64,000 nt of DNA. Origin: Xenophilus aerolatus (GTDB lineage: Bacteria > Pseudomonadota > Gammaproteobacteria > Burkholderiales > Burkholderiaceae_C). Shown here in pieces: positions 1-64,000 of this stretch (within the stretch, counting starts at the first letter, position 1; each line of letters begins with the position of its first letter). The DNA lies in the NCBI GenBank assembly GCA_029968055.1, contig JASCNX010000002.1, positions 372,001-436,000 on the forward strand, given 5' to 3'. The notes beneath the pieces are model-generated. The model worked only from the letters and a program-made list of their open reading frames with translations. It ran no database searches and had not been told where the DNA came from. Both the position numbers and the translations under genes were made by a program.

Positions 1-2
1 AC

Positions 3-1178
3 GCCAACGTGATCTCGGGCCTGCTCGACCGTCGCTTCCTGGCCGTGCCGGACTACGCGGCGGGCTACGACTTCACCGTGATCCTGCTGCTCGGCGGCAT
101 CCTCGCGATCGGCCTGTCGCTGCTCGGGCCGGTGCGCGCGGCGCTTCTGGCCCTGGCCTGCATGCTGGTGCCCGTGGGCACCAATCACCTGCTCTTCCAG
201 CACCACGGCCTGGTGATGCCGCAGGCGGCCTGCGTGCTGATGGTGGCGGCCGCCTTCGTGCTCAACATGGGCTGGGGCTATTTCGTCGAGGCGCGCACCC
301 GGCGCGGCCTGGCCAGGCTCTTCGGCACCTACGTGCCGCCGCAACTGGTCAGCGAGATGGTCCTGGACCCCCACCGCTACACCATGCGGGCGGAGAGCAA
401 GGAACTGACCGTGATGTTCTGCGACATGCGAGGCTTCACCCGCCTGTCGGAGCAGATGGCACCCGCGGCCCTGCAGGCCTTCCTCAACGAGGTGTTCAGC
501 CGCCTGACCGACATCATCAACCAGCATCGCGGGACGGTCGACAAGTACATGGGCGATTGCGTCATGGCCTTCTGGGGCGCGCCGGTGGACACGCCCGAGC
601 ATGCAAGCCTGGCCGTGCGGGCCGCGATGGAGATGAGCGCGGCGGTCGACGACATCAACGCGACCCACCGGCTGCGCGGCCTGCCGGCCCTCTCCGTCGG
701 CATCGGCCTGAACACCGGCACCATGAGCGTGGGCGACATGGGTTCCACGCACCGGCGCAGCTACACCGTCATCGGCGACGCCGTCAACCTGGCCGCGCGG
801 CTCGAAGGCCTGGGCGAGCACTACGGCATCGACATCGTGGCCAGCGAGGCCACCCGCCATCAGTGCGACGCCTTCCTGTGGCAGGAGGTGGATCGGGTGC
901 GGGTCAAGGGCAAGCAGCAGGAGGTGACCATCTTCACCCCCTGCGGCCTGCGTGCGAGTGCCCCTCGGCAGCGGCTCGAAGAACTTGCACAATGGCAAGC
1001 GGTGTTGGACGCCTACCGCGCCCGCCGCTGGCATGCCACGGAAGCGCTGCTCGATGCCTTGCGCGGCGGGCATGAGGAAAAAGTCCTTTACCGGGTTTAC
1101 GCCCAGCGCTTAGCCTCCATCCGGCTGCAGCCCCCCGACACCGATTGGGACGGCGCCGTTCAATTCGAGCGCAAGTGA
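3..1178 (+). CDS. Adenylate/guanylate cyclase with CHASE2 sensor (5' end outside window)
   Basis: Makes cyclic AMP from ATP at the inner face of the membrane. The frame is open to the window edge and the first residues (NVISGLLD) look like the end of a CHASE2 extracellular sensor, so the true start lies upstream. Counting from the GTG at 9, hydrophobic segments cover about residues 23-95, followed by the LFGTYVPP linker and a class III cyclase domain. Metal-binding Asp139 (FCDMRGF) and Asp183 (MGDCVMAF) are present, as are Asn260 and Arg264 of the transition-state site. Lys179 and Thr253 occupy the purine-selecting positions, which favours ATP over GTP. The next gene, 30 bases on, encodes a cAMP phosphodiesterase. 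The family call is firm; the signal sensed by CHASE2 is unknown. Confidence 0.9.
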   Translation, partial: ANVISGLLDRRFLAVPDYAAGYDFTVILLLGGILAIGLSLLGPVRAALLALACMLVPVGTNHLLFQHHGLVMPQAACVLMVAAAFVLNMGWGYFVEARTRRGLARLFGTYVPPQLVSEMVLDPHRYTMRAESKELTVMFCDMRGFTRLSEQMAPAALQAFLNEVFSRLTDIINQHRGTVDKYMGDCVMAFWGAPVDTPEHASLAVRAAMEMSAAVDDINATHRLRGLPALSVGIGLNTGTMSVGDMGSTHRRSYTVIGDAVNLAARLEGLGEHYGIDIVASEATRHQCDAFLWQEVDRVRVKGKQQEVTIFTPCGLRASAPRQRLEELAQWQAVLDAYRARRWHATEALLDALRGGHEEKVLYRVYAQRLASIRLQPPDTDWDGAVQFERK

Positions 1179-1208
1179 TTGCTTTGTCTTTCTGGAAGGA
1201 CTGATCCG

Positions 1209-2024
1209 ATGCAGGTGCGTGTGCTGGGCTGTTCGGGCGCGATCGCCAGGGACTGCCGCACCACGTCTTTCCTGGTCGACGACGACCTGCTGGTCGATGC
1301 CGGAACGGGCGTCGGCGACCTGACGCTGGAAGAGATGGCGGCGATCGACGACGTCGTGCTCACCCATTCGCACCTCGACCACGTCGCCGCGCTGCCCCTG
1401 ATGATCGATGCCGTGGCCAGCCGGCGCAGCGCGCCGCTGCGGGTGCACGCGCTTCGGGCCACCATCGAGGCGCTGCGGGCCCATGTTTTCAACAACGTCA
1501 TCTGGCCCGACTTCGCGAGCATCCCCAGCCAGGACGAACCCTTCGTCAGCTTCCACGACTTTGCGGTGGGCGAAACGCTGCGCATCGGCACGCGCGCGCC
1601 CAAGGTCGTCGAGGTGCTGCCGGCCGTCCACACGGTGCCGGCCTGCGGCTTCGCCGTGCGGCCGGCCGGCGGAGGCCCGCACTGGGTCTTCAGCGGCGAC
1701 ACCGAACGCAACAAACCCTTCTGGGATCGCATCAACGCGCTGGAGGTCGCGGCGCTGGTCATCGAGACCGCCTTCAGCAACCGCGAGCTGGCCCTGGCCG
1801 CGCGCAGCCTGCACCTCGCGCCGGACTCGCTCGCGGCCGAGCTGAGCCAGATCGCCGCCGGGCGCCGCTACCCGATCTACATCACCCACACCAAGCCGGC
1901 GGAGACCGAGGAGATCATGGCCGAGATCGGTGTGCTGGCGGCGGACCCGGCCAGTGCGCTGGCGCGGCTGGTGCGCAGCCAGGAGATCCGGTGGTTGCGC
2001 ACGTCGGGGATACTGACCTTCTGA
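1209..2024 (+). CDS. 3',5'-cyclic-nucleotide phosphodiesterase, class II (metallo-beta-lactamase fold)
   Basis: Probably hydrolyses cAMP to AMP. The 271-residue protein opens MQVRVLGCSGAIA and carries the metallo-beta-lactamase metal motif HSHLDH at residues 53-58, then later metal ligands in VHTVP, SGDTERN and ITHTKP. This order fits the class II cyclic nucleotide phosphodiesterase branch of the fold. ATG at 1209 is chosen over an upstream TTG because GGAAGG lies about eight bases before it. It directly follows a class III adenylate cyclase on the same strand, so synthesis and breakdown of cAMP seem to be co-expressed. Another metallo-hydrolase activity cannot be excluded from sequence alone. 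Confidence 0.82.
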   Translation: MQVRVLGCSGAIARDCRTTSFLVDDDLLVDAGTGVGDLTLEEMAAIDDVVLTHSHLDHVAALPLMIDAVASRRSAPLRVHALRATIEALRAHVFNNVIWPDFASIPSQDEPFVSFHDFAVGETLRIGTRAPKVVEVLPAVHTVPACGFAVRPAGGGPHWVFSGDTERNKPFWDRINALEVAALVIETAFSNRELALAARSLHLAPDSLAAELSQIAAGRRYPIYITHTKPAETEEIMAEIGVLAADPASALARLVRSQEIRWLRTSGILTF

Positions 2025-2117
2025 GCGCGCTCGCCACCAGGTAAGGTCTTCTGACCGAGGTGGCCTTCTGAAGAGCGCCGGCCGCCATCCGTCACTCGAC
2101 CGCCAACGCAACCGGGG

Positions 2118-2543
2118 TCACCGCCAGCAGTCTGCGGCCGTGCCCGGCGTCCCCGGCGCCATGCCTTTCTTTCCTGTGGAATCCAAGGTGAAGTTGCCGC
2201 ACCGCGTGTCGGCCTGCTGGGCGAGCGCACGCTCTGCGGTGAGTGTGTACGCGGTGGGGGTCGCCTCGACGGTCAACGTGTAGTAACCATTTTCGGAGCT
2301 TCTTCCACGAGCCATCAGCTTTTGATAATCGGTATCCGTCGAAGGCTGCGGGTAGGAACCGTTCTGCGCACGCCAACGCTCCATCCGTGCAGCGGCGTCG
2401 TTCAACATGGACTGCCCTTCCACGCGCCGCGACCGCATCACGTACTCCTGGTACGACGGATAGGCGATGGCCGCAAGGATCGCGACCACGGCAACGACGA
2501 TCATCAATTCGATGAGCGTGAAGCCCTTGGCAGACTGGCGCAT
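2118..2543 (-). CDS. pilE: Type IV minor pilin PilE
   Basis: A 141-residue type IV prepilin with a 7-residue leader and a textbook processing site (MRQSAKG, then [18 protein letters not shown]), cut and N-methylated by PilD, with Glu at mature position 5. The hydrophobic helix anchors it in the inner membrane before assembly into the pilus tip or priming complex. Two late cysteines (TRCGNF and ADCWR) could form the usual C-terminal disulfide. It is the last gene of the fimT-pilV-pilW-pilX-pilY1-pilE operon, 86 bases after pilY1, with AAAGGAA upstream of the ATG. The context makes it a minor rather than the major pilin. Confidence 0.92.
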
Positions 2544-2629
2544 GGGCAGGGTTCCTTTCCTTTTCGGGCGGGCCCGATGGGCCCGGCCGCCGAGAGCAGC
2601 GTGGTCGTAGCGCAGTGACATCGACAGCC

Positions 2630-5600
2630 TCAGTTGGCCGGTTGCCGCCGCCAGCTCTGGCGGCCGAATTCGACACCGGAGTTCACGCGCTTCTCGGCGT
2701 TCGCGCTCGGATCGAAGACCCGCGCCGCGCGGATGGTCTGCTTGCCGGCGCCGGTCTGCGTGCCACTGACCGTGCTGCTGCCCGCCCCGTCCGCGGCATT
2801 GAAGGCGCCGTCGCCGTTCATGTCGAACACCACGTAGTTGGTCCGCCCGCCCGAGTTCGGGTCGATCGCATAGAGCGTGCCGCTGAGGCCTGCGGAGCAT
2901 GGGTCTTCGGAGGTGCGGATGGTCGAGAAGAACAGGCCCTTGCCGTACAGCGTCATGTCGTAGGTCATCTTCTCGCCGTTGCGCGGTAGGTCAACGTACC
3001 AGCCCCACTTGTCGACATCCGTGTCCGTCGTGCCCGTGGCCGTGGTCTTGTACCACTGCATGGTCGTACTGGAGATCGCAAAGTTGCCGGAGCCCGCGAC
3101 GAGTTCCGTGAAGCTCTGATCCTGGAGGTTGCTCCGCACCTTGTTGGCGGTGGGAAGCGGCGAGGGCGCCGCCGCATTGAACTCCGCGTACCGGTCCCAG
3201 ATGCCATAGACGCTCTGCCGCTGCGTGCTGATCTTGTCGGTCGCGGTGAGCAGGCGGCCGGTTCCGAACATCACCAGGTCGCCCCGGCCCAGGGGATGGC
3301 CGATGACGTAGGGCGCCGCCGTGATGGGCTGGCGGGCGCCGTTGGCGTCCTTGGCGGTGTACAGCTTCTGCACGGTCCAGGCGCTGATGTCGCCGCTGCG
3401 CATGTCGAAGCGCCACACGTTCCCCATCAGGTCGCCCGCGTACGCCATGTCAACCTTGCCGTCGCCGTTGCCGTCGACCGCCGAGACGCGCGAGAGGCCG
3501 TTGCCCAGCGTGCCCAGTTCCGCGCTCGTCGCGCCCGCATCGACGTCCAGGCGGCGCAGCACGCTGCCGTCGGCGATGTCGAGGACGAACAGGCTGGCGC
3601 CGCCGTTGCCCGACAGGCTGTTGCCGCCCTGGTAGCCGTTGGGCACCAGCGCCACCCACTTGCCCTTGCCCGAGCTCGGATCGTTCATGCGCGCGATCGT
3701 CGGCTGGGCCAGCGAGTTGCCCATGTTGTTCTGCTGGGCGGAGCCGAACTCCCACAGCAGTTTCGGGGCGGTGGGGTCGGTGATGTCCATCGCGAAGACG
3801 GCCCTGCCGCCGGCACCGAGGCTGCCGATCAGCACCTTGTGCCATGCGTCGCCGAAATACACGTCCGACACGGTGGGCGTGCCGTCGACGTAGTAGCGGT
3901 GCTCGATGCCGTCCTTGACCCCGTAGTTGGATGCGGTCAGCAGGTTCAGATTGGGCCGCACGGCCGTGGGAATGAAGGCGAACTCCTCTTCGCCGGTCTC
4001 GGCGCGGAAGGCGTGCAGCATGCCATCGTTGGCGCCCACGTAGATCATCTCCGGCGTGCTCGCCTGGCCGCTGACGAAGGTGCCGTACTTGGCGGTGCCT
4101 TCCAGCCCGTCGGCTGCGCTGGCCCGGTAGAGCGCGCCGTTCACCCGCACCGGCGAGGAGTTGACGATATCGCCCAGGATGTTGGACCTGCCGCTGGTCA
4201 GCTTCTTGCGCACGCGCAGCGTGTCGTCTTCGCCGCGCAGGAACGCGATGCGCTGCTCCGCCTTGCCGTCCGGCGTGTTGGTGGCCGGATTGATGTTGAG
4301 CGCGGTCTTCCACGCTGCATCCGCGGTCTGCCCGTTGATCACCGTGTAGGTGAACTCGCGCAGGGTCGGCGTCGCGACGCCCGCACCCGCGTAGTAGATC
4401 TTGCGGGCGCTGCCACGGTTCGACAGCATGTCCGCCGCGCTCCACCGGCGCACGTAGTTCAGGCCCGTGGCGCTGTCGGTGAGCCGTTCGCGGATGACGT
4501 CGCCCACCCAGCCCTCGGCCTCGAAGCGGGTGCGGTAGAGGTCGGCACCGGCGGCGATCGTGCCTTCGGGCACGTCCACCGACACGGCCGTCACCGAGTT
4601 GGTGTTCTGCACGATGTCGTTGAAGGCCTTGGTCATCTGGGCCTTCAGGGTGGTGGCGTTGGTGACCAGGAAGTAGTTGTCGGGGTCGCCCTTGACCGTG
4701 GCGGGGTCGCGTCCGGGCATGCCGTACTTGGCGGCGTACCACAGCGGGTCCTTGAGGAAGGTGCCGGAGCTGCTGCTCGCGCTCGGCGTGAAGACGCGGC
4801 TGGAGGTCAGGCCCAGGCTGATGCACTCCGGGTCGTTGGAGCGGCCCATGCAGTAGCCCGGGTCGCGACCCTGCGGCGTGTTGAGCGCGTAGAACACGGA
4901 CGCGGTGTCCTTGTCGCGCACGTCCAGGTACATCCCGTCCTTGGTGGTGCCCGAGATCACGTAACCCTGGTGCTGGCCGATGCCGCCCGCGGCGTATTCC
5001 GACACCATGTCGATCTTCACCGTGTTGTCCGCCTGCAGCGCCACCGTGTAGCGGGAGATGGCGTCCATGTCGTGGTCCGCGCCCTGCTCCACGTCTTCGT
5101 AGTTGATGCGGAACTCGGCATACGGCCGGCCGCCGTTGACCGTCGTGTCCTTGTCGGCGACACCGGTGTTGGCGATGCGGTCCACGTAGTAGTCCACGAT
5201 CTGGTTCGTCGGCGCGAACTTCGTGTTGTCGATGCCGCTGCCCGTCACCGACTTGGCGTATGGCGCGATGGTGACGAAGCGCCCGTCGCCCACCGGGAAG
5301 CGGATTTCGGGCAGCGGAGACGCGATGGCCACCGAGTAGGTCATCAGCCGGTTCTTGCCCTTGGCGTTGCCGAAGAGGAAGTTGTTGGCGGCGAAGCGCG
5401 AGACGCCCGCGGCGTAGTAGGTGCCTTCCTTGCTGGGCTCCTGCGGCGACAGGCCGCGCACCCACGACAGCGCGTCCACCGTCTTCACCGTGGGCGCGGC
5501 ATCCGCGTTGCCGGACGTGGATTGGCCGATGAAGTACTTCTTGCCGTGGATGCCCTCGGCGGCGCCGATCGCGTCGACTTCGCCCGAGACGTCGAAGGCG

Positions 5601-7585
5601 CCCAGGTCCGCAGCGTTGGCCGCGATCGAGTTGTAGCGGCTGCCGGGGATCTTCGAGTCGTAGGACGGGTTGATGTCGCTTAGCACGGTCATGACCGGGC
5701 GCGCGCACTGCAGGTAACCGCCCCCACCGGCGGCGGCGGAGTACGGCGGCTTCCATTCGGGCTTGGACAGGCCCAGGTCCTTGTCCTTGCTCGAGCCGCT
5801 GCCATAGTCGTACGTGGCGTGCGCGGCGGTCGCGCCGGCGAAGTAGCGCAGTGTCTCGAACATCATCTCGGCCATCGGGTTGCCCCACATGGCGCAGATG
5901 GACGGGTCCGACTTGGCGCTGATCGGGCCGTCGGTGATCCAGCCGCAGTTGTTGTAGGTGGAGCCGTTGAAGCCGATCGCCTTCTGGCCGTCGATGTTGG
6001 CGACGATGCCCTTGCCGTCGGCCGGGGTGATGAACTGCCCGGTCTTGGGATTGACTTCCGACGTGAACTTGCTGACGTTGCGCCGCAGCGTGCCGCCGGC
6101 GATGTTCTTCTGGTACGAGCCCGTGAGCAGGCCGAAGTACATCTTCTCGTTCTCGCCGAAGTCGTGCAGCAGGCCGGTCGGCTTGTAGACGATGGTGCCG
6201 GCGTCGTTCTGATAGGGCTTGCAGGTTTCTTCGCGCAGCGCGGCATCGGTGCCGACGCAGGCCTCGACGCGGATCTTCTTGTCGACGATCGCGCTGGCCG
6301 GCCGGGTGACCTGCATCGCCAGGCCCCAGTTGTCGTCGGCCGTCGCCTCGATATGGCGGAACACGAAGGTCTGCCAGCCGGCCGTGGTGAAGTTGAAGCT
6401 GTTCGAGTGGCTTTCCAGGCTGGACTGGCTGCGGTTGTTGGCGTGCCCGCCGTACCAGCCGACGGTCGTGCTGCCGATGGTGAAGTCGACCGAGTCGTCG
6501 CCGTCGACCGCGAAGCGGTACGTACCGGCAGAAGGGATGTAGACCTTGCCGGTGATCAGCGTGAGGTAGTTCTCATTCGTGCAGCCGTTGCTTCCCGCGA
6601 ACGGGTTGTTGTTGGCACCCGTGGTGTTGATGACGCTCAGCGTTCCCGTGCCGCACGCGGTCGTGCCCGCCACGCCGTCGAAGCGGGCGTTCATGTCGGC
6701 CATGTTGGCAGGCAGGGCGCCGCTCCACTTCCAGGTCTTGATGCTCAGGTCCTGGAAGGCGCTGGCCGGCAGCATCTCGTACTGCGAGCTGGCGCCCTGC
6801 TCGCAGCTGGTGCCGTTGTCGATGCACTTGTCCTGCGCGACCGGCTGCTCTTTGGAGACCCATTCCCAGATCTGGAACTTGGAGTCGTTCAGCACGCGCA
6901 GCAGGGGAATGGCGTTGTCCCCGCTTTCGCCCTTGGTGGTCACGGCGAACAGGTGCCGCGTGTTGTCGACCGGCTTGGCCAGCGGCGCATAGTCCTGGAT
7001 GCGGTAGACCGTGCCGTCGCGCGCGAAGTCGTAGGCCTTGCCCCAGCTGTGGGCATCACGCGGGATGTAGGACCCCTGCAGCACCGTCGACGTGTCGGTG
7101 TCGACGTTGCGCGTGCCGCCATAGAGCACCCGCCGCATCGCGTCCATGCGCGAGGTGGTGAGGTAGTTCAGGAAGTCGCCGCTCCACTTGGTGCCGTCGC
7201 ACTGCTTCTTCCTGCTGCCCGTGGCGGCGGCCACGGGCCGGAACATGTCGTTGTCGTAGGTGTAGCAGGCGTTGTTGTTGAAATAGCCGTAGTAGTCGAT
7301 CTTGTCGGGCTTGTAGCCCACGTCGATCACGCCGTCGCCGTCGAGGTCCGAGGCGTCGTTGTAGGCCTCGTAATACATCTTGTGGTCGCGGCCCATCACC
7401 AGCATGTTCAGCGGCGGGTAGCCCTGGCTCACGAAGAGCGGCGTCTGGGCAAGTGCGCTCTCGGTCGTGCCCTGGGCGCTGGCCAGGTGCTGGCCGGCGA
7501 AGAGCGCGACCACGGCCGTCAGCAGGCCGGCGGCGTGGAACAACCTGAACGTGGGGCGATCGGAGGTCGAGGTTTTCACCATCAT
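2630..7585 (-). CDS. pilY1: Type IV pilus tip adhesin / assembly protein PilY1
   Basis: A 1651-residue secreted protein that sits at the pilus tip with the minor pilins and promotes extension and adhesion. The start is the first of two adjacent ATGs, preceded by GAGGAA; a signal peptide runs to about residue 38 (LASAQ). Residues 80-88 form an EF-hand-like loop [12 protein letters not shown]14-like stretch lies near residues 350-430 ([14 protein letters not shown]), and the C-terminal third is the PilY1 beta-propeller with a second calcium loop DGNGDGKVD near residue 1370. A third, DMNGDG, lies near 1586. I see no N-terminal von Willebrand A domain with DxSxS, unlike the Pseudomonas aeruginosa protein. 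The gene lies 16 bases after pilX. Confidence 0.93.
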
Positions 7586-7601
7586 GCGTTTCCTCGGCGG
7601 G

Positions 7602-8192
7602 CTATTTGATGAACAGGTTGATCGACGAGCGCAGGCAAAGCGCGTCGGGGCCGCAGGCCGGACGGGAATTGCCTGACACCTCCACCCTCGTCGCCTGCGA
7701 GTTGACCTCGTAGAACTCGGTGCAGCCGGTGTTGGCCGATTCAAGCGCCGCGGTGGCGCTGGCGCCCTTGGGGCACTGGGTGGCGATGTAGCGCGGATAC
7801 CAGTAGCCCTTCGGCATGTCGAAGCCCGTCGCCTCGGCGCTGACCGCGAACGTGGTCTTCAGGCCGTTGGTGTCGGCGCGCGCCTCGGAAACGAAGCAGG
7901 GCTTGCCGCCGGTCACGGGCGACTGGGCGCCGCTGGCGCAGGGCTGCAGCGAGATGCCGTAGGCCTGGATCGTCCGCTCGCCCTCGCGCAGGGTGCCGTC
8001 GGCCGTTTCCTGCAGGTTGTGGCTCTGCAGCATGTTGCCGCCGATGCGCGACTCCAGCGTCACCGTGCGCATCCCGGCCACCGCGATCACCAGCAGCAGC
8101 AGCACCATGATCATGGCGACGAAGAGGGCGGCGCCCCCCTGGGTACGCCGGGGCGACATCGTGTGCAGGCGTTGGCTTCCCGAGAAATTCAT
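7602..8192 (-). CDS. pilX: Type IV minor pilin PilX
   Basis: A 196-residue minor pilin. Its N-terminus is the PilX type: a basic leader ending RTQGG, then AALFVAMIMVLLLLVIAVAG without the Glu5 of classical pilins. The rest has paired cysteines (PCASGAQ, PCFVSEA, TQCPKG, TGCTEF, PACGPD, LCLRSS) suited to disulfides in the periplasm. ATG at 8192 overlaps the pilW stop as ATGA, which argues for translational coupling; an internal ATG 11 codons on would give a shorter leader. It belongs to the fimT-pilVWX-pilY1-pilE operon, whose products prime pilus assembly together. Confidence 0.9.
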   Translation of the reverse strand: MNFSGSQRLHTMSPRRTQGGAALFVAMIMVLLLLVIAVAGMRTVTLESRIGGNMLQSHNLQETADGTLREGERTIQAYGISLQPCASGAQSPVTGGKPCFVSEARADTNGLKTTFAVSAEATGFDMPKGYWYPRYIATQCPKGASATAALESANTGCTEFYEVNSQATRVEVSGNSRPACGPDALCLRSSINLFIK

Positions 8193-9046
8193 GGCATCAG
8201 ATTCCGCAACATCAGCGAGCCGCTGGCGACCTGGTACAGCTGGCCCTTGGCGGGGTCGCAATCGGTGTTTGTGGCGGCGCTCAGCTCCTTCCAACGGTTG
8301 CACACGGTCGATTCCATGCCGCCGGTCAGCCCGCCCGCCGTGCTGGAGAACAGCAGGTTGTAGCGAAGCGCCCGCACCACGTTCCCGGCGGCTGGCACCG
8401 CCCTCGTGTAGCTTTCGACCTTGCGCTCGGCCATCGAGTCGTCGTCGACCGGCGCCTTGCCGATGCCGTATTCGAAGACCACACCGCTCACGCGATCGGC
8501 CACCGGCGTGCCCGCCTCGGTGTCCTTGTCCTGGTTGCCCGACAGGCAGACCAGCGATTTCTCGTTGCTGGTCGTGGCGACGAAGTACTTCTCGACGAAC
8601 ATGCCGGCGCCGATGGCGGGTGCCGGCGGCGCCTCGTAGGCCGCCAGGGTGTTGATGCCGGCCGCCGTGCCCGCGCAGTCCTTCTCGTCCTTGTCGCGCG
8701 CCTGGAAGCGGATGCACAGCACGCCCACGCTGGGCACCGTGATGGCCTCGCCGGCGGCGAACTGGCAGCCGTTCTTGTAGGCCGTCGCGGTGGCGGGAAA
8801 TGCGAGCTTCATGTTCTGCGTCGGGTCGCGGCGGTAGCCCGCCTTGGTGAAGGCGGCCTCGATCGTGTCGAGCGCGTAGCGGCTGTTGCCGAGGTTCTCG
8901 CTCTGGCCCGTGCGGAAGCTGAAGTTCGACACGCCCTGCGTGTAGACCGTGGTGGCGATCAGCACGATGACCAGCCCGATGGCCATCGCCACCATGATCT
9001 CCACCAGCGAGATGCCTCGCTGGCCGGATCTGCCGGCGCGGCGCAT
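8189..9046 (-). CDS. pilW: Type IV minor pilin PilW
   Basis: A minor pilin of 285 residues with leader MRRAGRSGQRG cleaved before ISLVEIMVAMAIGLVIVLIA, keeping Glu5 for assembly. The long C-terminal part has scattered cysteines (NGCQF, VLCIRF, KDCAG, LVCLSG, VCNRW, DCDPA). The start at 9046, eight bases after the pilV stop, gives a normal leader. Frame-compatible ATGs at 9091 and 9097 inside pilV would add 15-17 residues. No strong Shine-Dalgarno precedes any choice, so coupling to pilV is likely. Its stop overlaps the pilX start (ATGA). Confidence 0.9.
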   Translation of the reverse strand: MRRAGRSGQRGISLVEIMVAMAIGLVIVLIATTVYTQGVSNFSFRTGQSENLGNSRYALDTIEAAFTKAGYRRDPTQNMKLAFPATATAYKNGCQFAAGEAITVPSVGVLCIRFQARDKDEKDCAGTAAGINTLAAYEAPPAPAIGAGMFVEKYFVATTSNEKSLVCLSGNQDKDTEAGTPVADRVSGVVFEYGIGKAPVDDDSMAERKVESYTRAVPAAGNVVRALRYNLLFSSTAGGLTGGMESTVCNRWKELSAATNTDCDPAKGQLYQVASGSLMLRNLMP

Positions 9047-9053
9047 GCCGCGT

Positions 9054-9593
9054 TCAAAGGCGCGAGCGCAGGGTGTAGGTGCAGTAGTCATCGTCATTGC
9101 CGCTTGCGTTCAGGCATTGGCCCTTCTTGACCGGCCAGGCCACCGTGATGGCGACCACGTTGGTCGTTGCGTCGACCCCGACCGTGAAGGCGCTGGTGAT
9201 GAGCGCATCCGGCAGTTCGGGGATGACCCGCTTGGCACGCGCGCCCCAGCAGCCCAGGCGCTTGCCCGGGTCGCTGCTCAGCGGCATGCAGTCGGCGGTG
9301 GTCACCGTGGGCAGGGCAGCGTCCTTCGCCTTCGTGTAGCCGCCCAGGTCGGTCTTGGGCGCGCCGGTGGCCTGCAGCACGGTGGTGGTGTCGCTGCGCA
9401 TGGTCTCCATCAGCTCCGAGGCCACCATGGCCGCCATCTGGCGGCGCTCGGTGTCCATGGTGTATTCGACGGCGCGCACGTGCATGCCGGCGGCGCCCAG
9501 CAGGCCGATGCTCACCAGCAGGACGGCCACCAGCACCTCGATCAGGCCGAAGCCGCTGACCCGGGAAGACTTGGACATGGAAGGGGCGTGCAT
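9054..9593 (-). CDS. pilV: Type IV minor pilin PilV
   Basis: A minor pilin of about 179 residues. The processing site is in RVSG then FGLIEVLVAVLLVSIGLLGAAG, with Glu5 kept and the typical PilV hydrophobic helix. The start is uncertain: ATG at 9593 (14-residue leader), ATG at 9578 (9-residue leader) and GTG at 9608 are all possible, and none has a clear ribosome site. The gene begins about 22 bases after the fimT stop and ends eight bases before pilW. Function within the priming subcomplex is inferred from operon position and family. Confidence 0.87.
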   Translation of the reverse strand: MHAPSMSKSSRVSGFGLIEVLVAVLLVSIGLLGAAGMHVRAVEYTMDTERRQMAAMVASELMETMRSDTTTVLQATGAPKTDLGGYTKAKDAALPTVTTADCMPLSSDPGKRLGCWGARAKRVIPELPDALITSAFTVGVDATTNVVAITVAWPVKKGQCLNASGNDDDYCTYTLRSRL

Positions 9594-9615
9594 GGCAGTG
9601 AGTGGCACAGCGGGA

Positions 9616-10107
9616 TCAGGAACAGGTTTCGGTGGCCAGCTTGCGGACCTGGCGGACCAGCCCCGCCCCCGTCACGCTGACGCACTGGAGGTTCGACGCC
9701 TTGGCCGCCGAGACCGACACCAGGTAGGGCGCGTTGCCGGCGGCCGGCTTGGCGGCACCGGTGACGTCGAAGCTCACGCCGTTGGCCGAGGCGGGCGTCA
9801 CCGTCACGGCGTCGGGCAGCACCGTCTCGCGCAGTACGCTCGCACCCACCTTGGCCTCCCATTTCTGGCCGGTTGCGGTGACCGTGCTGGGGGTCCGTTG
9901 GTAGACGGCCTCGGCGCGCGCGAACTGGAACAGGGTTTGCAGCTCCTGCGCCGACGAGTTCACCCGCTGGTTCGCGATCAGCGTCGTGAAGGACGGCGCC
10001 GCCAAGGCCGCCAGAATGGCGACCAGCGCAACCACCACCATGGCCTCGATCAGGGTGAAGCCATCCAGCCTCGCCCGCGTTGCGGCCGCCATCGTCCGTG
10101 TTTTCAT
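9616..10107 (-). CDS. fimT: Type IV minor pilin FimT / GspH-like
   Basis: First gene of the minor-pilin operon, 163 residues. Leader MKTRTMAAATRARLDG is followed by FTLIEAMVVVALVAILAALA, a classic class III signal with Glu5. The soluble part resembles the GspH/FimT family (SFTTLIANQRVNSSAQEL, FARAEAVYQRT). ATG at 10107 has GAGG five bases upstream, which decides the start. The two cysteines near the C-terminus (LQCVSV, TETCS) may pair. In some bacteria FimT-like minor pilins bind DNA for uptake; whether this one does cannot be read here. The upstream 188 bases toward the PglL gene are relatively AT-rich and should hold the operon promoter. Confidence 0.9.
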   Translation of the reverse strand: MKTRTMAAATRARLDGFTLIEAMVVVALVAILAALAAPSFTTLIANQRVNSSAQELQTLFQFARAEAVYQRTPSTVTATGQKWEAKVGASVLRETVLPDAVTVTPASANGVSFDVTGAAKPAAGNAPYLVSVSAAKASNLQCVSVTGAGLVRQVRKLATETCS

Positions 10108-10295
10108 CCCGTCCTCGGTCCATGCGTCCGGCAAAGGCGCCGACGCCCGTCATGCCGCCGACCCACTCTTCGGTGGCCGGCGTCGTCGTCGGTGCGGCAT
10201 GCCGGCGCGCTGACACACCGTTGCAAACCAGCAGCTGACGAATGTTTCATCATGTTTAATTTTGTGAACAGAGTGAACGCCGCTGATCTGGGCGC

Positions 10296-12014
10296 GTGCG
10301 CCGTTCGTCGGCCTGCCGAGGGATGCCGCTGAGCGGCGCCGCTCGGCAGGCCGGGGCCTGGCAGTCGGTCCGGCGTTCCGCAGCGACACTGCTGGTGGCC
10401 GCGCCATTCCTGTTCCCGCTGACCGGCGGGCCGGTGGGCAGCGCGTGGCAGGCCCTCTGGGGCGCCGGTTGCGCGGTGCTGCTGGCCTCGACCTTGGGCC
10501 GCGGGCGGGCAAGCGTTCGCACCGGTGCGGTGCTGGTGATCGCCGTCATGCTCCTGGTCGCCATCGCGTTCACCGGGCGGCCCGGGGTCGGCCTCGCGGG
10601 CGCATGGCTGGTCGTGGGGTGCGGCTTCCTCGCCGGCCGATGCGGCGGTCCGGAGCACGTCCCAGACGCCGACCGCGCGCTCGCCCTCGGCCGCGGCCTC
10701 ACAGTGGCGGCGTGCCTGAGCGTTGCGATTGCCCTGGCCCAGTATTTCGGGCATGCGGCGTGGCTGAGTCCCTGGGGCGCCGTTCCGATGGAACCGCTGG
10801 GCATGGCCTATGGCAACCTGCGGCAGCGCAACCAGTTCGCCTCCCTGTGCTGCATGGGGCTGGTGGCCGTGCTCTGGCTGCAGGCCCGCGCGAGCGCTGC
10901 GGGCGGCGCCCGGCTGCCGTGGGCCGGGGCCGCCGCCTGGCTGGTCGTGGGACTGGCTGCTTCGACGTCGCGCACCGGGCTGCTCGCGTTGGTCTGCATC
11001 GTGGGTGCGGCGGCGTGGTTGGGCAGGCGGCAGCGCCGATCGCCGGGCCGCGGCGGGCCGCAGCTGCCGCGGCCGTCGTTCATGCTGGCCCTGCTGCCGC
11101 TGTATGGCGCCGCCGCGTGGCTGCTGCCTCGCCTGGCCAGTGGCGGCGTCGACGGCATGATCTCGCGCCTGCGCGAGGGCGCGCCGCCGGGCCACAGCCG
11201 GCTCGTGCTCTGGCGCAATGTGCTCGAGCTGATCGCCGAGCATCCCTGGCGCGGCTGGGGCTGGGGAGAGCTGCGCTATGCGCACTACAGCCACCTGTAC
11301 GGCGGCGAGCGCTTCGTCGAAATCCTCGACAACGCGCACAACCTGCCGCTGCACCTGGCGGTCGAGCTGGGCGTCCCGGCGGCGCTCGCCCTCTGCGGCG
11401 CGTGGCTGTGGATGGTCGTGCGCGCGCGGCCCTGGGCCGAACGCGATCCGGCTCGGGTCATGGGATGGGGCCTGCTGGGCGTGATCGCGCTGCACAGCCT
11501 GCTCGAGTACCCGCTCTGGTACGCGCCCTTCCAGCTGGTCTTCGGCTTCTGCGTGGGTGTGGTGTGGCCCGGCCGGCCGGTTGCCCCCAGCCCGGATCGG
11601 CCGCTGGCGCCCGTCCTGCCCGCGCTGGCAGCGACGATGTCGATGGCATGCCTGGCGCTCGTCGCCTGGGACTACACCCGCGTGAGCCAGCTCTACCTGC
11701 CGCGCGACGAGCGTCTGGCGGCCTGGCGGGAGCACACGCTCGACCGCTTGCGGGGCCGCTCGTGGTTCTTCGACGATGCCGTGAAGTTTGCCGACCTCAC
11801 GCTCACCCCCGTCACGCCCGAGCGCGCGCCGGCGATCGATGCACTGGCCGGCGAGATGCTGCACTTCTCGCCCGAGCCCCGCGTGGTGGTCAAGCGCATC
11901 CAGGCGGCATCGGCGCTGGGCCGCGACGACGAGGTGCAGGCGCAGCTGGTGCGCTTTCGCGCGGCGTACCCGGAAGACTACCTGCGCTGGCTGGGCAGCC
12001 TGCCGGCCGACTGA
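10296..12014 (+). CDS. pglL: PglL-type O-oligosaccharyltransferase (Wzy_C / O-antigen ligase superfamily)
   Basis: An integral membrane enzyme predicted to move lipid-linked glycans onto protein Ser/Thr in the periplasm. The 572-residue protein has about ten or more hydrophobic segments, then the Wzy_C core: GNLRQRNQFAS, SRTGLLALVC, LWRNVLELIAEHPWRGWGWG, and the periplasmic-loop histidine motif DNAHNLPLHLAVELG. These fit the PglL branch better than WaaL. The soluble C-terminal tail (about residues 445-572) also fits PglL. The start is GTG at 10296; ATG at 10323 is an alternative. It is divergent from the minor-pilin operon, making pilins the obvious candidate substrates. A role as O-antigen ligase or polymerase cannot be fully excluded. 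Confidence 0.8.
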   Translation: MRRSSACRGMPLSGAARQAGAWQSVRRSAATLLVAAPFLFPLTGGPVGSAWQALWGAGCAVLLASTLGRGRASVRTGAVLVIAVMLLVAIAFTGRPGVGLAGAWLVVGCGFLAGRCGGPEHVPDADRALALGRGLTVAACLSVAIALAQYFGHAAWLSPWGAVPMEPLGMAYGNLRQRNQFASLCCMGLVAVLWLQARASAAGGARLPWAGAAAWLVVGLAASTSRTGLLALVCIVGAAAWLGRRQRRSPGRGGPQLPRPSFMLALLPLYGAAAWLLPRLASGGVDGMISRLREGAPPGHSRLVLWRNVLELIAEHPWRGWGWGELRYAHYSHLYGGERFVEILDNAHNLPLHLAVELGVPAALALCGAWLWMVVRARPWAERDPARVMGWGLLGVIALHSLLEYPLWYAPFQLVFGFCVGVVWPGRPVAPSPDRPLAPVLPALAATMSMACLALVAWDYTRVSQLYLPRDERLAAWREHTLDRLRGRSWFFDDAVKFADLTLTPVTPERAPAIDALAGEMLHFSPEPRVVVKRIQAASALGRDDEVQAQLVRFRAAYPEDYLRWLGSLPAD

Positions 12015-12026
12015 AAACCGCTGCCG

Positions 12027-12515
12027 CTATCGGCGCGCCACCCAACTGCCCGACTTCCCCCCGTGCTTCTCCACCACGTGCACCCCGGTGATCGTCATGC
12101 CGCGGTCGGCCGCCTTGCACATGTCGTAGACGGTCAGCAGGGCCACCTGCACCGCGGTCAGCGCCTCCATCTCGACGCCGGTCGGGCCGACGGTTTCGAC
12201 GGTGGCGGTGCAGCGCACCTGCGGCACGGGCGTGCCAACGGTCTCGAAGACCACGGCCACGCGGGTCAGGGCCAGGGGGTGGCACAGCGGGATCAGGTCG
12301 CTGGTCTTCTTGGCGGCCTGGATGCCGGCGATGCGGGCCACGCCCAGCACGTCGCCCTTCTTCGCGCTGCCCGACTCGATGAGCGCCAGCGTCTCGGCCC
12401 GCATCTCGATGGTGCCGGTGGCGATGGCCACGCGGTGCGTGGCCGGCTTGGCAGCCACGTCCACCATGTGGGCCTGGCCCTGGGCGTCGAAGTGGGTGAG
12501 CGCAGAAGTCGGCAT
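12027..12515 (-). CDS. moaC: Cyclic pyranopterin monophosphate synthase MoaC
   Basis: Second step of molybdenum cofactor synthesis: turns the MoaA product into cyclic pyranopterin monophosphate. The 162-residue protein matches MoaC along its whole length, including [29 protein letters not shown] and the active-site segment [11 protein letters not shown] with its Asp and Lys. ATG at 12515 gives the usual family length; longer readings upstream have no family match. It converges on the PglL gene with only 12 bases between stops and is divergent from the M48 protease. Other moa genes are not in the window, but two molybdoenzyme genes (52.3 and 61.6 kb) would use the cofactor. Confidence 0.97.
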
Positions 12516-12576
12516 GGGTGAACGAAGCGGGCGGGAGCGCATCATACGGGCCCGGACGTTCGACAAGGACCGCTGC

Positions 12577-14166
12577 TTGACCCACCGCCCGCCTTCCCAC
12601 CGCCCTCGAACCACCCCGCCGAACCGGCCTGCACTGCCCGCCTGGCGGGCGCTGACTGCGATTGCCCTGATGGCGTCGCAGCTGCTGGCCGTGCCGGCGG
12701 CGCGCGCCCAGATCCTGCCGGGCATGAGCGACGGCGCCGAGATGACCGCCACCGCCGAGCGCCAGCTCGGCGACCGCATCGCCCGCGAGCTGTACCGCGA
12801 CCCGGACTATGTCGACGACCCGGTGATCGTCGACTACGTGCAGGACATCTGGCAGCGCCTGCTGGCAGCCGCCCGCACGCGCGGCGAGCTCACGCCCGAG
12901 CTCGACGAGCGCTACGCCTGGACCGTGTTGCTCGGCCACGACCGCACGATCAACGCCTTCGCGCTGCCCGGCGGCTACCTTGGCCTGAACATGGGGCTGA
13001 TCGCCGTGGTCGGCAGCCGCGACGAGCTGGCCGCCGTTCTGGGCCACGAGCTGTCGCACGTCACCCAGCGCCACATCTCGCGCATGCTCACCCAGCAGAG
13101 CCGGCAGGCGCCATGGCTGATCGCGGCCATGATCCTCGGCGCGGTCGCGGCGTCGAAGAGCCGCAGCGGCGGCGACCTGGGCGCCGCCATGATGACCGGC
13201 GGCTCGGCCTTCGCGCAGCAGAAGCAGCTCGACTTCTCGCGCGACATGGAACGCGAGGCCGACCGCATCGGCTACGGCGTCATGACGCAGGCCGGCTTCT
13301 CGCCGCGCGGCGCGGCCAGCATGTTCGAGAAGCTGCAGTACGCCTCGCGCCTGAACGACAACGGCGCCTACCCCTACCTGCGCAGCCACCCGCTGACCAG
13401 CGAGCGCATCACCGAGATGCAGGCGCGCTTCCAGTTCCGCGCCGACGCGGTGGCCCCCCTGCCGCTGGCGATGGACCATGCGATGGTCAGCGCCCGCGCC
13501 CGCGTGCTCACGCGCCCTGGCGTCGACGTGCTGCGCCAATGGGTCGCGGCGGCCGACAGCAGTGAATTCGCCAAGAGCTCGCCGGCCGAGCAGGCCGGCA
13601 CGCTCTATGCCGCGGCCTACGGCGCGTCGGAGCTGCGCGACGTGCGTGCCGCCCGCGCCCTGGCCGAGCGGCTGGTGGTGCGCACCCGCGGCGACGCGGC
13701 CGCGTCCCGGCTGGCGCGGCTGCTCTCGGCCGAGGTCGAACTGGCGGCCCGCAACGGCGCGGCGGCGGCGGCGCTGCTCGATGCCAAGGCCAAGGACCGC
13801 GCCGAGATGATGATGGCGGCGCAGGCCGCCATCGCAACCCACAACCCGGGCCCGATGACCGCACCGCTGCGCGACTGGGTGGCCACGCACCCGCGCGACA
13901 ACGGCGCCTGGCGCACCCTGTCGGCGCTTTACACCGAGCAGGGCGACACCCTGCGCGCCATCCGCGCCGATGCCGAGGCGAATGTCGCCATCCTCGACTA
14001 CATCGCGGCGCGCGACCGCTTCCGGGCGGCGCAGGACCTGGTCCGCGCCAACGCCGATGGCCGGGGGCCGCTGCGGATCGACCACTACGAGGCGTCGATC
14101 ATCGACACCCGCGCGCGCGAGGTGGACGTCAAGGCGCGCGAGCAGATGAACGAGAAGCCGCTCTGA
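12577..14166 (+). CDS. M48 family metalloprotease with TPR region (BepA-like)
   Basis: Probable periplasmic zinc protease for outer-membrane protein quality control. With TTG at 12577 (AAGGAC seven bases upstream) the protein has 529 residues and a signal peptide ending at AARAQ. The HELSH zinc motif is at residues 157-161, with the third ligand in the [10 protein letters not shown] segment. A C-terminal helical repeat region (residues ~300-520, [29 protein letters not shown]) resembles the BepA TPRs. ATG at 12514 would add 21 residues without a ribosome site. Family assignment is firm; identity with BepA itself is inferred from the architecture. Confidence 0.88.
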
Positions 14167-14370
14167 GCGGGGAGTGGGCGCTCGCCTGCGTCTCGGTGAC
14201 GGCGTTCGTGCCATATCTCACGCGCACCGCGGTCGGCGCGCGACTGCAAAACTAGAACTTAGGCACTAACATCGGTCCAGTCGCGTGGATCGAGAGCGGC
14301 CGCGGATTCGCCATCCGTTCTCGAGCACGTCCGGGGAGGGGCCCCATCCGCTGGCCCCGCATCTTCTTAT

Positions 14371-17300
14371 TTGACTGTGCCACCTTCCGCCGTCGTGCCT
14401 GGGCCGGACTCGACCACCGCCCGCCCTGCCGCCACCCTGGTCGAACTGTTCCATGCGCGCTGCGCCGAGGGCGGCGCCGCGCCGGCCGTCAGCTGGGTGG
14501 CGGACGACCTGTCGATCACCGAGCAGCTCAGCTTCGAGGACCTGCACCGGCAGTCGCTCACGCTGGCGCAGCGCCTGGCGGCGTTCGGGCGGCCCGGTGA
14601 CCGCGTGCTGCTCGCGCTGCGCCCGGGCCTGGATTTCGTGCGGGCCTTCTGGGCCTGCATGCTGGCCGGCCGGGTGGCGGTGCCGGTGCCAGCACTCGAC
14701 GCCGCGCGCCTGCAGCGCGGACTGCCGAGGCTGCAGGGCATCGCCCGGGATGCGGCGGCCGCGCTGGGCCTGTGCGATGCCGCGGCGTTTCCGGCCATGC
14801 AGGACGGCTTCGGCGCTGGCGGCATGCCCTGGCACGCACCGCAGGCGCTCGCGGGCGACGCGCGCACCGCCGCACTGCCCGCGGTGGAGGCGGGTGCGCT
14901 GGCCTACCTCCAGTACACCTCCGGCTCCACCGCCGAGCCGCGCGGCGCGTGCCTCACCCATGCCCAGGTGCTGGCCAACCTCGAGATGCTGGGCGCCGGC
15001 TTCGGCATCTCGCGCGGCACCCGCGTCCTGAACTGGCTGCCGCACTTCCACGACTACGGCCTGGTGTCGGGCATCCTGCTGCCGCTCGCCCATGGCGCGC
15101 CCACCTGGCTGATGTCGCCCCTGACCTTCCTGCGCCGGCCCTTGCGCTGGCTGGATGCCATCGACGCCTTCGCCATCACCCTCACAGGCGGACCGGACTC
15201 GGCCTATGCCGCCTGCCTGCGGCATCAGGCCGACGCGGGGTGGTCGGGCCGGCTGGACAGCCTGGTCTCGCTCACCTGCGGTGCCGAACCGATCCGCGCC
15301 AGCACGGCCGAGCGCCTGCTGCAGGCCTTCGGCGCCTCGGGCCTGCGCCCCGGCGCCTTCGCGCCGGCCTATGGCCTGGCCGAGTCGGTGCTCGGCGTGT
15401 CCGCCAGCCCGCTCGGGGCGCCGGCGCGTTCGCTGCGGCTCGACGGCGCGGCCCTTCACCGGCACGAGGTCGTGCCCGCTCCGGCGTCGGCCGCTGCGGC
15501 CGACGTGCGTTCCATCGTGAGCTGCGGCCCGGCCCTGCGCGGGGTGACGCTGCGCATCGTCGAGCCGGACACCGGCGTTGCCTGCCCGCCCGGCCGGGTG
15601 GGCGAGATCTGGGTGCGCTCGGCGGCCGTCGGCGCGGGTTACTGGGGCCGCCCCGCCGAGAGCGCCGCCACCTTCCAGGCGCGCGGCGCCGACGGGGCCG
15701 GGCCCTTCCTGCGCACGGGCGACCTCGGCTTCGTGGACGGCGGCGAACTCTTCGTCACCGGGCGCCTGAAGGACCTGCTCATCGTCCACGGCCAGAACCT
15801 GTACCCGCAGGACATCGAATGGACGGCCGAGCAGGCTCACCCGCAGCTGCGCACCGGCGGCTATGCCTGCGCCTTCGCGGTGGACGCACCGGAAGGCGAC
15901 GCGGCGGTCGTGCTGGTGGAAGCGCGCGGGCGGCCCTCCTCGAGCGAGGAGCAACTGGCCATCCTGCGTGCCGTGCGCCGCGCCGTGGCGCAGACGCACG
16001 AGCTGCCCGTGCATGCCGTGGCGCTGATGCGTGGCGGTGCGCTGCCGCGCACGTCCAGCGGCAAGATCCAGCGCCGGCGCTGCCGGCAGGCCTGGCTCGA
16101 CGGCACGCTGGCGCCGCTGGCCGTGCTGCACGACGAGGCCGGAGAGGGAGCTGAGGACGGCGCGCCCGCGGACGCCATCGAGCACGCCCTCTGGCAGCTC
16201 TGGGCCGAGGTGCTGGGCCGCGACGGCTTCGACACCCACACCCATTTCATCGAACTCGGCGGCACCTCGCTGCTGCTCACGCAGGTGGCCTCGCGCATCC
16301 AGCACCGCTGGGGCGTGCAGCTGCCCTGGGAGGTGCTGCTCGACGAGCCGACGGTCGCCCGGCTGGCGCAGCAGCTGCGTCAGCGCCTGCCCGAGGCGGC
16401 GCCCGATGCCGTCGCGCCACCCGCGGCCTCCCGCGCGGCGCCGTTGCCGGCGTCCCTCTCGCAGCGGCGCATGTGGCTGGTCCAGCAGTTCGACCCGCAC
16501 AGCGTGGCCTACAACGTGGCCCTGTCGCTGCGCCTGCGCGGCCCGCTCGCCCCGGCGCGCCTGGTGGGCGCGCTGGAGTTGCTGGTGCAGCGGCACGAAT
16601 CGCTGCGCACGCGGCTCACGCTGCAGCAGGGGCAGGTGATGCAGGTGGTCGAGCCGTCCGCCGCGCTGCCCTTCGAGCGCATCGACCTGGGCGGCACGCC
16701 GCCGGGCGAGCGCGAGGCGGCCGCGCGCGCACTGCTGAGCGAGCGCGCCGCGACCCCCTTCGACCTGCGGCAGGCGCCGCTGCACCGGGCGACGCTGGTG
16801 CGCCTGGCCGACGACGACCATGTCTTCCTGTGGTCGCAGCACCATGCCATCACCGACAACTGGTCGATGACGGTGCTGGTGCGCGAGCTGCTCCTGTGCG
16901 AGGCGGCCTGGGCCGCCGGCCGGTCGCCGCAGTTGCCGCCCCTGCCCGTGCAGTACGCCGACCACGCCGTGCACCAGCATGCGCCGGCGCAGGTCGAGCG
17001 ACGCGCGGCGCAACGCAGTCATTGGGTGGCGCGCCTGGCCGGGCTGCAGCCGCTGATGCTGCCCACCGACTTCGCGCGGCCGGTGCGCCCGGGTTTCCGC
17101 GGCAGCAAGGTCTCGGCGCCGCTGACGCCGGCGCTGCGGGCGGCCGTCCAGGCCGCTGCGGTGCGGGCGCAGGCCACGCCCTTCGTGGTGTTGCTCGCCG
17201 CCTTCCAGCTGCTGCTGTCGCGCCAGTCCGGGGTGGTCGACGTGGCGGTCGGCGTGCCGGTCGCCAACCGCCATGCACTCGCTGCGGAGTCGCTGGTCGG

Positions 17301-19575
17301 CACGCTGGTCAACACGCTGGTGCTGCGCACCGACCTGTCGGACGACCCGGCGGTGGGCGAACTGCTGCAGCGGGTGCGCCGCACCGCGCTCGACGCCTTC
17401 GCCCACCAGGACATGCCCTTCGACGAGCTGGTCGAGGCCCTGGGCCAGGACCGCGCCCGCCAACCCAACGGCCTGGTGCGCGTGCTCTTCAACGTGGTCA
17501 ACGCACCGTTGGGCCCGCTGCCGGCCGTGCCTTGGCGCTACGAGGAATTCGAACTGGACCGCACGGCCGCGCAATTCGATCTCTCGCTGCACGTGGACAC
17601 CGAGTTCGGTCACCGCATCCACATCGAATACGCCACCGAGCTGTTCCTGCCCGCCACCGCGCAGCGGCTGCTCGACAACTACCTGACCCTGCTGCACGGG
17701 CTGCTGCAGGCCGGCGAATCGCTGCCGATCTCGGCCCTCGACGGCGTCTCGTCCGCGGAGCAGGCGCTGGTGGCGGGCTGGCAGGGCAGGGACCTCCCCT
17801 TGCCGGCGCGGCCGCTGGTGCACCACCATCTGGACATCGGTGCCCGGGCGCGGCGCGACGAGGTCGCCTTGGTCGACGCGCACGGCCGGCAGCTGCGCTT
17901 CGGCGAACTGGAGGCGCAGTCCAACGCCCTGGCGCGGCTGCTGCGCCGCCACGGCATCGCGCGCGGCCAGCGCGTGGGGCTCTGCGGCCCGCGCGACGTG
18001 CACATGGTCGTCGCCATGCTCGGGGTGCTCAAGGCCGGCGCGGCCTACGTGCCGCTCGACCCGGCCTTTCCCGCCGAGCGCCTCGCCCACATGGTGGCCG
18101 ACGCGCAGCCCGCGGCGCTGGTGAGCGCAGGCGCCAGCGCCGCTGCGCCCGACTGGGCGCCCGGCGTGCCGCTGATCGACATCGCATCGCCCGCTTTCCT
18201 CGCCCTGGGCGACACGGCGCCGTTGCCGATCGACCCTGCACTCGACGCCGGCCCCGAGGACGCGGCCTACCTCATCTACACCTCCGGCTCCACCGGCCGG
18301 CCCAAGGGGGTGGCGGTGCCGCATCGCGCGGTGGTCAATTTTCTCGCCGGCATGGCGCACACGCCGGGCCTGCAGGCCGGCGACCGGCTGCTGGCCGTGA
18401 CCACGCTGTCCTTCGACATCGCCGTGCTGGAGCTGCTGCTGCCGCTGGCCGTGGGGGCGCAGGCGGTCATCGCCAGCCGCGAGCAGGTCCAGGACCCGCG
18501 GCAGCTCGCCCGCCTGCTCGAGCGCCACGAGATCACGGTCATGCAGGCCACGCCCTCGGCCTGGCGCGCACTGCTGGACAGCGGCTGGACCGGCGGCCCG
18601 GCCTTCCGCGCGCTGGTCGGCGGCGAGCCGCTGCCGGCAACGCTGGCCGAGCGCCTGCTGGCCTGCTGCGGCGCACTGTGGAACATGTACGGCCCGACCG
18701 AGACCACGGTGTGGTCCACCTGCTGGCGGGTCCGCGATGCCCGTGCAGGCATCTCCATCGGCCGCCCCATCGCCAACACGCAGGTGCACGTGCTCGATGC
18801 GCAGGGCCGGCCCTGCCCCGTCGGCGTGCCGGGCGAGGCCTTCATCGGCGGTGCGGGCGTGGCGCTGGGCTACCACGGTCGCGACGCGCTGACCGCCGAG
18901 CGCTTCGTGCCCGACCCCTTCGGTGGCCTGCCGGGCGCGCGCCTGTACCGCACGGGCGACCGCTGCCGCTGGCGCCACGACGGCCAGCTGGAGCACCTCG
19001 GGCGCATGGACCACCAGGTGAAGGTGCGCGGCTTTCGCATCGAGCTGGGCGAGATCGAGTCGGTGCTGCAGGAGCATGCTGCCGTGGCGCAGTGCGTGGT
19101 CGTCACGCGCAGCGAGCGCGACGATGACGTGCGCCTCGTGGCCTATGCGGTGCTGCGCGGCGGCTCGCCGGCCGATGCCGCCGCGCTGCGCGAGCATCTG
19201 CGGCTGCGGCTGCCGGAGTACATGGTCCCGCAGCACATCGTGTCCCTGCCCGCACTGCCGCTGCTGCCCAACGGCAAGATCGACCGTGGGTCGCTGCCGG
19301 CCCCTTCGCCCGCGCCTGCCGAAGGCGGCGGACGCACGAGGGCGGCGCCGGCCACCGAGGACGAGGCCGCCGTCGCCGCCATCTGGCGCGAGCTGCTGGG
19401 GGTGGACGACGTGCGCCCGGGCGACAACTTCTTCGACCTGGGCGGCCATTCGCTGCTGGCCATGCGCGCGGTGCTGGCCATGGAGGAGCGCCTGGGCTGG
19501 CGCGTGGCACCGCGGCGCCTGGTCTTCGAGACGATGCGCCAGATCGCGCGGCCGGAAAGCACCCAGCCGGCCTGA
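14371..19575 (+). CDS. FAAL-PCP-C-A-PCP lipopeptide-type nonribosomal peptide synthetase
   Basis: A 1734-residue synthetase that should acylate one amino acid. Domains in order: fatty acyl-AMP ligase (about 20-585; QYTSGSTAEPRGACLTHAQ, LPHFHDYGLVSG, MSPLTFLRRPLRW); carrier with Ser633 (LGGTSLLL); condensation domain (690-1130) with HHAITDN at 824-830; adenylation domain (1155-1640; IYTSGSTGRPKGVA, YGPTETT, GRMDHQVKVRG, NGKIDR); carrier with Ser1694 (GGHSLL). No thioesterase, reductase or terminal condensation domain follows. Read against the phenylalanine-activating domain, the second pocket gives D-I-L-Q-L-G-M-V-W-K, close to glycine-type codes I remember. The start is TTG (or GTG at 14377) with no good ribosome site. 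No MbtH or phosphopantetheinyl transferase gene is near. Product and release step are unknown. Confidence 0.93.
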   Translation: MTVPPSAVVPGPDSTTARPAATLVELFHARCAEGGAAPAVSWVADDLSITEQLSFEDLHRQSLTLAQRLAAFGRPGDRVLLALRPGLDFVRAFWACMLAGRVAVPVPALDAARLQRGLPRLQGIARDAAAALGLCDAAAFPAMQDGFGAGGMPWHAPQALAGDARTAALPAVEAGALAYLQYTSGSTAEPRGACLTHAQVLANLEMLGAGFGISRGTRVLNWLPHFHDYGLVSGILLPLAHGAPTWLMSPLTFLRRPLRWLDAIDAFAITLTGGPDSAYAACLRHQADAGWSGRLDSLVSLTCGAEPIRASTAERLLQAFGASGLRPGAFAPAYGLAESVLGVSASPLGAPARSLRLDGAALHRHEVVPAPASAAAADVRSIVSCGPALRGVTLRIVEPDTGVACPPGRVGEIWVRSAAVGAGYWGRPAESAATFQARGADGAGPFLRTGDLGFVDGGELFVTGRLKDLLIVHGQNLYPQDIEWTAEQAHPQLRTGGYACAFAVDAPEGDAAVVLVEARGRPSSSEEQLAILRAVRRAVAQTHELPVHAVALMRGGALPRTSSGKIQRRRCRQAWLDGTLAPLAVLHDEAGEGAEDGAPADAIEHALWQLWAEVLGRDGFDTHTHFIELGGTSLLLTQVASRIQHRWGVQLPWEVLLDEPTVARLAQQLRQRLPEAAPDAVAPPAASRAAPLPASLSQRRMWLVQQFDPHSVAYNVALSLRLRGPLAPARLVGALELLVQRHESLRTRLTLQQGQVMQVVEPSAALPFERIDLGGTPPGEREAAARALLSERAATPFDLRQAPLHRATLVRLADDDHVFLWSQHHAITDNWSMTVLVRELLLCEAAWAAGRSPQLPPLPVQYADHAVHQHAPAQVERRAAQRSHWVARLAGLQPLMLPTDFARPVRPGFRGSKVSAPLTPALRAAVQAAAVRAQATPFVVLLAAFQLLLSRQSGVVDVAVGVPVANRHALAAESLVGTLVNTLVLRTDLSDDPAVGELLQRVRRTALDAFAHQDMPFDELVEALGQDRARQPNGLVRVLFNVVNAPLGPLPAVPWRYEEFELDRTAAQFDLSLHVDTEFGHRIHIEYATELFLPATAQRLLDNYLTLLHGLLQAGESLPISALDGVSSAEQALVAGWQGRDLPLPARPLVHHHLDIGARARRDEVALVDAHGRQLRFGELEAQSNALARLLRRHGIARGQRVGLCGPRDVHMVVAMLGVLKAGAAYVPLDPAFPAERLAHMVADAQPAALVSAGASAAAPDWAPGVPLIDIASPAFLALGDTAPLPIDPALDAGPEDAAYLIYTSGSTGRPKGVAVPHRAVVNFLAGMAHTPGLQAGDRLLAVTTLSFDIAVLELLLPLAVGAQAVIASREQVQDPRQLARLLERHEITVMQATPSAWRALLDSGWTGGPAFRALVGGEPLPATLAERLLACCGALWNMYGPTETTVWSTCWRVRDARAGISIGRPIANTQVHVLDAQGRPCPVGVPGEAFIGGAGVALGYHGRDALTAERFVPDPFGGLPGARLYRTGDRCRWRHDGQLEHLGRMDHQVKVRGFRIELGEIESVLQEHAAVAQCVVVTRSERDDDVRLVAYAVLRGGSPADAAALREHLRLRLPEYMVPQHIVSLPALPLLPNGKIDRGSLPAPSPAPAEGGGRTRAAPATEDEAAVAAIWRELLGVDDVRPGDNFFDLGGHSLLAMRAVLAMEERLGWRVAPRRLVFETMRQIARPESTQPA

Positions 19576-19588
19576 GCGCCGTACGGCG

Positions 19589-19942
19589 TCAGCGGCGGGC
19601 GAACAGGCCGCCCAGCGCCGACTCGATCACCACGCCGAGCAGCGAGTAGAGCAGCGAGCCGATCAGCGCCGCCAGGAAGCCGTTGACGTGAAAGCCGCTC
19701 AGGAGGCCCGAGGCGGCCCAGAAGAGCAGCGCGTTGATGATGAAGAGGAAAAGGCCCAGCGTGACGATGGTGACGGGCAGCGTGAGTACCACCAGCACCG
19801 GCCGCACCACCATGTTGAGCAGGCCGATCACCGCCGCGGCGATCAGCGCGTGGGCGAAGGTGGTCACCTGCACGCCGCTGTAGAGGTACGACACCGCCAG
19901 CAGGGCCAGCGCGCTCAGGAGCCATTTGAGGATCAGTCGCAT
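19589..19942 (-). CDS. Phage holin family / YvlD-like four-helix membrane protein
   Basis: A 117-residue integral membrane protein with four hydrophobic helices, matching the PF04020 family (named for weak holin similarity; YvlD in Bacillus). Recognisable stretches include GLLNMVVRPVLVVLTLPVT and FLFIINALLFWAASG. The start at the ATG in the first helix gives a normal family length. It converges on the synthetase gene with about 13 bases between stops. The family has no settled function; there is no lysis or phage context here, so a holin role is not implied. Confidence 0.85.
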   Translation of the reverse strand: MRLILKWLLSALALLAVSYLYSGVQVTTFAHALIAAAVIGLLNMVVRPVLVVLTLPVTIVTLGLFLFIINALLFWAASGLLSGFHVNGFLAALIGSLLYSLLGVVIESALGGLFARR

Positions 19943-19988
19943 GGCGTCAGCATAGCGCCGCGGGGGCGGTGCCGGGGCGGCGCGGCGC

Positions 19989-20025
19989 AAAGAAAAACGC
20001 CGCAGCGCGCGAGGCCCTGCGGCGT
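19989..20025 (-). terminator. Intrinsic terminator after the 154-residue membrane-tail protein
   Basis: On the minus strand a 9-bp stem (ACGCCGCAG pairing with CTGCGGCGT, loop of 11) is followed by a U-rich run with one interruption (the complement of aaagaaaa). It lies 47 bases after the stop at 20072 and before the YvlD-like gene, so it should end the terC transcript. Confidence 0.75.
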
Positions 20026-20071
20026 GTGCGACGGCAGCGCGCGCCTGCGGCGCACGCCCTGCGTCATCGGC

Positions 20072-20536
20072 TCATTCGGCCAGTTCGTTGGCCAGCACGA
20101 GCAGCGCGCCCATGCCCATCACCGCACCGGGCAAGGCCCAGCCCGACTGGCCGGGCGGCCGCTTGCCGACCACCACCGGTTCCATGTCGACGCCCACCTT
20201 GGGCCGGCGTGCGTCGACCACCTGGGCCGCACCGTGCTCGAGCTGCAGCCGCTGCGTCAGCTCGGTCAGCGGACCCTTGGCCAGCACGGCCGTCACCTTG
20301 GCGCCGCCGTGCTCGAGCGCCGGCACCAGGGCCTCCTGCGCGCGGGCGAACCACTTGGCGCGCCAGTTCTCGCGGGCGCTGTGGCTGACCCACTTGCTGA
20401 TGCGATGGGTCATGCGCGGAGCGCAGGCCACCAGGACCCAGTGCCGTGCCGCCGCGCTGTCTGCCGCCGGCGCGAGCCGCTGCAGGTGCTCGCGCGCATA
20501 GGCCGCGTCGTCGACAAAGAGAATGATCTTGTCCAT
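20072..20536 (-). CDS. Conserved hypothetical protein with C-terminal membrane anchor
   Basis: A 154-residue protein I cannot assign. The N-terminus MDKIILFVDDAAYAREHL, the middle VLVACAPRMTHRISKWVS and a long helical, Ala/Arg-rich section suggest a nucleotide- or USP-like alpha/beta fold. A final hydrophobic helix (WALPGAVMGMGALLVLANEL) probably inserts in the membrane. ATG at 20536 has AAGGAG eight bases before it. It starts 47 bases after terC on the same strand and ends at an intrinsic terminator, so it is probably co-transcribed with terC and under the same Mn riboswitch. That makes a link to metal or membrane stress plausible but unproven. Confidence 0.75.
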   Translation of the reverse strand: MDKIILFVDDAAYAREHLQRLAPAADSAAARHWVLVACAPRMTHRISKWVSHSARENWRAKWFARAQEALVPALEHGGAKVTAVLAKGPLTELTQRLQLEHGAAQVVDARRPKVGVDMEPVVVGKRPPGQSGWALPGAVMGMGALLVLANELAE

Positions 20537-20583
20537 GGGGGCGCTCCTTCTTCCGTCAGTGGATGAAAACGTGGGATGCGGAA

Positions 20584-21321
20584 TCAGTCAATCGGGTTCA
20601 CCCGCGCTGCCACTTCCGCCTGCTCGATGCGCTCCGAGCCGGGCTTGCGGCGGTTGGTGAGCCAGCCGGCCGTGAGCACGCCGATGATGGCCAGCACGCA
20701 CACGCCCCAGTAGGCGGCCTGGTTGGCCGTTGCCTCGCCCGCGAACCAGGGCGCCAGCAGCTTCTCGTTGACGATCATCTTGCCGGCCGTGAAAGCCAGC
20801 ACCGCGGCACCCAGCTGGATGATGACCGGGAAGCGCTGCACCAGCTTGAGCACCAGCGTGCTGCCGAAGACCACGATCGGCACGCTGATCAGCAGGCCCA
20901 GCACCACCAGCGTGAAGTCGCCGTGCGCCGCGCCCGCCACGCCCAGCACGTTGTCGATGCCCATCAGCGCATCGGCGATCACGATGGTCTTCATCGCGCC
21001 CAGGAAGGTGGTGGCGCCGGGGCCATGGCTCTCCTCGTCCGAGTGCGTGTCGGCCAGCAGCTTCCAGGCGATGTACAGCAGGCCCAGGCCGCCCACCAGC
21101 ATCAGGCCGGGGATCTTGAGCAGCCACACCACGCCGATCGTCATGACCGAACGCACGACGATGGCGCCCACCGTGCCCCAGACGATGGCCTTCTTCTGCA
21201 GGTGCGAGGGCAGGCCGCGCGCGGCCAGCGCAATGACGATCGCGTTGTCGCCCGCGAGCACGAGGTCGATCAGGATGATGGCAAGCAGGGCCGACAGCCA
21301 CTGCGCAGAAAACAGTTCCAT
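20584..21321 (-). CDS. TerC/YjbE-family membrane protein (probable manganese exporter)
   Basis: A 245-residue integral membrane protein with about seven helices and the TerC family signatures: LIDLVLAGDNAIVIALAARGLP near residue 20 and MKTIVIADALMGIDNVLGVAG near 110-130, whose Asp/Asn residues are thought to bind the metal. The YjbE subgroup is often riboswitch controlled, and relatives (Alx, MeeF, TerC) export Mn2+. A yybP-ykoY riboswitch lies 128 bases upstream on the same strand, which supports Mn2+ as substrate. GGAG lies about 11 bases before the ATG. It is not linked to tellurite genes. Confidence 0.9.
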   Translation of the reverse strand: MELFSAQWLSALLAIILIDLVLAGDNAIVIALAARGLPSHLQKKAIVWGTVGAIVVRSVMTIGVVWLLKIPGLMLVGGLGLLYIAWKLLADTHSDEESHGPGATTFLGAMKTIVIADALMGIDNVLGVAGAAHGDFTLVVLGLLISVPIVVFGSTLVLKLVQRFPVIIQLGAAVLAFTAGKMIVNEKLLAPWFAGEATANQAAYWGVCVLAIIGVLTAGWLTNRRKPGSERIEQAEVAARVNPID

Positions 21322-21420
21322 GTGCAGAACACTCCAGTGCGTTTCGATTCATTCCGGCCGGTGACGGTCGCAATGACGTGGGACTGAAGCGCCGGGCGTT
21401 CCGGAGGGATCTGTCTCAAG

Positions 21421-21586
21421 CCTTCGACCGAACCGGTTCGGGTTCAAATCGAAGGTCTTGCTCGGCGTGCGCGCTGATCGTCCGTACGACGCGCGTCGCC
21501 CGACAGGCCGGAAGTGTTATCTGCTTCGTATTGACGACCTGGCGATACCCGCTGCGTGGACAGCGGGCGGGAGCTACTCCCCTTCG
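21421..21586 (-). promoter_or_regulatory. yybP-ykoY manganese riboswitch with alternative downstream helix
   Basis: Read on the minus strand, the aptamer begins CGAAGGGGAGUAGC (21586-21573), matching the conserved first loop. It continues with a GC stem, GGUCGUCAAUACG (21539-21527), and closes with GCAAGACCUUCG (21461-21450). CGAAGG at the start and CCUUCG at the end form the closing P1 helix. Just downstream, UCGAAGG (21427-21421) can instead pair with the same CCUUCGA (21455-21449) around a CCGAACCGGUUCGG hairpin. That gives an expression platform with two exclusive states. There is no U-run after it, so control by Rho or at translation is likelier than intrinsic termination. It precedes the terC-type gene. 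Confidence 0.9.
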
Positions 21587-21798
21587 TGGCCGCGATTAGA
21601 GCACCCGCCTTTCGCTTCTGACAACCACGGCAACGCGGTCTTTCAAAAGGAATGGGCTCGAAACGCCCGCCGTTGCTGCGCACGCAGCTCCTTTTTTAAT
21701 AGCACGCATTCCCTTGGGCATCCGCGGGGCATTGGTCCGACATGCGCCTTGCGGACCGCGCACTATCATCCCCGGCCCGCCGAGAGACACGTTTGCCC

Positions 21799-22251
21799 AT
21801 GGCCGCCATCCACATCACCGACATCGAGGCCGCCATCAACTTCTGGCGCGAGAAGAAGCCCTCGCCCGATGGCGTCACGCTCGCCCCCGAGGTGCGGGCG
21901 CTGGCCGAGGTGTATGCGCTCATGGTGTTCTACCGCGAGGACGAGGTCGACGAGGTCGGCTTCCCCGCCAAGGCCTGGGCCGCCTGGCTCGCGTGGTACG
22001 AGACCACCCCCGACACGCCCTGCATCGCCATCTGCTCCACCAGCCAGGGCGACGACGAATGCAAGGGCTGTGGACGCAGCTTCGGCGAGGTGCAACACTG
22101 GCCCGCCATGACGCCCGCAGAAAAGCGCCAGACCTGGCGCCGCATCACGATGGAAGACACGGCCTGGCGCTTCAACCGCTATGCCGAGCGGGCCCGCGAG
22201 GCCGATGCCGTTCCCGGCGCTGACACCGACACCGAGGCGCCACCCGCCTGA
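21799..22251 (+). CDS. DUF3717-DUF1289 fusion protein
   Basis: A 150-residue protein. Residues 1-75 match DUF3717 (AIHITDIEAAINFWREKKP, VYALMVFYREDEV). Residues 73-120 match DUF1289 with its cysteine pattern PCIAICSTSQGDDECKGCGR and the TPAEKRQTWRRI tail, suggesting a metal site. ATG at 21799 is the start; longer readings upstream look non-coding. The function of both domains is unknown, and DUF1289 is usually a separate small protein, so the pairing is informative. It is followed 15 bases later by a DUF2007 protein, probably in one transcript. Confidence 0.8.
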   Translation: MAAIHITDIEAAINFWREKKPSPDGVTLAPEVRALAEVYALMVFYREDEVDEVGFPAKAWAAWLAWYETTPDTPCIAICSTSQGDDECKGCGRSFGEVQHWPAMTPAEKRQTWRRITMEDTAWRFNRYAERAREADAVPGADTDTEAPPA

Positions 22252-22266
22252 ACCTCGCCCTGCCGC

Positions 22267-22575
22267 ATGCGCCGCCTCGCCCAAGCCCCCAACCTCGCGA
22301 TCGCGACGCTGTGGGCCGACGTGCTGCGCAGCGAGGGCGTGGGTGCGTCGGTGCAGCGCGAGTTCCTGTGCGCCGTGGCCGGCCAGCTGCCGCCCGACCA
22401 GTGCCTGCCCGAAATCTGGATCGACGACGACGCGCAATTCGAGCGTGCGCGTCGCCTGCTGCACGCGCTGCAGCACCCGCCGCAGCGCCAGTGGCACTGC
22501 GTGTGCGGCGAATTCGTCGAAGGTGGCTTCGAGCGCTGCTGGCAGTGCGGCGCGGCGATGCCGGGTGCGGCTTAG
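22267..22575 (+). CDS. DUF2007 protein with C-terminal zinc ribbon
   Basis: A 102-residue protein. The N-terminal two-thirds match DUF2007, a ferredoxin-like putative signalling domain (NLAIATLWADVLRSEGVGAS, PEIWIDDDAQFERARRLL). The end carries two CxC/CxxC pairs, WHCVCGEF and RCWQCGAAM, which form a plausible zinc ribbon. It follows the DUF3717-DUF1289 gene by 15 bases. Its stop overlaps the stop of the convergent DUF2059 gene by four bases. Molecular role unknown. Confidence 0.8.
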   Translation: MRRLAQAPNLAIATLWADVLRSEGVGASVQREFLCAVAGQLPPDQCLPEIWIDDDAQFERARRLLHALQHPPQRQWHCVCGEFVEGGFERCWQCGAAMPGAA

Positions 22576-23135
22576 AGTCCTTCCCGGCGTGGCGCGGGTC
22601 GGCGCGCCGGCGCGGACCGCATCTCCTTGGCCAGGGCCATGATCCGCGGGAGCACGCGCTTCATCATTTCCTGCGACACCGCGGCCGAATCGCGCATCAC
22701 CGCGGGCGTCTTGGCGACCATGCTGCGGCCCAGGGGCGATTCGTAGAAGGCGATCAGGCCCTGCACCTCTTCCTCGGAGTAGTGCCGCGTGTAGATCTCC
22801 ACCATCGGCCCCTTGAGCCTGGCCCAGCTCGCTTCCTCCTGCATGACCTCGGTCACGCGCTGCATGAACCGGTCGAAGGCCGGCCGGTCCTTCTCCTTGA
22901 TGCCCATCTGCTCGGCCATGCCTTCGGCCATCTTGCCGACCTGTGCATAGCTGCCTTCCATCATCTGCTCGATGTTCATCGCGGCAAGCAGCCGCTCGAC
23001 CGATGCCGGCGTGGCCGGCGTCTGGGCGGCTGCCTGCGGTGCGGCGACCGGCGGCGCGGCCACGGGCTGCTGCGCGCAGCCGGCCAGCCCCAGCAGGGCA
23101 GCGGCCAGCACGGGGCCGAGGTGTCGAGATGCCAT
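22572..23135 (-). CDS. DUF2059 lipoprotein
   Basis: A 187-residue protein with a lipoprotein signal peptide: hydrophobic stretch then LLGLAGC, where Cys20 would be lipidated. An Ala/Pro-rich linker follows, then a DUF2059 domain (about 75-165; RFMQRVTEVMQEEASWARLK, YTRHYSEEEVQGLIAFYESP, GRSMVAKTPAVM), an all-helical periplasmic domain of unknown role. GGGAG lies nine bases before the ATG. It is followed and preceded by unrelated genes, so context does not help; the same-strand yaeQ gene ends 41 bases upstream. Confidence 0.85.
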   Translation of the reverse strand: MASRHLGPVLAAALLGLAGCAQQPVAAPPVAAPQAAAQTPATPASVERLLAAMNIEQMMEGSYAQVGKMAEGMAEQMGIKEKDRPAFDRFMQRVTEVMQEEASWARLKGPMVEIYTRHYSEEEVQGLIAFYESPLGRSMVAKTPAVMRDSAAVSQEMMKRVLPRIMALAKEMRSAPARRPAPRREGL

Positions 23136-23176
23136 GGTGTCGTCTCCCTGTGACGTCGTTGGAGTGCGGGCCGAGC

Positions 23177-23737
23177 CTATCGCAGGCGCAGCGGTTCGAT
23201 GTCGACCGTCGTGCTGCCGTCGCCCAGCATCAGCGCGCCTTCCTGCACCGTGGCCTGCAGCTGCATGCTGCGCTGGGCCAGCTTGGCGAGCTGTTGCGAG
23301 GCGGCCGTCGGGATGCGCCAGACCTGCAGGTTCTGCGGCCGCGAGAGCTTGGTTTCCATCCCGCGCCACCAGATGTCGGCCGAGTGGGCGAAGGCGTACA
23401 GGATGACCTGGTCGGCCTTGCCGCAGGCCTTGATGACCGGCTTGTCCTCGGGCTGGCCGACCTCGATCCACAGGCGTGCGCGGCCGGTGAAGTCGCGCAG
23501 CCACACATCGGGCTCGTCGGGGTCCGACAGCCCCGCGCCGAAGGCGAGCGTGCCGTCGCCGCCGCAGGTGTCCTGCAGCTGGTGGGCGTTGAGCGCCAGC
23601 GCCACCAGGCGGATCATCATCCGCTCGTCGGTCTCGCTGGGGTGGCGCGCCAGGGTCAGCGCATGGTCGGCGTAGTAGCCGTGGTCGATGTCGGCCACGG
23701 CCACGTTGGCCTTGAAGATGGTGGATTTGAGCGCCAC
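23177..23737 (-). CDS. yaeQ: YaeQ family protein
   Basis: A 186-residue cytoplasmic protein matching YaeQ over its full length: MALKSTIFKANVAVADIDHG, HPSETDERMMIRLVALALNA, WIEVGQPEDKPVIKACGKAD. YaeQ has a PD-(D/E)XK nuclease-like fold; the Glu and Lys of that fold can be seen in IEVGQPEDKPVIKA. The biological role is unclear; early reports linked it to haemolysin expression. The start is GTG at 23737, which gives the family's usual first residues; the ribosome site is weak. It lies between purB and a DUF2059 gene on the same strand. Confidence 0.93.
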   Translation of the reverse strand: MALKSTIFKANVAVADIDHGYYADHALTLARHPSETDERMMIRLVALALNAHQLQDTCGGDGTLAFGAGLSDPDEPDVWLRDFTGRARLWIEVGQPEDKPVIKACGKADQVILYAFAHSADIWWRGMETKLSRPQNLQVWRIPTAASQQLAKLAQRSMQLQATVQEGALMLGDGSTTVDIEPLRLR

Positions 23738-23819
23738 GGCGGGTTGCTTTCGTTGGGGTGGCGCATCGCGACCGCCAGGTGGGCGTCGCAGGCCGGTTGG
23801 GCTGGAAGGAAGCGCCGGC

Positions 23820-25289
<1,470 letters not shown>

Positions 25290-25408
25290 CTAGAATCGAA
25301 ACGCTACCCCGAGGCGATCCGGCGGCCGGCCGTTCGCCTCGACCCCCGGGGCGGGCCGCAGCGCCGGCCCCGGGGCGCCCAGAACCATTTCCGAGGGACC
25401 CGCCCGCA

Positions 25409-26023
25409 ATGAAACTGATCGGATCGACCGCCAGCCCCTACGTGCGCAAGGTGCGCGTGGTCATGGCCGAGAAGCGGCTGGACTACCAGTTCGTGCACGA
25501 GGACGTGTGGTCCGACGAGACCACCATCGCCACCTCCAACCCCCTGGGCAAGGTGCCCTGCCTGATCATGGACGGCAGCGAGGCGATGTTCGACTCGCGG
25601 GTCATCGTCGAATACCTCGACACCCTCTCGCCGGTCGGCAAGCTGATCCCCGCGTCGGGCCGCGAGCGCGCCGAGGTCAAGACCTGGGAAGCCCTGGCCG
25701 ACGGCGTGATGGACGCCGGCGTGCTCTGGCGCATGGAAGCCACCTGGACCAAGCGCGCCGACGGCGAGCGCAGCCAGGCCTGGATGGACCGCCAGCGCGC
25801 CAAGGTCGAGCAGGGCATCGCCGCCATGGCCAAGGGGCTGGGCGACAAGCCCTTCTGCAGCGGCATCCACCTGAGCCTGTCCGACATCGCCGTCGGCTGC
25901 GCGCTGGGCTGGATCGGCTTCCGCTTCCCCGAGATCGACTGGCGCGGCGAATTCCCCCAGCTCGACCGCCTGCACGAGAAGCTGCTGCAGCGCCCGAGCT
26001 TTGCCGACACGCGGCCGTCTTGA
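25409..26023 (+). CDS. Glutathione S-transferase family protein (YibF-like)
   Basis: A 204-residue cytosolic protein with an N-terminal thioredoxin-like domain (MKLIGSTASPYVRKVRVVMA, with Ser/Tyr near the glutathione site, NPLGKVPCL, and DSRVIVEYLD for glutathione gamma-Glu binding) and a helical C-terminal domain (LSLSDIAVGCALGWIGFR). The layout fits the beta-class/YibF group. GAGGG lies about nine bases before the ATG. It is a single gene closed by its own terminator at 26046. Substrate unknown. Confidence 0.9.
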   Translation: MKLIGSTASPYVRKVRVVMAEKRLDYQFVHEDVWSDETTIATSNPLGKVPCLIMDGSEAMFDSRVIVEYLDTLSPVGKLIPASGRERAEVKTWEALADGVMDAGVLWRMEATWTKRADGERSQAWMDRQRAKVEQGIAAMAKGLGDKPFCSGIHLSLSDIAVGCALGWIGFRFPEIDWRGEFPQLDRLHEKLLQRPSFADTRPS

Positions 26024-26045
26024 GGCACGCGTGCCCTGCCAACGA

Positions 26046-26067
26046 GGCGCCTGCGGGCGCCTTTTTT
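26046..26067 (+). terminator. Intrinsic terminator of the GST gene
   Basis: A perfect GGCGCC-TGCG-GGCGCC hairpin followed at once by six T, 22 bases after the GST stop. It separates the GST from the convergent SDR operon. Confidence 0.92.
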
Positions 26068-26105
26068 GTTGTCCGAGGCCGCGCGGCCGCGAGCGACCCG
26101 ACCGG

Positions 26106-26927
26106 TCAGAGCCCCGTGAAGCGATGCACCGCGGCGAAGTACCAGCGGTAGGGCAGCACGCGCAGCAGCTTCATCCAGGCCGTGAAGCGGCGCGGGAAGT
26201 CGATCTCGAAAGCGCCGCGCGCCCAGCCGGCCAGCATCGCATCGGCCGCCTGCGCGGGCGAGACGAGCGCCGGCATCGCGAAGTCGTTCTGGGCCGTCAG
26301 CGGCGTCTCGACGAAACCGGGCTGCACCACGCTCACGCCGATGCCGCGCGCATGCAGGTCGGCGTACAGCACCTCGGCCAGGTTGGTGAGCGCCGCCTTG
26401 GTGGGCCCGTAGGCCAAGCTCTTGGGCAGGCCGCGAAAGCCCGCCACGCTGGCCACCAGCGACACATGGCCGCTGCCGCGCGCGAGCTGCGGCGGCAGCA
26501 CGGCGGCCAGCACGTTCAGCGTGCCGACGTAGTTGACCTGCTGGTGGCGCCGCATGGTGGCCAGGTCGAAGGCGTCGGCGCGCAGCGGGCTGTAGGTGGC
26601 GGCACACACCAGCACGAAATCCGGCGCCGCACCGAAGGCGCTGCACAGGTCCGCATGCGCCTGGCTCGCCGCGTCGGCGTCGGTCACGTCCAGCGGCAGC
26701 ACCACGATGCGCGGCGGCTCGCCCTCGGCCGCGCGATGTCGCGCCGCCAGCGCATCGAGCGCCTCGCGGTGCCGCGCCGACACGCCGACTCGGGCGCCGC
26801 GTGCCGCGAGCGCCGTCGCCACCGCCAGGCCGATGCCGGAGGAGGCACCGACGACCCAGGCCGTCTTGCCGCGCCAGTCGGCCAGCGGCGGGTTGAGGGG
26901 GGCGAACCAGGGCATGCGCGCTCGCAT
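26106..26927 (-). CDS. Short-chain dehydrogenase/reductase
   Basis: A 273-residue NAD(P)-dependent oxidoreductase. The Rossmann motif is GASSGIGLA near residue 28, the active-site Ser is in SLVASVAGFRG, and Tyr-x-x-x-Lys is in LAYGPTKAALTNLA. The C-terminus (FPRRFTAWMKLLRVLPYRWY) is hydrophobic and could touch membrane. It is the last gene of the seven-gene lipid operon; its ATG overlaps the DUF3833 stop as TGATG, so the two are translationally coupled. An SDR is a constant member of similar Cfa/DUF1365 clusters. A lipid or fatty-acid keto/hydroxy substrate is inferred only from neighbours. Confidence 0.9.
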   Translation of the reverse strand: MRARMPWFAPLNPPLADWRGKTAWVVGASSGIGLAVATALAARGARVGVSARHREALDALAARHRAAEGEPPRIVVLPLDVTDADAASQAHADLCSAFGAAPDFVLVCAATYSPLRADAFDLATMRRHQQVNYVGTLNVLAAVLPPQLARGSGHVSLVASVAGFRGLPKSLAYGPTKAALTNLAEVLYADLHARGIGVSVVQPGFVETPLTAQNDFAMPALVSPAQAADAMLAGWARGAFEIDFPRRFTAWMKLLRVLPYRWYFAAVHRFTGL

Positions 26928-27478
26928 CAGCGCTTGATGAAGGTGAGCGTGACCTCGCCCACCTCGACGCCGAACTTGCTCATGCGTGCGCGGTTGAGCA
27001 TCACGCGCTCGTTCATCAAATACATCCAGTCGTCCATCTGCACGTCGAAGGTGCGCTCGCCCACCGGCTGGCGCAGCGTGTAGTTCCACTGGAAGACATT
27101 GCCGCGCTGCTGGCCCTGCGCCGTGCCGACCACGTCGGGCGCGGTGCCGCTGAAGCGGCCGTCGGGCAGGGCGCGCAGCGTCCACACGCGGCGCTGCGTG
27201 CTGCCGTCGCTGTAGGTGAAGCGTTCGTCGAGCACGCCCTCGTCGCCGCTCCAGCGGCAGTCCATCACCACGTCGAAGCGCTTGACCACCTTGCCGGCGC
27301 GGTCCTGGAACATGCCGTGGGCCTCGATGCGGCCATTGAAGTAGTCGCGCAGCGAGAGCACCGGCTTCTCGTTGGCATAGTCGGCCGGCGTGGGGCTGGC
27401 GCAGCCGGCCAGCACGGCGACGGTGCCGATGGCGAAGGCCAGGCCGAGCAGGCGGCGGCGGGAGGGCGATGGGGTCAT
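26927..27478 (-). CDS. DUF3833 lipoprotein
   Basis: A 183-residue protein with a lipoprotein signal (VAVLAGCASP; lipid-carrying Cys near residue 26) and a DUF3833 domain: LRDYFNGRIEAHGMFQDRAG, RFDVVMDCRWSGDEGVLDE, and WMYLMNERVMLNRARMSKFG. The beta-rich repeats look like a lipocalin-like barrel. The start overlaps the MFS stop (ATGA) and the stop overlaps the SDR start (TGATG), so it is locked in the operon. DUF3833 proteins accompany Cfa/DUF1365 clusters in many proteobacteria; their biochemical role is not known to me. Confidence 0.88.
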   Translation of the reverse strand: MTPSPSRRRLLGLAFAIGTVAVLAGCASPTPADYANEKPVLSLRDYFNGRIEAHGMFQDRAGKVVKRFDVVMDCRWSGDEGVLDERFTYSDGSTQRRVWTLRALPDGRFSGTAPDVVGTAQGQQRGNVFQWNYTLRQPVGERTFDVQMDDWMYLMNERVMLNRARMSKFGVEVGEVTLTFIKR

Positions 27479-28797
27479 GGCGGATCGGCGAGGGGTGACG
27501 AGGACGAGGCCGCGCGCGGCCGGATCACCAGCGCCCACAAGGCGCCGGCGGCGAGAAGCTTGAGCAGGCAGGGCAGCACCGCGTACGCCCAGCCGAGCGC
27601 GCGCAGGCCCTCGGCGCCGCGCGTGCCAGGCACGTAGCCGGCGGCGCCGAGCAGCGGCAGCGCCAGCCCGGCGGCCAGGGCCAGGTTGAGCTTGGTGGCG
27701 AAGTTCCACCAGCCGAAGTACGCGCCGGCACGCGGCTGGTCGGCCGCCTCGGCGATCTGGCCGGCCAGCAGGGCGCCCGGCAGCACGAGGTCGGTGCCCA
27801 GGGCGATGCCCGACAGAACGCACACCACGAGGAACGCCATGGCGTCGCCGGCACCGAGCGCCGCCGTCCATGCGAACACCGCCACCGACAGCCCCATGCC
27901 GACCAGCCAGGTGCGCGCCAGCCCGAAGCGGGGAGCAACGCGAAGCCACAGCGGGATCGAGGCCGCGGCGCAGACGAAGTAGCTGCCCAGGAAGGCCGGC
28001 TCCATCGCCGGTGGCGCCTGCAGCCGGTCCTGCACGAAGAAGAGCACCAGCGTGGCCGGCACGGCGCTGGCGATGCCGTTGAGCACGAAGACGCCCAGCA
28101 GGCGGCGAAAGGCCGGACGCCGCAGGGGCATCCACAGCAGCGCTGCGCCGGCGGCGGCCGGGCTCGCCGTCGCCGGCGCGGGGCGCGGCGCGCGCGACCA
28201 GGCCAGCCAGCCGGCGACCAAGGCCAGCACGAAGAAGCCCACCATCGCCGGCAACCCCGCCAGGCCCGGCAGCACCGAGGCCAGCACCACGCCGACCAGG
28301 CCCAGGCCCTCGCGCCAGCCGACCACGCGGCTGCGCATCGCGGCGTCGCCGCCCAGCAGCGCGCCCCAGGACTGGTGTGCCACCGAGAGCAGGCTGTAGC
28401 CTAGGTAGCACAGCGCCAGCAGCGCACCCGCCACGCCGAGCAGCATGCCGGTGCGCGCCGGATCGACCAGCATCTGCGGAAAGAACAGCCCCCCGAAGCC
28501 GGCCGCCAACAGCGCCGCGGCCACCGCACCGGCGCCCAGCACGGCCTGCGGCGAGCGGCGGAACAGCCCGTCGCACAGGCGCCCCAGCAGCGGGTCGACG
28601 AGCGCATCGAGAAGGCGCGCGCCCAGCAGCACCGCACCCAGCGCGGCCAGCGGCACGCCGTAAGTCGCGGCGTAGTGGTGCGGCAGCTGCACATACAGCG
28701 GCAGCGCGACGAAGGCCAGCGGCAGGCCGAGCAGCCCATAGCGCAGGCCCGCGGACGTGCCGAATGCGCGTGCTGGCGATGGCGGCTCGGGTGGCAT
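27475..28797 (-). CDS. MFS transporter (MFS_2/GPH-like)
   Basis: A 440-residue membrane protein with about twelve hydrophobic helices. The N-half carries ARLLDALVDPLLGRLCDG, a variant of the glycoside-pentoside-hexuronide/MFS_2 signature, as in sodium-sugar and lipid (MFSD2-like) carriers. It starts two bases after the stop of the chalcone-isomerase-like gene and overlaps the DUF3833 start (ATGA). Because all neighbours act on lipids, a lipid or fatty-acid related cargo is more likely than a sugar, but this is inference. Confidence 0.85.
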   Translation of the reverse strand: MPPEPPSPARAFGTSAGLRYGLLGLPLAFVALPLYVQLPHHYAATYGVPLAALGAVLLGARLLDALVDPLLGRLCDGLFRRSPQAVLGAGAVAAALLAAGFGGLFFPQMLVDPARTGMLLGVAGALLALCYLGYSLLSVAHQSWGALLGGDAAMRSRVVGWREGLGLVGVVLASVLPGLAGLPAMVGFFVLALVAGWLAWSRAPRPAPATASPAAAGAALLWMPLRRPAFRRLLGVFVLNGIASAVPATLVLFFVQDRLQAPPAMEPAFLGSYFVCAAASIPLWLRVAPRFGLARTWLVGMGLSVAVFAWTAALGAGDAMAFLVVCVLSGIALGTDLVLPGALLAGQIAEAADQPRAGAYFGWWNFATKLNLALAAGLALPLLGAAGYVPGTRGAEGLRALGWAYAVLPCLLKLLAAGALWALVIRPRAASSSSPLADPP

Positions 28798-28799
28798 GG

Positions 28800-29426
28800 T
28801 CAGCGCGTGGGCGCGAGCAGCGCCTCGCGCAGCGCCGGCTCCGAGGTGCGCGCGTCCAGCCAGATGGCGAAGAAGCGCTGCGCGAACACGGGGTCGGCCA
28901 CCGCCGGGCGCGGCTCGCCGTTGTGGAAGAAGCGCGCGCCCACGCCGGGCTCGTTCACGCCGGTGAGCCGGTCACCCCGCTTCACGTCGGGAAAGGCGGC
29001 GCGCATCGCGGCCAGCCAGGCCTGGGCCTGCGCCTCGCTCACCGGGCCCTGGCGGCGCATCTCGTCGAGCGAGCGGCGTGCGATGTCGTCCCCGTCGAAG
29101 CCGCGCAGGTAATGAAGCTCCAGCGCGAAGCGCCCCTGCGCCCAGGCGTCGGCGCGAAAGCCCGGCGCCACCCACAGGCTGGCGTCGTAGATGTCCAAGC
29201 CCCACACGCGCAGCCGCGTGCTGCCGGCGGGGCGCGCGTCGGGCAGGGCCGCGGCCAGCGCGCTCCCCGGTTGCGCCGAGGCCTGGGCCAGTGAACCCAG
29301 GCCGAGAAGAGCGACGGCGGCGGCCAGCCCTGCGCAGGCAGCTAGGGCTTTTGCAGCGTGTACTGCACCACGTCGATGTTGGCCTGCGTGAAGGCCGCTT
29401 CGCAGTACGCGAGGTAGAACTCCCAT
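28800..29426 (-). CDS. Chalcone isomerase-like periplasmic protein
   Basis: About 208 residues. After a long N-terminus and a signal peptide ending near LAQASAQ comes a chalcone-isomerase-like domain: GSTRLRVWGLDIYDASLWV, LELHYLRGFDGDDIARRSLD, FFHNGEPRPAVADPVFAQRF. Bacterial members of this family are not flavonoid enzymes; many are predicted to bind fatty acids. No ATG, GTG or TTG lies between the signal peptide and 29426, so the start must be inside the end of cfa (85-base overlap) or at a rarer codon. The gene is fifth in order from the end of the lipid operon. Confidence 0.8.
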   Translation of the reverse strand: MGVLPRVLRSGLHAGQHRRGAVHAAKALAACAGLAAAVALLGLGSLAQASAQPGSALAAALPDARPAGSTRLRVWGLDIYDASLWVAPGFRADAWAQGRFALELHYLRGFDGDDIARRSLDEMRRQGPVSEAQAQAWLAAMRAAFPDVKRGDRLTGVNEPGVGARFFHNGEPRPAVADPVFAQRFFAIWLDARTSEPALREALLAPTR

Positions 29427-30583
29427 ATGCGCATGAACCTTTCGTCGAACCCCAGTTGCAGCACGGCCTGGCGCTCGGCCAGGAAGCGTTCGCGCCAGCG
29501 GCGCAGTGTCTCGGCGTAGTCGGCGCCGAAGGCGAACTCGTCCACCAGCACCAGCCCGGCCGCCTCGGCCTGGGCCTTGAGCTCCGACGGGCAGGGCAGG
29601 CAGCCGCCGGGGAAGATGTACTGCTGGATGAAGTCGGTTGAGCGGATGTAGCGCGGCCACAGCGCGTCGTCGATCACGATGCTCTGGATGCACGCGCGCC
29701 CGCCCGGCTTGAGCAGCCGCGCCACGGCGCCGAAGTAGGTCGGCCAGTACTCGCGGCCGACGGCCTCGACCATCTCGATGGAGCAGACGGCGTCGTAGCC
29801 GGCGTCGCCCGCCGGCAGGGCGATGTCGCGGTAGTCCTGCAGCCGCAGGTCGGCGCGCTCGGTGCCGACGCCCAGGCCGGCGAGCCGGCTTCGGGCAAAG
29901 GCGAGCTGCTCGTGCGACAGCGTCACGCCGGTCACGCGGGCGCCGAATTCGGTCGCCGCCATCTCCGCCAGCGCGCCCCAGCCGCAGCCGATCTCGAGCA
30001 CGCGGTCGCCGGACCGCACGCCCGCCAGCTGCAGCGCGCGCCGCACCTTGGCGTGCTGGGCCTGCGCCATCGGCTGGCTGCGGTCGTCGCCGAAGAGCGC
30101 CGACGAGTAGTTCATCGTCTCGTCCAGCCACAGCCGGTAGAAGGCGTTGCCGAGGTCGTAGTGCGCCTGGATGTTGCGGGCGCTGCCGGCCTTGCTGTTG
30201 CGCTGCAGGAGATGGCGGACGCGATAGGCCAGGCGGCCCAGCCAGCTGCCGTACACGACGTCTTCGACGGCACGCCGGTTGGCGATGAACAGCTCGAGCA
30301 GCGCCGGCAGGTCGGGCGTGCTCCAGTCGCCGGCGATGTAGCTCTCGGCGAAGCCGATGTCGCCGGACTTCAGCGCGGCCGCGCAAACGTTCCAGTTGCG
30401 CAGCGTCATCGACGCCGTCGGCCGGGCGCCGGGCGCGGCGCCGAAGTGCTGCACCCGGCCGTCGGGCAGCTGCACCGAAAGCGAGCCGTGCGCCAGGCGC
30501 TGCAGCAGGCCCAGCACGGTGCGGGCGGCGCGCGGTGCGTCCTGGGGCAGCGCGAAGTGGGGGGCGGTGGTGGACAGGGTCAT
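29342..30583 (-). CDS. cfa: Cyclopropane-fatty-acyl-phospholipid synthase family methyltransferase
   Basis: Adds a methylene (or methyl) group from S-adenosylmethionine to the double bond of acyl chains in membrane phospholipids. 413 residues: an N-terminal lipid-interacting region (FAESYIAGDWSTPDLPALLE), the bridge NIQAHYDLGNAFYRLWLDET, the SAM site VLEIGCGWGALAE, the active-site segment CSIEMVEAVGREYW and FPGGCLPC. These fit the Cfa family, though UfaM-like methylases of furan fatty acid pathways share the fold. It begins 20 bases after DUF1365 and overlaps the next gene. Product (cyclopropane versus methylated chain) cannot be told from sequence. Confidence 0.93.
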   Translation of the reverse strand: MTLSTTAPHFALPQDAPRAARTVLGLLQRLAHGSLSVQLPDGRVQHFGAAPGARPTASMTLRNWNVCAAALKSGDIGFAESYIAGDWSTPDLPALLELFIANRRAVEDVVYGSWLGRLAYRVRHLLQRNSKAGSARNIQAHYDLGNAFYRLWLDETMNYSSALFGDDRSQPMAQAQHAKVRRALQLAGVRSGDRVLEIGCGWGALAEMAATEFGARVTGVTLSHEQLAFARSRLAGLGVGTERADLRLQDYRDIALPAGDAGYDAVCSIEMVEAVGREYWPTYFGAVARLLKPGGRACIQSIVIDDALWPRYIRSTDFIQQYIFPGGCLPCPSELKAQAEAAGLVLVDEFAFGADYAETLRRWRERFLAERQAVLQLGFDERFMRIWEFYLAYCEAAFTQANIDVVQYTLQKP

Positions 30584-30602
30584 GGCGTGGGGCGCACGGG
30601 CG

Positions 30603-31466
30603 TCAGTGCGGGGCGTCGGCGTCGCGCGACACGAAGTGCTCGGGCCGCGCAGGCTTGGTGATGAAGGGCACGCGCTTGAGCCACAGCCGCGCGGCCTGCC
30701 AGTGGATGCGGGCGATGACGCCGAAGGTCATCGCCGGATGGCGCCACAGCGCCTGGCGCACCGTGGCGCGCGTCAGCGGCACCAGCTGGCCGCTCACGCT
30801 GGTCTGCAGCAGCAGGCCGTCGTCGTCGTGGTGGTCGATGCGCGTGACGGTGCGCGTGCGCTGCTCGTCGACGAAGAAGCGGAAGCGGTAGCTGCCCTCG
30901 ACCCGGCAGAAGGGCGAGACATGGAAGCGCTTGGCGGCGCGCAGTTCCATACCGTGCACCGGATGGTCCAGCAGGTAGCAGTGGCGCTCGCCGAAGGTGT
31001 TGTTCACCTCGACCACGATGGCGCGCAGCGCGCCGTCGTTGGCGTGGCAATACCAGAAGCTCACCGGCTTGAAGGTGTAGCCCATCACGCGCGGGTAGCA
31101 GTGCAGCCAGGCCTCGCCCGTGGCGTCGCGGATGCCGTGCTGCGCCAGCAGTTCGTCGAGCCAGGCCAGCGCACCGCCGGCCTCGGGGCCGCGGCCGTCG
31201 CCGTGGTCGCGATCGTGGAAGGACAGCCAGCCGCGCCGGTTGACCGGCAGCGCCCCGGCCGCCGCCACGCCATCGCGCAGGCTGCGCATCGGCAGCATCA
31301 GGAAGTAGGTGGGGTAGGCGAAGGCATTCGCCTTCGGGCGCAGGCGTGCGTGGCGCACTTCGCCGAAGCCGATCAGCGGCCGCGGTGGGGCGCACGGCTC
31401 GGCCGCACCGGACGGCTGCGGCGCCGCGGCGGCCGGCGGCGCGGGACTGGCCAGCGGCGTGTTCAT
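30603..31466 (-). CDS. DUF1365 family protein
   Basis: A 287-residue protein matching DUF1365: GEVRHARLRPKANAFAYPTY, VMGYTFKPVSFWYCHANDG, EVNNTFGERHCYLL, AKRFHVSPFCRVEGSY. The family occurs almost always beside a Cfa-type methyltransferase and an FAD amine oxidase, as here. Conserved His, Tyr and Cys residues could be catalytic, but no reaction has been established that I know of. The ATG overlaps the stop of the preceding FAD gene (ATGA), showing translational coupling. Confidence 0.9.
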   Translation of the reverse strand: MNTPLASPAPPAAAAPQPSGAAEPCAPPRPLIGFGEVRHARLRPKANAFAYPTYFLMLPMRSLRDGVAAAGALPVNRRGWLSFHDRDHGDGRGPEAGGALAWLDELLAQHGIRDATGEAWLHCYPRVMGYTFKPVSFWYCHANDGALRAIVVEVNNTFGERHCYLLDHPVHGMELRAAKRFHVSPFCRVEGSYRFRFFVDEQRTRTVTRIDHHDDDGLLLQTSVSGQLVPLTRATVRQALWRHPAMTFGVIARIHWQAARLWLKRVPFITKPARPEHFVSRDADAPH

Positions 31467-32818
31467 GCCGCCTGCAGCAGGTCCACGCCTGCCGTGCCCG
31501 GGGCGGCGAGCCGCTGGCGCACGCCCTCGGCGGCGGCCAGGCCGGCCTTCAGCCCGTCCTCGTGGAAGCCATAGCCCATCCAGGCCCCGGCGAACCAGGT
31601 GTTGCGCAGCCCCTGCAGTGCCGGCACCTCGGCCTGCGCGCGCAAGGCGGCGAGGTCGAACACCGGGTGGGCATAGTCGAATTCGGCCATGACCGCAGTA
31701 CGCGCCACCGGGCGCACCGGATTCAGGGACACGATCACCGGCTGCGACCAGGGCAGCGGCTGCAGGCGGTTGATGAGGTAGTGCAGGCACACGCCACCCG
31801 ATTCCTGGGCGGCGTCGCCGGCGCGTTCGTAGTTCCAGGCGGCCCAGGCGGCGCGGCGCCGGGGCAGCACGGCGGTGTCGGTGTGGAGCACGGCGCGGTT
31901 GCGGTGGTAGCGGATGGCGCCGAGCACCGCGCGCTCCCGGTCATCGGCGTCGCTTCCCAGCAGGGCGAGCGCCTGGTCGGAGTGCGTCGCCAGCACCAGC
32001 TGGTCGAAGCGCCGCGTGCCGGCATCGGTGTGCACCAGCACGCCCTCGGCGGTGCGCAGCAGGCGGCGTACCGGGCTGCCGGTGTGGATCTCGGCACCGG
32101 CCTGGTCGAGCGCCGCGGCGATGCGCCGCACGTAATGGCGCGAACCGCCGCGCACGGTGCGCCACTGCGGCCGGTCCGCGACCTGGAGCAGGCCGTGGTT
32201 GTGGCAGAAGCGGATCAGCGTCGCCACCGGGAACTGCAGCATCTGCGCCGTGGGGCAGCTCCAGATGCAGCCCACCATCGGCAGGAAGTAGCCCTCGCGG
32301 AAGGCGCTGCCGAAGCGATGCCGGTCGAGGAACTCGCCCAATGGCTCGGCACGCTCGGCGTCGGTGCCGTCCAGGGCGATGCGGGTCGTGAGCCGGTTGA
32401 AGCGCAGCAGGTCGGCCAGCATGCCGAGGAAGCGCGGCGAGAGCAGGTTGGAGGGCTGCGCGAACACCGTCGCCAGGTTGCTGCCGCTCCACTCCAGCGG
32501 CGAACGGCCGGGCCGCGGTGCCTGCACCGAGAAGGACATGTCCGACTCGGCGGTGTCCACGCCCAGCGCGGCGAAAAGCGCGATGAGCTGGGGATAGGTG
32601 CGGTCGTTGTAGACCAGGAAGCCGGTGTCGACGCCGTGCGTGACCGGCACGCCGTCCACGGGCAGCGTCACGTCGACCGTGTTCGCATGGCCGCCGAGGC
32701 GGGGCTCGGCTTCGAAGAGGGTGACGTGGGCCTCATGGCGCAGCGCGTGGGCGGCTGCGAGGCCGGAGATGCCGGCGCCGACGACGGCGATCCGGCGGGG
32801 GTACGCGGCGGCGTTCAC
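31463..32818 (-). CDS. FAD-dependent amine-oxidase-like protein of the Cfa/DUF1365 cluster
   Basis: A 451-residue flavoprotein. The FAD-binding motif VVGAGISGLAAAHAL is at residues 12-26, followed by FEAEPRLGGHANTVD; the C-terminal FAD segment is AWMGYGFHEDGLKAGLAAAEG. It belongs to the NAD/FAD amine-oxidase/desaturase-like group found first in Cfa operons, including the ChrR-controlled operon of Rhodobacter sphaeroides. That group has been linked to oxidation of fatty acyl chains. The start is GTG at 32818 with weak ribosome site. It is the first gene of the seven-gene unit and follows a structured leader. Confidence 0.9.
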   Translation of the reverse strand: MNAAAYPRRIAVVGAGISGLAAAHALRHEAHVTLFEAEPRLGGHANTVDVTLPVDGVPVTHGVDTGFLVYNDRTYPQLIALFAALGVDTAESDMSFSVQAPRPGRSPLEWSGSNLATVFAQPSNLLSPRFLGMLADLLRFNRLTTRIALDGTDAERAEPLGEFLDRHRFGSAFREGYFLPMVGCIWSCPTAQMLQFPVATLIRFCHNHGLLQVADRPQWRTVRGGSRHYVRRIAAALDQAGAEIHTGSPVRRLLRTAEGVLVHTDAGTRRFDQLVLATHSDQALALLGSDADDRERAVLGAIRYHRNRAVLHTDTAVLPRRRAAWAAWNYERAGDAAQESGGVCLHYLINRLQPLPWSQPVIVSLNPVRPVARTAVMAEFDYAHPVFDLAALRAQAEVPALQGLRNTWFAGAWMGYGFHEDGLKAGLAAAEGVRQRLAAPGTAGVDLLQAA

Positions 32819-32833
32819 GGCCGCCCGCCCCCG

Positions 32834-32943
32834 AAAAATAAAAATGCTGCGAAGCGCCCCGAAACGAAGGAGGGAGGGAGGGAGGAGGAGAAGAGTCGCC
32901 TCGGGATTCCAATCGGGACCAGGCCCGAAAGGCTTCGCAGCAT
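32834..32943 (-). terminator. Long terminator-like inverted repeat ahead of the lipid operon
   Basis: A perfect 12-bp inverted repeat, ATGCTGCGAAGC (32844-32855) and GCTTCGCAGCAT (32932-32943), is separated by 76 bases. On the minus strand the second arm runs straight into UUUUAUUUUU (complement of 32834-32843), the form of an intrinsic terminator. It lies 163 bases after the glutathione peroxidase stop and only 16 bases before the GTG of the FAD gene. It could end the peroxidase transcript or attenuate read-through into the operon. The loop holds a purine/pyrimidine run of GGAG repeats (32866-32896). Confidence 0.6.
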
Positions 32944-32947
32944 GAAA

Positions 32948-32973
32948 ACCGTGGGGCGATGATGCGCCCCGGT
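32948..32973 (-). other. GC hairpin in the leader between gpx and the lipid operon
   Basis: Minus-strand ACCGGGGCG-CATCAT-CGCCCCACGGT forms a strong stem with one bulged base, next to a smaller CTCC-GTTA-GGAG stem at 32975-32986. With the repeat at 32844-32943 these fill most of the 287-base gap, suggesting a structured 5' leader. I found no convincing promoter hexamers in the gap. Confidence 0.45.
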
Positions 32974-33105
32974 CTCCGTTAGGAGCGTAGGCGAACTTCG
33001 ACGGTTCCCCGAGCTTTGGTAAGCGATTGTGAGCGGTCGACGGGGCCGGTTTGGACGCATGGGTCCATGCTAATACCTATCCGTCGTTTTGTGAACTGGT
33101 CAGTC

Positions 33106-33705
33106 TCAATTTGTCCTGAGCTGACTTTCGATGGTCTGCACGAAAGCCTTTTCGTCGGGCGATGTCATGCTGGAATACGCGTCGACCACCTTGCCGTTTC
33201 GGGCGATCAGGTACTTGTAGAAGTTCCATTTCGGCGTCGTGCCGGTCTGCTTGGCCAACTCCTTGAACAGCGGGTTCGCATCGCCGCCGCGCACCGACGA
33301 CTTGACGAACATCGGGAACTTGACGCCGAAGGTGCTTTCGCAGAAGTCGGCGATCTCCTTGTTGCTGCCCGACTCCTGGGCGAAGTCGTTGGACGGAAAG
33401 CCCAGCACCACCAGGCCCTTGTCGCGGTATTTGCGGTCCAGCTCCTCCAGCCCCTTGTATTGCGGCGTGAAGCCGCAGAAGCTGGCGGTGTTGACCACCA
33501 GCACCACCTTGCCGGTGTACTGGCACAGGGACTGGGGTTTCTCATCCTGCAGCCGGGCGAAGGTGTGTTGCAGGATGGGGGGGCAGGCCGCATCGGCGGG
33601 TGCCGCGGGCGCGGCCTTCACAGGCGGCGTCTGGGCGAAAACGGCAGGGGCGAGTCCCCACCCCGTGGTCAGGGCGAGGGCGAGGCTGGTGAAGACGGCA
33701 CGCAT
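33106..33705 (-). CDS. Periplasmic glutathione peroxidase-family thiol peroxidase
   Basis: Reduces peroxides outside the cytoplasm. The 199-residue protein has a signal peptide ending AVFA and the GPx fold: peroxidatic Cys77 in NTASFCGFTPQYKGLEEL, then GFPSNDF and WNFYKYLI. In the FPCNQF motif the Cys is Ser and the catalytic-tetrad Gln is Asp. Cys122 (IADFCESTFGVKFP) sits where thioredoxin-dependent members have their resolving cysteine. That suggests a thioredoxin-like reductant rather than glutathione. AGGAG lies eight bases before the ATG. The lipid operon follows on the same strand, so protection of unsaturated lipids is a sensible but inferred role. Confidence 0.9.
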   Translation of the reverse strand: MRAVFTSLALALTTGWGLAPAVFAQTPPVKAAPAAPADAACPPILQHTFARLQDEKPQSLCQYTGKVVLVVNTASFCGFTPQYKGLEELDRKYRDKGLVVLGFPSNDFAQESGSNKEIADFCESTFGVKFPMFVKSSVRGGDANPLFKELAKQTGTTPKWNFYKYLIARNGKVVDAYSSMTSPDEKAFVQTIESQLRTN

Positions 33706-33839
33706 GCGAATACTCCTGAATCGGCTGGGGGCTCATCCGCCGGGCAGCAAATGGCGTACCTGCATCATCGCGCGTTGGCCGGGAAGCCGCCAGCGCAGGA
33801 CAGGTGGCCCACTAAAATCGGCGTTCTATGGGGAAGACA

Positions 33840-34697
33840 ATGCTGTATCCGGAACTCTTCAGGCAACTCGAGTCGGTCCGCTGGGACATGGACCGGGACA
33901 TCCCGTGGCAGTCGTTCGATGCGGGCATGCTCTCCGACGAGCAGGCGCAGACCGTGCGCATGAACGCCATCACCGAGTGGGCCGCGCTGCCGGCCACCGA
34001 GATGTTCCTGCGCGACAACCGGCACGACAGCGACTTCTCCGCCTTCATGTCGATCTGGTTCTTCGAGGAGCAGAAGCACTCGCTGGTGCTGATGGAATAC
34101 CTCAAGCGCTTCCGGCCCGAGCTGGTGCCCACCGAGCAGGAGCTGCACGACGTGCGCTTCGACTTTGACCCCGCGCCGCCGCTCGAGACGCTCATGCTGC
34201 ACTTCTGCGGCGAGATCCGGCTGAACCACTGGTACCGCCGCGCCGCCGAGTGGCACACCGAGCCGGTCATCAAGCACATCTACACCACGCTCTCGCAGGA
34301 CGAAGCCCGCCACGGCGGCGCCTACCTGCGCTACATGAAGCGTGCGATGGAGAAGTTCGGCGACGAGGCGCGCGCCGCCTTCGCCAAGGTCGGTGTGCTC
34401 ATGGCCAGTGCGCGCCGCACCGCGCAGGCGCTGCACCCCACCAACCTGCACGTGAACAAGGCCCTCTTCCCGCGCGACACCATCCAGAGCCGCATGCCCG
34501 ACCCGGACTGGCTCGAGCACTGGCTGGACAAGCAGATCAAGTTCGATGCCGTGTGGGAGAACAAGGTCGGCGACCGCATCCTGCACAACCTCAGCCTGCT
34601 GCTCAACCGCAGCTTCAAGACCGTGCAGGAGCTCAACCGCTACCGCAAGGAACTCACGGCCTCGCTGGGCAACAAGGCCGAGTACCAGGGCGCCTGA
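33840..34697 (+). CDS. Ferritin-like diiron protein, acyl-ACP desaturase-like
   Basis: A 285-residue all-helical protein with a diiron site: Glu46 (AITEWAA), Glu77/His80 in FFEEQKHS, a Glu near 125 (CGEIRLNHW), and Glu155/His158 in DEARHGG. The paired ExxH motifs and spacing recall the stearoyl-ACP desaturase family (FA_desaturase_2) more than storage ferritin. ATG at 33840 has GGGGAAG just upstream; ATG at 33828 is the alternative but lacks a ribosome site. It is divergent from the peroxidase and near the Cfa-type operon, so a desaturase supplying double bonds to that pathway is attractive, though the substrate is unproven. Confidence 0.75.
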   Translation: MLYPELFRQLESVRWDMDRDIPWQSFDAGMLSDEQAQTVRMNAITEWAALPATEMFLRDNRHDSDFSAFMSIWFFEEQKHSLVLMEYLKRFRPELVPTEQELHDVRFDFDPAPPLETLMLHFCGEIRLNHWYRRAAEWHTEPVIKHIYTTLSQDEARHGGAYLRYMKRAMEKFGDEARAAFAKVGVLMASARRTAQALHPTNLHVNKALFPRDTIQSRMPDPDWLEHWLDKQIKFDAVWENKVGDRILHNLSLLLNRSFKTVQELNRYRKELTASLGNKAEYQGA

Positions 34698-34724
34698 GCG
34701 GGCAGGCGGGCGGCCGGCGCGGCC

Positions 34725-34751
34725 TGTCACAAACCGGGTCGCCCGCGCGTC
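34725..34751 (+). promoter_or_regulatory. ECF41-type autoregulatory promoter
   Basis: TGTCACA at 34725-34731, a 16-base spacer, then CGTC at 34748-34751. This equals the -35/-10 pair described for ECF41 sigma factors, and it lies directly before an ECF41 gene. The predicted start of transcription (six to eight bases after CGTC) falls within two bases of the ATG at 34759, so the message should be almost leaderless. Confidence 0.8.
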
Positions 34752-34758
34752 TGGTTCC

Positions 34759-35646
34759 ATGGACGACGCCACCCGCACCTTCGATCGCCACCGCCCGCGC
34801 CTCAAGGGCATCGCCTACCGCATGCTCGGCTCCGTCGCCGAGGCCGAGGATGCCGTGCAGGACGCCTGGCTGCGCTGGCACGAGGCGCCCCAGCACACGC
34901 TCGACAACGCCGAAGCCTGGCTGGTCACCGTGACCACGCGCCTTGCGCTCGACCGCCTGCGCTCCGCCCAGCGCCAGCGCGAGCACTACGTCGGCACCTG
35001 GCTGCCCGAGCCGATGGTCGAGGCCGATGCGGACGGGCCGGCCACGCCCGAAGCCATCGTCGAGCGTGCCGACACGCTGTCCGTCGCCTTCCTCGCCGTG
35101 CTCGAGCGGCTCGCGCCCGACGCGCGCGCCGCCTTCCTGCTGCGCGAGGTCTTCGACGTCGACTACGCCGAGGTTGCCGCCACGCTGGGCAAGAGCGAGG
35201 CCGCCTGCCGGCAACTGGTACACCGCGCCAAGGCAGCGGTGCAGGAAGGGCGGCCGCGCTTCACGGTGGCGCGCGAGCGGCAGATGGCGCTGCTGCGCAG
35301 CTTTGCCGACGCCTCCGCGCGTGGCGACCTGCAGGGCCTGAAGGCGCTGCTTGCCGAGGACGTGGCGCTCATCGGCGACGGCGGCGGCAAGGTGCCCTCC
35401 TTCGGCCGCCCGCTGGTGGGCGGGCAGCGCGTGGCGCAGCTGTACTTCGCGGTCGCGCGCCGGCATGCGGGCGCGCTGAAGCTCGTGGTGGCCGAGGTCA
35501 ACGGCGCACCCGGCCTGCTGCGCTACGTCGGTGGCGTGCTGGAGTCGGTCCAGGCCTTCGAATGGGAGGGCGGGCGCATCGCGCGCATCCACGCGCAGCG
35601 CAATCCCGACAAGCTGGCACGCATCGCGGCCGAGTTTCCGGCCTAG
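34759..35646 (+). CDS. ECF41-family RNA polymerase sigma factor with SnoaL-like C-terminal domain
   Basis: A 295-residue extracytoplasmic-function sigma factor. Region 2 is in FDRHRPRLKGIAYRMLGSVA and DAVQDAWLRW; region 4 is in APDARAAFLLREVFDVDYAE and KSEAACRQLVHRAK. The added C-terminal domain (about 175-295) is SnoaL-like and carries both hallmarks of ECF41: DGGGKV and NPDKL, which tune sigma activity in that family in place of an anti-sigma factor. A matching ECF41 promoter lies immediately upstream. The usual target, a carboxymuconolactone decarboxylase/oxidoreductase/epimerase gene, is not adjacent. No ribosome site is visible, consistent with a leaderless message. Confidence 0.93.
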   Translation: MDDATRTFDRHRPRLKGIAYRMLGSVAEAEDAVQDAWLRWHEAPQHTLDNAEAWLVTVTTRLALDRLRSAQRQREHYVGTWLPEPMVEADADGPATPEAIVERADTLSVAFLAVLERLAPDARAAFLLREVFDVDYAEVAATLGKSEAACRQLVHRAKAAVQEGRPRFTVARERQMALLRSFADASARGDLQGLKALLAEDVALIGDGGGKVPSFGRPLVGGQRVAQLYFAVARRHAGALKLVVAEVNGAPGLLRYVGGVLESVQAFEWEGGRIARIHAQRNPDKLARIAAEFPA

Positions 35647-35658
35647 CCGGGGCGGCGT

Positions 35659-36810
35659 TCAGCGCCGCTCGACCACGATCGGCGCCAGGCGCAGCCCGTT
35701 GCGCAGCTGGGTGGCCGTGTCGTTGGCCAGCTCGCGCGAGGCGAAGGGCCCGGCCTGCAGCCGGTGCGTGCCGTTTTCGCTGAACACGCGCAACTGCGTC
35801 GCCAGGGCGGGCAGCGCGCGCCCGGCCTGGGCCTGCAGGCCGTCGGCGCCCTCGCGCTCGCGGAAGGCGCCGAGCTGCACCCAGAAGCCCGGCGCGGGTG
35901 CGCCGGCTGCGGTCGTCGGGAGGCTGGCCGAGGGGGCGGCGGGCGCCGTGGCTGCCGGTGTGGGCGCCGGCGCGGCGGCCGGCGGCGGCGGCGAGGCCGG
36001 GGTCAGTGCCGGCAGGTCCGTCACCTCCATGCCGCGAAAACGCGGCGGCGGCGCGGCATCGCTGGCGGTCGGCGCGCCGGTGTCGGCCTCGGTGGGCAGC
36101 GGCGTGGCCTGTGCGACCAGCGTGCCGACAGGGCGCGGTGCCGTCGGCGCCCGCTCGCCCGGCCGGGCCGCGACCGGCGCGGCCCAGGCGGCCGGCACGG
36201 CCACCATGTCGTTGCGCGGCGCCGGTGCGGGCCCCGGCGCGGCGGCCAGCCGCGTCTCGCCCTCGCGGCGCCAGGCGCCGGTGCGGATGTCCTCGTTGGT
36301 GATGCGTTCGATCTCGACCGGCGCCACGCCACGCAGCAGGTCCAGGCGCAGGGCGGCCGTGTAGCTGAGGTCGATGACGCGCCCGTCGTGGAAGGGGCCG
36401 CGGTCGTTCACGCGCACGATCACCTCGCGGCCGTTGGCCGGGTTGCGCACGCGCACGTAGCTGGGCAGCGGCAGCGTCTTGTGCGCGGCCGTCATCGCGT
36501 ACATGTCGTAGGGCTCGCCGCTGGCGGTGGACTGGGCATGGAAGCCCGTGCCGTACCACGAGGCCAGGCCGCTTTCGCGGAAGGGACGGTCGTCGGTGAT
36601 CGGCGTGTAGGCCCGGCCGAGCATGGTGTAGGGCTTGCTGGTGCCGCCGCTGCTGCGCACGGGCTCGACGCGCGGTTCGGCGTCGGGCACCCGGTCGAGT
36701 CCGCCGGGCACGGCGCCCGGCGCGCCGTCGCGGCTGCCGCGTGGGCCGCCCGCGCAGCCCACCAGCGCCACGGCGCCGGCCAGGGCCAACCACCCGAGCC
36801 GCCTATTCAA
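35659..36810 (-). CDS. rlpA: Septal ring lytic transglycosylase RlpA
   Basis: An outer-membrane lipoprotein that cleaves denuded glycan strands of peptidoglycan during division. 383 residues: lipobox VALVGC, a double-psi beta-barrel domain (GLASWYGTGFHAQSTASGE, NGREVIVRVNDRGPFHDGR with catalytic Asp), a long Pro/Ala-rich linker, and a C-terminal SPOR domain (GFWVQLGAFREREGADGLQ, LQAGPFASRELAND) that targets the septum. The start is taken as TTG at 36810 because it yields the lipoprotein signal, has GGAGG seven bases upstream, and overlaps the glnE end by eight bases. There is no in-frame ATG before the signal peptide. Confidence 0.9.
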   Translation of the reverse strand: MNRRLGWLALAGAVALVGCAGGPRGSRDGAPGAVPGGLDRVPDAEPRVEPVRSSGGTSKPYTMLGRAYTPITDDRPFRESGLASWYGTGFHAQSTASGEPYDMYAMTAAHKTLPLPSYVRVRNPANGREVIVRVNDRGPFHDGRVIDLSYTAALRLDLLRGVAPVEIERITNEDIRTGAWRREGETRLAAAPGPAPAPRNDMVAVPAAWAAPVAARPGERAPTAPRPVGTLVAQATPLPTEADTGAPTASDAAPPPRFRGMEVTDLPALTPASPPPPAAAPAPTPAATAPAAPSASLPTTAAGAPAPGFWVQLGAFREREGADGLQAQAGRALPALATQLRVFSENGTHRLQAGPFASRELANDTATQLRNGLRLAPIVVERR

Positions 36811-39580
36811 AGACCGCCCTCCACAGCGCCAGCATGGCGTCGCGCTGCGGCGCCAGCAGGGACGGCGGGAATTGGGTCGGCTCCTCGTTGAGCCGGGCGC
36901 GGTGCTGCAGCCGGCGCAGCTCGCGGTAGGCGGCGGCCGCGTCGCGGCCCACGCCTTCGGGCAGCAGGCCGGCCGCCTCGGCGCGCAGCAGCAGCGCGAT
37001 GTTGCCGAGGTTGGGCACCAGCGCCGGGTGCGCGCCCGCGGCCGACAGCACCAGGAACTGCACCGCGAACTCCGCATCGACCATGCCGCCGGGGCTGTGC
37101 TTGACGTCGAAGCGGCCGGGCTTGACGGGGTGCGCGGCGCGCACCTTCTCGCGCATGGCGACGATCTCGCGGCGCAGCGCCTGGACGTCGCGCGGCGCGG
37201 TGATGACGGCTTCGCGCACGCCATCGAAGCGCGCGCCCAAGGTGGCGTCGCCCAGCACGTAGCGGGCCCGCGTCATGGCCTGGTGCTCCCAGGTCCAGGC
37301 GGTGTTGCTGCCACGGCCGAGCTGGTACTTCTCGTAGGCCTCGAAGGTGGTGGTCAGCAGGCCCGAGTTGCCGTTGGGCCGCAGGGCGGTGTCGATCTCG
37401 AACAGGTCGCCCTCGGCGGTCTTCACCGTGAGCCAGTTGATCAGCTTGCGCACATAGGCCGCATACACGTCGCCGGCGCTCTCGTCGTCGTCGTCGTAGA
37501 CGAAGACGATGTCCAAGTCGCTGCCGTAACCCAGTTCCTTCCCGCCCAGCTTGCCGTAGCCGATGATGGCGAACTGCGGCTGCTCGCGGTGCCGGTTGCG
37601 CACATGGCTCCAGCACCAGCGGGCCGTGACGCGCAGCACCGCGTCGGCCAGCGCGCTCAGGTCGTCGGCGACCTGCTCGACGGTGAGGCGGCCATCGACG
37701 TCGCGCGCCAGCGTGCGGAACACCTCGGCATGGTGCGCGCGGCGCAGCACGTTCAGCAGCGCCTCCTCGTCGGCCTCGCCGGTGCTCGACAGCGAGCTGC
37801 GGCGTGCCTCCACCTCCTCCTCGAACTCGGCCGCGTTGAAGCGGCCGCGCAGCATCTCCACGCCGGCCAGTTCGTCGATCACGCCGGGGTGCTGCATGAG
37901 GTAGCGCGCCGGCCACTTGGCCGAACCGAGCAGGCGCAGCAGGCGCTCGTGCACGCCGGGCCGCTCGACCAGCAGCGCCAGGTAGCTCTCGCGGCGCAAC
38001 AGGGGCTCGATCCAGTCGGCCCAGCGCAGGGCGGCCTCGATGTGGCTGGCCGTCTGGCCGGCGCCTTCGCCGTCGGGCTCCTGCAGCCACTGGCCGGTGC
38101 GCCGCACCAGCTGGCGCAGGCGCACCCGGGTCTCGTCGCGCAGCGCGAGCACGCGCGGGTGGTCGCACCAGGCCTTCACCCGCTCGGCGAAGGGGGGCGG
38201 CAGCTCGGCCAGCAGTTCGGCCAGGTCGATGGGCGCCGCGCCCTTCGGGCCGCCCTTGCACTGCCCGCCGCTGCAGCGCTTGTCGCCGCCGCCCAGCAGC
38301 TTGTCGAACTCCTCGGCCACGAACTCGCGGTGGGCATCGAGCTCGGACAGGAAGGCACAGCAGTCGGCAAAGCCCAGGGTGCGCGCGATCCAGCGCAGGT
38401 CGTCGTCGGCCACCGGCAGCATGTGCGTCTGCTGGTCGTCCAGGTACTGGATGCGGTGTTCGACCCGGCGCAGGAATTCGTAGGCGCGCGCCAGCGCGTC
38501 GGCGGTGGCCTGCGGCATCAGCCCGGCGCGCGCCAGGCGCTGCAGCGCGTCGAGCGTGGGCCGCGTGCGCAGCTCGGGGAACTGGCCGCCGCGCACCACC
38601 TGCAGCAGCTGGACCGTGAACTCGATCTCGCGGATGCCGCCGCGCGAGAGCTTGACGTCGTTGGCCCGCTCGGGCCGCCCGGCGCTGCGGCGCGCGGCCT
38701 GCTCGCGGATCTGTCGGTGCAGCACGCGCAGCGCGTCGAACACGCTGTAGTCCAGATAGCGGCGAAAGACGAAGGGCAGCACCACCGCGCGCAGGGCCTG
38801 GGCCGAGCCCTCGGACACCACGGCCGCAGGCGCGACCACGCGGCTCTTGAGCCAGGCGAAGCGCTCCCACTCGCGGCCCTGCACCTGCAGGTATTCCTCC
38901 AGGGCGTCGAGGGAAACCACGCTCGGGCCGGAGTTGCCGTTGGGCCGCAGCGCCAGGTCGACGCGGAACACGAAGCCGTGCTCGGTCGTCTCGCCCACCA
39001 GCTGGTAGATGCGCTTCACGGCGCGGGCGAAGTACTCCTGGTTCGACAGCCGGCCGCGGCCGGTGGCGTCGCCGGCGGTCTCGCCGTCGTGGTCGTACAG
39101 GTAGATGAGGTCGATGTCGCTGGAGACGTTGAGCTCGCGCGCGCCGAGCTTGCCCATGCCCACCACCCACAGCTGCGCACGGGCGCCCTCGGGCGCCAGC
39201 GGCCGGCCGTGCACGGCGTCGAGTTCGTCGAAGGCCACGTTGCAGGCGGTGTCGAGCGCGAATTCCGCCAGCTGCGTCACCGCGCGGGTCACGTCCGACA
39301 GCGCGCACGGGGCGGCGCCATCGCAGTCGAGCGACACCAGCCGTTCCATCACCAGCTGGCGCACGATGCGCAGCGCATCGCCGGCGGCGCGGCCCTGCGC
39401 GCGCAGCACGCCGTACGCCGCCTCCATGTGGCTGCGCACCGGTGCGCCTGCGGGCAGCAGCGGCAGCTCGGCGGCATAGCGGCGCCGCAGGCGCTGCACG
39501 AAACGGGAGTGGGCGGACGGCGCAGCCGCGTCTTGGCGACCGGCGGCCGCGGAGGAACCCGGCCCGGGGCCGGCGGTCAT
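36803..39580 (-). CDS. glnE: Glutamine synthetase adenylyltransferase/adenylyl-removing enzyme
   Basis: Bifunctional regulator that adds AMP to, or phosphorolyses it from, glutamine synthetase according to PII and glutamine state. The 925-residue protein carries two nucleotidyltransferase domains with their signatures: VGMGKLGARELNVSSDIDL in the N-half (adenylyl removase) and GYGKLGGKELGYGSDLDIVF in the C-half (adenylyl transferase), separated by the helical linker. Length fits E. coli GlnE (about 946). ATG at 39580 begins MTAGPGPGSS; 21 residues more are possible upstream but would run into the divergent yhdP start region. rlpA overlaps its end. Confidence 0.97.
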   Translation of the reverse strand: MTAGPGPGSSAAAGRQDAAAPSAHSRFVQRLRRRYAAELPLLPAGAPVRSHMEAAYGVLRAQGRAAGDALRIVRQLVMERLVSLDCDGAAPCALSDVTRAVTQLAEFALDTACNVAFDELDAVHGRPLAPEGARAQLWVVGMGKLGARELNVSSDIDLIYLYDHDGETAGDATGRGRLSNQEYFARAVKRIYQLVGETTEHGFVFRVDLALRPNGNSGPSVVSLDALEEYLQVQGREWERFAWLKSRVVAPAAVVSEGSAQALRAVVLPFVFRRYLDYSVFDALRVLHRQIREQAARRSAGRPERANDVKLSRGGIREIEFTVQLLQVVRGGQFPELRTRPTLDALQRLARAGLMPQATADALARAYEFLRRVEHRIQYLDDQQTHMLPVADDDLRWIARTLGFADCCAFLSELDAHREFVAEEFDKLLGGGDKRCSGGQCKGGPKGAAPIDLAELLAELPPPFAERVKAWCDHPRVLALRDETRVRLRQLVRRTGQWLQEPDGEGAGQTASHIEAALRWADWIEPLLRRESYLALLVERPGVHERLLRLLGSAKWPARYLMQHPGVIDELAGVEMLRGRFNAAEFEEEVEARRSSLSSTGEADEEALLNVLRRAHHAEVFRTLARDVDGRLTVEQVADDLSALADAVLRVTARWCWSHVRNRHREQPQFAIIGYGKLGGKELGYGSDLDIVFVYDDDDESAGDVYAAYVRKLINWLTVKTAEGDLFEIDTALRPNGNSGLLTTTFEAYEKYQLGRGSNTAWTWEHQAMTRARYVLGDATLGARFDGVREAVITAPRDVQALRREIVAMREKVRAAHPVKPGRFDVKHSPGGMVDAEFAVQFLVLSAAGAHPALVPNLGNIALLLRAEAAGLLPEGVGRDAAAAYRELRRLQHRARLNEEPTQFPPSLLAPQRDAMLALWRAVFE

Positions 39581-39605
39581 AATTTCCGACACAGCGCGAT
39601 CCTCA

Positions 39606-42600
39606 ATGAACGTCACGACGCCTTCCCCTTCACGACTGCTCAAGATGACGGCTGTGACGGCGCGTTGGCTGCTGTGGCTGCTGATCGCCGCATGGCTGGT
39701 CTTCGCGCTGTCCGTCGTGGTCCTACACGCGTGGATTGTGCCGCGAATCGCCGATTACCGTGGTGCCCTGGAGCAGCAGGCCAGCAAGGCCGTCGGCGCC
39801 CCTGTGCGCATCGGGTCGATCACCGCAGAGTCCAAGGGGCTTTTCCCCACCGTCGAGCTGCGCGACGTGGTGCTGCAGGACGCGCAGCAGCGCGACGCGC
39901 TGCGACTGGCGCGGGTGGTGGCCAGCGTCTCGCCGCGCTCGCTGTGGCACCTGAGCTTCGAGCAGCTCTACATCGACCGCCCCGAGGCCGAGGTGCGGCT
40001 GGATGCGGCCGGGCGCCTGCACGTCGCCGGCCTGGACCTGTCGAAGGACGGCGGCGAGGACACCCGTTCGGCCGACTGGTTCTTCTCGCAGCGCGAGTTC
40101 GTCGTCGAGCGCGGCACGGTGCGCTGGATCGACGAGAAGCGCGGTGCCGCGCCCTTGCTGCTGAGCGATCTGCGCTTCGTGTCGCGCAACAGCGCGCGCC
40201 GCCACCTGATGCGCCTGGACGCCACGCCGCCGGCCGGCTGGGGCGACCGCTTCACCGTGCAGGGCGACTTCCGCCAGCCGCTGCTGTCGGTGCGCCGCGG
40301 CAACTGGCAGACCTGGGACGGCCAGCTCTACGCCGAACTGCCGCGCATCGACGTCACGCGCCTGGGCCAGTACGTGACGCTGGACGCGCGCATCCGCGAG
40401 GGCAACGGCGCCCTGCGCGCCTGGGTCGACGTGGACGACGGCCGGCCGGTCGGCGGCGCCGCCGACCTGGGGCTGGCCCGCGTCAATGCCGTGCTGGGCG
40501 AGTCGCTGGAGCCGCTGGTGCTCAGCCAGGTCACCGGGCGGTTGGCGGCGCACAGCAGCGCCGACCTGTTCGCCTTCTCGACCCGCGACCTGCAGTTCAC
40601 CACCGGCAGCGGCATGCGCTGGCCCGGCGGCAACCTGTGGTTCCAGCGCGTGCCGGCCAAGGGCCGCACCCCCGAGAGCGGCGCCATGCGCGCCGACCGG
40701 CTCGACCTGGGCGCGCTGGCGCTGATCGCCAACCGCCTGCCCATCGGCGACGAGGCCCACCAGGTCATCGCCGCCCGCGCGCCGCGCGGCCTGGTCGAGA
40801 ACATCGACGTGGCCTGGCAGGGGCCCCTGGACAACCCGCGGACCTACCAGGCCCGCGGCCGCGTGAAGGCCCTGAGCCTGGCCTCCAGCGTCGACGCCGC
40901 CACCCCCGCGGCCCGCATCGCGCAGGCCCGCCCGCCCGTGGGCGTGCCGGGCGTGCGCGGCCTCGACGCCGAGTTCGAGATGACGCAGGCCGGCGGCAGC
41001 GCGTCGCTGGCGATGGCCGACGGCGCGCTGGACCTGCCCGGCGTGTTCGAGGACCCGGTGCTGCCGCTGGCGCAGTTCAGCGGCCGGCTGCGCTGGAAGC
41101 GCGACGGCGAACGCATCGAGCTCACCATGCCCGACGTGCGTTTCGCCAATGCCGACGCGCAGGGCGTCGCCGAACTGGCCTGGCGCACCAGCGATCCCGC
41201 GAAATCCGGCAGCAAGTCGCGCTTCCCCGGCGTCCTGGACCTCAAGGGCCAGCTCACGCGTGCCGACGGCACCCGCGTCTGGCGCTACCTGCCGATGGAC
41301 ATTCCCAAGGACGTGCGCGACTACGTGCGCGACGCCGTGACGAAGGGCGAGGCCAGCGGCGTCGACTTCCGCCTGCGCGGCGACCTGTGGGACATGCCCT
41401 TCCTCGACCCCAGGCAGGGCGAGTTCCGCATCGCGGCCAAGGTGCACGACGTGCACTACGCCTACGTGCCCCACGAGGCCGGCGGCAAGCCCTCCGCCTG
41501 GCCACCGCTCACGGCCCTGTCGGGCGAGCTGGTCTTCGAGCGCGCGAGCATGCAGGTGAACAACGCCCGCGCGCGCATCGCCGGCGCGACCGCGGTCGAG
41601 ATGATCAAGGGCGAGGCGCGCATTCCCAACCTCGACCACGGCGTGCTGCAGGTCGACGCGCAGGCCCGGGGCCCGCTGGCCGATGTGCTGCGCGTCGGCG
41701 CGCCCCTGCTGGGCGGCGCCCGGGACTTCGTGGCCGGCGTGCGCGCGAGCGGCAGCGGCGACTACCGCCTCAAGCTCGAGCTGCCGCTCGATGCCATGGA
41801 CAAGGCCAAGGTGCAGGCCGGCGTGGTGCTGGCCGACAACGACCTGCGCCTGGTGCCCGAGGCGCCGCCGCTCACGCAGGCGCGCGGCACGCTCAGCTTC
41901 ACCGAAGGCGGGTTCTCGCTGGCCGGCGTGCAGGCGCGATTCGGCGGCGGCGACTTGCGCATCGAAGGCAAGGGCCGCTACTCGTCCGCCGGCCAGGACT
42001 TCGGCCTGCGCGCCACCGGCAACGTCACGGCCGAGGGGCTGCGGGGTGCGCGCGAGGTCGACTGGCTCGCGCGGCTGGCGCGGCAGATGCAGGGCGGCAC
42101 CACCTACACCGCCACCTTCGGCATGCGCGACGAGACGCCCGAGTTCAGCCTCGACAGCAGCCTGCAGGGCCTGGCGCTCGATCTGCCCGCACCGCTGGGC
42201 AAGGCGGCCGGCGACAGCCTGCCGCTGCGCGTCGCGCAGACCGTGCTGCGGCGCGACCGCGAAGGGCGGGCCACGCGCGACCAGTTCGAGATGACGCTGG
42301 GCAGTGCCGCTTCGGCCCAGTACGAGCGCGAGCTCACAGGCAGCACCGCCCGCGTGCTGCGCGGCGCGGTGCGCATCGGGCAGGCGGCGGTCGAGTCCGG
42401 CGCGCTGCCCGAAAGCGGCGTGCTGGCGAACATCGCCCTGCCCCGCGTCGACGTGGAGGCCTGGCGCAAGGTCTTCGAGGAGAACGCCGGCAGCACGGCC
42501 CAGGCGGTGGCCCCCGCGAGCGAGGCCGAGGCGTCGGCCTGGCTGCCCACGCTGGTGGCCATCCGTGCCGGCGAGTTCGCGGTGGCGGGCCGCACGCTGC

Positions 42601-43730
42601 ACGACGTGGTGCTGGGCGGCACGCGCGAAGGCACGCTCTGGCGCGCCAACATCGACGCGCACGAACTCAGCGGCTATGCCGAGTACCGCGTGCAGCAGGC
42701 CGGCCGCCTCTACGCCCGGCTGGCGCGGCTGAAGATCGAGCCCAGCGAGGCGAAGCAGGTCGAGTCGCTGCTCGACGAGGAACCCGGCGACCTGCCCGCG
42801 CTGGACGTGGTGGTGGACGATTTCGAGCTGCTCGGCCGCAAGCTCGGCCGCGCCGAGATCGATGCCGTCAACCGCGGCGGCGCCACGCGCGAGTGGCGCC
42901 TGAACAAGCTGTCCCTGACCACGCCCGAAGGCGCCTTCAGCGCCCAGGGCTCCTGGGCCGCTGCCGCCAGCGCCGGCGGCCGGGCACCGCGGCGCACCGC
43001 GATGAACTTCAAGCTCGACATCGCCGATGCCGGCGCGCTGCTCGAGCGCTTCGGCATGAAGGGCGTGCTCGCGCGCGGCAAGGGGCAGCTGGCCGGCGAG
43101 GTGCAGTGGCGCGGCTCGCCCTTCTCCATCGACTACCCCACCCTCGGCGGCCAGATGCACCTGGACATGGCCTCGGGCCAGTTCCTCAAGGCCGAGCCCG
43201 GCATCGCCAAGCTGCTCGGCGTGCTCAGCCTGCAGGCCCTGCCGCGGCGGCTGACGCTGGACTTCCGCGACATCTTCAGCGCCGGCTTCGCCTTCGACTT
43301 CATCCGCGGCGACGCGCGCATCGTCGATGGCATCGCGACCACGAACAACATGCAGATGAAGGGCGTCAATGCCGCCGTGCTGATGGACGGCTCGGCCGAC
43401 ATCGCGCGCGAGACGCAGAATCTGCGCGTCGTGGTGGTGCCCGAGATCAACGCCGGCACCGCGGCGCTGGTGGCGACCGCCATCAACCCCGCCATCGGCC
43501 TGGGCACCTTCCTGGCGCAGATGGTGCTCAGCAAGCCGCTCGCCGTGGCGGCGACCCAGGAGTTCCAGATCGACGGCACCTGGGCCGACCCGCGCGTGAC
43601 CAAGGTGGCGCGGCGTGTGGGCAGCGCGCTGCAGGACGAACTGCCGAAGCTGCCCACGCTGCCGTCCTTGCCTGCGCTGCCCGGATGGGCCCGCGAGGGC
43701 AGCACCAGCCCCCAGGAGAACCGCCCATGA
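39606..43730 (+). CDS. yhdP: YhdP family AsmA-like envelope protein
   Basis: A 1374-residue inner-membrane anchored, periplasm-spanning protein of the AsmA-like group. YhdP and its paralogues TamB and YdbH form hydrophobic grooves that carry phospholipids to the outer membrane. One N-terminal helix (WLLWLLIAAWLVFALSVVVL, near residues 21-40) is followed by VPRIADYRGALEQQASKAVG and a long beta-rich body. The C-terminal AsmA-like region includes LDFRDIFSAGFAFDFIRGDA and a final hydrophobic stretch (ATAINPAIGLGTFLAQMVL). ATG at 39606 lies 25 bases from the divergent glnE start. Its stop overlaps the nitrilase start (ATGA). Confidence 0.93.
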   Translation: MNVTTPSPSRLLKMTAVTARWLLWLLIAAWLVFALSVVVLHAWIVPRIADYRGALEQQASKAVGAPVRIGSITAESKGLFPTVELRDVVLQDAQQRDALRLARVVASVSPRSLWHLSFEQLYIDRPEAEVRLDAAGRLHVAGLDLSKDGGEDTRSADWFFSQREFVVERGTVRWIDEKRGAAPLLLSDLRFVSRNSARRHLMRLDATPPAGWGDRFTVQGDFRQPLLSVRRGNWQTWDGQLYAELPRIDVTRLGQYVTLDARIREGNGALRAWVDVDDGRPVGGAADLGLARVNAVLGESLEPLVLSQVTGRLAAHSSADLFAFSTRDLQFTTGSGMRWPGGNLWFQRVPAKGRTPESGAMRADRLDLGALALIANRLPIGDEAHQVIAARAPRGLVENIDVAWQGPLDNPRTYQARGRVKALSLASSVDAATPAARIAQARPPVGVPGVRGLDAEFEMTQAGGSASLAMADGALDLPGVFEDPVLPLAQFSGRLRWKRDGERIELTMPDVRFANADAQGVAELAWRTSDPAKSGSKSRFPGVLDLKGQLTRADGTRVWRYLPMDIPKDVRDYVRDAVTKGEASGVDFRLRGDLWDMPFLDPRQGEFRIAAKVHDVHYAYVPHEAGGKPSAWPPLTALSGELVFERASMQVNNARARIAGATAVEMIKGEARIPNLDHGVLQVDAQARGPLADVLRVGAPLLGGARDFVAGVRASGSGDYRLKLELPLDAMDKAKVQAGVVLADNDLRLVPEAPPLTQARGTLSFTEGGFSLAGVQARFGGGDLRIEGKGRYSSAGQDFGLRATGNVTAEGLRGAREVDWLARLARQMQGGTTYTATFGMRDETPEFSLDSSLQGLALDLPAPLGKAAGDSLPLRVAQTVLRRDREGRATRDQFEMTLGSAASAQYERELTGSTARVLRGAVRIGQAAVESGALPESGVLANIALPRVDVEAWRKVFEENAGSTAQAVAPASEAEASAWLPTLVAIRAGEFAVAGRTLHDVVLGGTREGTLWRANIDAHELSGYAEYRVQQAGRLYARLARLKIEPSEAKQVESLLDEEPGDLPALDVVVDDFELLGRKLGRAEIDAVNRGGATREWRLNKLSLTTPEGAFSAQGSWAAAASAGGRAPRRTAMNFKLDIADAGALLERFGMKGVLARGKGQLAGEVQWRGSPFSIDYPTLGGQMHLDMASGQFLKAEPGIAKLLGVLSLQALPRRLTLDFRDIFSAGFAFDFIRGDARIVDGIATTNNMQMKGVNAAVLMDGSADIARETQNLRVVVVPEINAGTAALVATAINPAIGLGTFLAQMVLSKPLAVAATQEFQIDGTWADPRVTKVARRVGSALQDELPKLPTLPSLPALPGWAREGSTSPQENRP

Positions 43731-44542
43731 AGATCGCAGCCATCCAGATGGTGTCGGGCGTCGAGCGCGACACCAACCTCGAGCGGGCCGGCGCGCTGCT
43801 GGCCGAGGCCGCCGGGGCCGGTGCCGAGCTCGCCGTCCTGCCCGAGTACTTCTGCATGATGGGCCGCAAGGACACCGACAAGCTCGCATTGCGCGAGCCG
43901 CCCGGCGACGGGCCGGTGCAGCGCTTCCTGGCCGAGCGGGCCCGCGCGCTGGGCCTGTGGATCGTCGGCGGCACGCTGCCGCTGCAGGCGCCCGACGAGG
44001 CGCATGTCCACAACACCTCCTTCGCCTGGTCGCCCGGGGGCGAGTGCGTGGCGCGCTACGACAAGATCCACCTCTTTCGCTTCGACAACGGCCGCGAGCG
44101 CTACGACGAGGCGCGCGTCATCGCGCCGGGCGCGCAGCCGGTGGTGTTCGAGCTGCCCTCGCGCGACGGCCACCGCTGGCGCGTGGGCCTGTCGGTCTGC
44201 TACGACCTGCGCTTTCCCGAGCTGTACCGCGCGCTGGCCCGCGAAGGCGCCGACCTGCTGCTGGTGCCCAGCGCCTTCACCCGCACCACCGGCATGGCGC
44301 ACTGGGAAACGCTGCTGCGCGCCCGCGCCATCGAGAACCTGGCGTGGGTCGCCGCCCCCGCGCAGGGCGGCACCCACGAGAACGGCCGCCAGACCTGGGG
44401 CCAGACGCTGGTGGCCGACCCCTGGGGCAGCATCGTCGCCCAGCGCGCCACGGGCGAGGGCGTGGTGCTGGCCGAACTCGACGCCGCCCGCCTGCGCGAA
44501 TGCCGCGCCCAGTTGCCGGCGCTGACGCACCGCGTGCTGTGA
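43727..44542 (+). CDS. Nitrilase-family amidase (deaminated glutathione amidase-like)
   Basis: A 271-residue carbon-nitrogen hydrolase with the full catalytic triad: Glu in LPEYFCMMG, Lys in YDKIHLFRFD, Cys in SVCYDLRFPELYR. These segments match the Nit1/NitB branch that repairs deaminated glutathione. AGGAG lies eight bases before the ATG, which overlaps the yhdP stop. The coupling with yhdP is common in betaproteobacteria but does not explain its role. Another omega-amidase activity remains possible. Confidence 0.92.
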   Translation: MKIAAIQMVSGVERDTNLERAGALLAEAAGAGAELAVLPEYFCMMGRKDTDKLALREPPGDGPVQRFLAERARALGLWIVGGTLPLQAPDEAHVHNTSFAWSPGGECVARYDKIHLFRFDNGRERYDEARVIAPGAQPVVFELPSRDGHRWRVGLSVCYDLRFPELYRALAREGADLLLVPSAFTRTTGMAHWETLLRARAIENLAWVAAPAQGGTHENGRQTWGQTLVADPWGSIVAQRATGEGVVLAELDAARLRECRAQLPALTHRVL

Positions 44543-44567
44543 GCGCACGGCCCATGCCCGACGCAGG

Positions 44568-46733
44568 ATGAGCGCCACCCTCCCCGCGCACGCCGCGCCT
44601 CCCGACACCGGCGCGGCGCCCCTGCCGCCGCCGGTGCCCGCGGCGCCCGCGATGCCGCCCTGGAAGCGCAGCTGGCGTGCATTGCGCTCGCTGTGGCGCC
44701 GCTGGTTCCTGTGGGTGCTACTGGCGGTGCTGGTGCTGGCGCTGCTGGTCACCGTGGTCTGGCTGGCCGGGCGGCACGAGGTGGAGCAGGTGCAGACGCG
44801 GCTGGACCGCGACACCGCCGACGCGGTGGCCGACGTGCGCGCCGGACTGGCGCGCAACGTGCAGGACCTGCAGGCGCTGCAGGCTTTGCCCAACGATGCC
44901 GCGCAGACGGCGGCCGCGGCCGAGCTGCTGCGCCGGCACCGCGAATGGCTGCGCATCGAATGGCGTGCCGCCGACATGCGCCTGCTGCGCGCGGTCGACA
45001 CGCCCTTCCGTGCGTCGGTGTTCGACCTCGGCACCCGCGCCGAAGCGCAGACCGACGTGGCGCTCGCCTGCACCGGAGCGCGCCGTCAGCGCAGCATCGC
45101 CTACTCGCCCAGCCACTACGTGCCCCTGATCCATCCGGCCGGCATGGCCGGCGGGGTCGAGGCCATGGAGAGCTGCCTGCCGCTCGACGACGGCGGGTTC
45201 CTGGTCGCCACCTACTCGCTGCGCGCCATGCTCAACGAGCTGCTGGGCCCGGCGCTGATGCGCGGCCAGGAGGTCTCGCTGACCGAGACCGACGGCACCC
45301 GGCTGGTGAGCCTGGGCACGGCGCGGCGCCTGGGCAACCGCGTGTTCACCGCGCAGCAGCTGCTCGACCTGCCCGGCAACGCGCTGGTGCTGCGCGTCGA
45401 CGGCTGGCGCGCGGCGCCCGACCTGTTCCCCAACGTGCTGACCGGGCTGGTCACGGCCATGTCGATCGCGCTGGTGTCGGTGCTGGTGCTGCTGGCGCGC
45501 GATACGCGCCGCCGCGTCGAGGCGGAGGACAACCTCTCCGACGCGCTGGCCTTTCGCAAGGCCATGGAGGACTCGGTCATCACCGGCTTGCGCGCGCGCG
45601 ACCTGCAGGGCCGCATCACCTACGTCAACCCGGCCTTCTGCGAGATGGTCGGCTTCGGCGCCGAGGAGCTGCTGGGCACCTCCAGCGACGTCCCCTACTG
45701 GCCGGCCGAGCTGGCGCACGAATACCGGCTGCGCCAGCGGCAGCGGCAGGCCAGCGGCGGCACGGCGCGCGAGGGCTTCGAGTCGGTGTTCCAGCGCAAG
45801 GACGGCACGCGCTTCCCGGTGCTGATCTTCGAGGCGCCGCTGATCAACGCCCAGCGCGTGCAGACCGGCTGGATGAGCGCCTTCATCGACATCAGCGAGC
45901 AGCGCCGCGTGGAGGAAATGTCGCGCGCCAGCCAGGAGCGGCTGCAGGCCAGCGCGCGCTTGGCCACGGTGGGCGAGATGGCATCGCTCATGAGCCATGA
46001 GCTCACGCAGCCGCTGGCGGCCATCGCCAGCTATGCGAGCGGCTCGATGAACCTGCTCGCCGCGCCGGGCGACGTCACGCCCACCGACCGCGACGACATC
46101 GCCATGGCCATGCGCCGCATCGCCGAGCAGGCCGACCGCGCGGGCCAGGTGATTCGCAGCGTGCACGACTTCGTGCGGCGGCGCGACCGCGCGCGCGAGC
46201 GCGTGCTGCCGGCCATGCTGCTCGAGGCCGTGATGCCGCTGGTGCGGCTGCAGGCGCACAAGCTGGGCGTGCAGCTGTTGCTCGACGTCGAGCCGCGCCT
46301 GCCGCCGGTGTTCTGCGACCGCACGCTGGTGGAGCAGGTGCTGCTGAACCTGGCGCGCAACGGCATGCAGGCCATGGACCGCGCGGACCGGTCCGAGCGC
46401 GTGCTCACCCTGCAGGTGCGCCGAGCCGAAGGGCCGGTGAGCGCGCACGGCGGCGAGGCCGGCAGCGACGTGCGCCGCTGGCTGGCCTTCTCGGTCGCCG
46501 ACCTGGGCTGCGGCATCGACGACGAGGTCGCGGCGCGCCTGTTCACCCCCTTCTTCACCACGCGGCCCGACGGCATGGGCCTGGGCCTGAGCCTGTGCCG
46601 CACGGTGGTCGAGCAGCACGGCGGCGTGCTGCTGTACGAGTCCAACCGGCCGCACGGCACCGTCTTCCGCTTCACGCTGCCGGTGGCCGAGCCGGCAGCG
46701 CGGCTGGACGGCGCGCAAGCCCAGCTTTCCTGA
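44568..46733 (+). CDS. PAS-domain sensor histidine kinase
   Basis: A 721-residue membrane sensor of the FixL/DctB group. A Pro/Ala-rich N-terminus leads to a first membrane helix (FLWVLLAVLVLALLVTVVWL, near 47-66), a periplasmic sensing region of about 230 residues with two cysteines (LACTGA, ESCLP), and a second helix (GLVTAMSIALVSVLVLLA). A PAS domain with PAC tail (GLRARDLQGRITYVNPAFCE) follows, then HisKA with phospho-acceptor His477 (LMSHELTQPLAAI) and a HATPase domain (NLARNGMQAM, DLGCGIDD, GMGLGLSLC). It starts 26 bases after the nitrilase gene and its response regulator follows by 12 bases. The signal is unknown. Confidence 0.93.
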   Translation: MSATLPAHAAPPDTGAAPLPPPVPAAPAMPPWKRSWRALRSLWRRWFLWVLLAVLVLALLVTVVWLAGRHEVEQVQTRLDRDTADAVADVRAGLARNVQDLQALQALPNDAAQTAAAAELLRRHREWLRIEWRAADMRLLRAVDTPFRASVFDLGTRAEAQTDVALACTGARRQRSIAYSPSHYVPLIHPAGMAGGVEAMESCLPLDDGGFLVATYSLRAMLNELLGPALMRGQEVSLTETDGTRLVSLGTARRLGNRVFTAQQLLDLPGNALVLRVDGWRAAPDLFPNVLTGLVTAMSIALVSVLVLLARDTRRRVEAEDNLSDALAFRKAMEDSVITGLRARDLQGRITYVNPAFCEMVGFGAEELLGTSSDVPYWPAELAHEYRLRQRQRQASGGTAREGFESVFQRKDGTRFPVLIFEAPLINAQRVQTGWMSAFIDISEQRRVEEMSRASQERLQASARLATVGEMASLMSHELTQPLAAIASYASGSMNLLAAPGDVTPTDRDDIAMAMRRIAEQADRAGQVIRSVHDFVRRRDRARERVLPAMLLEAVMPLVRLQAHKLGVQLLLDVEPRLPPVFCDRTLVEQVLLNLARNGMQAMDRADRSERVLTLQVRRAEGPVSAHGGEAGSDVRRWLAFSVADLGCGIDDEVAARLFTPFFTTRPDGMGLGLSLCRTVVEQHGGVLLYESNRPHGTVFRFTLPVAEPAARLDGAQAQLS

Positions 46734-46744
46734 AAGACGAGCGG

Positions 46745-47383
46745 ATGCAACCCCTGATCGATGCCCTGATCTTCATCGTCGACGACGATGCCAGCGTGCG
46801 CGAGGCCCTGGCCTGGCTGCTGCGCTCGCGCCGGCTGTCGAGCGAGCACTACGCCAGCGCCGAGGCCTTCGAGCAGCGCCTGTCCGAGAACCCCGGCCGC
46901 GAACAGCCGCGCTGCCTGCTGCTGGACGTGCGCATGCCCGGCACCAGCGGCCTGGTGCTGTTCGACCGGCTGGCCGAGCGCGGCCAGCTGGCGGAGATGC
47001 CGGTCATCTTCCTCACCGGCCACGCCGACGTGCCCACGGCCGTCGATGCCGTCAAGCGCGGTGCCTTCGACTTCTGCGAGAAGCCCTTCTCGGACAACGC
47101 GCTGGTCGACCGCATCGAACAGGCCCTCGTACAGTCGCAGCAGGCCATCGACGAACGGCGGCAGCGCCAGCAGATCACGCGCCGCGTGGTCGAGCTGACC
47201 GAGCGCGAGCGCGAGGTGATGCGGCGCGTGGTCGCGGGGCTGCCCAACAAGCTGATCGCCGACGAGCTCGCCATCAGCGTGCGCACGGTCGAGGTCCACC
47301 GGGCGCGGGTGTTCGACAAGATGGAGGTCAAGTCCGCGGTCGAGCTGGCCAACCTGCTGCGCGGCATCGAGGCCGGGGCCTGA
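46745..47383 (+). CDS. FixJ/NarL-type response regulator
   Basis: A 212-residue two-component regulator, partner of the kinase just upstream. Receiver domain 1-125: acidic pocket DDD at 13-15, phospho-acceptor Asp61 (LLLDVRMPG), Thr91 (FLTGHAD) and Lys113 (CEKPF). A coiled linker leads to a LuxR-type helix-turn-helix (LTEREREVMRRVVAGLPNK, ISVRTVEVHRARVFDKM). ATG at 46745 follows GACGAG. It ends before a terminator shared with the convergent ompA-like gene. Targets cannot be told; the upstream genes (yhdP, nitrilase) may only be neighbours. Confidence 0.95.
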   Translation: MQPLIDALIFIVDDDASVREALAWLLRSRRLSSEHYASAEAFEQRLSENPGREQPRCLLLDVRMPGTSGLVLFDRLAERGQLAEMPVIFLTGHADVPTAVDAVKRGAFDFCEKPFSDNALVDRIEQALVQSQQAIDERRQRQQITRRVVELTEREREVMRRVVAGLPNKLIADELAISVRTVEVHRARVFDKMEVKSAVELANLLRGIEAGA

Positions 47384-47399
47384 GAGCGCCGCGCCCATG

Positions 47400-47428
47400 A
47401 AAAAACCCGCGGCCCCAGGCCGCGGGTT
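47400..47428 (-). terminator. Intrinsic terminator of the OmpA-like gene
   Basis: An 11-bp perfect stem AACCCGCGGCC / GGCCGCGGGTT with a three-base loop. On the minus strand it continues into a run of six U (complement of 47400-47405). It lies 22 bases after the ompA-like stop and 16 after the convergent response regulator, and may stop both. Confidence 0.9.
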
Positions 47429-47450
47429 CGTCGTCGGGGCCGGGGCGCGC

Positions 47451-48104
47451 TCAGCGTTGCGCGCGCTCGCCCACGTAGATCTCGACGCGGCGGTTCTTCG
47501 CACGGCCGGCGTCGCTGTTGTTGTCGGCCACCGGCTCGCGCGAGCCGCGGCCGTCGATGCGGATGGCCTGCGTCGGCACGCCGCGGGCGACCAGGAAATC
47601 GCGCGTGCTGGCCGCGCGTTCCAGCGACAGCGGGTTGTTGATGGCGTCGCTGCCGGTGCTGTCGGTGTGGCCGATGATGGACACCTCGGCGTTCGGGTTG
47701 TTGCGCAGGCCGCCGGCGAACTGGTCGAGCACGCTGGCCAGCTGGGGCTTGATGTTGGCGCGGCCGGTGTCGAAGCCGGCGTCGCTCGGGATCGCCAGCT
47801 TCAGTTCGTTGTTCGCCGTCTGCGACACGGCGATGCCGGTGCCCTGCGTGGCCTGCTCCATCTGGCGCTTCTGCGCTTCCATCCGCTGCGACCACAGGTA
47901 GCCGCCAAGGGCGCCCACGCCGGCGCCGATGGCCGCGCCCGCCGCGGCATTGCGGCTGTTGCCGACGGCGGCACCGATGGCCGCGCCGCCGAGGGCGCCT
48001 GCGCCGGCGCCGACGCCCACGTTGCGCTGCGTGTCGGACATGCCGGCACAGCCGGTCAGGGCGACCGCGAGGGCCGAAGTGCACAGGACGAGTTGGGTTT
48101 TCAT
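47451..48104 (-). CDS. OmpA-family lipoprotein with glycine zipper (YiaD-like)
   Basis: A 217-residue outer-membrane lipoprotein. The signal peptide ends LAVALTGC (Cys19 lipidated). A glycine-zipper segment follows (GVGAGAGALGGAAIGAAVGN, then a second copy GAAIGAGVGALGG), able to insert in a membrane. The C-terminal half is an OmpA peptidoglycan-binding domain with FDTGRANIKPQL, IIGHTDSTGSDAINNPLSLE and GRGSREPVADN, with the Asp and Arg that grip meso-diaminopimelate. AAGGAG lies nine bases before the ATG. It resembles E. coli YiaD. Single-gene unit with its own terminator. Confidence 0.92.
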   Translation of the reverse strand: MKTQLVLCTSALAVALTGCAGMSDTQRNVGVGAGAGALGGAAIGAAVGNSRNAAAGAAIGAGVGALGGYLWSQRMEAQKRQMEQATQGTGIAVSQTANNELKLAIPSDAGFDTGRANIKPQLASVLDQFAGGLRNNPNAEVSIIGHTDSTGSDAINNPLSLERAASTRDFLVARGVPTQAIRIDGRGSREPVADNNSDAGRAKNRRVEIYVGERAQR

Positions 48105-48414
48105 TTGGATTTCGCTCCTTTGGATGGTGAGACCGCCGCCGTCCGGCGGTTGCGGGCCGCGCACTGCGCCGGGCCTCCGGCGCGCGCTGCCGAGCCATTA
48201 TGAGAAGCGAACAAGGCGCGGGTTCCGTATCCGGAGGTGACAGTGTGCACGGCAGCGATCGTTGCCGACGCCGCACGGTGCCTCGTCGGAAAGCTATTAA
48301 AAAGATAGCTGATTCGCACGCGTCGGAAGGCGGCACGCGGCCTGCGCGCACCAGGGGGCGGCCTGCCGTCCGACAGGCCCGCGAAGGCCCGCCGCGCGCC
48401 GTCGCCGGGCCGGC
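48105..48414. other. 310-base intergenic region between ompA-like gene and small membrane protein gene
   Basis: No convincing gene. Near the ompA-like gene a minus-strand CATAAT (complement of 48195-48200) could be a -10 box, without a clear -35. A 19-base palindrome lies at 48292-48310. The rest is GC-rich and I see nothing else definite. Confidence 0.5.
48292..48310. repeat. Short AGCTAY-type palindrome
   Basis: AGCTAT-TAAAAAG-ATAGCT: 6-bp arms around an A-rich centre. It is the same length and has the same outer AGCTA...TAGCT arms as the palindrome at 59099-59117. From memory, such short A/T-centred palindromes are common between genes in Comamonadaceae; what they do is not known to me. 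Confidence 0.55.
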
Positions 48415-48540
48415 TCAGCGCTTGTCCTCGTCCTCGTCCGAAGGCAGCTCGCCGCCCTTGCGGCCATGGAACATCGTCCACCAGACGATGAGGACAAGGA
48501 CCACGAGTGCCGCGAGGGCTTCAAGCAAAATCAGGCTCAT
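48415..48540 (-). CDS. Small single-pass membrane protein (41 residues)
   Basis: A 41-residue peptide with an N-terminal hydrophobic helix (LILLEALAALVVLVLIVWW), then TMFHGRKGGELP and an acidic-basic tail DEDEDKR. The layout of helix plus charged cytoplasmic tail looks selected rather than random. Its ATG shares the CATG at 48538-48541 with the divergent mltA start, so the two start codons overlap on opposite strands. No ribosome site is visible for it. Function unknown; it may be a shadow, but the composition argues for a real small protein. Confidence 0.5.
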   Translation of the reverse strand: MSLILLEALAALVVLVLIVWWTMFHGRKGGELPSDEDEDKR

Positions 48541-49711
48541 GAGCAAAAGAAGTTGGGGGCTGGCCGCCGCCGTCGCGATCGTAGCAATGGTGGTGGGCTG
48601 CTCTTCCGGGCCGCCGGTGCGCGTGCCGCAGCCTTCGCCGACGCCCACCGAGCCCGCCCCGCTGCCGCCCCTGAGCGGCCCGCTCACCCACCCCAAGACG
48701 CGCTGGGTGCCCGCCACCTGGGCCGAGCTGCCGGGCTTCGCCGACGACACGCTGAGCGACGGCTGGGTCGCGCTGCTGTCGAACTGCCAGCGTCCCAACG
48801 CCGCCTTCGCGCCCCTGTGCGGTGACGTGCGCCGCCTGTCCATCGCCACGCCCGAGGAGCAGCGCGAATGGATGATGGAACGCCTGCAGCCCTACCGCGT
48901 CGAGTCGCCCGCCGGCCAGCAGGAGGGGCTGCTCACCAGCTACTACGAGCCCATCTTCGACGGCACCCGCCAGGCCACTGCCACGCACGGCGTGCCGCTG
49001 TACGGCCTGCCGGCCGGCTGGGCGCCGCGCAAGCCCTGGTACACGCGCCAGCAGATCGACACCGACCCCCAGGCCCAGGCCGCGCTGCGCGGCCGCGAGA
49101 TCGCGTGGATGGCCGACCCCATCGACGTGCTCATGCTCCACATCCAGGGCTCGGGCCGCCTGCGCATCACCGAGCCCGACGGCCGCCAGCGCACCGTGCG
49201 CCTGGCCTTCGCCGGCACCAACGAGCAGGGCTACCGCAGCGTGCAGGCCTGGCTGGCCGCCCAGGGCGTCAGCCCGATCGGCCGCTGGCCCGAGGACGTC
49301 AAGGCCTGGGCGCAGCAGAACCCGCAGCGCGTGCAGCAGATGCTGTGGAGCAACCCGCGCTACACCTTCTTCCGCGAGGAGCCGCTGGGCGAGGTCGACG
49401 CCGCCTTCGGCCCGCGCGGTGCGCAAGGGGTGCCGCTCACGGCCGGCCGCTCGGTGGCGGTGGACCGCGATGCCATTCCCTACGGCACGCCGCTGTGGCT
49501 GGCCTCGAGCGGACCGACCGCGCAGCTGCAGCGCCTGGTCGTCGCCCAGGACACCGGCAGCGCCATCGTCGGCAGCGTGCGGGCCGACTTCTTCGCCGGC
49601 ACCGGGGCCGAGGCCGGCCGCTTCGCCGCGCGCATGAAGCAGCCGCTGCGGCTGTGGGCCTTCTGGCCGCGCGGGCTCGATCCGTCGTCGGGCGAGTTCG
49701 CGCGCCGCTGA
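48539..49711 (+). CDS. mltA: Membrane-bound lytic murein transglycosylase A
   Basis: An outer-membrane lipoprotein that cleaves peptidoglycan glycan strands with formation of 1,6-anhydro ends. 390 residues: lipoprotein signal (VAIVAMVVGC), the MltA domain (GLLTSYYEPIFDG, ADPIDVLMLHIQGSGRL) and the C-terminal 3D domain with the catalytic Asp in VAQDTGSAIVGSVRADFF. Length and motifs match E. coli MltA. ATG at 48539 overlaps the divergent start of a small membrane protein gene; no strong ribosome site is present. The downstream neighbour, phoX, has its own promoter. Confidence 0.95.
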   Translation: MSKRSWGLAAAVAIVAMVVGCSSGPPVRVPQPSPTPTEPAPLPPLSGPLTHPKTRWVPATWAELPGFADDTLSDGWVALLSNCQRPNAAFAPLCGDVRRLSIATPEEQREWMMERLQPYRVESPAGQQEGLLTSYYEPIFDGTRQATATHGVPLYGLPAGWAPRKPWYTRQQIDTDPQAQAALRGREIAWMADPIDVLMLHIQGSGRLRITEPDGRQRTVRLAFAGTNEQGYRSVQAWLAAQGVSPIGRWPEDVKAWAQQNPQRVQQMLWSNPRYTFFREEPLGEVDAAFGPRGAQGVPLTAGRSVAVDRDAIPYGTPLWLASSGPTAQLQRLVVAQDTGSAIVGSVRADFFAGTGAEAGRFAARMKQPLRLWAFWPRGLDPSSGEFARR

Positions 49712-49728
49712 GCGTGCGAGGCGGCGCC

Positions 49729-49784
49729 GTGTCACGGCGCTGACACATCGCTTTCGCGGCCGTGTCACGCGGCTTGCCTACGGT
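49729..49784 (+). promoter_or_regulatory. Four-site Pho box and -10 element upstream of phoX
   Basis: Four 7-base half-sites repeat every 11 bases: GTGTCAC (49729), CTGACAC (49740), CTTTCGC (49751), GTGTCAC (49762). PhoB boxes are direct repeats of CTGTCAY-like heptamers with this period; two PhoB dimers would fit. A -10-like TACGGT follows ten bases after the last site (49779-49784), the usual spacing for PhoB-activated promoters lacking a -35. The third site is the weakest. Confidence 0.7.
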
Positions 49785-49824
49785 CGGGGTCCTTCCACTG
49801 ACTCCCACCTGACCAGGCAATTCC

Positions 49825-52134
<2,310 letters not shown>

Positions 52135-52345
52135 CGAACCGATCGGCCCCGGTGCGGGCCGGTCCAGCGACCAAGGCCATCGGCCGCAGCGTCCCCACCG
52201 GGCCCTGCGGCTGATGTGCGTTATGGCCAGGCCGCGCGGCGGCGGCGAGGACGCCCGCCTACGGTGGCCTCTCCTGCCCGCCGACGCGGGCGGGCCAAGG
52301 CGGCAACGAGCCTGAAACTTTGCGGCGTGTGCCGCCAAGAGGCCC

Positions 52346-54670
52346 ATGACGAACACGACCACGCCCGCAGCCGGCGGCTGGGGATCGCTCAAGGCAGTGA
52401 GCGGCTCGCTGCTGCGCGAACACATTCCCATCGCCGGTGCGGCGGCACTGCTGCGCCAGAACAAGCCCGGCGGCTTCGCCTGCGTGAGCTGCGCCTGGCC
52501 CAAGCCCGGTGCGCCGCGCGTGGCCGAGTTCTGCGAGAACGGCGCCAAGGCCACCGCCTGGGAACTCACCGACAAGCGGCTGGCGCCCGACTTCTTCGCC
52601 GCGCACACCGTGGCCGAACTGCGCACCTGGAGCGACCATGCCCTGGAGGCCGGCGGGCGCCTCACCGCGCCGCTGCGCTACGACGCCGCGAGCGACCGGT
52701 ATGTCGAAGCCGGGTGGGACGAGGCCTTCGCTGCCATCGGCACGCGGCTGCAGGCGCTGCGCGAGCACGATGCCGACGCCACCGTCTTCTACGCCTCCGG
52801 CCGCGCCTCGCTGGAGGCGAGCTACCTCTACCAGCTGCTGGCGCGCATGTACGGCAACAACAACCTGCCGGACAGCTCCAACATGTGCCACGAGAGCACC
52901 TCGGTGGCCCTGCCCGAGACCATCGGCGTGCCGGTGGGCACCGTGACGCTGGAGGACTTCGAACACACCGACTGCATCCTCTTCTTCGGCCAGAACCCGG
53001 GCGTCAACAGCCCGCGCATGCTGCACCCGCTGAAGGAGGCGCGCGACCGCGGCGTGCCCATCGTCACCTTCAACCCGCTGCGCGAGCCGGGGCTCACGCG
53101 CTTCGTCGATCCGCAGTCGCCGCTGCAGATGCTCACGCCGGCCGACACGGCGGTCAGCACGCACTACCTGCAGGTGCGCGTGGGCGGCGACATCGCGGCC
53201 GTGGCGGGCGTGTGCAAGGCGCTGCTCGCGCTGGACGCCCGGGCCCGCGAGCGGGGCGACCCGGCGCTGATCGACCACGCCTTCATCGCCGAGCACACGC
53301 AGGGATTCGACGGCTTCGTGGCCTGGCTCGACGGCCTGGCGTGGGAGGACCTGTGCGCCGAGTCGGCGCTGCCACGCGCGGCGTTGGAGGAGGTCGCCAC
53401 CGTCGTCTCGCGCGCACGTGCCGCCATCGTGGTCTACGGCATGGGGCTCACGCAGCACCGGCGTGGCGTCGAGAACGTGCAGATGCTGACGAACCTGCTG
53501 CTCATGGGCGGCCACATCGGCCGGCGCGGCGCCGGCATCTGCCCGGTGCGCGGCCATTCCAACGTGCAGGGCCAGCGCACTGTCGGCATCAGCGAGAAGC
53601 CCGAGCTGGTGCCGCTGGACCGGCTGCAGGCGCTCTACGGTTTCGAGCCGCCGCGGCACAAGGGCCGCGCCACGGTCGAGACCTGCGAGGGAGTGCTGGA
53701 CGGCAGCGTGCGCGCCTTCGTCGGGCTGGGCGGCAACTTCCTGCGGGCTGTGCCCGACACCGACCGCATCGAGCCGGCCTGGGAACGGCTCGCGCTCACG
53801 GTGCATGTGGCGACCAAGCTCAACCACACCCACCTGGTGCCCGGCCGCGAAGCGTGGCTGCTGCCCTGCCTGGGCCGCATCGAGAAGGACCGCCAGGACG
53901 GGGTCGAGCAGGTGGTGTCGGTCGAGGATTCGAGCGGCTTCATCCATGCCTCGCACGGCGTGGCCGAGCCGGCCGCGCCGGCGCTGCGTTCGGAGGTGGC
54001 CATCGTGGCCGGCATCGCGCTGGCCACGCTGGCACCCAACCCGCGCGTGCCCTGGCAGGACTGGACGCGCGACTATGCCCGGGTGCGCGAGGCCATCGAA
54101 GCCACCTGGCCCGAGGTGTTCGCCGACTTCAACGCGCGCTTCGAGCAGCCCGGCGGCTTCGCCAAGCCCAATGCCGCGCGCGAGCGGCACTGGAAGACCG
54201 AAAGCGGCAAGGCGCAGTTCAAGCCGCCGGAAGGGCTGGCCGCCGACCCGGACCTGCCGGAGGAAGGGCCGGACGTGCTGCGCCTCATGACGATGCGCAG
54301 CGACGACCAGTTCAACACCACCATCTACAGCCTGGACGACCGCTTCCGCGGCATCGTCGGCACGCGCCAGGTGCTGCTGCTGCACCCGCACGACATCGAG
54401 CGCCTGGGCTTCGAGCCCGAGGCGCTGGTGGACGCCCACGCCGCCACCGGCGACGGCGTGGCGCGCACGGTGCGGGCGCTGCGGCTGGTGGCCTACGACA
54501 TCCCGCGCGGTTGCGCCGCCGGCTACTTCCCCGAATGCAACCCGCTGCTGCCGCTGTGGCACCGCGCGGCGCGCAGCCATGTGCCCGCGGCCAAGTGGAT
54601 TCCCGTCCGCCTGCAGGCCCACGTCCCCTCACCCTCACCCCCACCCACGTCTGAAGGATTACGCCCATGA
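52346..54670 (+). CDS. FdhF/YdeP-family molybdopterin oxidoreductase
   Basis: A 774-residue molybdopterin oxidoreductase of the YdeP branch (DMSO-reductase superfamily). Near the N-terminus is FACVSCAWPKPG, a two-cysteine remnant in place of the four-Cys [4Fe-4S] motif of full formate dehydrogenases. Then YASGRASLEASY, SNMCHESTSVALPETIG and FFGQNPGVNSPR around the cofactor, YGMGLTQHRRGVENVQM, and a C-terminal dinucleotide-binding domain (LMTMRSDDQFNTTIY). E. coli YdeP is tied to acid resistance; the substrate is unknown. Its stop overlaps the start of a catalase-like gene (ATGA). moaC at 12 kb belongs to its cofactor pathway. Confidence 0.9.
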   Translation: MTNTTTPAAGGWGSLKAVSGSLLREHIPIAGAAALLRQNKPGGFACVSCAWPKPGAPRVAEFCENGAKATAWELTDKRLAPDFFAAHTVAELRTWSDHALEAGGRLTAPLRYDAASDRYVEAGWDEAFAAIGTRLQALREHDADATVFYASGRASLEASYLYQLLARMYGNNNLPDSSNMCHESTSVALPETIGVPVGTVTLEDFEHTDCILFFGQNPGVNSPRMLHPLKEARDRGVPIVTFNPLREPGLTRFVDPQSPLQMLTPADTAVSTHYLQVRVGGDIAAVAGVCKALLALDARARERGDPALIDHAFIAEHTQGFDGFVAWLDGLAWEDLCAESALPRAALEEVATVVSRARAAIVVYGMGLTQHRRGVENVQMLTNLLLMGGHIGRRGAGICPVRGHSNVQGQRTVGISEKPELVPLDRLQALYGFEPPRHKGRATVETCEGVLDGSVRAFVGLGGNFLRAVPDTDRIEPAWERLALTVHVATKLNHTHLVPGREAWLLPCLGRIEKDRQDGVEQVVSVEDSSGFIHASHGVAEPAAPALRSEVAIVAGIALATLAPNPRVPWQDWTRDYARVREAIEATWPEVFADFNARFEQPGGFAKPNAARERHWKTESGKAQFKPPEGLAADPDLPEEGPDVLRLMTMRSDDQFNTTIYSLDDRFRGIVGTRQVLLLHPHDIERLGFEPEALVDAHAATGDGVARTVRALRLVAYDIPRGCAAGYFPECNPLLPLWHRAARSHVPAAKWIPVRLQAHVPSPSPPPTSEGLRP

Positions 54671-55791
54671 CCGCCTCCGCGCATTCCCTGTCCGCGCATG
54701 CCGTGCACCCGCTCGTCTACGACCCGGCCTTCGAGCGGCCGGAGGACGACGAGGCCGAGACCGCGCAGGACCTGGTCGACACCATGCTTCAGATCAGCCG
54801 CAAGGTGCAGGCCGACGAAGGCCATGCCTACCGCAGCGTGCATGCCAAGGGGCACGGCATCCTGCGCGCGCAGTTGCAGGTGCTGGACGGCCTGCCGGCG
54901 GCTTACGCCCAGGGCGTCTTCGCCCAGCCCCACGACTACCCGGTCGTGATGCGCTTCTCCACGCCGCCGGGGGATCTGCTGGACGACCGCGTCTCGACGC
55001 CGCGCGCGGTGGCGTTCAAGCTGGTCGGCGTGCAGGGGCCGCGCCTCCCCGGCGCGCAGGGGCAGGCCACGCAGGATTTCCTGATGGCCAACGGGCCCGC
55101 CTTCAGCGCCCCGACGGGAAAGAAATTCCTTGCCAACCTCAAGCTGCTCGCGGCCACGACCGACCGCGCCGACGGCGCCAAGCGCGTGCTCTCGGCCGCC
55201 CTGCGCGGTGTCGAGTCGCTGGTCGAGAAAGTGGGCGGCGAGAGCGCCACGCTCAAGACCTTGGGCGGCCATCCGCTCACGCACATCCTGGGCGAAAGCT
55301 TCTTCACGCAGGTGCCGCTGCTCTACGGGCCCTACATGGCCAAGCTCTCGCTGGTGCCGGTGTCGCCCGAACTCACCGCGCTCACCGACCGCAAGCTCGA
55401 CATGGACGACCGGCCCGATGCGCTGCGCGAAGCGGTGGTCTCGCACTTCCGCACGCACGGCGGCCGCTGGGACCTGCGCGTGCAGCTGTGCGTGGACCTC
55501 GAGTCCATGCCGATCGAGGACGCGTCGGTGCCCTGGCCCGAGGACCGCAGCCCCTACGTGACCGTTGCGCGCCTGAGCGCCGCGCCCCAGGACGCCTGGA
55601 GCGACGCGCGCGTGGCGGCCGTGAACGACGGCATGTCCTTCTCGCCCTGGCACGCGGTGCAGGCGCACCGGCCGCTGGGCTCGGTCATGCGGCTGCGGCA
55701 GGCGGCCTACGAGGCGGCGGCGCGCTTTCGCGGCAGCAGCAATGCGACGCCCGTGCGCGAGCCGGAGCAGCTCGATGACTTTCCCGATTGA
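54667..55791 (+). CDS. Catalase-like haem protein (SrpA/y4iL type)
   Basis: A 374-residue member of the catalase superfamily, smaller than true catalases (about 480+). The distal His is in YRSVHAKGHGILRA, followed by VVMRFSTPPGDLLDDR and RAVAFKLVGV, matching the catalase core; the proximal haem ligand region is in the C-terminal part but I cannot assign the Tyr with certainty. No signal peptide. ATG at 54667 overlaps the stop of the YdeP-like gene, so the two are coupled. Members of this group may act as peroxidases; activity here is not proven. Confidence 0.85.
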   Translation: MTASAHSLSAHAVHPLVYDPAFERPEDDEAETAQDLVDTMLQISRKVQADEGHAYRSVHAKGHGILRAQLQVLDGLPAAYAQGVFAQPHDYPVVMRFSTPPGDLLDDRVSTPRAVAFKLVGVQGPRLPGAQGQATQDFLMANGPAFSAPTGKKFLANLKLLAATTDRADGAKRVLSAALRGVESLVEKVGGESATLKTLGGHPLTHILGESFFTQVPLLYGPYMAKLSLVPVSPELTALTDRKLDMDDRPDALREAVVSHFRTHGGRWDLRVQLCVDLESMPIEDASVPWPEDRSPYVTVARLSAAPQDAWSDARVAAVNDGMSFSPWHAVQAHRPLGSVMRLRQAAYEAAARFRGSSNATPVREPEQLDDFPD

Positions 55792-55797
55792 GCGCGC

Positions 55798-56265
55798 TCA
55801 ACGCCCCGGCAGCGGCAGCGCGGTCTTGTAGCGCACCTGCTTGAGCGCGAAGCTGGATCGGATCTTCTCGATGCCTGGCGTGGGCGTGAGTTGCTCGAGG
55901 ATGAATTTCTCCAGCGCCGCCATGTCGGCCACCGCGATGCGGATCAGGTAGTCGCTGTCGCCGGTCATGAGGTAGCACTCCATCACCTCGTCGTGCTCGG
56001 CGATGCGGCGCTCGAAGTCGGCCAGCGATTCCTTGCTCTGGGTCTTCAGGCTGATCGAGATGAACACGTTCAGCCCGAGCCCGAGCGCCGGTGCGCTGCA
56101 CAGCGCCACGTACCGGTCGATCACGCCGGCCGCCTCCAGCGCCTTCACGCGGGCCAGGCAGGGCGACGGCGAGAGGTGCACGCGTCGGGCCAGCTCCACG
56201 TTCGACAGCGCGCCGTCGCGCTGCAGTTCGTCGAGGATGCGGAGGTCGATGGTGTCGAGTTGCAT
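55798..56265 (-). CDS. Lrp/AsnC family transcriptional regulator (MdeR/BkdR-like)
   Basis: A 155-residue feast/famine regulator. N-terminal helix-turn-helix (LDTIDLRILDELQRDGALSN, LARRVHLSPSPCLARVKALE) and a C-terminal RAM ligand-binding domain (VMECYLMTGDSDYLIRIAV). It is divergent from a stand-alone AceE-type E1 gene 107 bases away. In Pseudomonas putida a similar Lrp protein, MdeR, controls mdeAB, where MdeB is an AceE-like 2-ketobutyrate dehydrogenase. So this regulator probably responds to an amino acid and controls the E1 gene. ATG at 56265 gives the normal family start. Confidence 0.92.
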   Translation of the reverse strand: MQLDTIDLRILDELQRDGALSNVELARRVHLSPSPCLARVKALEAAGVIDRYVALCSAPALGLGLNVFISISLKTQSKESLADFERRIAEHDEVMECYLMTGDSDYLIRIAVADMAALEKFILEQLTPTPGIEKIRSSFALKQVRYKTALPLPGR

Positions 56266-56372
56266 GAAATGCTGCCGTGGCGGTGTCCTGCGGCAGTTTA
56301 TGCCTTGAGCGCGGCACGCTACGGCGCATTTCGACACCCCATTTCGCCACCATCGGCCTAGAGTGCCCAAGC

Positions 56373-59033
56373 ATGAACGCCCCGATCTCCGCCGACCAGA
56401 TGCGCGCCCTGCTGCAAGGCGCCCCCGATGCCACCGATCCCGACCCGGCCGAGACGGCCGAATGGCGCGACGCTTTCCTGGCGCTGGTGCAGTCGCAGGG
56501 CCCGGCGCGTGCGCGGCAGGTGCTCGACGAACTGGCCCGCCTCGCACGGCGCGAGCGCATCGGCTGGCAGCCCGCGCTGGCCACGCCGTACGTCAACACG
56601 ATCGCGGTCGACGAACAGCCGGCCTTCCCGGGCGACCTGGCGATCGAGGAGCGGCTGGCGTCGCTGATGCGCTGGAACGCGCTGGCGATGGTGGTGCGGG
56701 CCAACCAGGCGTACGGCGAGCTGGGCGGCCACATCGCGAGTTACGCGAGCGCCGCGGACCTCTTCGAGACCGGCTTCAACCATTTCTTCCATGCACGCAG
56801 CGGCCACCACGGCGGTGACCTGGTGTTTTTCCAGCCGCATTCGGCGCCGGGCGTGTACGCCCGCGCCTTCCTCGAGGGCCGGCTGAACGAGAACGACCTG
56901 CTGCACTACCGGCAGGAGCTGGCGGCGTCCGCCCAGGGCGTGCAGGGCCTGTCGAGCTACCCGCATCCCTACCTGATGCCGGACTTCTGGCAGTTCCCGA
57001 CCGGCTCGATGGGCATCGGCCCGATCAGCTCGATCTACCACGCGCGCTTCATGCGCTACCTCACGCACCGCGGGCTGCTCGACTGCGCCGGGCGCAAGGT
57101 GTGGGGCGTCTTCGGCGACGGCGAGATGGACGAGCCCGAATCGATGAGCGCGCTCACGCTGGCCGCGCGCGAGAGGCTCGACAACCTGGTGTGGGTGGTC
57201 AACTGCAACCTGCAGCGCCTGGACGGCCCGGTGCGCGGCAACGGCCGCATCATCGACGAGCTGGAACAGCTCTTCTCGGGCGCGGGCTGGAAGGTCATCA
57301 AGCTCGTGTGGGGCAGCGACTGGGACGGCCTCTTCGCGCGCGACACGGCCGGCGCGCTGGCGCGTGCCTTCGCCCACACCGTCGACGGCCAGATGCAGAC
57401 CTTCGCCGCCAAGGACGGCCGCTTCAACCGCGACAACTTCTTCGGCCAGGACCCGGAGCTCGCGCGCCTCGCGCAGGGCATGACCGACGAGCAGATCGAC
57501 CGCCTCAAGCGCGGCGGGCACGACCTGGTGAAGATCCACGCCGCGTATGCCGCCGCGGCAGCGCACACCGGCCAGCCGGTGGTCATCCTCGCCCACACCA
57601 AGAAGGGCTACGGCATGGGCACGGCCGGCCAGGGCAAGATGACCACGCACTCGCAGAAGAAGCTCGACGAGAGCGACCTCATCGAGTTCCGCAACCGCTT
57701 CAACCTGCCCCTCACCGACGAGCAGGCCACGTCGCTGGCCTTCCACAAGCCGGCCGAGGACAGCGCCGAGATGCGCTACCTGCGCGAGCGGCGCCAGGCG
57801 CTGGGCGGTGCGCTGCCGCGGCGCGAGACGGCCTGCGAGGTGGTGCCCGTGCCGCCGCTCGCGAGCTATGCCAGGTTCGCCACCGAGGCCGCCGGCAAGG
57901 AGATGAGCACCACCATGGCCTTCGTGCGCCTGCTGGGCCAGCTGCTCAAGGACCGCGACCTCGGCCCGCGCATCGTGCCCATCGTGGCCGACGAGGCGCG
58001 CACCTTCGGCATGGCCAACCTGTTCAAGCAGGTCGGCATCTACTCCAGCGTCGGCCAGCGTTACGCGCCGGAGGACATCGGCTCGGTGCTGAGCTACCGC
58101 GAGGCCACCGACGGGCAAATCCTCGAGGAGGGCATCAGCGAGGCCGGCGCCATCGCCAGCTGGACGGCCGCCGCGACGAGCTACAGCGTCCACGGCCTGG
58201 CGATGCTGCCCTTCTACATCTACTACTCGATGTTCGGCTTCCAGCGCGTGGGCGACGCCATCTGGGCCGCGGCCGACCAGCGTGCGCGCGGCTTCCTGCT
58301 GGGCGCCACCTCGGGCCGCACCACGCTCGGCGGCGAGGGCCTGCAGCACCAGGACGGCAGCAGCCACCTGGTGGCCGCGACCATTCCCAACTGCAAGGCC
58401 TGGGACCCGGCCTTCGCGGGCGAGATGGCCGTCATCGTCGATGCGGGCATGCGCGAGATGCTGGTGGCGCAGCAGGACGTCTTCCACTACATCACGCTGA
58501 TGAACGAGAACTACGCGCAGCCCGACGTGCCGGCCGCGGTGCATGCGGACCTGCTGCGTGGTTGCTACCGTTTCGAGGGCTGGTCGAGCGCGCCCGGCGC
58601 ACGCCAGGGCACGGTCTCCACCGGAAGGAAGGTCACGCTCATGGGCTCGGGCGCCATCCTCACCGAGGTGGTGAAGGCCGCACGTCAGCTGGCCGACGAA
58701 GGCATCGACGCCACCGTGTTCAGCGTCACCAGCTGGAGCGAACTCGCGCGCGACGGCCGGGCCTGCGAGGCGCGCGCGCTGGCGGGCGAGCCCGACGCCG
58801 GCACGCCCTTCGTGGCGCAGCAGCTCGCGCGCAGCGAAGGCCCCGTCATCGCCGCCACCGACTACGTGCGCGCCGTGCCCGAGAGCGTGCGCGCCTTCGT
58901 GCCCGAAGGCCGTCGCTACCTCACGCTCGGCACCGACGGCTTCGGGCGCAGCGACACCCGCGCCGAACTGCGCCGCTTCTTCGGCGTCGATGCGGCGGCG
59001 ATCGTGCGGGCGGTGACGCACGCGCTGGGCTGA
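56373..59033 (+). CDS. Homodimeric 2-oxoacid (pyruvate/2-ketobutyrate) dehydrogenase E1, AceE-type
   Basis: An 886-residue thiamin-diphosphate enzyme of the AceE family. Early segment SLMRWNALAMVVRANQAYGE; thiamin-diphosphate binding is in FGDGEMDEPESMSALTLAAR through VNCNLQRLDGPVRGN; the pyrimidine domain has DEARTFGMANLFKQVGIYS and QHQDGSSHL. Unlike the main pyruvate dehydrogenase locus, no E2 or E3 gene follows. Together with the divergent Lrp regulator this recalls MdeB, which uses 2-ketobutyrate from methionine breakdown; no methionine gamma-lyase gene is adjacent. It must borrow E2/E3 from elsewhere. True substrate unproven. Confidence 0.9.
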   Translation: MNAPISADQMRALLQGAPDATDPDPAETAEWRDAFLALVQSQGPARARQVLDELARLARRERIGWQPALATPYVNTIAVDEQPAFPGDLAIEERLASLMRWNALAMVVRANQAYGELGGHIASYASAADLFETGFNHFFHARSGHHGGDLVFFQPHSAPGVYARAFLEGRLNENDLLHYRQELAASAQGVQGLSSYPHPYLMPDFWQFPTGSMGIGPISSIYHARFMRYLTHRGLLDCAGRKVWGVFGDGEMDEPESMSALTLAARERLDNLVWVVNCNLQRLDGPVRGNGRIIDELEQLFSGAGWKVIKLVWGSDWDGLFARDTAGALARAFAHTVDGQMQTFAAKDGRFNRDNFFGQDPELARLAQGMTDEQIDRLKRGGHDLVKIHAAYAAAAAHTGQPVVILAHTKKGYGMGTAGQGKMTTHSQKKLDESDLIEFRNRFNLPLTDEQATSLAFHKPAEDSAEMRYLRERRQALGGALPRRETACEVVPVPPLASYARFATEAAGKEMSTTMAFVRLLGQLLKDRDLGPRIVPIVADEARTFGMANLFKQVGIYSSVGQRYAPEDIGSVLSYREATDGQILEEGISEAGAIASWTAAATSYSVHGLAMLPFYIYYSMFGFQRVGDAIWAAADQRARGFLLGATSGRTTLGGEGLQHQDGSSHLVAATIPNCKAWDPAFAGEMAVIVDAGMREMLVAQQDVFHYITLMNENYAQPDVPAAVHADLLRGCYRFEGWSSAPGARQGTVSTGRKVTLMGSGAILTEVVKAARQLADEGIDATVFSVTSWSELARDGRACEARALAGEPDAGTPFVAQQLARSEGPVIAATDYVRAVPESVRAFVPEGRRYLTLGTDGFGRSDTRAELRRFFGVDAAAIVRAVTHALG

Positions 59034-59098
59034 GCGGTGCGCTGCGCCGCACTGGGCGGCGCCACGGCTCCCCAAGGACGTCAAAGCGACGACCTGGC

Positions 59099-59117
59099 AG
59101 CTACAAAATTTGTAGCT
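59099..59117. repeat. Perfect 19-base palindrome AGCTACAAA-A-TTTGTAGCT
   Basis: Nine-base arms around one central A, in the 183-base gap between the E1 gene and the restriction-modification remnants. It shares length and AGCTA/TAGCT ends with the palindrome at 48292. It could act as a short hairpin in RNA or a protein site; it lacks the U-run of a terminator. Confidence 0.6.
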
Positions 59118-59216
59118 GTCACCGCAGTCGCGGCGGTCGCTGCGACTCGATTTGTCTTGAAAGTCCGCCGGTGCCGGGGCACAGTTCGCGCCTGCCCCGA
59201 GAATGCCTGCCTCGCC

Positions 59217-59300
59217 ATGAGCAATGAAGCCAAAGCCCGCCAACAGATCGACGGCAAGCTCGCCGCCGCGGGCTGGCTGGTGTAGGACATGAAGAACGCC
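59217..59300 (+). pseudogene. Type I restriction HsdR N-terminal remnant
   Basis: ATG at 59217 opens MSNEAKARQQIDGKLAAAGW, the beginning of type I restriction R subunits. The reading frame then meets TAG at 59283 where these proteins usually have Gln (WLV-stop-DMKN; a CAG to TAG change would explain it). After DMKNA the similarity stops. Only about 28 codons survive, so this is a fossil of an HsdR gene that would be near 1000 codons long. Confidence 0.65.
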
Positions 59301-59657
59301 ACCATCCTCACCTTCGTGGAAGACCAGACGGCGCGCTATGCCGGCAGCACTCTCCCGGAACTGCCGATGGCCTTGCCACCCGTGCGTGAGCAGGACGAAG
59401 TCGTGGGAGCGGTGCACTTCGCTGTTCGAGCTGGTGTCGATCAGGATGCCCCGATCGGCCTTTCTCTTGGCCGATCCGCTGCCCAACGCCAATGCATCCT
59501 TCGCGCGGCCTTCTCCGGCCAGGTGGTTCCGCAGGACCCCAATGACCAGCCAACCAGCATGTTGCTGAACCGCCTCCGCGCCAGGCGCGCCGCGGCCGGC
59601 GAGGGGCCTGTCCGCCGACCCAGCAAGCCACGCGCTGCGGCCCAGGCGCCGGCATGA
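59301..59657 (+). pseudogene. Type I restriction specificity subunit HsdS, decayed C-terminal end
   Basis: Pieces in two frames spell the end of an HsdS protein: LPMALPPVREQDEVV, then in another frame SLFELVSIRM, then QRQCILRAAFSGQVVPQDP and QPTSMLLNRLRARRA. These are the conserved-region motifs of HsdS (PLPPLAEQxxIV, LF-L, ILRAAFEGRLVPQDP). Target-recognition domains are gone. The last frame ends in TGA overlapping the yhcG start (ATGA), so hsdS and yhcG were once coupled. Confidence 0.7.
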
Positions 59658-60755
59658 GCAAGCCGTCGCACTACGCGGGCCTGCTGGCCGAGGTCAAGCA
59701 GCACATCCAGGCGGCCCAGTCGCGCGCCGCCCTGGCCGTCAACCGCGAGCTGATCCGCCTGTACTGGCAGATCGGCGGCCTGCTCGATGCGCGGCAGGCG
59801 CAGGAGGGTTGGGGCGCGGGTGTGATCCCGCGGCTTGCGCGCGACATCCGCAACGAACTGCCCGAGGTGAAGGGCTTTTCCGAACGCAACATCGACCGCA
59901 TGCTGGCCTTTGCGCGGGCCTATCCGCGGCCGGTCGAGTTTTCGCCACAGCCTGTGGCGAAATTGCCGGCACCACGAAAAGCGCCACAGGCTGTGGCGAA
60001 AACGGCTGCCGAGGCCGACAGCCTGCTCTGGCAGATCCCCTGGGGCCACCACGCCCTGATGCTGGAGAAGCTCGCCACGGCGCAACTGCGCCGCTGGTAC
60101 ATGGCGCAGACCGTGGCGCAGGGTTGGAGCCGCAGCACGCTGGCGCTGCAGATCAGCGCACAGGCCCATGCGCGCCAGGGCCGGGCGGTCAGCAACTTCG
60201 CCGACCGCCTGCCGGCGCCGCAATCCGACCTGGTGCGGCAGGCGTTGAAGGATCCCTATGTCTTCGACTTTTTGACGCTGGAGCCGGACTTCCACGAGCG
60301 CGAGCTCGAAACCGGGCTGGTGCGGCATGTGGAGAAATTTCTGCTCGAACTGGGGCAGGGCTTCAGCTTCGTCGGCCGGCAGTACCGCCTGGCGGTGGGC
60401 GACAGCGAGTTCTACATCGACCTGCTTTTCTATCACCTCAAGCTGCGCTGCTTCGTGGTGATCGAGCTCAAGCGCGGTGACTTCAAGCCCGAGTACGCGG
60501 GCAAGCTCAACTTCTACTGCAACGTGGTCGACGACACGCTGCGCCACCCGCAGGACGCGCCCACCATCGGCCTGATGCTGTGCCAACGCAAGGACCAGGT
60601 GCTGGCCGAGTACGCGCTGCGCGGCATCGACAAGCCCTGCCGGCTACGAACTGACGCGCGCCCTGCCGCCCACGCTGGAAAGTGCGCTGCCCAGCATCGA
60701 GACGCTGGAGGCCGAACTGGCCAGGGCGCCCGATCCCGAACCCGACACCCCATGA
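59654..60755 (+). pseudogene. YhcG-family (DUF1016) PD-(D/E)XK nuclease, frameshifted near its end
   Basis: The N-terminal helical DUF1016 domain is intact (VNRELIRLYWQIGGLLDARQ, FSERNIDRMLAFARAYP), as is the nuclease core (FYIDLLFYH, VVIELKRGDFKPEYAGKLNF). After EYALRGIDKP at 60637 the frame slips. The expected ending GYELTRALPPTLESALPS is found in another frame from 60642 to a TGA at 60755, so roughly eight bases seem lost. Translated as is, the protein would carry about 110 unrelated residues. Members of the family often sit inside type I restriction operons and may reassemble or act as nucleases. Sequencing error is the alternative explanation. Confidence 0.75.
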
Positions 60756-60905
60756 ATGCTTCGTCCCTCGGCCAGAAGATCTGGAAGCTCTGCCACTCCC
60801 TGCGCGACGACGGCGCCGGCCGACGGCAAGGTGCCCACCCAAGGCGTGTGGATCGACGACTTGCGCACCAACAAGCACTTCACGCTGAAGACGCGGCTGC
60901 TGTCG
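60752..60905 (+). pseudogene. Type I methyltransferase HsdM, internally deleted remnant
   Basis: ATG at 60752, overlapping the yhcG stop as ATGA, opens MNASSLGQKIWKLCHSLRDD, the start of HsdM. About 60 bases on, in another frame, comes QGVWIDDLRTNKHFTLKTRL, which is a signature from the far C-terminal part of HsdM (RTNxHFTLKT). The whole catalytic domain with the NPPF motif is missing. This confirms a deleted type I methylase gene. Confidence 0.72.
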
Positions 60906-60981
60906 CCACGTCCACCCAGACGGTGTGGCCTTGGGCGCGGAATGTGCTGGCCACCGTGGACCTTTCACCCGGAGCCTTCCC

Positions 60982-61443
60982 ATGAGCATGGGCAAACCCA
61001 TGGCCCGCTACGCCGCTGCCAAGCGCGTGGGCGATTTCGTTTTCATGAGCGGCGTCGTCGCCGTCGACCCGGCCACGCGCCGCGCCGTGTCCAGCTTCGA
61101 GGAGTTGCCCGAGGCCGCGCAGGCGCCGCTGCGCGGCCTGGGCTATGCCACGGGGCAGATGTCGGTCGATGTGTTCGAGGCGCCGATCGTTGCGCAGAGC
61201 TGGTTCGTGCTCGAGCGCATCCGCCAGATCGCGGCCGAGCACGGCGGCACGATGGACGACGTGGTCAAGCTGGTGCAGTACTTCACGCACCTGCCGCACT
61301 ATGCCTTCTTCAACCGCGTGCGCGGCCTGTTCTACCTCGGCGAGCCGCCGGTCAGCACGGTGGTCGAGGTGAACCGCTTCCTGCCGGGGGACGGCGTGCT
61401 GGTGGAGGTCGAGGCGACGATGTACCTGCCGCGCCAGGGCTGA
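60982..61443 (+). CDS. Rid family (YjgF/YER057c/UK114) protein
   Basis: A 153-residue protein of the Rid family (VGDFVFMSGVVAVDPATRRA, GGTMDDVVKLVQYF, PVSTVVEVNRFLPGDGVLVE). In active imine deaminases an Arg sits in the PxRxxVEV segment; here that position is Ser (PVSTVVEV), so this is probably one of the Rid subgroups without enamine/imine deaminase activity. GGAG lies eight bases before the ATG. It follows the restriction-modification remnants and faces the paoC-like gene. Confidence 0.88.
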   Translation: MSMGKPMARYAAAKRVGDFVFMSGVVAVDPATRRAVSSFEELPEAAQAPLRGLGYATGQMSVDVFEAPIVAQSWFVLERIRQIAAEHGGTMDDVVKLVQYFTHLPHYAFFNRVRGLFYLGEPPVSTVVEVNRFLPGDGVLVEVEATMYLPRQG

Positions 61444-61531
61444 TGAGAGAACGCAAAGTTCGGTCGGCCTTCAGCGCCCCGCCACACGGGCAATGCGGCC
61501 GAATCCGTCACGCCGTGGCGCTCTCACCCGA

Positions 61532-61557
61532 CCGTTCGGGCTGAGCCTGTCGAAGCC
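61532..61557. repeat. REP-like palindromic repeat
   Basis: CCGTTCGGGCTGAGCC then TGTCGAAGCC: a TTCG...CGAA outer pair around GGC-TGA-GCC. The reverse complement (GGCTTCGACAGGCTCAGCCC...) is a REP-type element I recognise as scattered between genes in many GC-rich proteobacteria. It lies between two convergent genes, the usual place for REPs. Confidence 0.7.
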
Positions 61558-61569
61558 CAGCCCTGTGCC

Positions 61570-63780
61570 TCACACCGGCATCGGCAACCCGGCCAGCAGC
61601 TTGTCCAAGGTCACCGGGTAGTGCCGCACCCGCACGCCGGTCGCGTTGTAGACCGCGTTGGCCACCGCCGCGGCCACGCCGCAGATGCCCAGCTCGCCCA
61701 CGCCCTTGGCCTTCATCGGCGAGGAGATCGGATCGGTCTCGTCCAGGAACACAACGTCCTGGTGCGGGATGTCGGCATGCACCGGCACCTCGTAGCCGGC
61801 CAGGTCGTGGTTGACGAAGAAGCCGCGGCGCTTGTCGATCGCCAGTTCCTCCATCAGCGCCGCGCCCACGCCCATGGTCATGGCGCCGATCACCTGGCTG
61901 CGCGCCGAGGTCGGGTTGAGGATGCGGCCTGCCGCGCACACGGCCAGCATGCGTCGCACGCGGATCTCCGCGGTGGCCGGGTCCACGCGCACCTCGACGA
62001 AGTGCGCGCCGAAGGTGGACTGCTGGTACTTCTTGTCGAGGTCGCCGTACTCGATGTGGTCCTCGGCCACCAGCTCGCCGTCGCCGGCCGCCTGCGCGAG
62101 CGGCAGTGCGCGCCCACCGCCGCGCACGCGGCCTTCCGCGAAGGTGGCCTCGGCCGGGTCCATGCCCAGCTTGCGGGCGACGGCCTCGCGCAGCTTCATG
62201 CAGGCGGCGTACACGCCGGAGGTCGAGTTGTTGGCACCCCATTGGCCGCCCGAACCGCAGGAAGCCGGCAGCGTCGAGTCGCCCAGCCGCACGTTCACGC
62301 GGTCCAGGCCCACGCCCATCATCTCGGCCGCGGTCTGCGCAATGATGGTGTAGCTGCCGGTGCCGATGTCGGTCATGTCGGTCTCGACCGTGACGATGCC
62401 GTCGCGGCCCAGCCGCACGCGCGCGCCCGACTTGGTGAGCATGTTGTTGCGAAAGGCCGCCGCCATGCCCAGCCCGACCAGCCAGCGGCCGTCGCGCACC
62501 TGCGCGGGCCGGGCATTGCGCCGGCTCCACCCGAAGCGCTCGGCGCCGATGCGCAGGCAGTCGACGAGCCGGCGCTGCGAAAAGGCGCGCTGCGGTTTTT
62601 CAGGGTCGACCTGCGTGTCGTTGCGGATGCGGAACTCCACCGGATCGAGGCCGAGCTTCTCGGCCATCTCGTCCATGGCGATCTCCAGCGCCATCATCCC
62701 CGGCGCCTCGCCCGGCGCGCGCATGGCGTTGCCCTCGGGCAGGTGCAGCACCGCCAGGCGCATGGCGGTCATGCGGTTGGGGGCGGCGTAGAGCAGGCGC
62801 GTCTGTCCCACCGCGGTCTCGGGCTGGCCCTCGGGCTGATCGCCCGACCAGCTCTCGTGCCCGATGGCGGTGAGCCGTCCGTCCGCGGTCGCGCCCAGGC
62901 GGATGCGTTGAATCGTCGCAGGCCGGTGCGTGGTGTTGTTGCCGATCAGCGGCCGCTGCAGCGCCACCTTGACGGGGCGGCCCGCGGCGCGCGCGCCCAG
63001 CGCGGCCAGCAGGGCGTCGGCCCGCACGAAGAGCTTGCCGCCGAAGCCGCCGCCGATGAAGGGCGAGACCAGCCGGACCTTGTCTTTCGCGATGCCCAGC
63101 GTCTTGGCCAGGTCGCCGGTGCACCAGTCGATCATCTGGTTGGAGGTCCAGACCGTGAGGCGGTCCCCCTGCCAGGCGGCGATGGAGGCATGCGGCTCCA
63201 TCATGGCGTGGCTGTGGTCGGGTGTTTCGTAGGTGGCGTCGAGCTTGACCGGCGCGGACGCGAAGGCGCCCGCGAAGTCGCCCACGGCGGTCTGCGGCGG
63301 GCCGCCGTCGGGGCCGGGCTTGGCCAGCGGCGCGCCGTCCTTCACGGCGGCGAGGTCAAAGGCGCCGGGGGCGGCTTCGTAGCGCACGCGGATGCGCTGC
63401 GCGGCGTCGCGGGCCCGCTCGAAGGTGTCGGCCACCACGACGGCGATGGCCTGGTGGTAGTGCGCGACCTCCGGACCGCCCAGCAGCGGTGCGGTGTTGT
63501 ACTGGCCCTTGTCGAGCTTGCCGGCGTTCTCGGCCGTCACGACGGCCAGCACGCCGGGCGCGGAGCGCGCGGCCGACAGGTCCATCGACACGATGCGGCC
63601 CTTGGCGATGCCGGCCCCCAGCACGTACCCGTAGGCGGGTGCGGTGGGCGTCTCGCGCTGCTCGTAGGCATAGCGCGCGGTGCCGGTGGTCTTGCGCGGG
63701 CCGTCGATGCGCGGGGTGGGCCGGCCGACGACCTGCAACTGGTCGATCGGGTTGGTGGTGGCGGGGCTGTCGAACTTCAT
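61570..63780 (-). CDS. paoC: Xanthine-dehydrogenase-family molybdopterin subunit (PaoC-like aldehyde oxidoreductase)
   Basis: The large catalytic subunit of a molybdenum hydroxylase that oxidises aldehydes. 736 residues, close to E. coli PaoC (732). The fold begins VVGRPTPRIDGPRKTTGTAR; the cofactor-binding segments are VSPFIGGGFGGKLF, MRAPGEAPGMMALE, TDIGTGSYTI and GSGGQWGANNST; the catalytic Glu is in KGVGELGICG. It follows the FAD subunit gene on the same strand with an ATGA overlap, the normal paoABC order. It needs the molybdenum cofactor; in the PaoC group this carries cytosine dinucleotide. Confidence 0.92.
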   Translation of the reverse strand: MKFDSPATTNPIDQLQVVGRPTPRIDGPRKTTGTARYAYEQRETPTAPAYGYVLGAGIAKGRIVSMDLSAARSAPGVLAVVTAENAGKLDKGQYNTAPLLGGPEVAHYHQAIAVVVADTFERARDAAQRIRVRYEAAPGAFDLAAVKDGAPLAKPGPDGGPPQTAVGDFAGAFASAPVKLDATYETPDHSHAMMEPHASIAAWQGDRLTVWTSNQMIDWCTGDLAKTLGIAKDKVRLVSPFIGGGFGGKLFVRADALLAALGARAAGRPVKVALQRPLIGNNTTHRPATIQRIRLGATADGRLTAIGHESWSGDQPEGQPETAVGQTRLLYAAPNRMTAMRLAVLHLPEGNAMRAPGEAPGMMALEIAMDEMAEKLGLDPVEFRIRNDTQVDPEKPQRAFSQRRLVDCLRIGAERFGWSRRNARPAQVRDGRWLVGLGMAAAFRNNMLTKSGARVRLGRDGIVTVETDMTDIGTGSYTIIAQTAAEMMGVGLDRVNVRLGDSTLPASCGSGGQWGANNSTSGVYAACMKLREAVARKLGMDPAEATFAEGRVRGGGRALPLAQAAGDGELVAEDHIEYGDLDKKYQQSTFGAHFVEVRVDPATAEIRVRRMLAVCAAGRILNPTSARSQVIGAMTMGVGAALMEELAIDKRRGFFVNHDLAGYEVPVHADIPHQDVVFLDETDPISSPMKAKGVGELGICGVAAAVANAVYNATGVRVRHYPVTLDKLLAGLPMPV

Positions 63781-64000
63781 GCGCGTGCCTTTGCTTCCGC
63801 CAGCGTGGCGGCCAGGGTGCGTTCGGCCAGTGTGAGCTTGAACGCGTTGTCGGGAGCGGGCCGGGCGCCGGCGAAGAGGGCGGCGGTGGCGGCGCGCAGG
63901 TCGGTCGCGAGTGCGGGCTCGGCGGCCTCCACCCGCCAGGGCTTGTGCGCCAGGCCGCCGAAGGCCACGCGCGCGCGGCCATCGCGCTGCACGATCGCGG
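63777..64000 (-). CDS. paoB: FAD-binding subunit of the aldehyde oxidoreductase (PaoB-like), 5' end outside window
   Basis: The last 74 codons of a gene that runs off the window. The visible part (VQRDGRARVAFGGLAHKPW, DNAFKLTLAERTLAATLAEA) matches the C-terminal domain of FAD-binding subunits of xanthine-dehydrogenase-type enzymes, which pass electrons from an iron-sulfur subunit. Its TGA overlaps the paoC ATG. The iron-sulfur subunit gene (paoA) should lie further upstream, beyond the window. Confidence 0.85.
   Translation of the reverse strand, partial: AIVQRDGRARVAFGGLAHKPWRVEAAEPALATDLRAATAALFAGARPAPDNAFKLTLAERTLAATLAEAKARA

Follow-up and report, generated by a model that had tools for sequence, protein, structure and literature searches.

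The gene at positions 14371-19575 of the window (the whole stretch of 64,000 nucleotides that was analysed) is, to judge from its sequence, a real one-gene lipo-amino-acid enzyme belonging to a clade of synthetases that end without a thioesterase (TE); more interesting than the synthetase itself, however, is a pair of alpha/beta hydrolases, hyd1 and hyd2, that is tied to TE-less, glycine-terminated NRPSs and is encoded in the same genome on another contig, C7. The features concerned are collected in Table 1. In the scheme proposed here, the FAAL domain would convert a fatty acid to an acyl-AMP and load it onto the first carrier domain (PCP1), the adenylation (A) domain, which its code predicts to activate glycine, would load the second (PCP2), and the condensation (C) domain would join the two to give N-acylglycyl-S-PCP2; both carrier domains would be armed by the Sfp-like PPTase of C7, and the chain would be released in trans by hyd1, with its Cys, Asp and His, together with the nucleophile-less hyd2, the product being either free N-acylglycine or an acylglycyl group passed to some nucleophile other than water. 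That the enzyme is an acyl-glycine synthetase armed and emptied in this way is quite possible, though we would stop somewhat short of calling it probable; trans release by the pair would vary a known NRPS theme and, though unproven, is the best explanation.

Table 1 Features of the synthetase locus in the window, and of the PPTase and hydrolase genes on contig C7 of the same genome.
Feature	Coordinates	Strand	Basis or remark
M48 / BepA-like peptidase, upstream core neighbour, also where synthetase absent	12322..14166	+	start uncertain
TE-less FAAL-PCP-C-A-PCP synthetase, 1734 aa	14371..19575	+	ORF reading, Pfam, local profiles
First (FAAL-like) domain region	14431..16113	+	Pfam, NCBIfam, local profiles, solved-sequence search
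First carrier domain (PCP1), motif FIELGGTSLLLTQ	16177..16377	+	Pfam, motif alignment, local profiles
Condensation domain, residues 693-1132, active-site motif HHAITDNWS	16447..17766	+	Pfam, alignment, tree
Adenylation domain, residues 1157-1645, code DILQVGMVWK (glycine-like), LPNGKIDR intact	17839..19305	+	
Second, terminal carrier domain (PCP2), motif NFFDLGGHSLLAM, 6 residues before stop	19360..19554	+	
117-aa membrane protein (Pfam Phage_holin_4_2), downstream core neighbour, marks empty site	19589..19942	-	
Sfp-like PPTase (C7)	L136:814-1530		PPTase models, best HetI, under their cut-offs
hyd2, alpha/beta hydrolase without nucleophile (C7)	L136:1527-2339		
hyd1, alpha/beta hydrolase with conserved Cys nucleophile (C7)	L136:2382-3308		

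The forward-strand frame from 14371 to 19575 is uninterrupted by stops in the ORF translation, with either TTG 14371 or GTG 14395 as start codon. Pfam places in its product two AMP-binding stretches, one Condensation domain, two PP-binding domains, an AMP-binding_C domain and a DIP2-like AMP domain (residues 468-581), and local profiles set the boundaries at residues 51-580 (FAAL), 603-669 (PCP), 693-1117 (C), 1157-1645 (A) and 1664-1728 (PCP), so that the order FAAL-PCP-C-A-PCP given in the original prediction is borne out by both. The same is true of its claim that a release domain is absent: a terminal TE or reductase overlooked by eye was searched for, and neither Pfam nor the local profiles found any thioesterase or reductase family in the synthetase, only 6 aa remaining on the C-terminal side of the PCP2 profile edge. 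Given this absence of a C-terminal TE or reductase, the protein is not one of the TE-terminated lipo-amino-acid synthetases; it does contain a C-A-PCP module, as recognised in the alignment from HHAITDNWS, LPNGKIDR and the carrier motifs LGGTS and LGGHS. Truncation of the assembly was considered as the cause of the missing TE and is excluded because the orthologues in five other genomes terminate at the same place (the same end in six genomes in all). A 1727-aa antisense frame (14266-19449, minus strand) was likewise rejected as a gene, the gene caller favouring the plus strand, and is probably a high-GC shadow frame.

The hallmarks of FAALs are a FAAL-specific insertion and a lack of activity with CoA; the alignment to solved sequences covers the region where this insertion would lie. 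When the FAAL-type half of the protein was compared with the sequences of solved structures, 15 matched at E<=1e-50 (best E 3e-104), among them FadD23, FadD32, FadD28 and chains named 'Fatty Acyl-Adenylate Ligase'; the best match is a domain named 'Polyketide synthase', and the tellingly named matches are all FAALs, which places the domain in that class by similarity to solved FAALs. Among NCBIfam models, too, those for fatty-acid--AMP ligases score above those for CoA ligases on the first domain. The top NCBIfam model for the protein, PRK05691 (score 1253 bits; cut-off 4090), represents multimodular NRPSs initiated by a FAAL, of which PvdL is an example, and its FAAL-PCP-C-A-PCP start aligns over residues 21-1708; however, these enzymes run on through more modules, whereas the window synthetase stops after one.

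The ten-residue code of the A domain, DILQVGMVWK, fits DILQxGxxWK in the alignment, and the domain is on this basis predicted to activate glycine; the bound product should therefore be N-acylglycyl-S-PCP. In published work, DILQVGLIWK is predicted to specify glycine in Paenibacillus larvae and is identical to the code of DhbF1 of Bacillus subtilis (PMC4169593), DILQLGMIWK is found in glycine domains (PMC12283262), DILQVGWV is consistent with glycine (PMC10888640), and DILQLGVI is a predicted glycine code in NcmD of nocamycin biosynthesis (PMC5466765).

A quick IQ-TREE run on 45 C-A-PCP segments (SH-aLRT support only, midpoint rooting) puts the window synthetase in a clade of 11 rows (SH-aLRT 100), all of which end 20-26 aa past the same alignment point. 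Eight of these have a FAAL, one (L033) is cut before the FAAL, and in two (L129 and L029) a C-A-PCP replaces the FAAL-PCP; because the whole supported clade ends alike, the absence of a TE is an ancient state that the lineage has retained. A further full-length copy lacking a TE, with about 55% identity and the code DPLQIGIVWK, is encoded in the own genome (G000) at G000:C1:1331334-1336430, where it sits between thiolase and ClpB-type genes. Outside the clade, four cousins (L026, L027 from Hydrogenophaga palleronii, L028 and L061) have the architecture FAAL-PCP-C-A-PCP-TE; they resemble the window synthetase in domain order and in their code, DILQVGM[VI]WK, and L027 resembles it further in that its fetched flanks carry no other NRPS genes, but they differ in having the C-terminal TE and in reading HHxxxDQ where the TE-less window protein has HHxxxDN. 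We know of no characterisation of these TE-bearing one-gene cousins. In several Nitrospira MAGs (loci L031, L032, L036, L037 and L040) the synthetases read FAAL-PCP-C-A-PCP-C-A(Gly-type)-PCP-TE.

The existence of TE-bearing cousins does allow the thought that the window gene is a decaying, nonfunctional remnant that has lost its TE, and the gene is indeed missing from 9 of 15 genomes of the genus, but this is scarcely credible. Motifs are intact across five genomes (six rows) and stops are absent in six; over the full gene, dN/dS against two orthologues is 0.24 (0.0836/0.352) and 0.22 (0.0955/0.444), and the FAAL, C and A domains each lie near 0.2. A value of about 0.6 for PCP2 against L024 would favour decay, though it covers 69 codons with little change, and against L022 the same domain gives 0.18. 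A pseudogene is accordingly rejected on the overall dN/dS of about 0.2, and the TE-less end common to the clade and the second TE-less copy in the own genome also argue against decay.

Within the genus an orthologue is present in 6 of 15 genomes, the five others being 84-85% identical over residues 1-1734. The genes for the M48 peptidase and the Phage_holin_4_2 protein flank the synthetase in all six, and in eight of the nine genomes that lack it the same two genes are adjacent, leaving an empty site (in the ninth, L118, the site is interrupted by a contig end). Since eight of nine synthetase-negative genomes show this empty site, the adjacent genes are core neighbours and are ruled out as functional partners. 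The site is also occupied in Variovorax boronicumulans Xaverov (L035, 58%), and a Variovorax MAG (L033, partial) has a matching downstream side; other sites are used in Variovorax sp. J22R24 (L023) and a gammaproteobacterial MAG (L025). When the called genes (<=1500 aa) in the flanks of four TE-less FAAL sites (the window, L019, L023 and L025) were compared, none was common to at least three, and two were common to two sites, namely a protein of 213-225 aa (41% identity; L019:5243-5920 and L023:22517-23158, a few kb from the synthetases) and a pilin-like gene shared by L019 and the window. The synthetase is thus a unit of a single gene, which a genome either has or lacks at a fixed slot, and its neighbours tell little of its function. 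More widely, 6 of 120 sampled genomes of the family, the own genome included, contain a match at E<=1e-300. The window itself also includes a type IV pilus block (2630-10092, minus strand), in which PilY1 (1651 aa) and pilin-like proteins are encoded, and adjoining it a PglL/Wzy-type ligase gene (10395-12014, plus strand).

These results bear on the original prediction in several ways. Its view that local partner genes are absent stands, the flanking genes being core neighbours, and the called genes of the window (some family-scanned, the rest judged by eye) include no recognisable PPTase, TE or further NRPS. The possibility it allowed that orthologues always lie in a larger known cluster, such as one for a described lipopeptide, is answered in the negative, as they share a site flanked by core genes, and further NRPS, tailoring or transport genes were not recognised beside the synthetase. 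In describing the enzyme as solitary it was right for the locus and wrong for the genome, given the TE-less paralogue on C1. The statement that one gene encodes everything needed goes too far, as a PPTase is not encoded in the synthetase, and the statement that no transporter gene lies near overlooked an MFS_2 gene about 8 kb downstream (27475-28797, minus strand), although in a separate gene block. Its remark that no characterised counterpart was recognised holds in so far as no description of the FAAL-PCP-C-A-PCP layout, or of the hydrolase pair, was recognised in the open-access literature, but uncharacterised relatives of the same layout with a TE do exist. Of its suggested routes of release, that by a stand-alone enzyme has gained a concrete candidate in hyd1/hyd2.

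An alternative is that no dedicated partner is required, N-acylglycine being freed by slow attack of water or by general thioesterases or hydrolases. The finding that genes in the fetched flanks are common to at most two of the four TE-less FAAL sites would be in keeping with this, and a PF00975 search of the own genome gave seven matching places, five of them scoring above the cut-off; by coordinates, however, none of the seven lies within 30 kb of a listed NRPS place. We regard this explanation as rather unlikely, the points that weigh against it being that the TE-less end has been kept over deep divergence and that a specific pair of genes stands directly behind related TE-less enzymes.

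This pair was counted in a set of 118 closed NRPS ORFs from 88 loci, 72 of them PCP-ended (tail <130 aa), 23 TE-ended and 23 ending otherwise; the count took ORFs with >1200 nt downstream or with a match, and a last code of DILQ, DITQ or DPLQ was classed as glycine-type. Among PCP-ended ORFs whose last A code is glycine-type, 15 of 51 (two of the 51 codes being DPLQ) have hyd2 at 0-94 nt behind them and then hyd1, as against 0/20 for PCP-ended ORFs with other codes and 0/21 for TE-ended ORFs (0/17 glycine-type, 0/4 other). Because the loci were chosen for their likeness to the window protein, a choice that tilts the set towards glycine-type modules, these proportions differ from those of NRPSs at large; several of the rows are also congeneric. 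Fourteen of the 15 pair-bearing ORFs have codes starting DILQ and one has DITQVGVVWK; they span several phyla and come from Hydrogenophaga, Aquabacterium and Marinobacter (two ORFs each), from four species of Corallococcus, and singly from Pseudoxanthomonas, a Rhodopila MAG, a Myxococcales MAG, Desulfoluna and a Calditrichia MAG. The remaining 36 of the 51, including all the solitary FAAL ones, have no pair within 3.5 kb, which weighs against the proposed role of the pair. Among the loci inspected, L131 and L132 (G019:C1) are adjacent NRPS genes, both with TE-less glycine-type C-A-PCP ends, with an AMP-binding enzyme gene downstream and no tailoring gene recognised nearby by eye, and XrtA/PEP-CTERM exopolysaccharide genes lie about 11 kb from the end of the synthetase of Hydrogenophaga sp. 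2FB (L134:20-5905).

A PF01648 profile search of the own genome found two PPTase places, one on C4 (AcpS-like by eye) and the Sfp-like one on C7, where the order is PPTase, hyd2, hyd1 (L136:814-3308). Upstream of these lie genes for an A-PCP-KS-AT-PCP-aminotransferase protein and then a C-A-PCP-C-PCP protein, likewise TE-less (L020:6911-19308), and this counts against trans service to the window gene, in that the pair adjoins another NRPS/PKS cluster, which is possibly its sole client. At the nucleophile elbow Cys is found in 25/25 hyd1 rows, and Arg (24) or Gly (2) in 26 hyd2 rows; in 11 hyd1 proteins Cys117, Asp140 and His262 (first-row numbering) are invariant. The hyd1 model has a predicted alpha/beta-hydrolase fold in which Asp140 comes right after strand 133-139, and the position after that strand serves for the catalytic acid in thioesterases. 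A fold search with hyd1 returned a general alpha/beta-hydrolase result, with lipases and esterases first and the thioesterase DcsB in the first 25, and searching solved structures with the hyd1 and hyd2 sequences likewise gave a general alpha/beta-hydrolase answer. The nearest named relatives are the XrtA-associated hydrolases 1 and 2 (TIGR03100 / TIGR03101), which are also paired; however, the best scores among 14 proteins scanned were 60-101 bits against cut-offs of 168.45 and 202.75, so that hyd1 and hyd2 fall outside these families, and their partners here are mostly NRPS genes, unlike those of the XrtA-associated hydrolases. Scores below the cut-offs of named families, and fold matches of hyd1 that are mostly lipases and esterases, also weigh against the proposed role of the pair.

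Release by a discrete enzyme has precedents. PMC10956176 describes TrdC, NcmC and BpdE as stand-alone Cys-Asp-His enzymes by which terminal modules lacking a TE are discharged, and further discrete product-releasing hydrolases are covered by the review PMC4147253. The layout seen for TrdC and NcmC, with a dedicated Cys hydrolase adjoining the synthetase, recurs in the 15 related NRPS ORFs; for the window gene, the candidate pair is on another contig. According to PMC5466765 and PMC10956176, the synthetases NcmD and TrdD of nocamycin and tirandamycin combine, as here, a C-A-PCP with a glycine code and a free-standing enzyme of Cys hydrolase type (NcmC, TrdC), a likeness which might be taken to mean that the window system also releases its product by closing a ring, in the manner in which these Cys cyclases act on beta-keto-acyl-amino acids, to give a small heterocycle. 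The NcmD and TrdD systems are, however, polyketide-fed and clustered, make a tetramic acid and have no FAAL, unlike the window synthetase. We know of no pseudo-hydrolase partner in them. Ring closure is very improbable for the window enzyme: what FAALs load are fatty acids, none of the nearby genes was recognised as one for making a beta-keto chain, and the top 50 fold matches of hyd1, which is not assigned to the TrdC family, include no NcmC-titled entry.

The distribution of hyd2 also bears on trans release by the pair. It was present in 15 of 24 genomes searched, and within the genus in 6/6 genomes with the synthetase as against 1/9 without it (G005), for which Fisher's test gives p = 0.0014 if kinship is ignored, although the independent events are few because the six positive genomes are close kin. 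Outside the genus, a TE-less FAAL synthetase accompanies hyd2 in G149 (58%), G150 (61%) and G156 (55%). G005, with the pair and no synthetase, speaks against the proposed role, as does its converse G155, a 3.4 Mb MAG with a TE-less synthetase in which the hyd2 search gave no match. In the family sample of 120 genomes hyd2 was found in nine, including five of the six with a strong synthetase match (Fisher p = 4e-6, on the assumption that the synthetase and hyd2 surveys drew the same genomes); this co-occurrence may reflect a general tendency of NRPS-rich genomes to carry more NRPS helpers. In the sixth, hyd2-negative genome (G082) the code is DVWNIGLIHK and a PF00975 thioesterase gene adjoins the synthetase. 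In G079 the genes PPTase-hyd2-hyd1 are followed by glycosyltransferase-like genes; the fetched flanks contain no NRPS, and the contig also bears L129, a glycine-type NRPS without a TE, at a distance of 1.7 Mb, which is how a trans service would be expected to look.

A broader proposal, to be taken as tentative and on balance doubtful, is that hyd1 and its nucleophile-less sister hyd2 form a split release enzyme that empties TE-less, glycine-terminated NRPSs in many unrelated bacteria, its genes often standing directly behind the synthetase, and that, in Comamonadaceae, acts together with the PPTase as a genome-wide service for distant solitary synthetases. If such a shared service exists, a single gene could carry a whole lipo-amino-acid pathway into a fixed slot. 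Trans release by the pair, if right, would explain how NRPS genes with an unfinished look can work, would make hyd2-hyd1 a marker for finding the product class, and would predict N-acylglycine lipids in Comamonadaceae of the Variovorax type. With synthetase and helpers far apart or on different contigs, the link would escape genome mining that relies on clusters.

Lastly, the acylglycyl group might be transferred rather than hydrolysed, the acceptor being on the membrane or surface, an exopolysaccharide, or the A-less C-PCP end of the C7 line; a Cys nucleophile would be compatible with this, and the C7 cluster does terminate in C-A-PCP-C-PCP. Hydrolase pairs also occur in polysaccharide loci, at L134 near the XrtA/PEP-CTERM genes and at L160 and L161 before glycosyltransferase-like genes. 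No acceptor or transferase linked to the window gene was found, however, and because the window protein ends 6 aa past the PCP profile there is little room for a docking region, so that transfer seems distinctly unlikely. Elsewhere in the own genome, on C4, L021:5069-9145 encodes a 1358-aa A-domain protein with a hexapeptide-repeat part, adjoined by two LpxL-like acyltransferase genes (named by eye).
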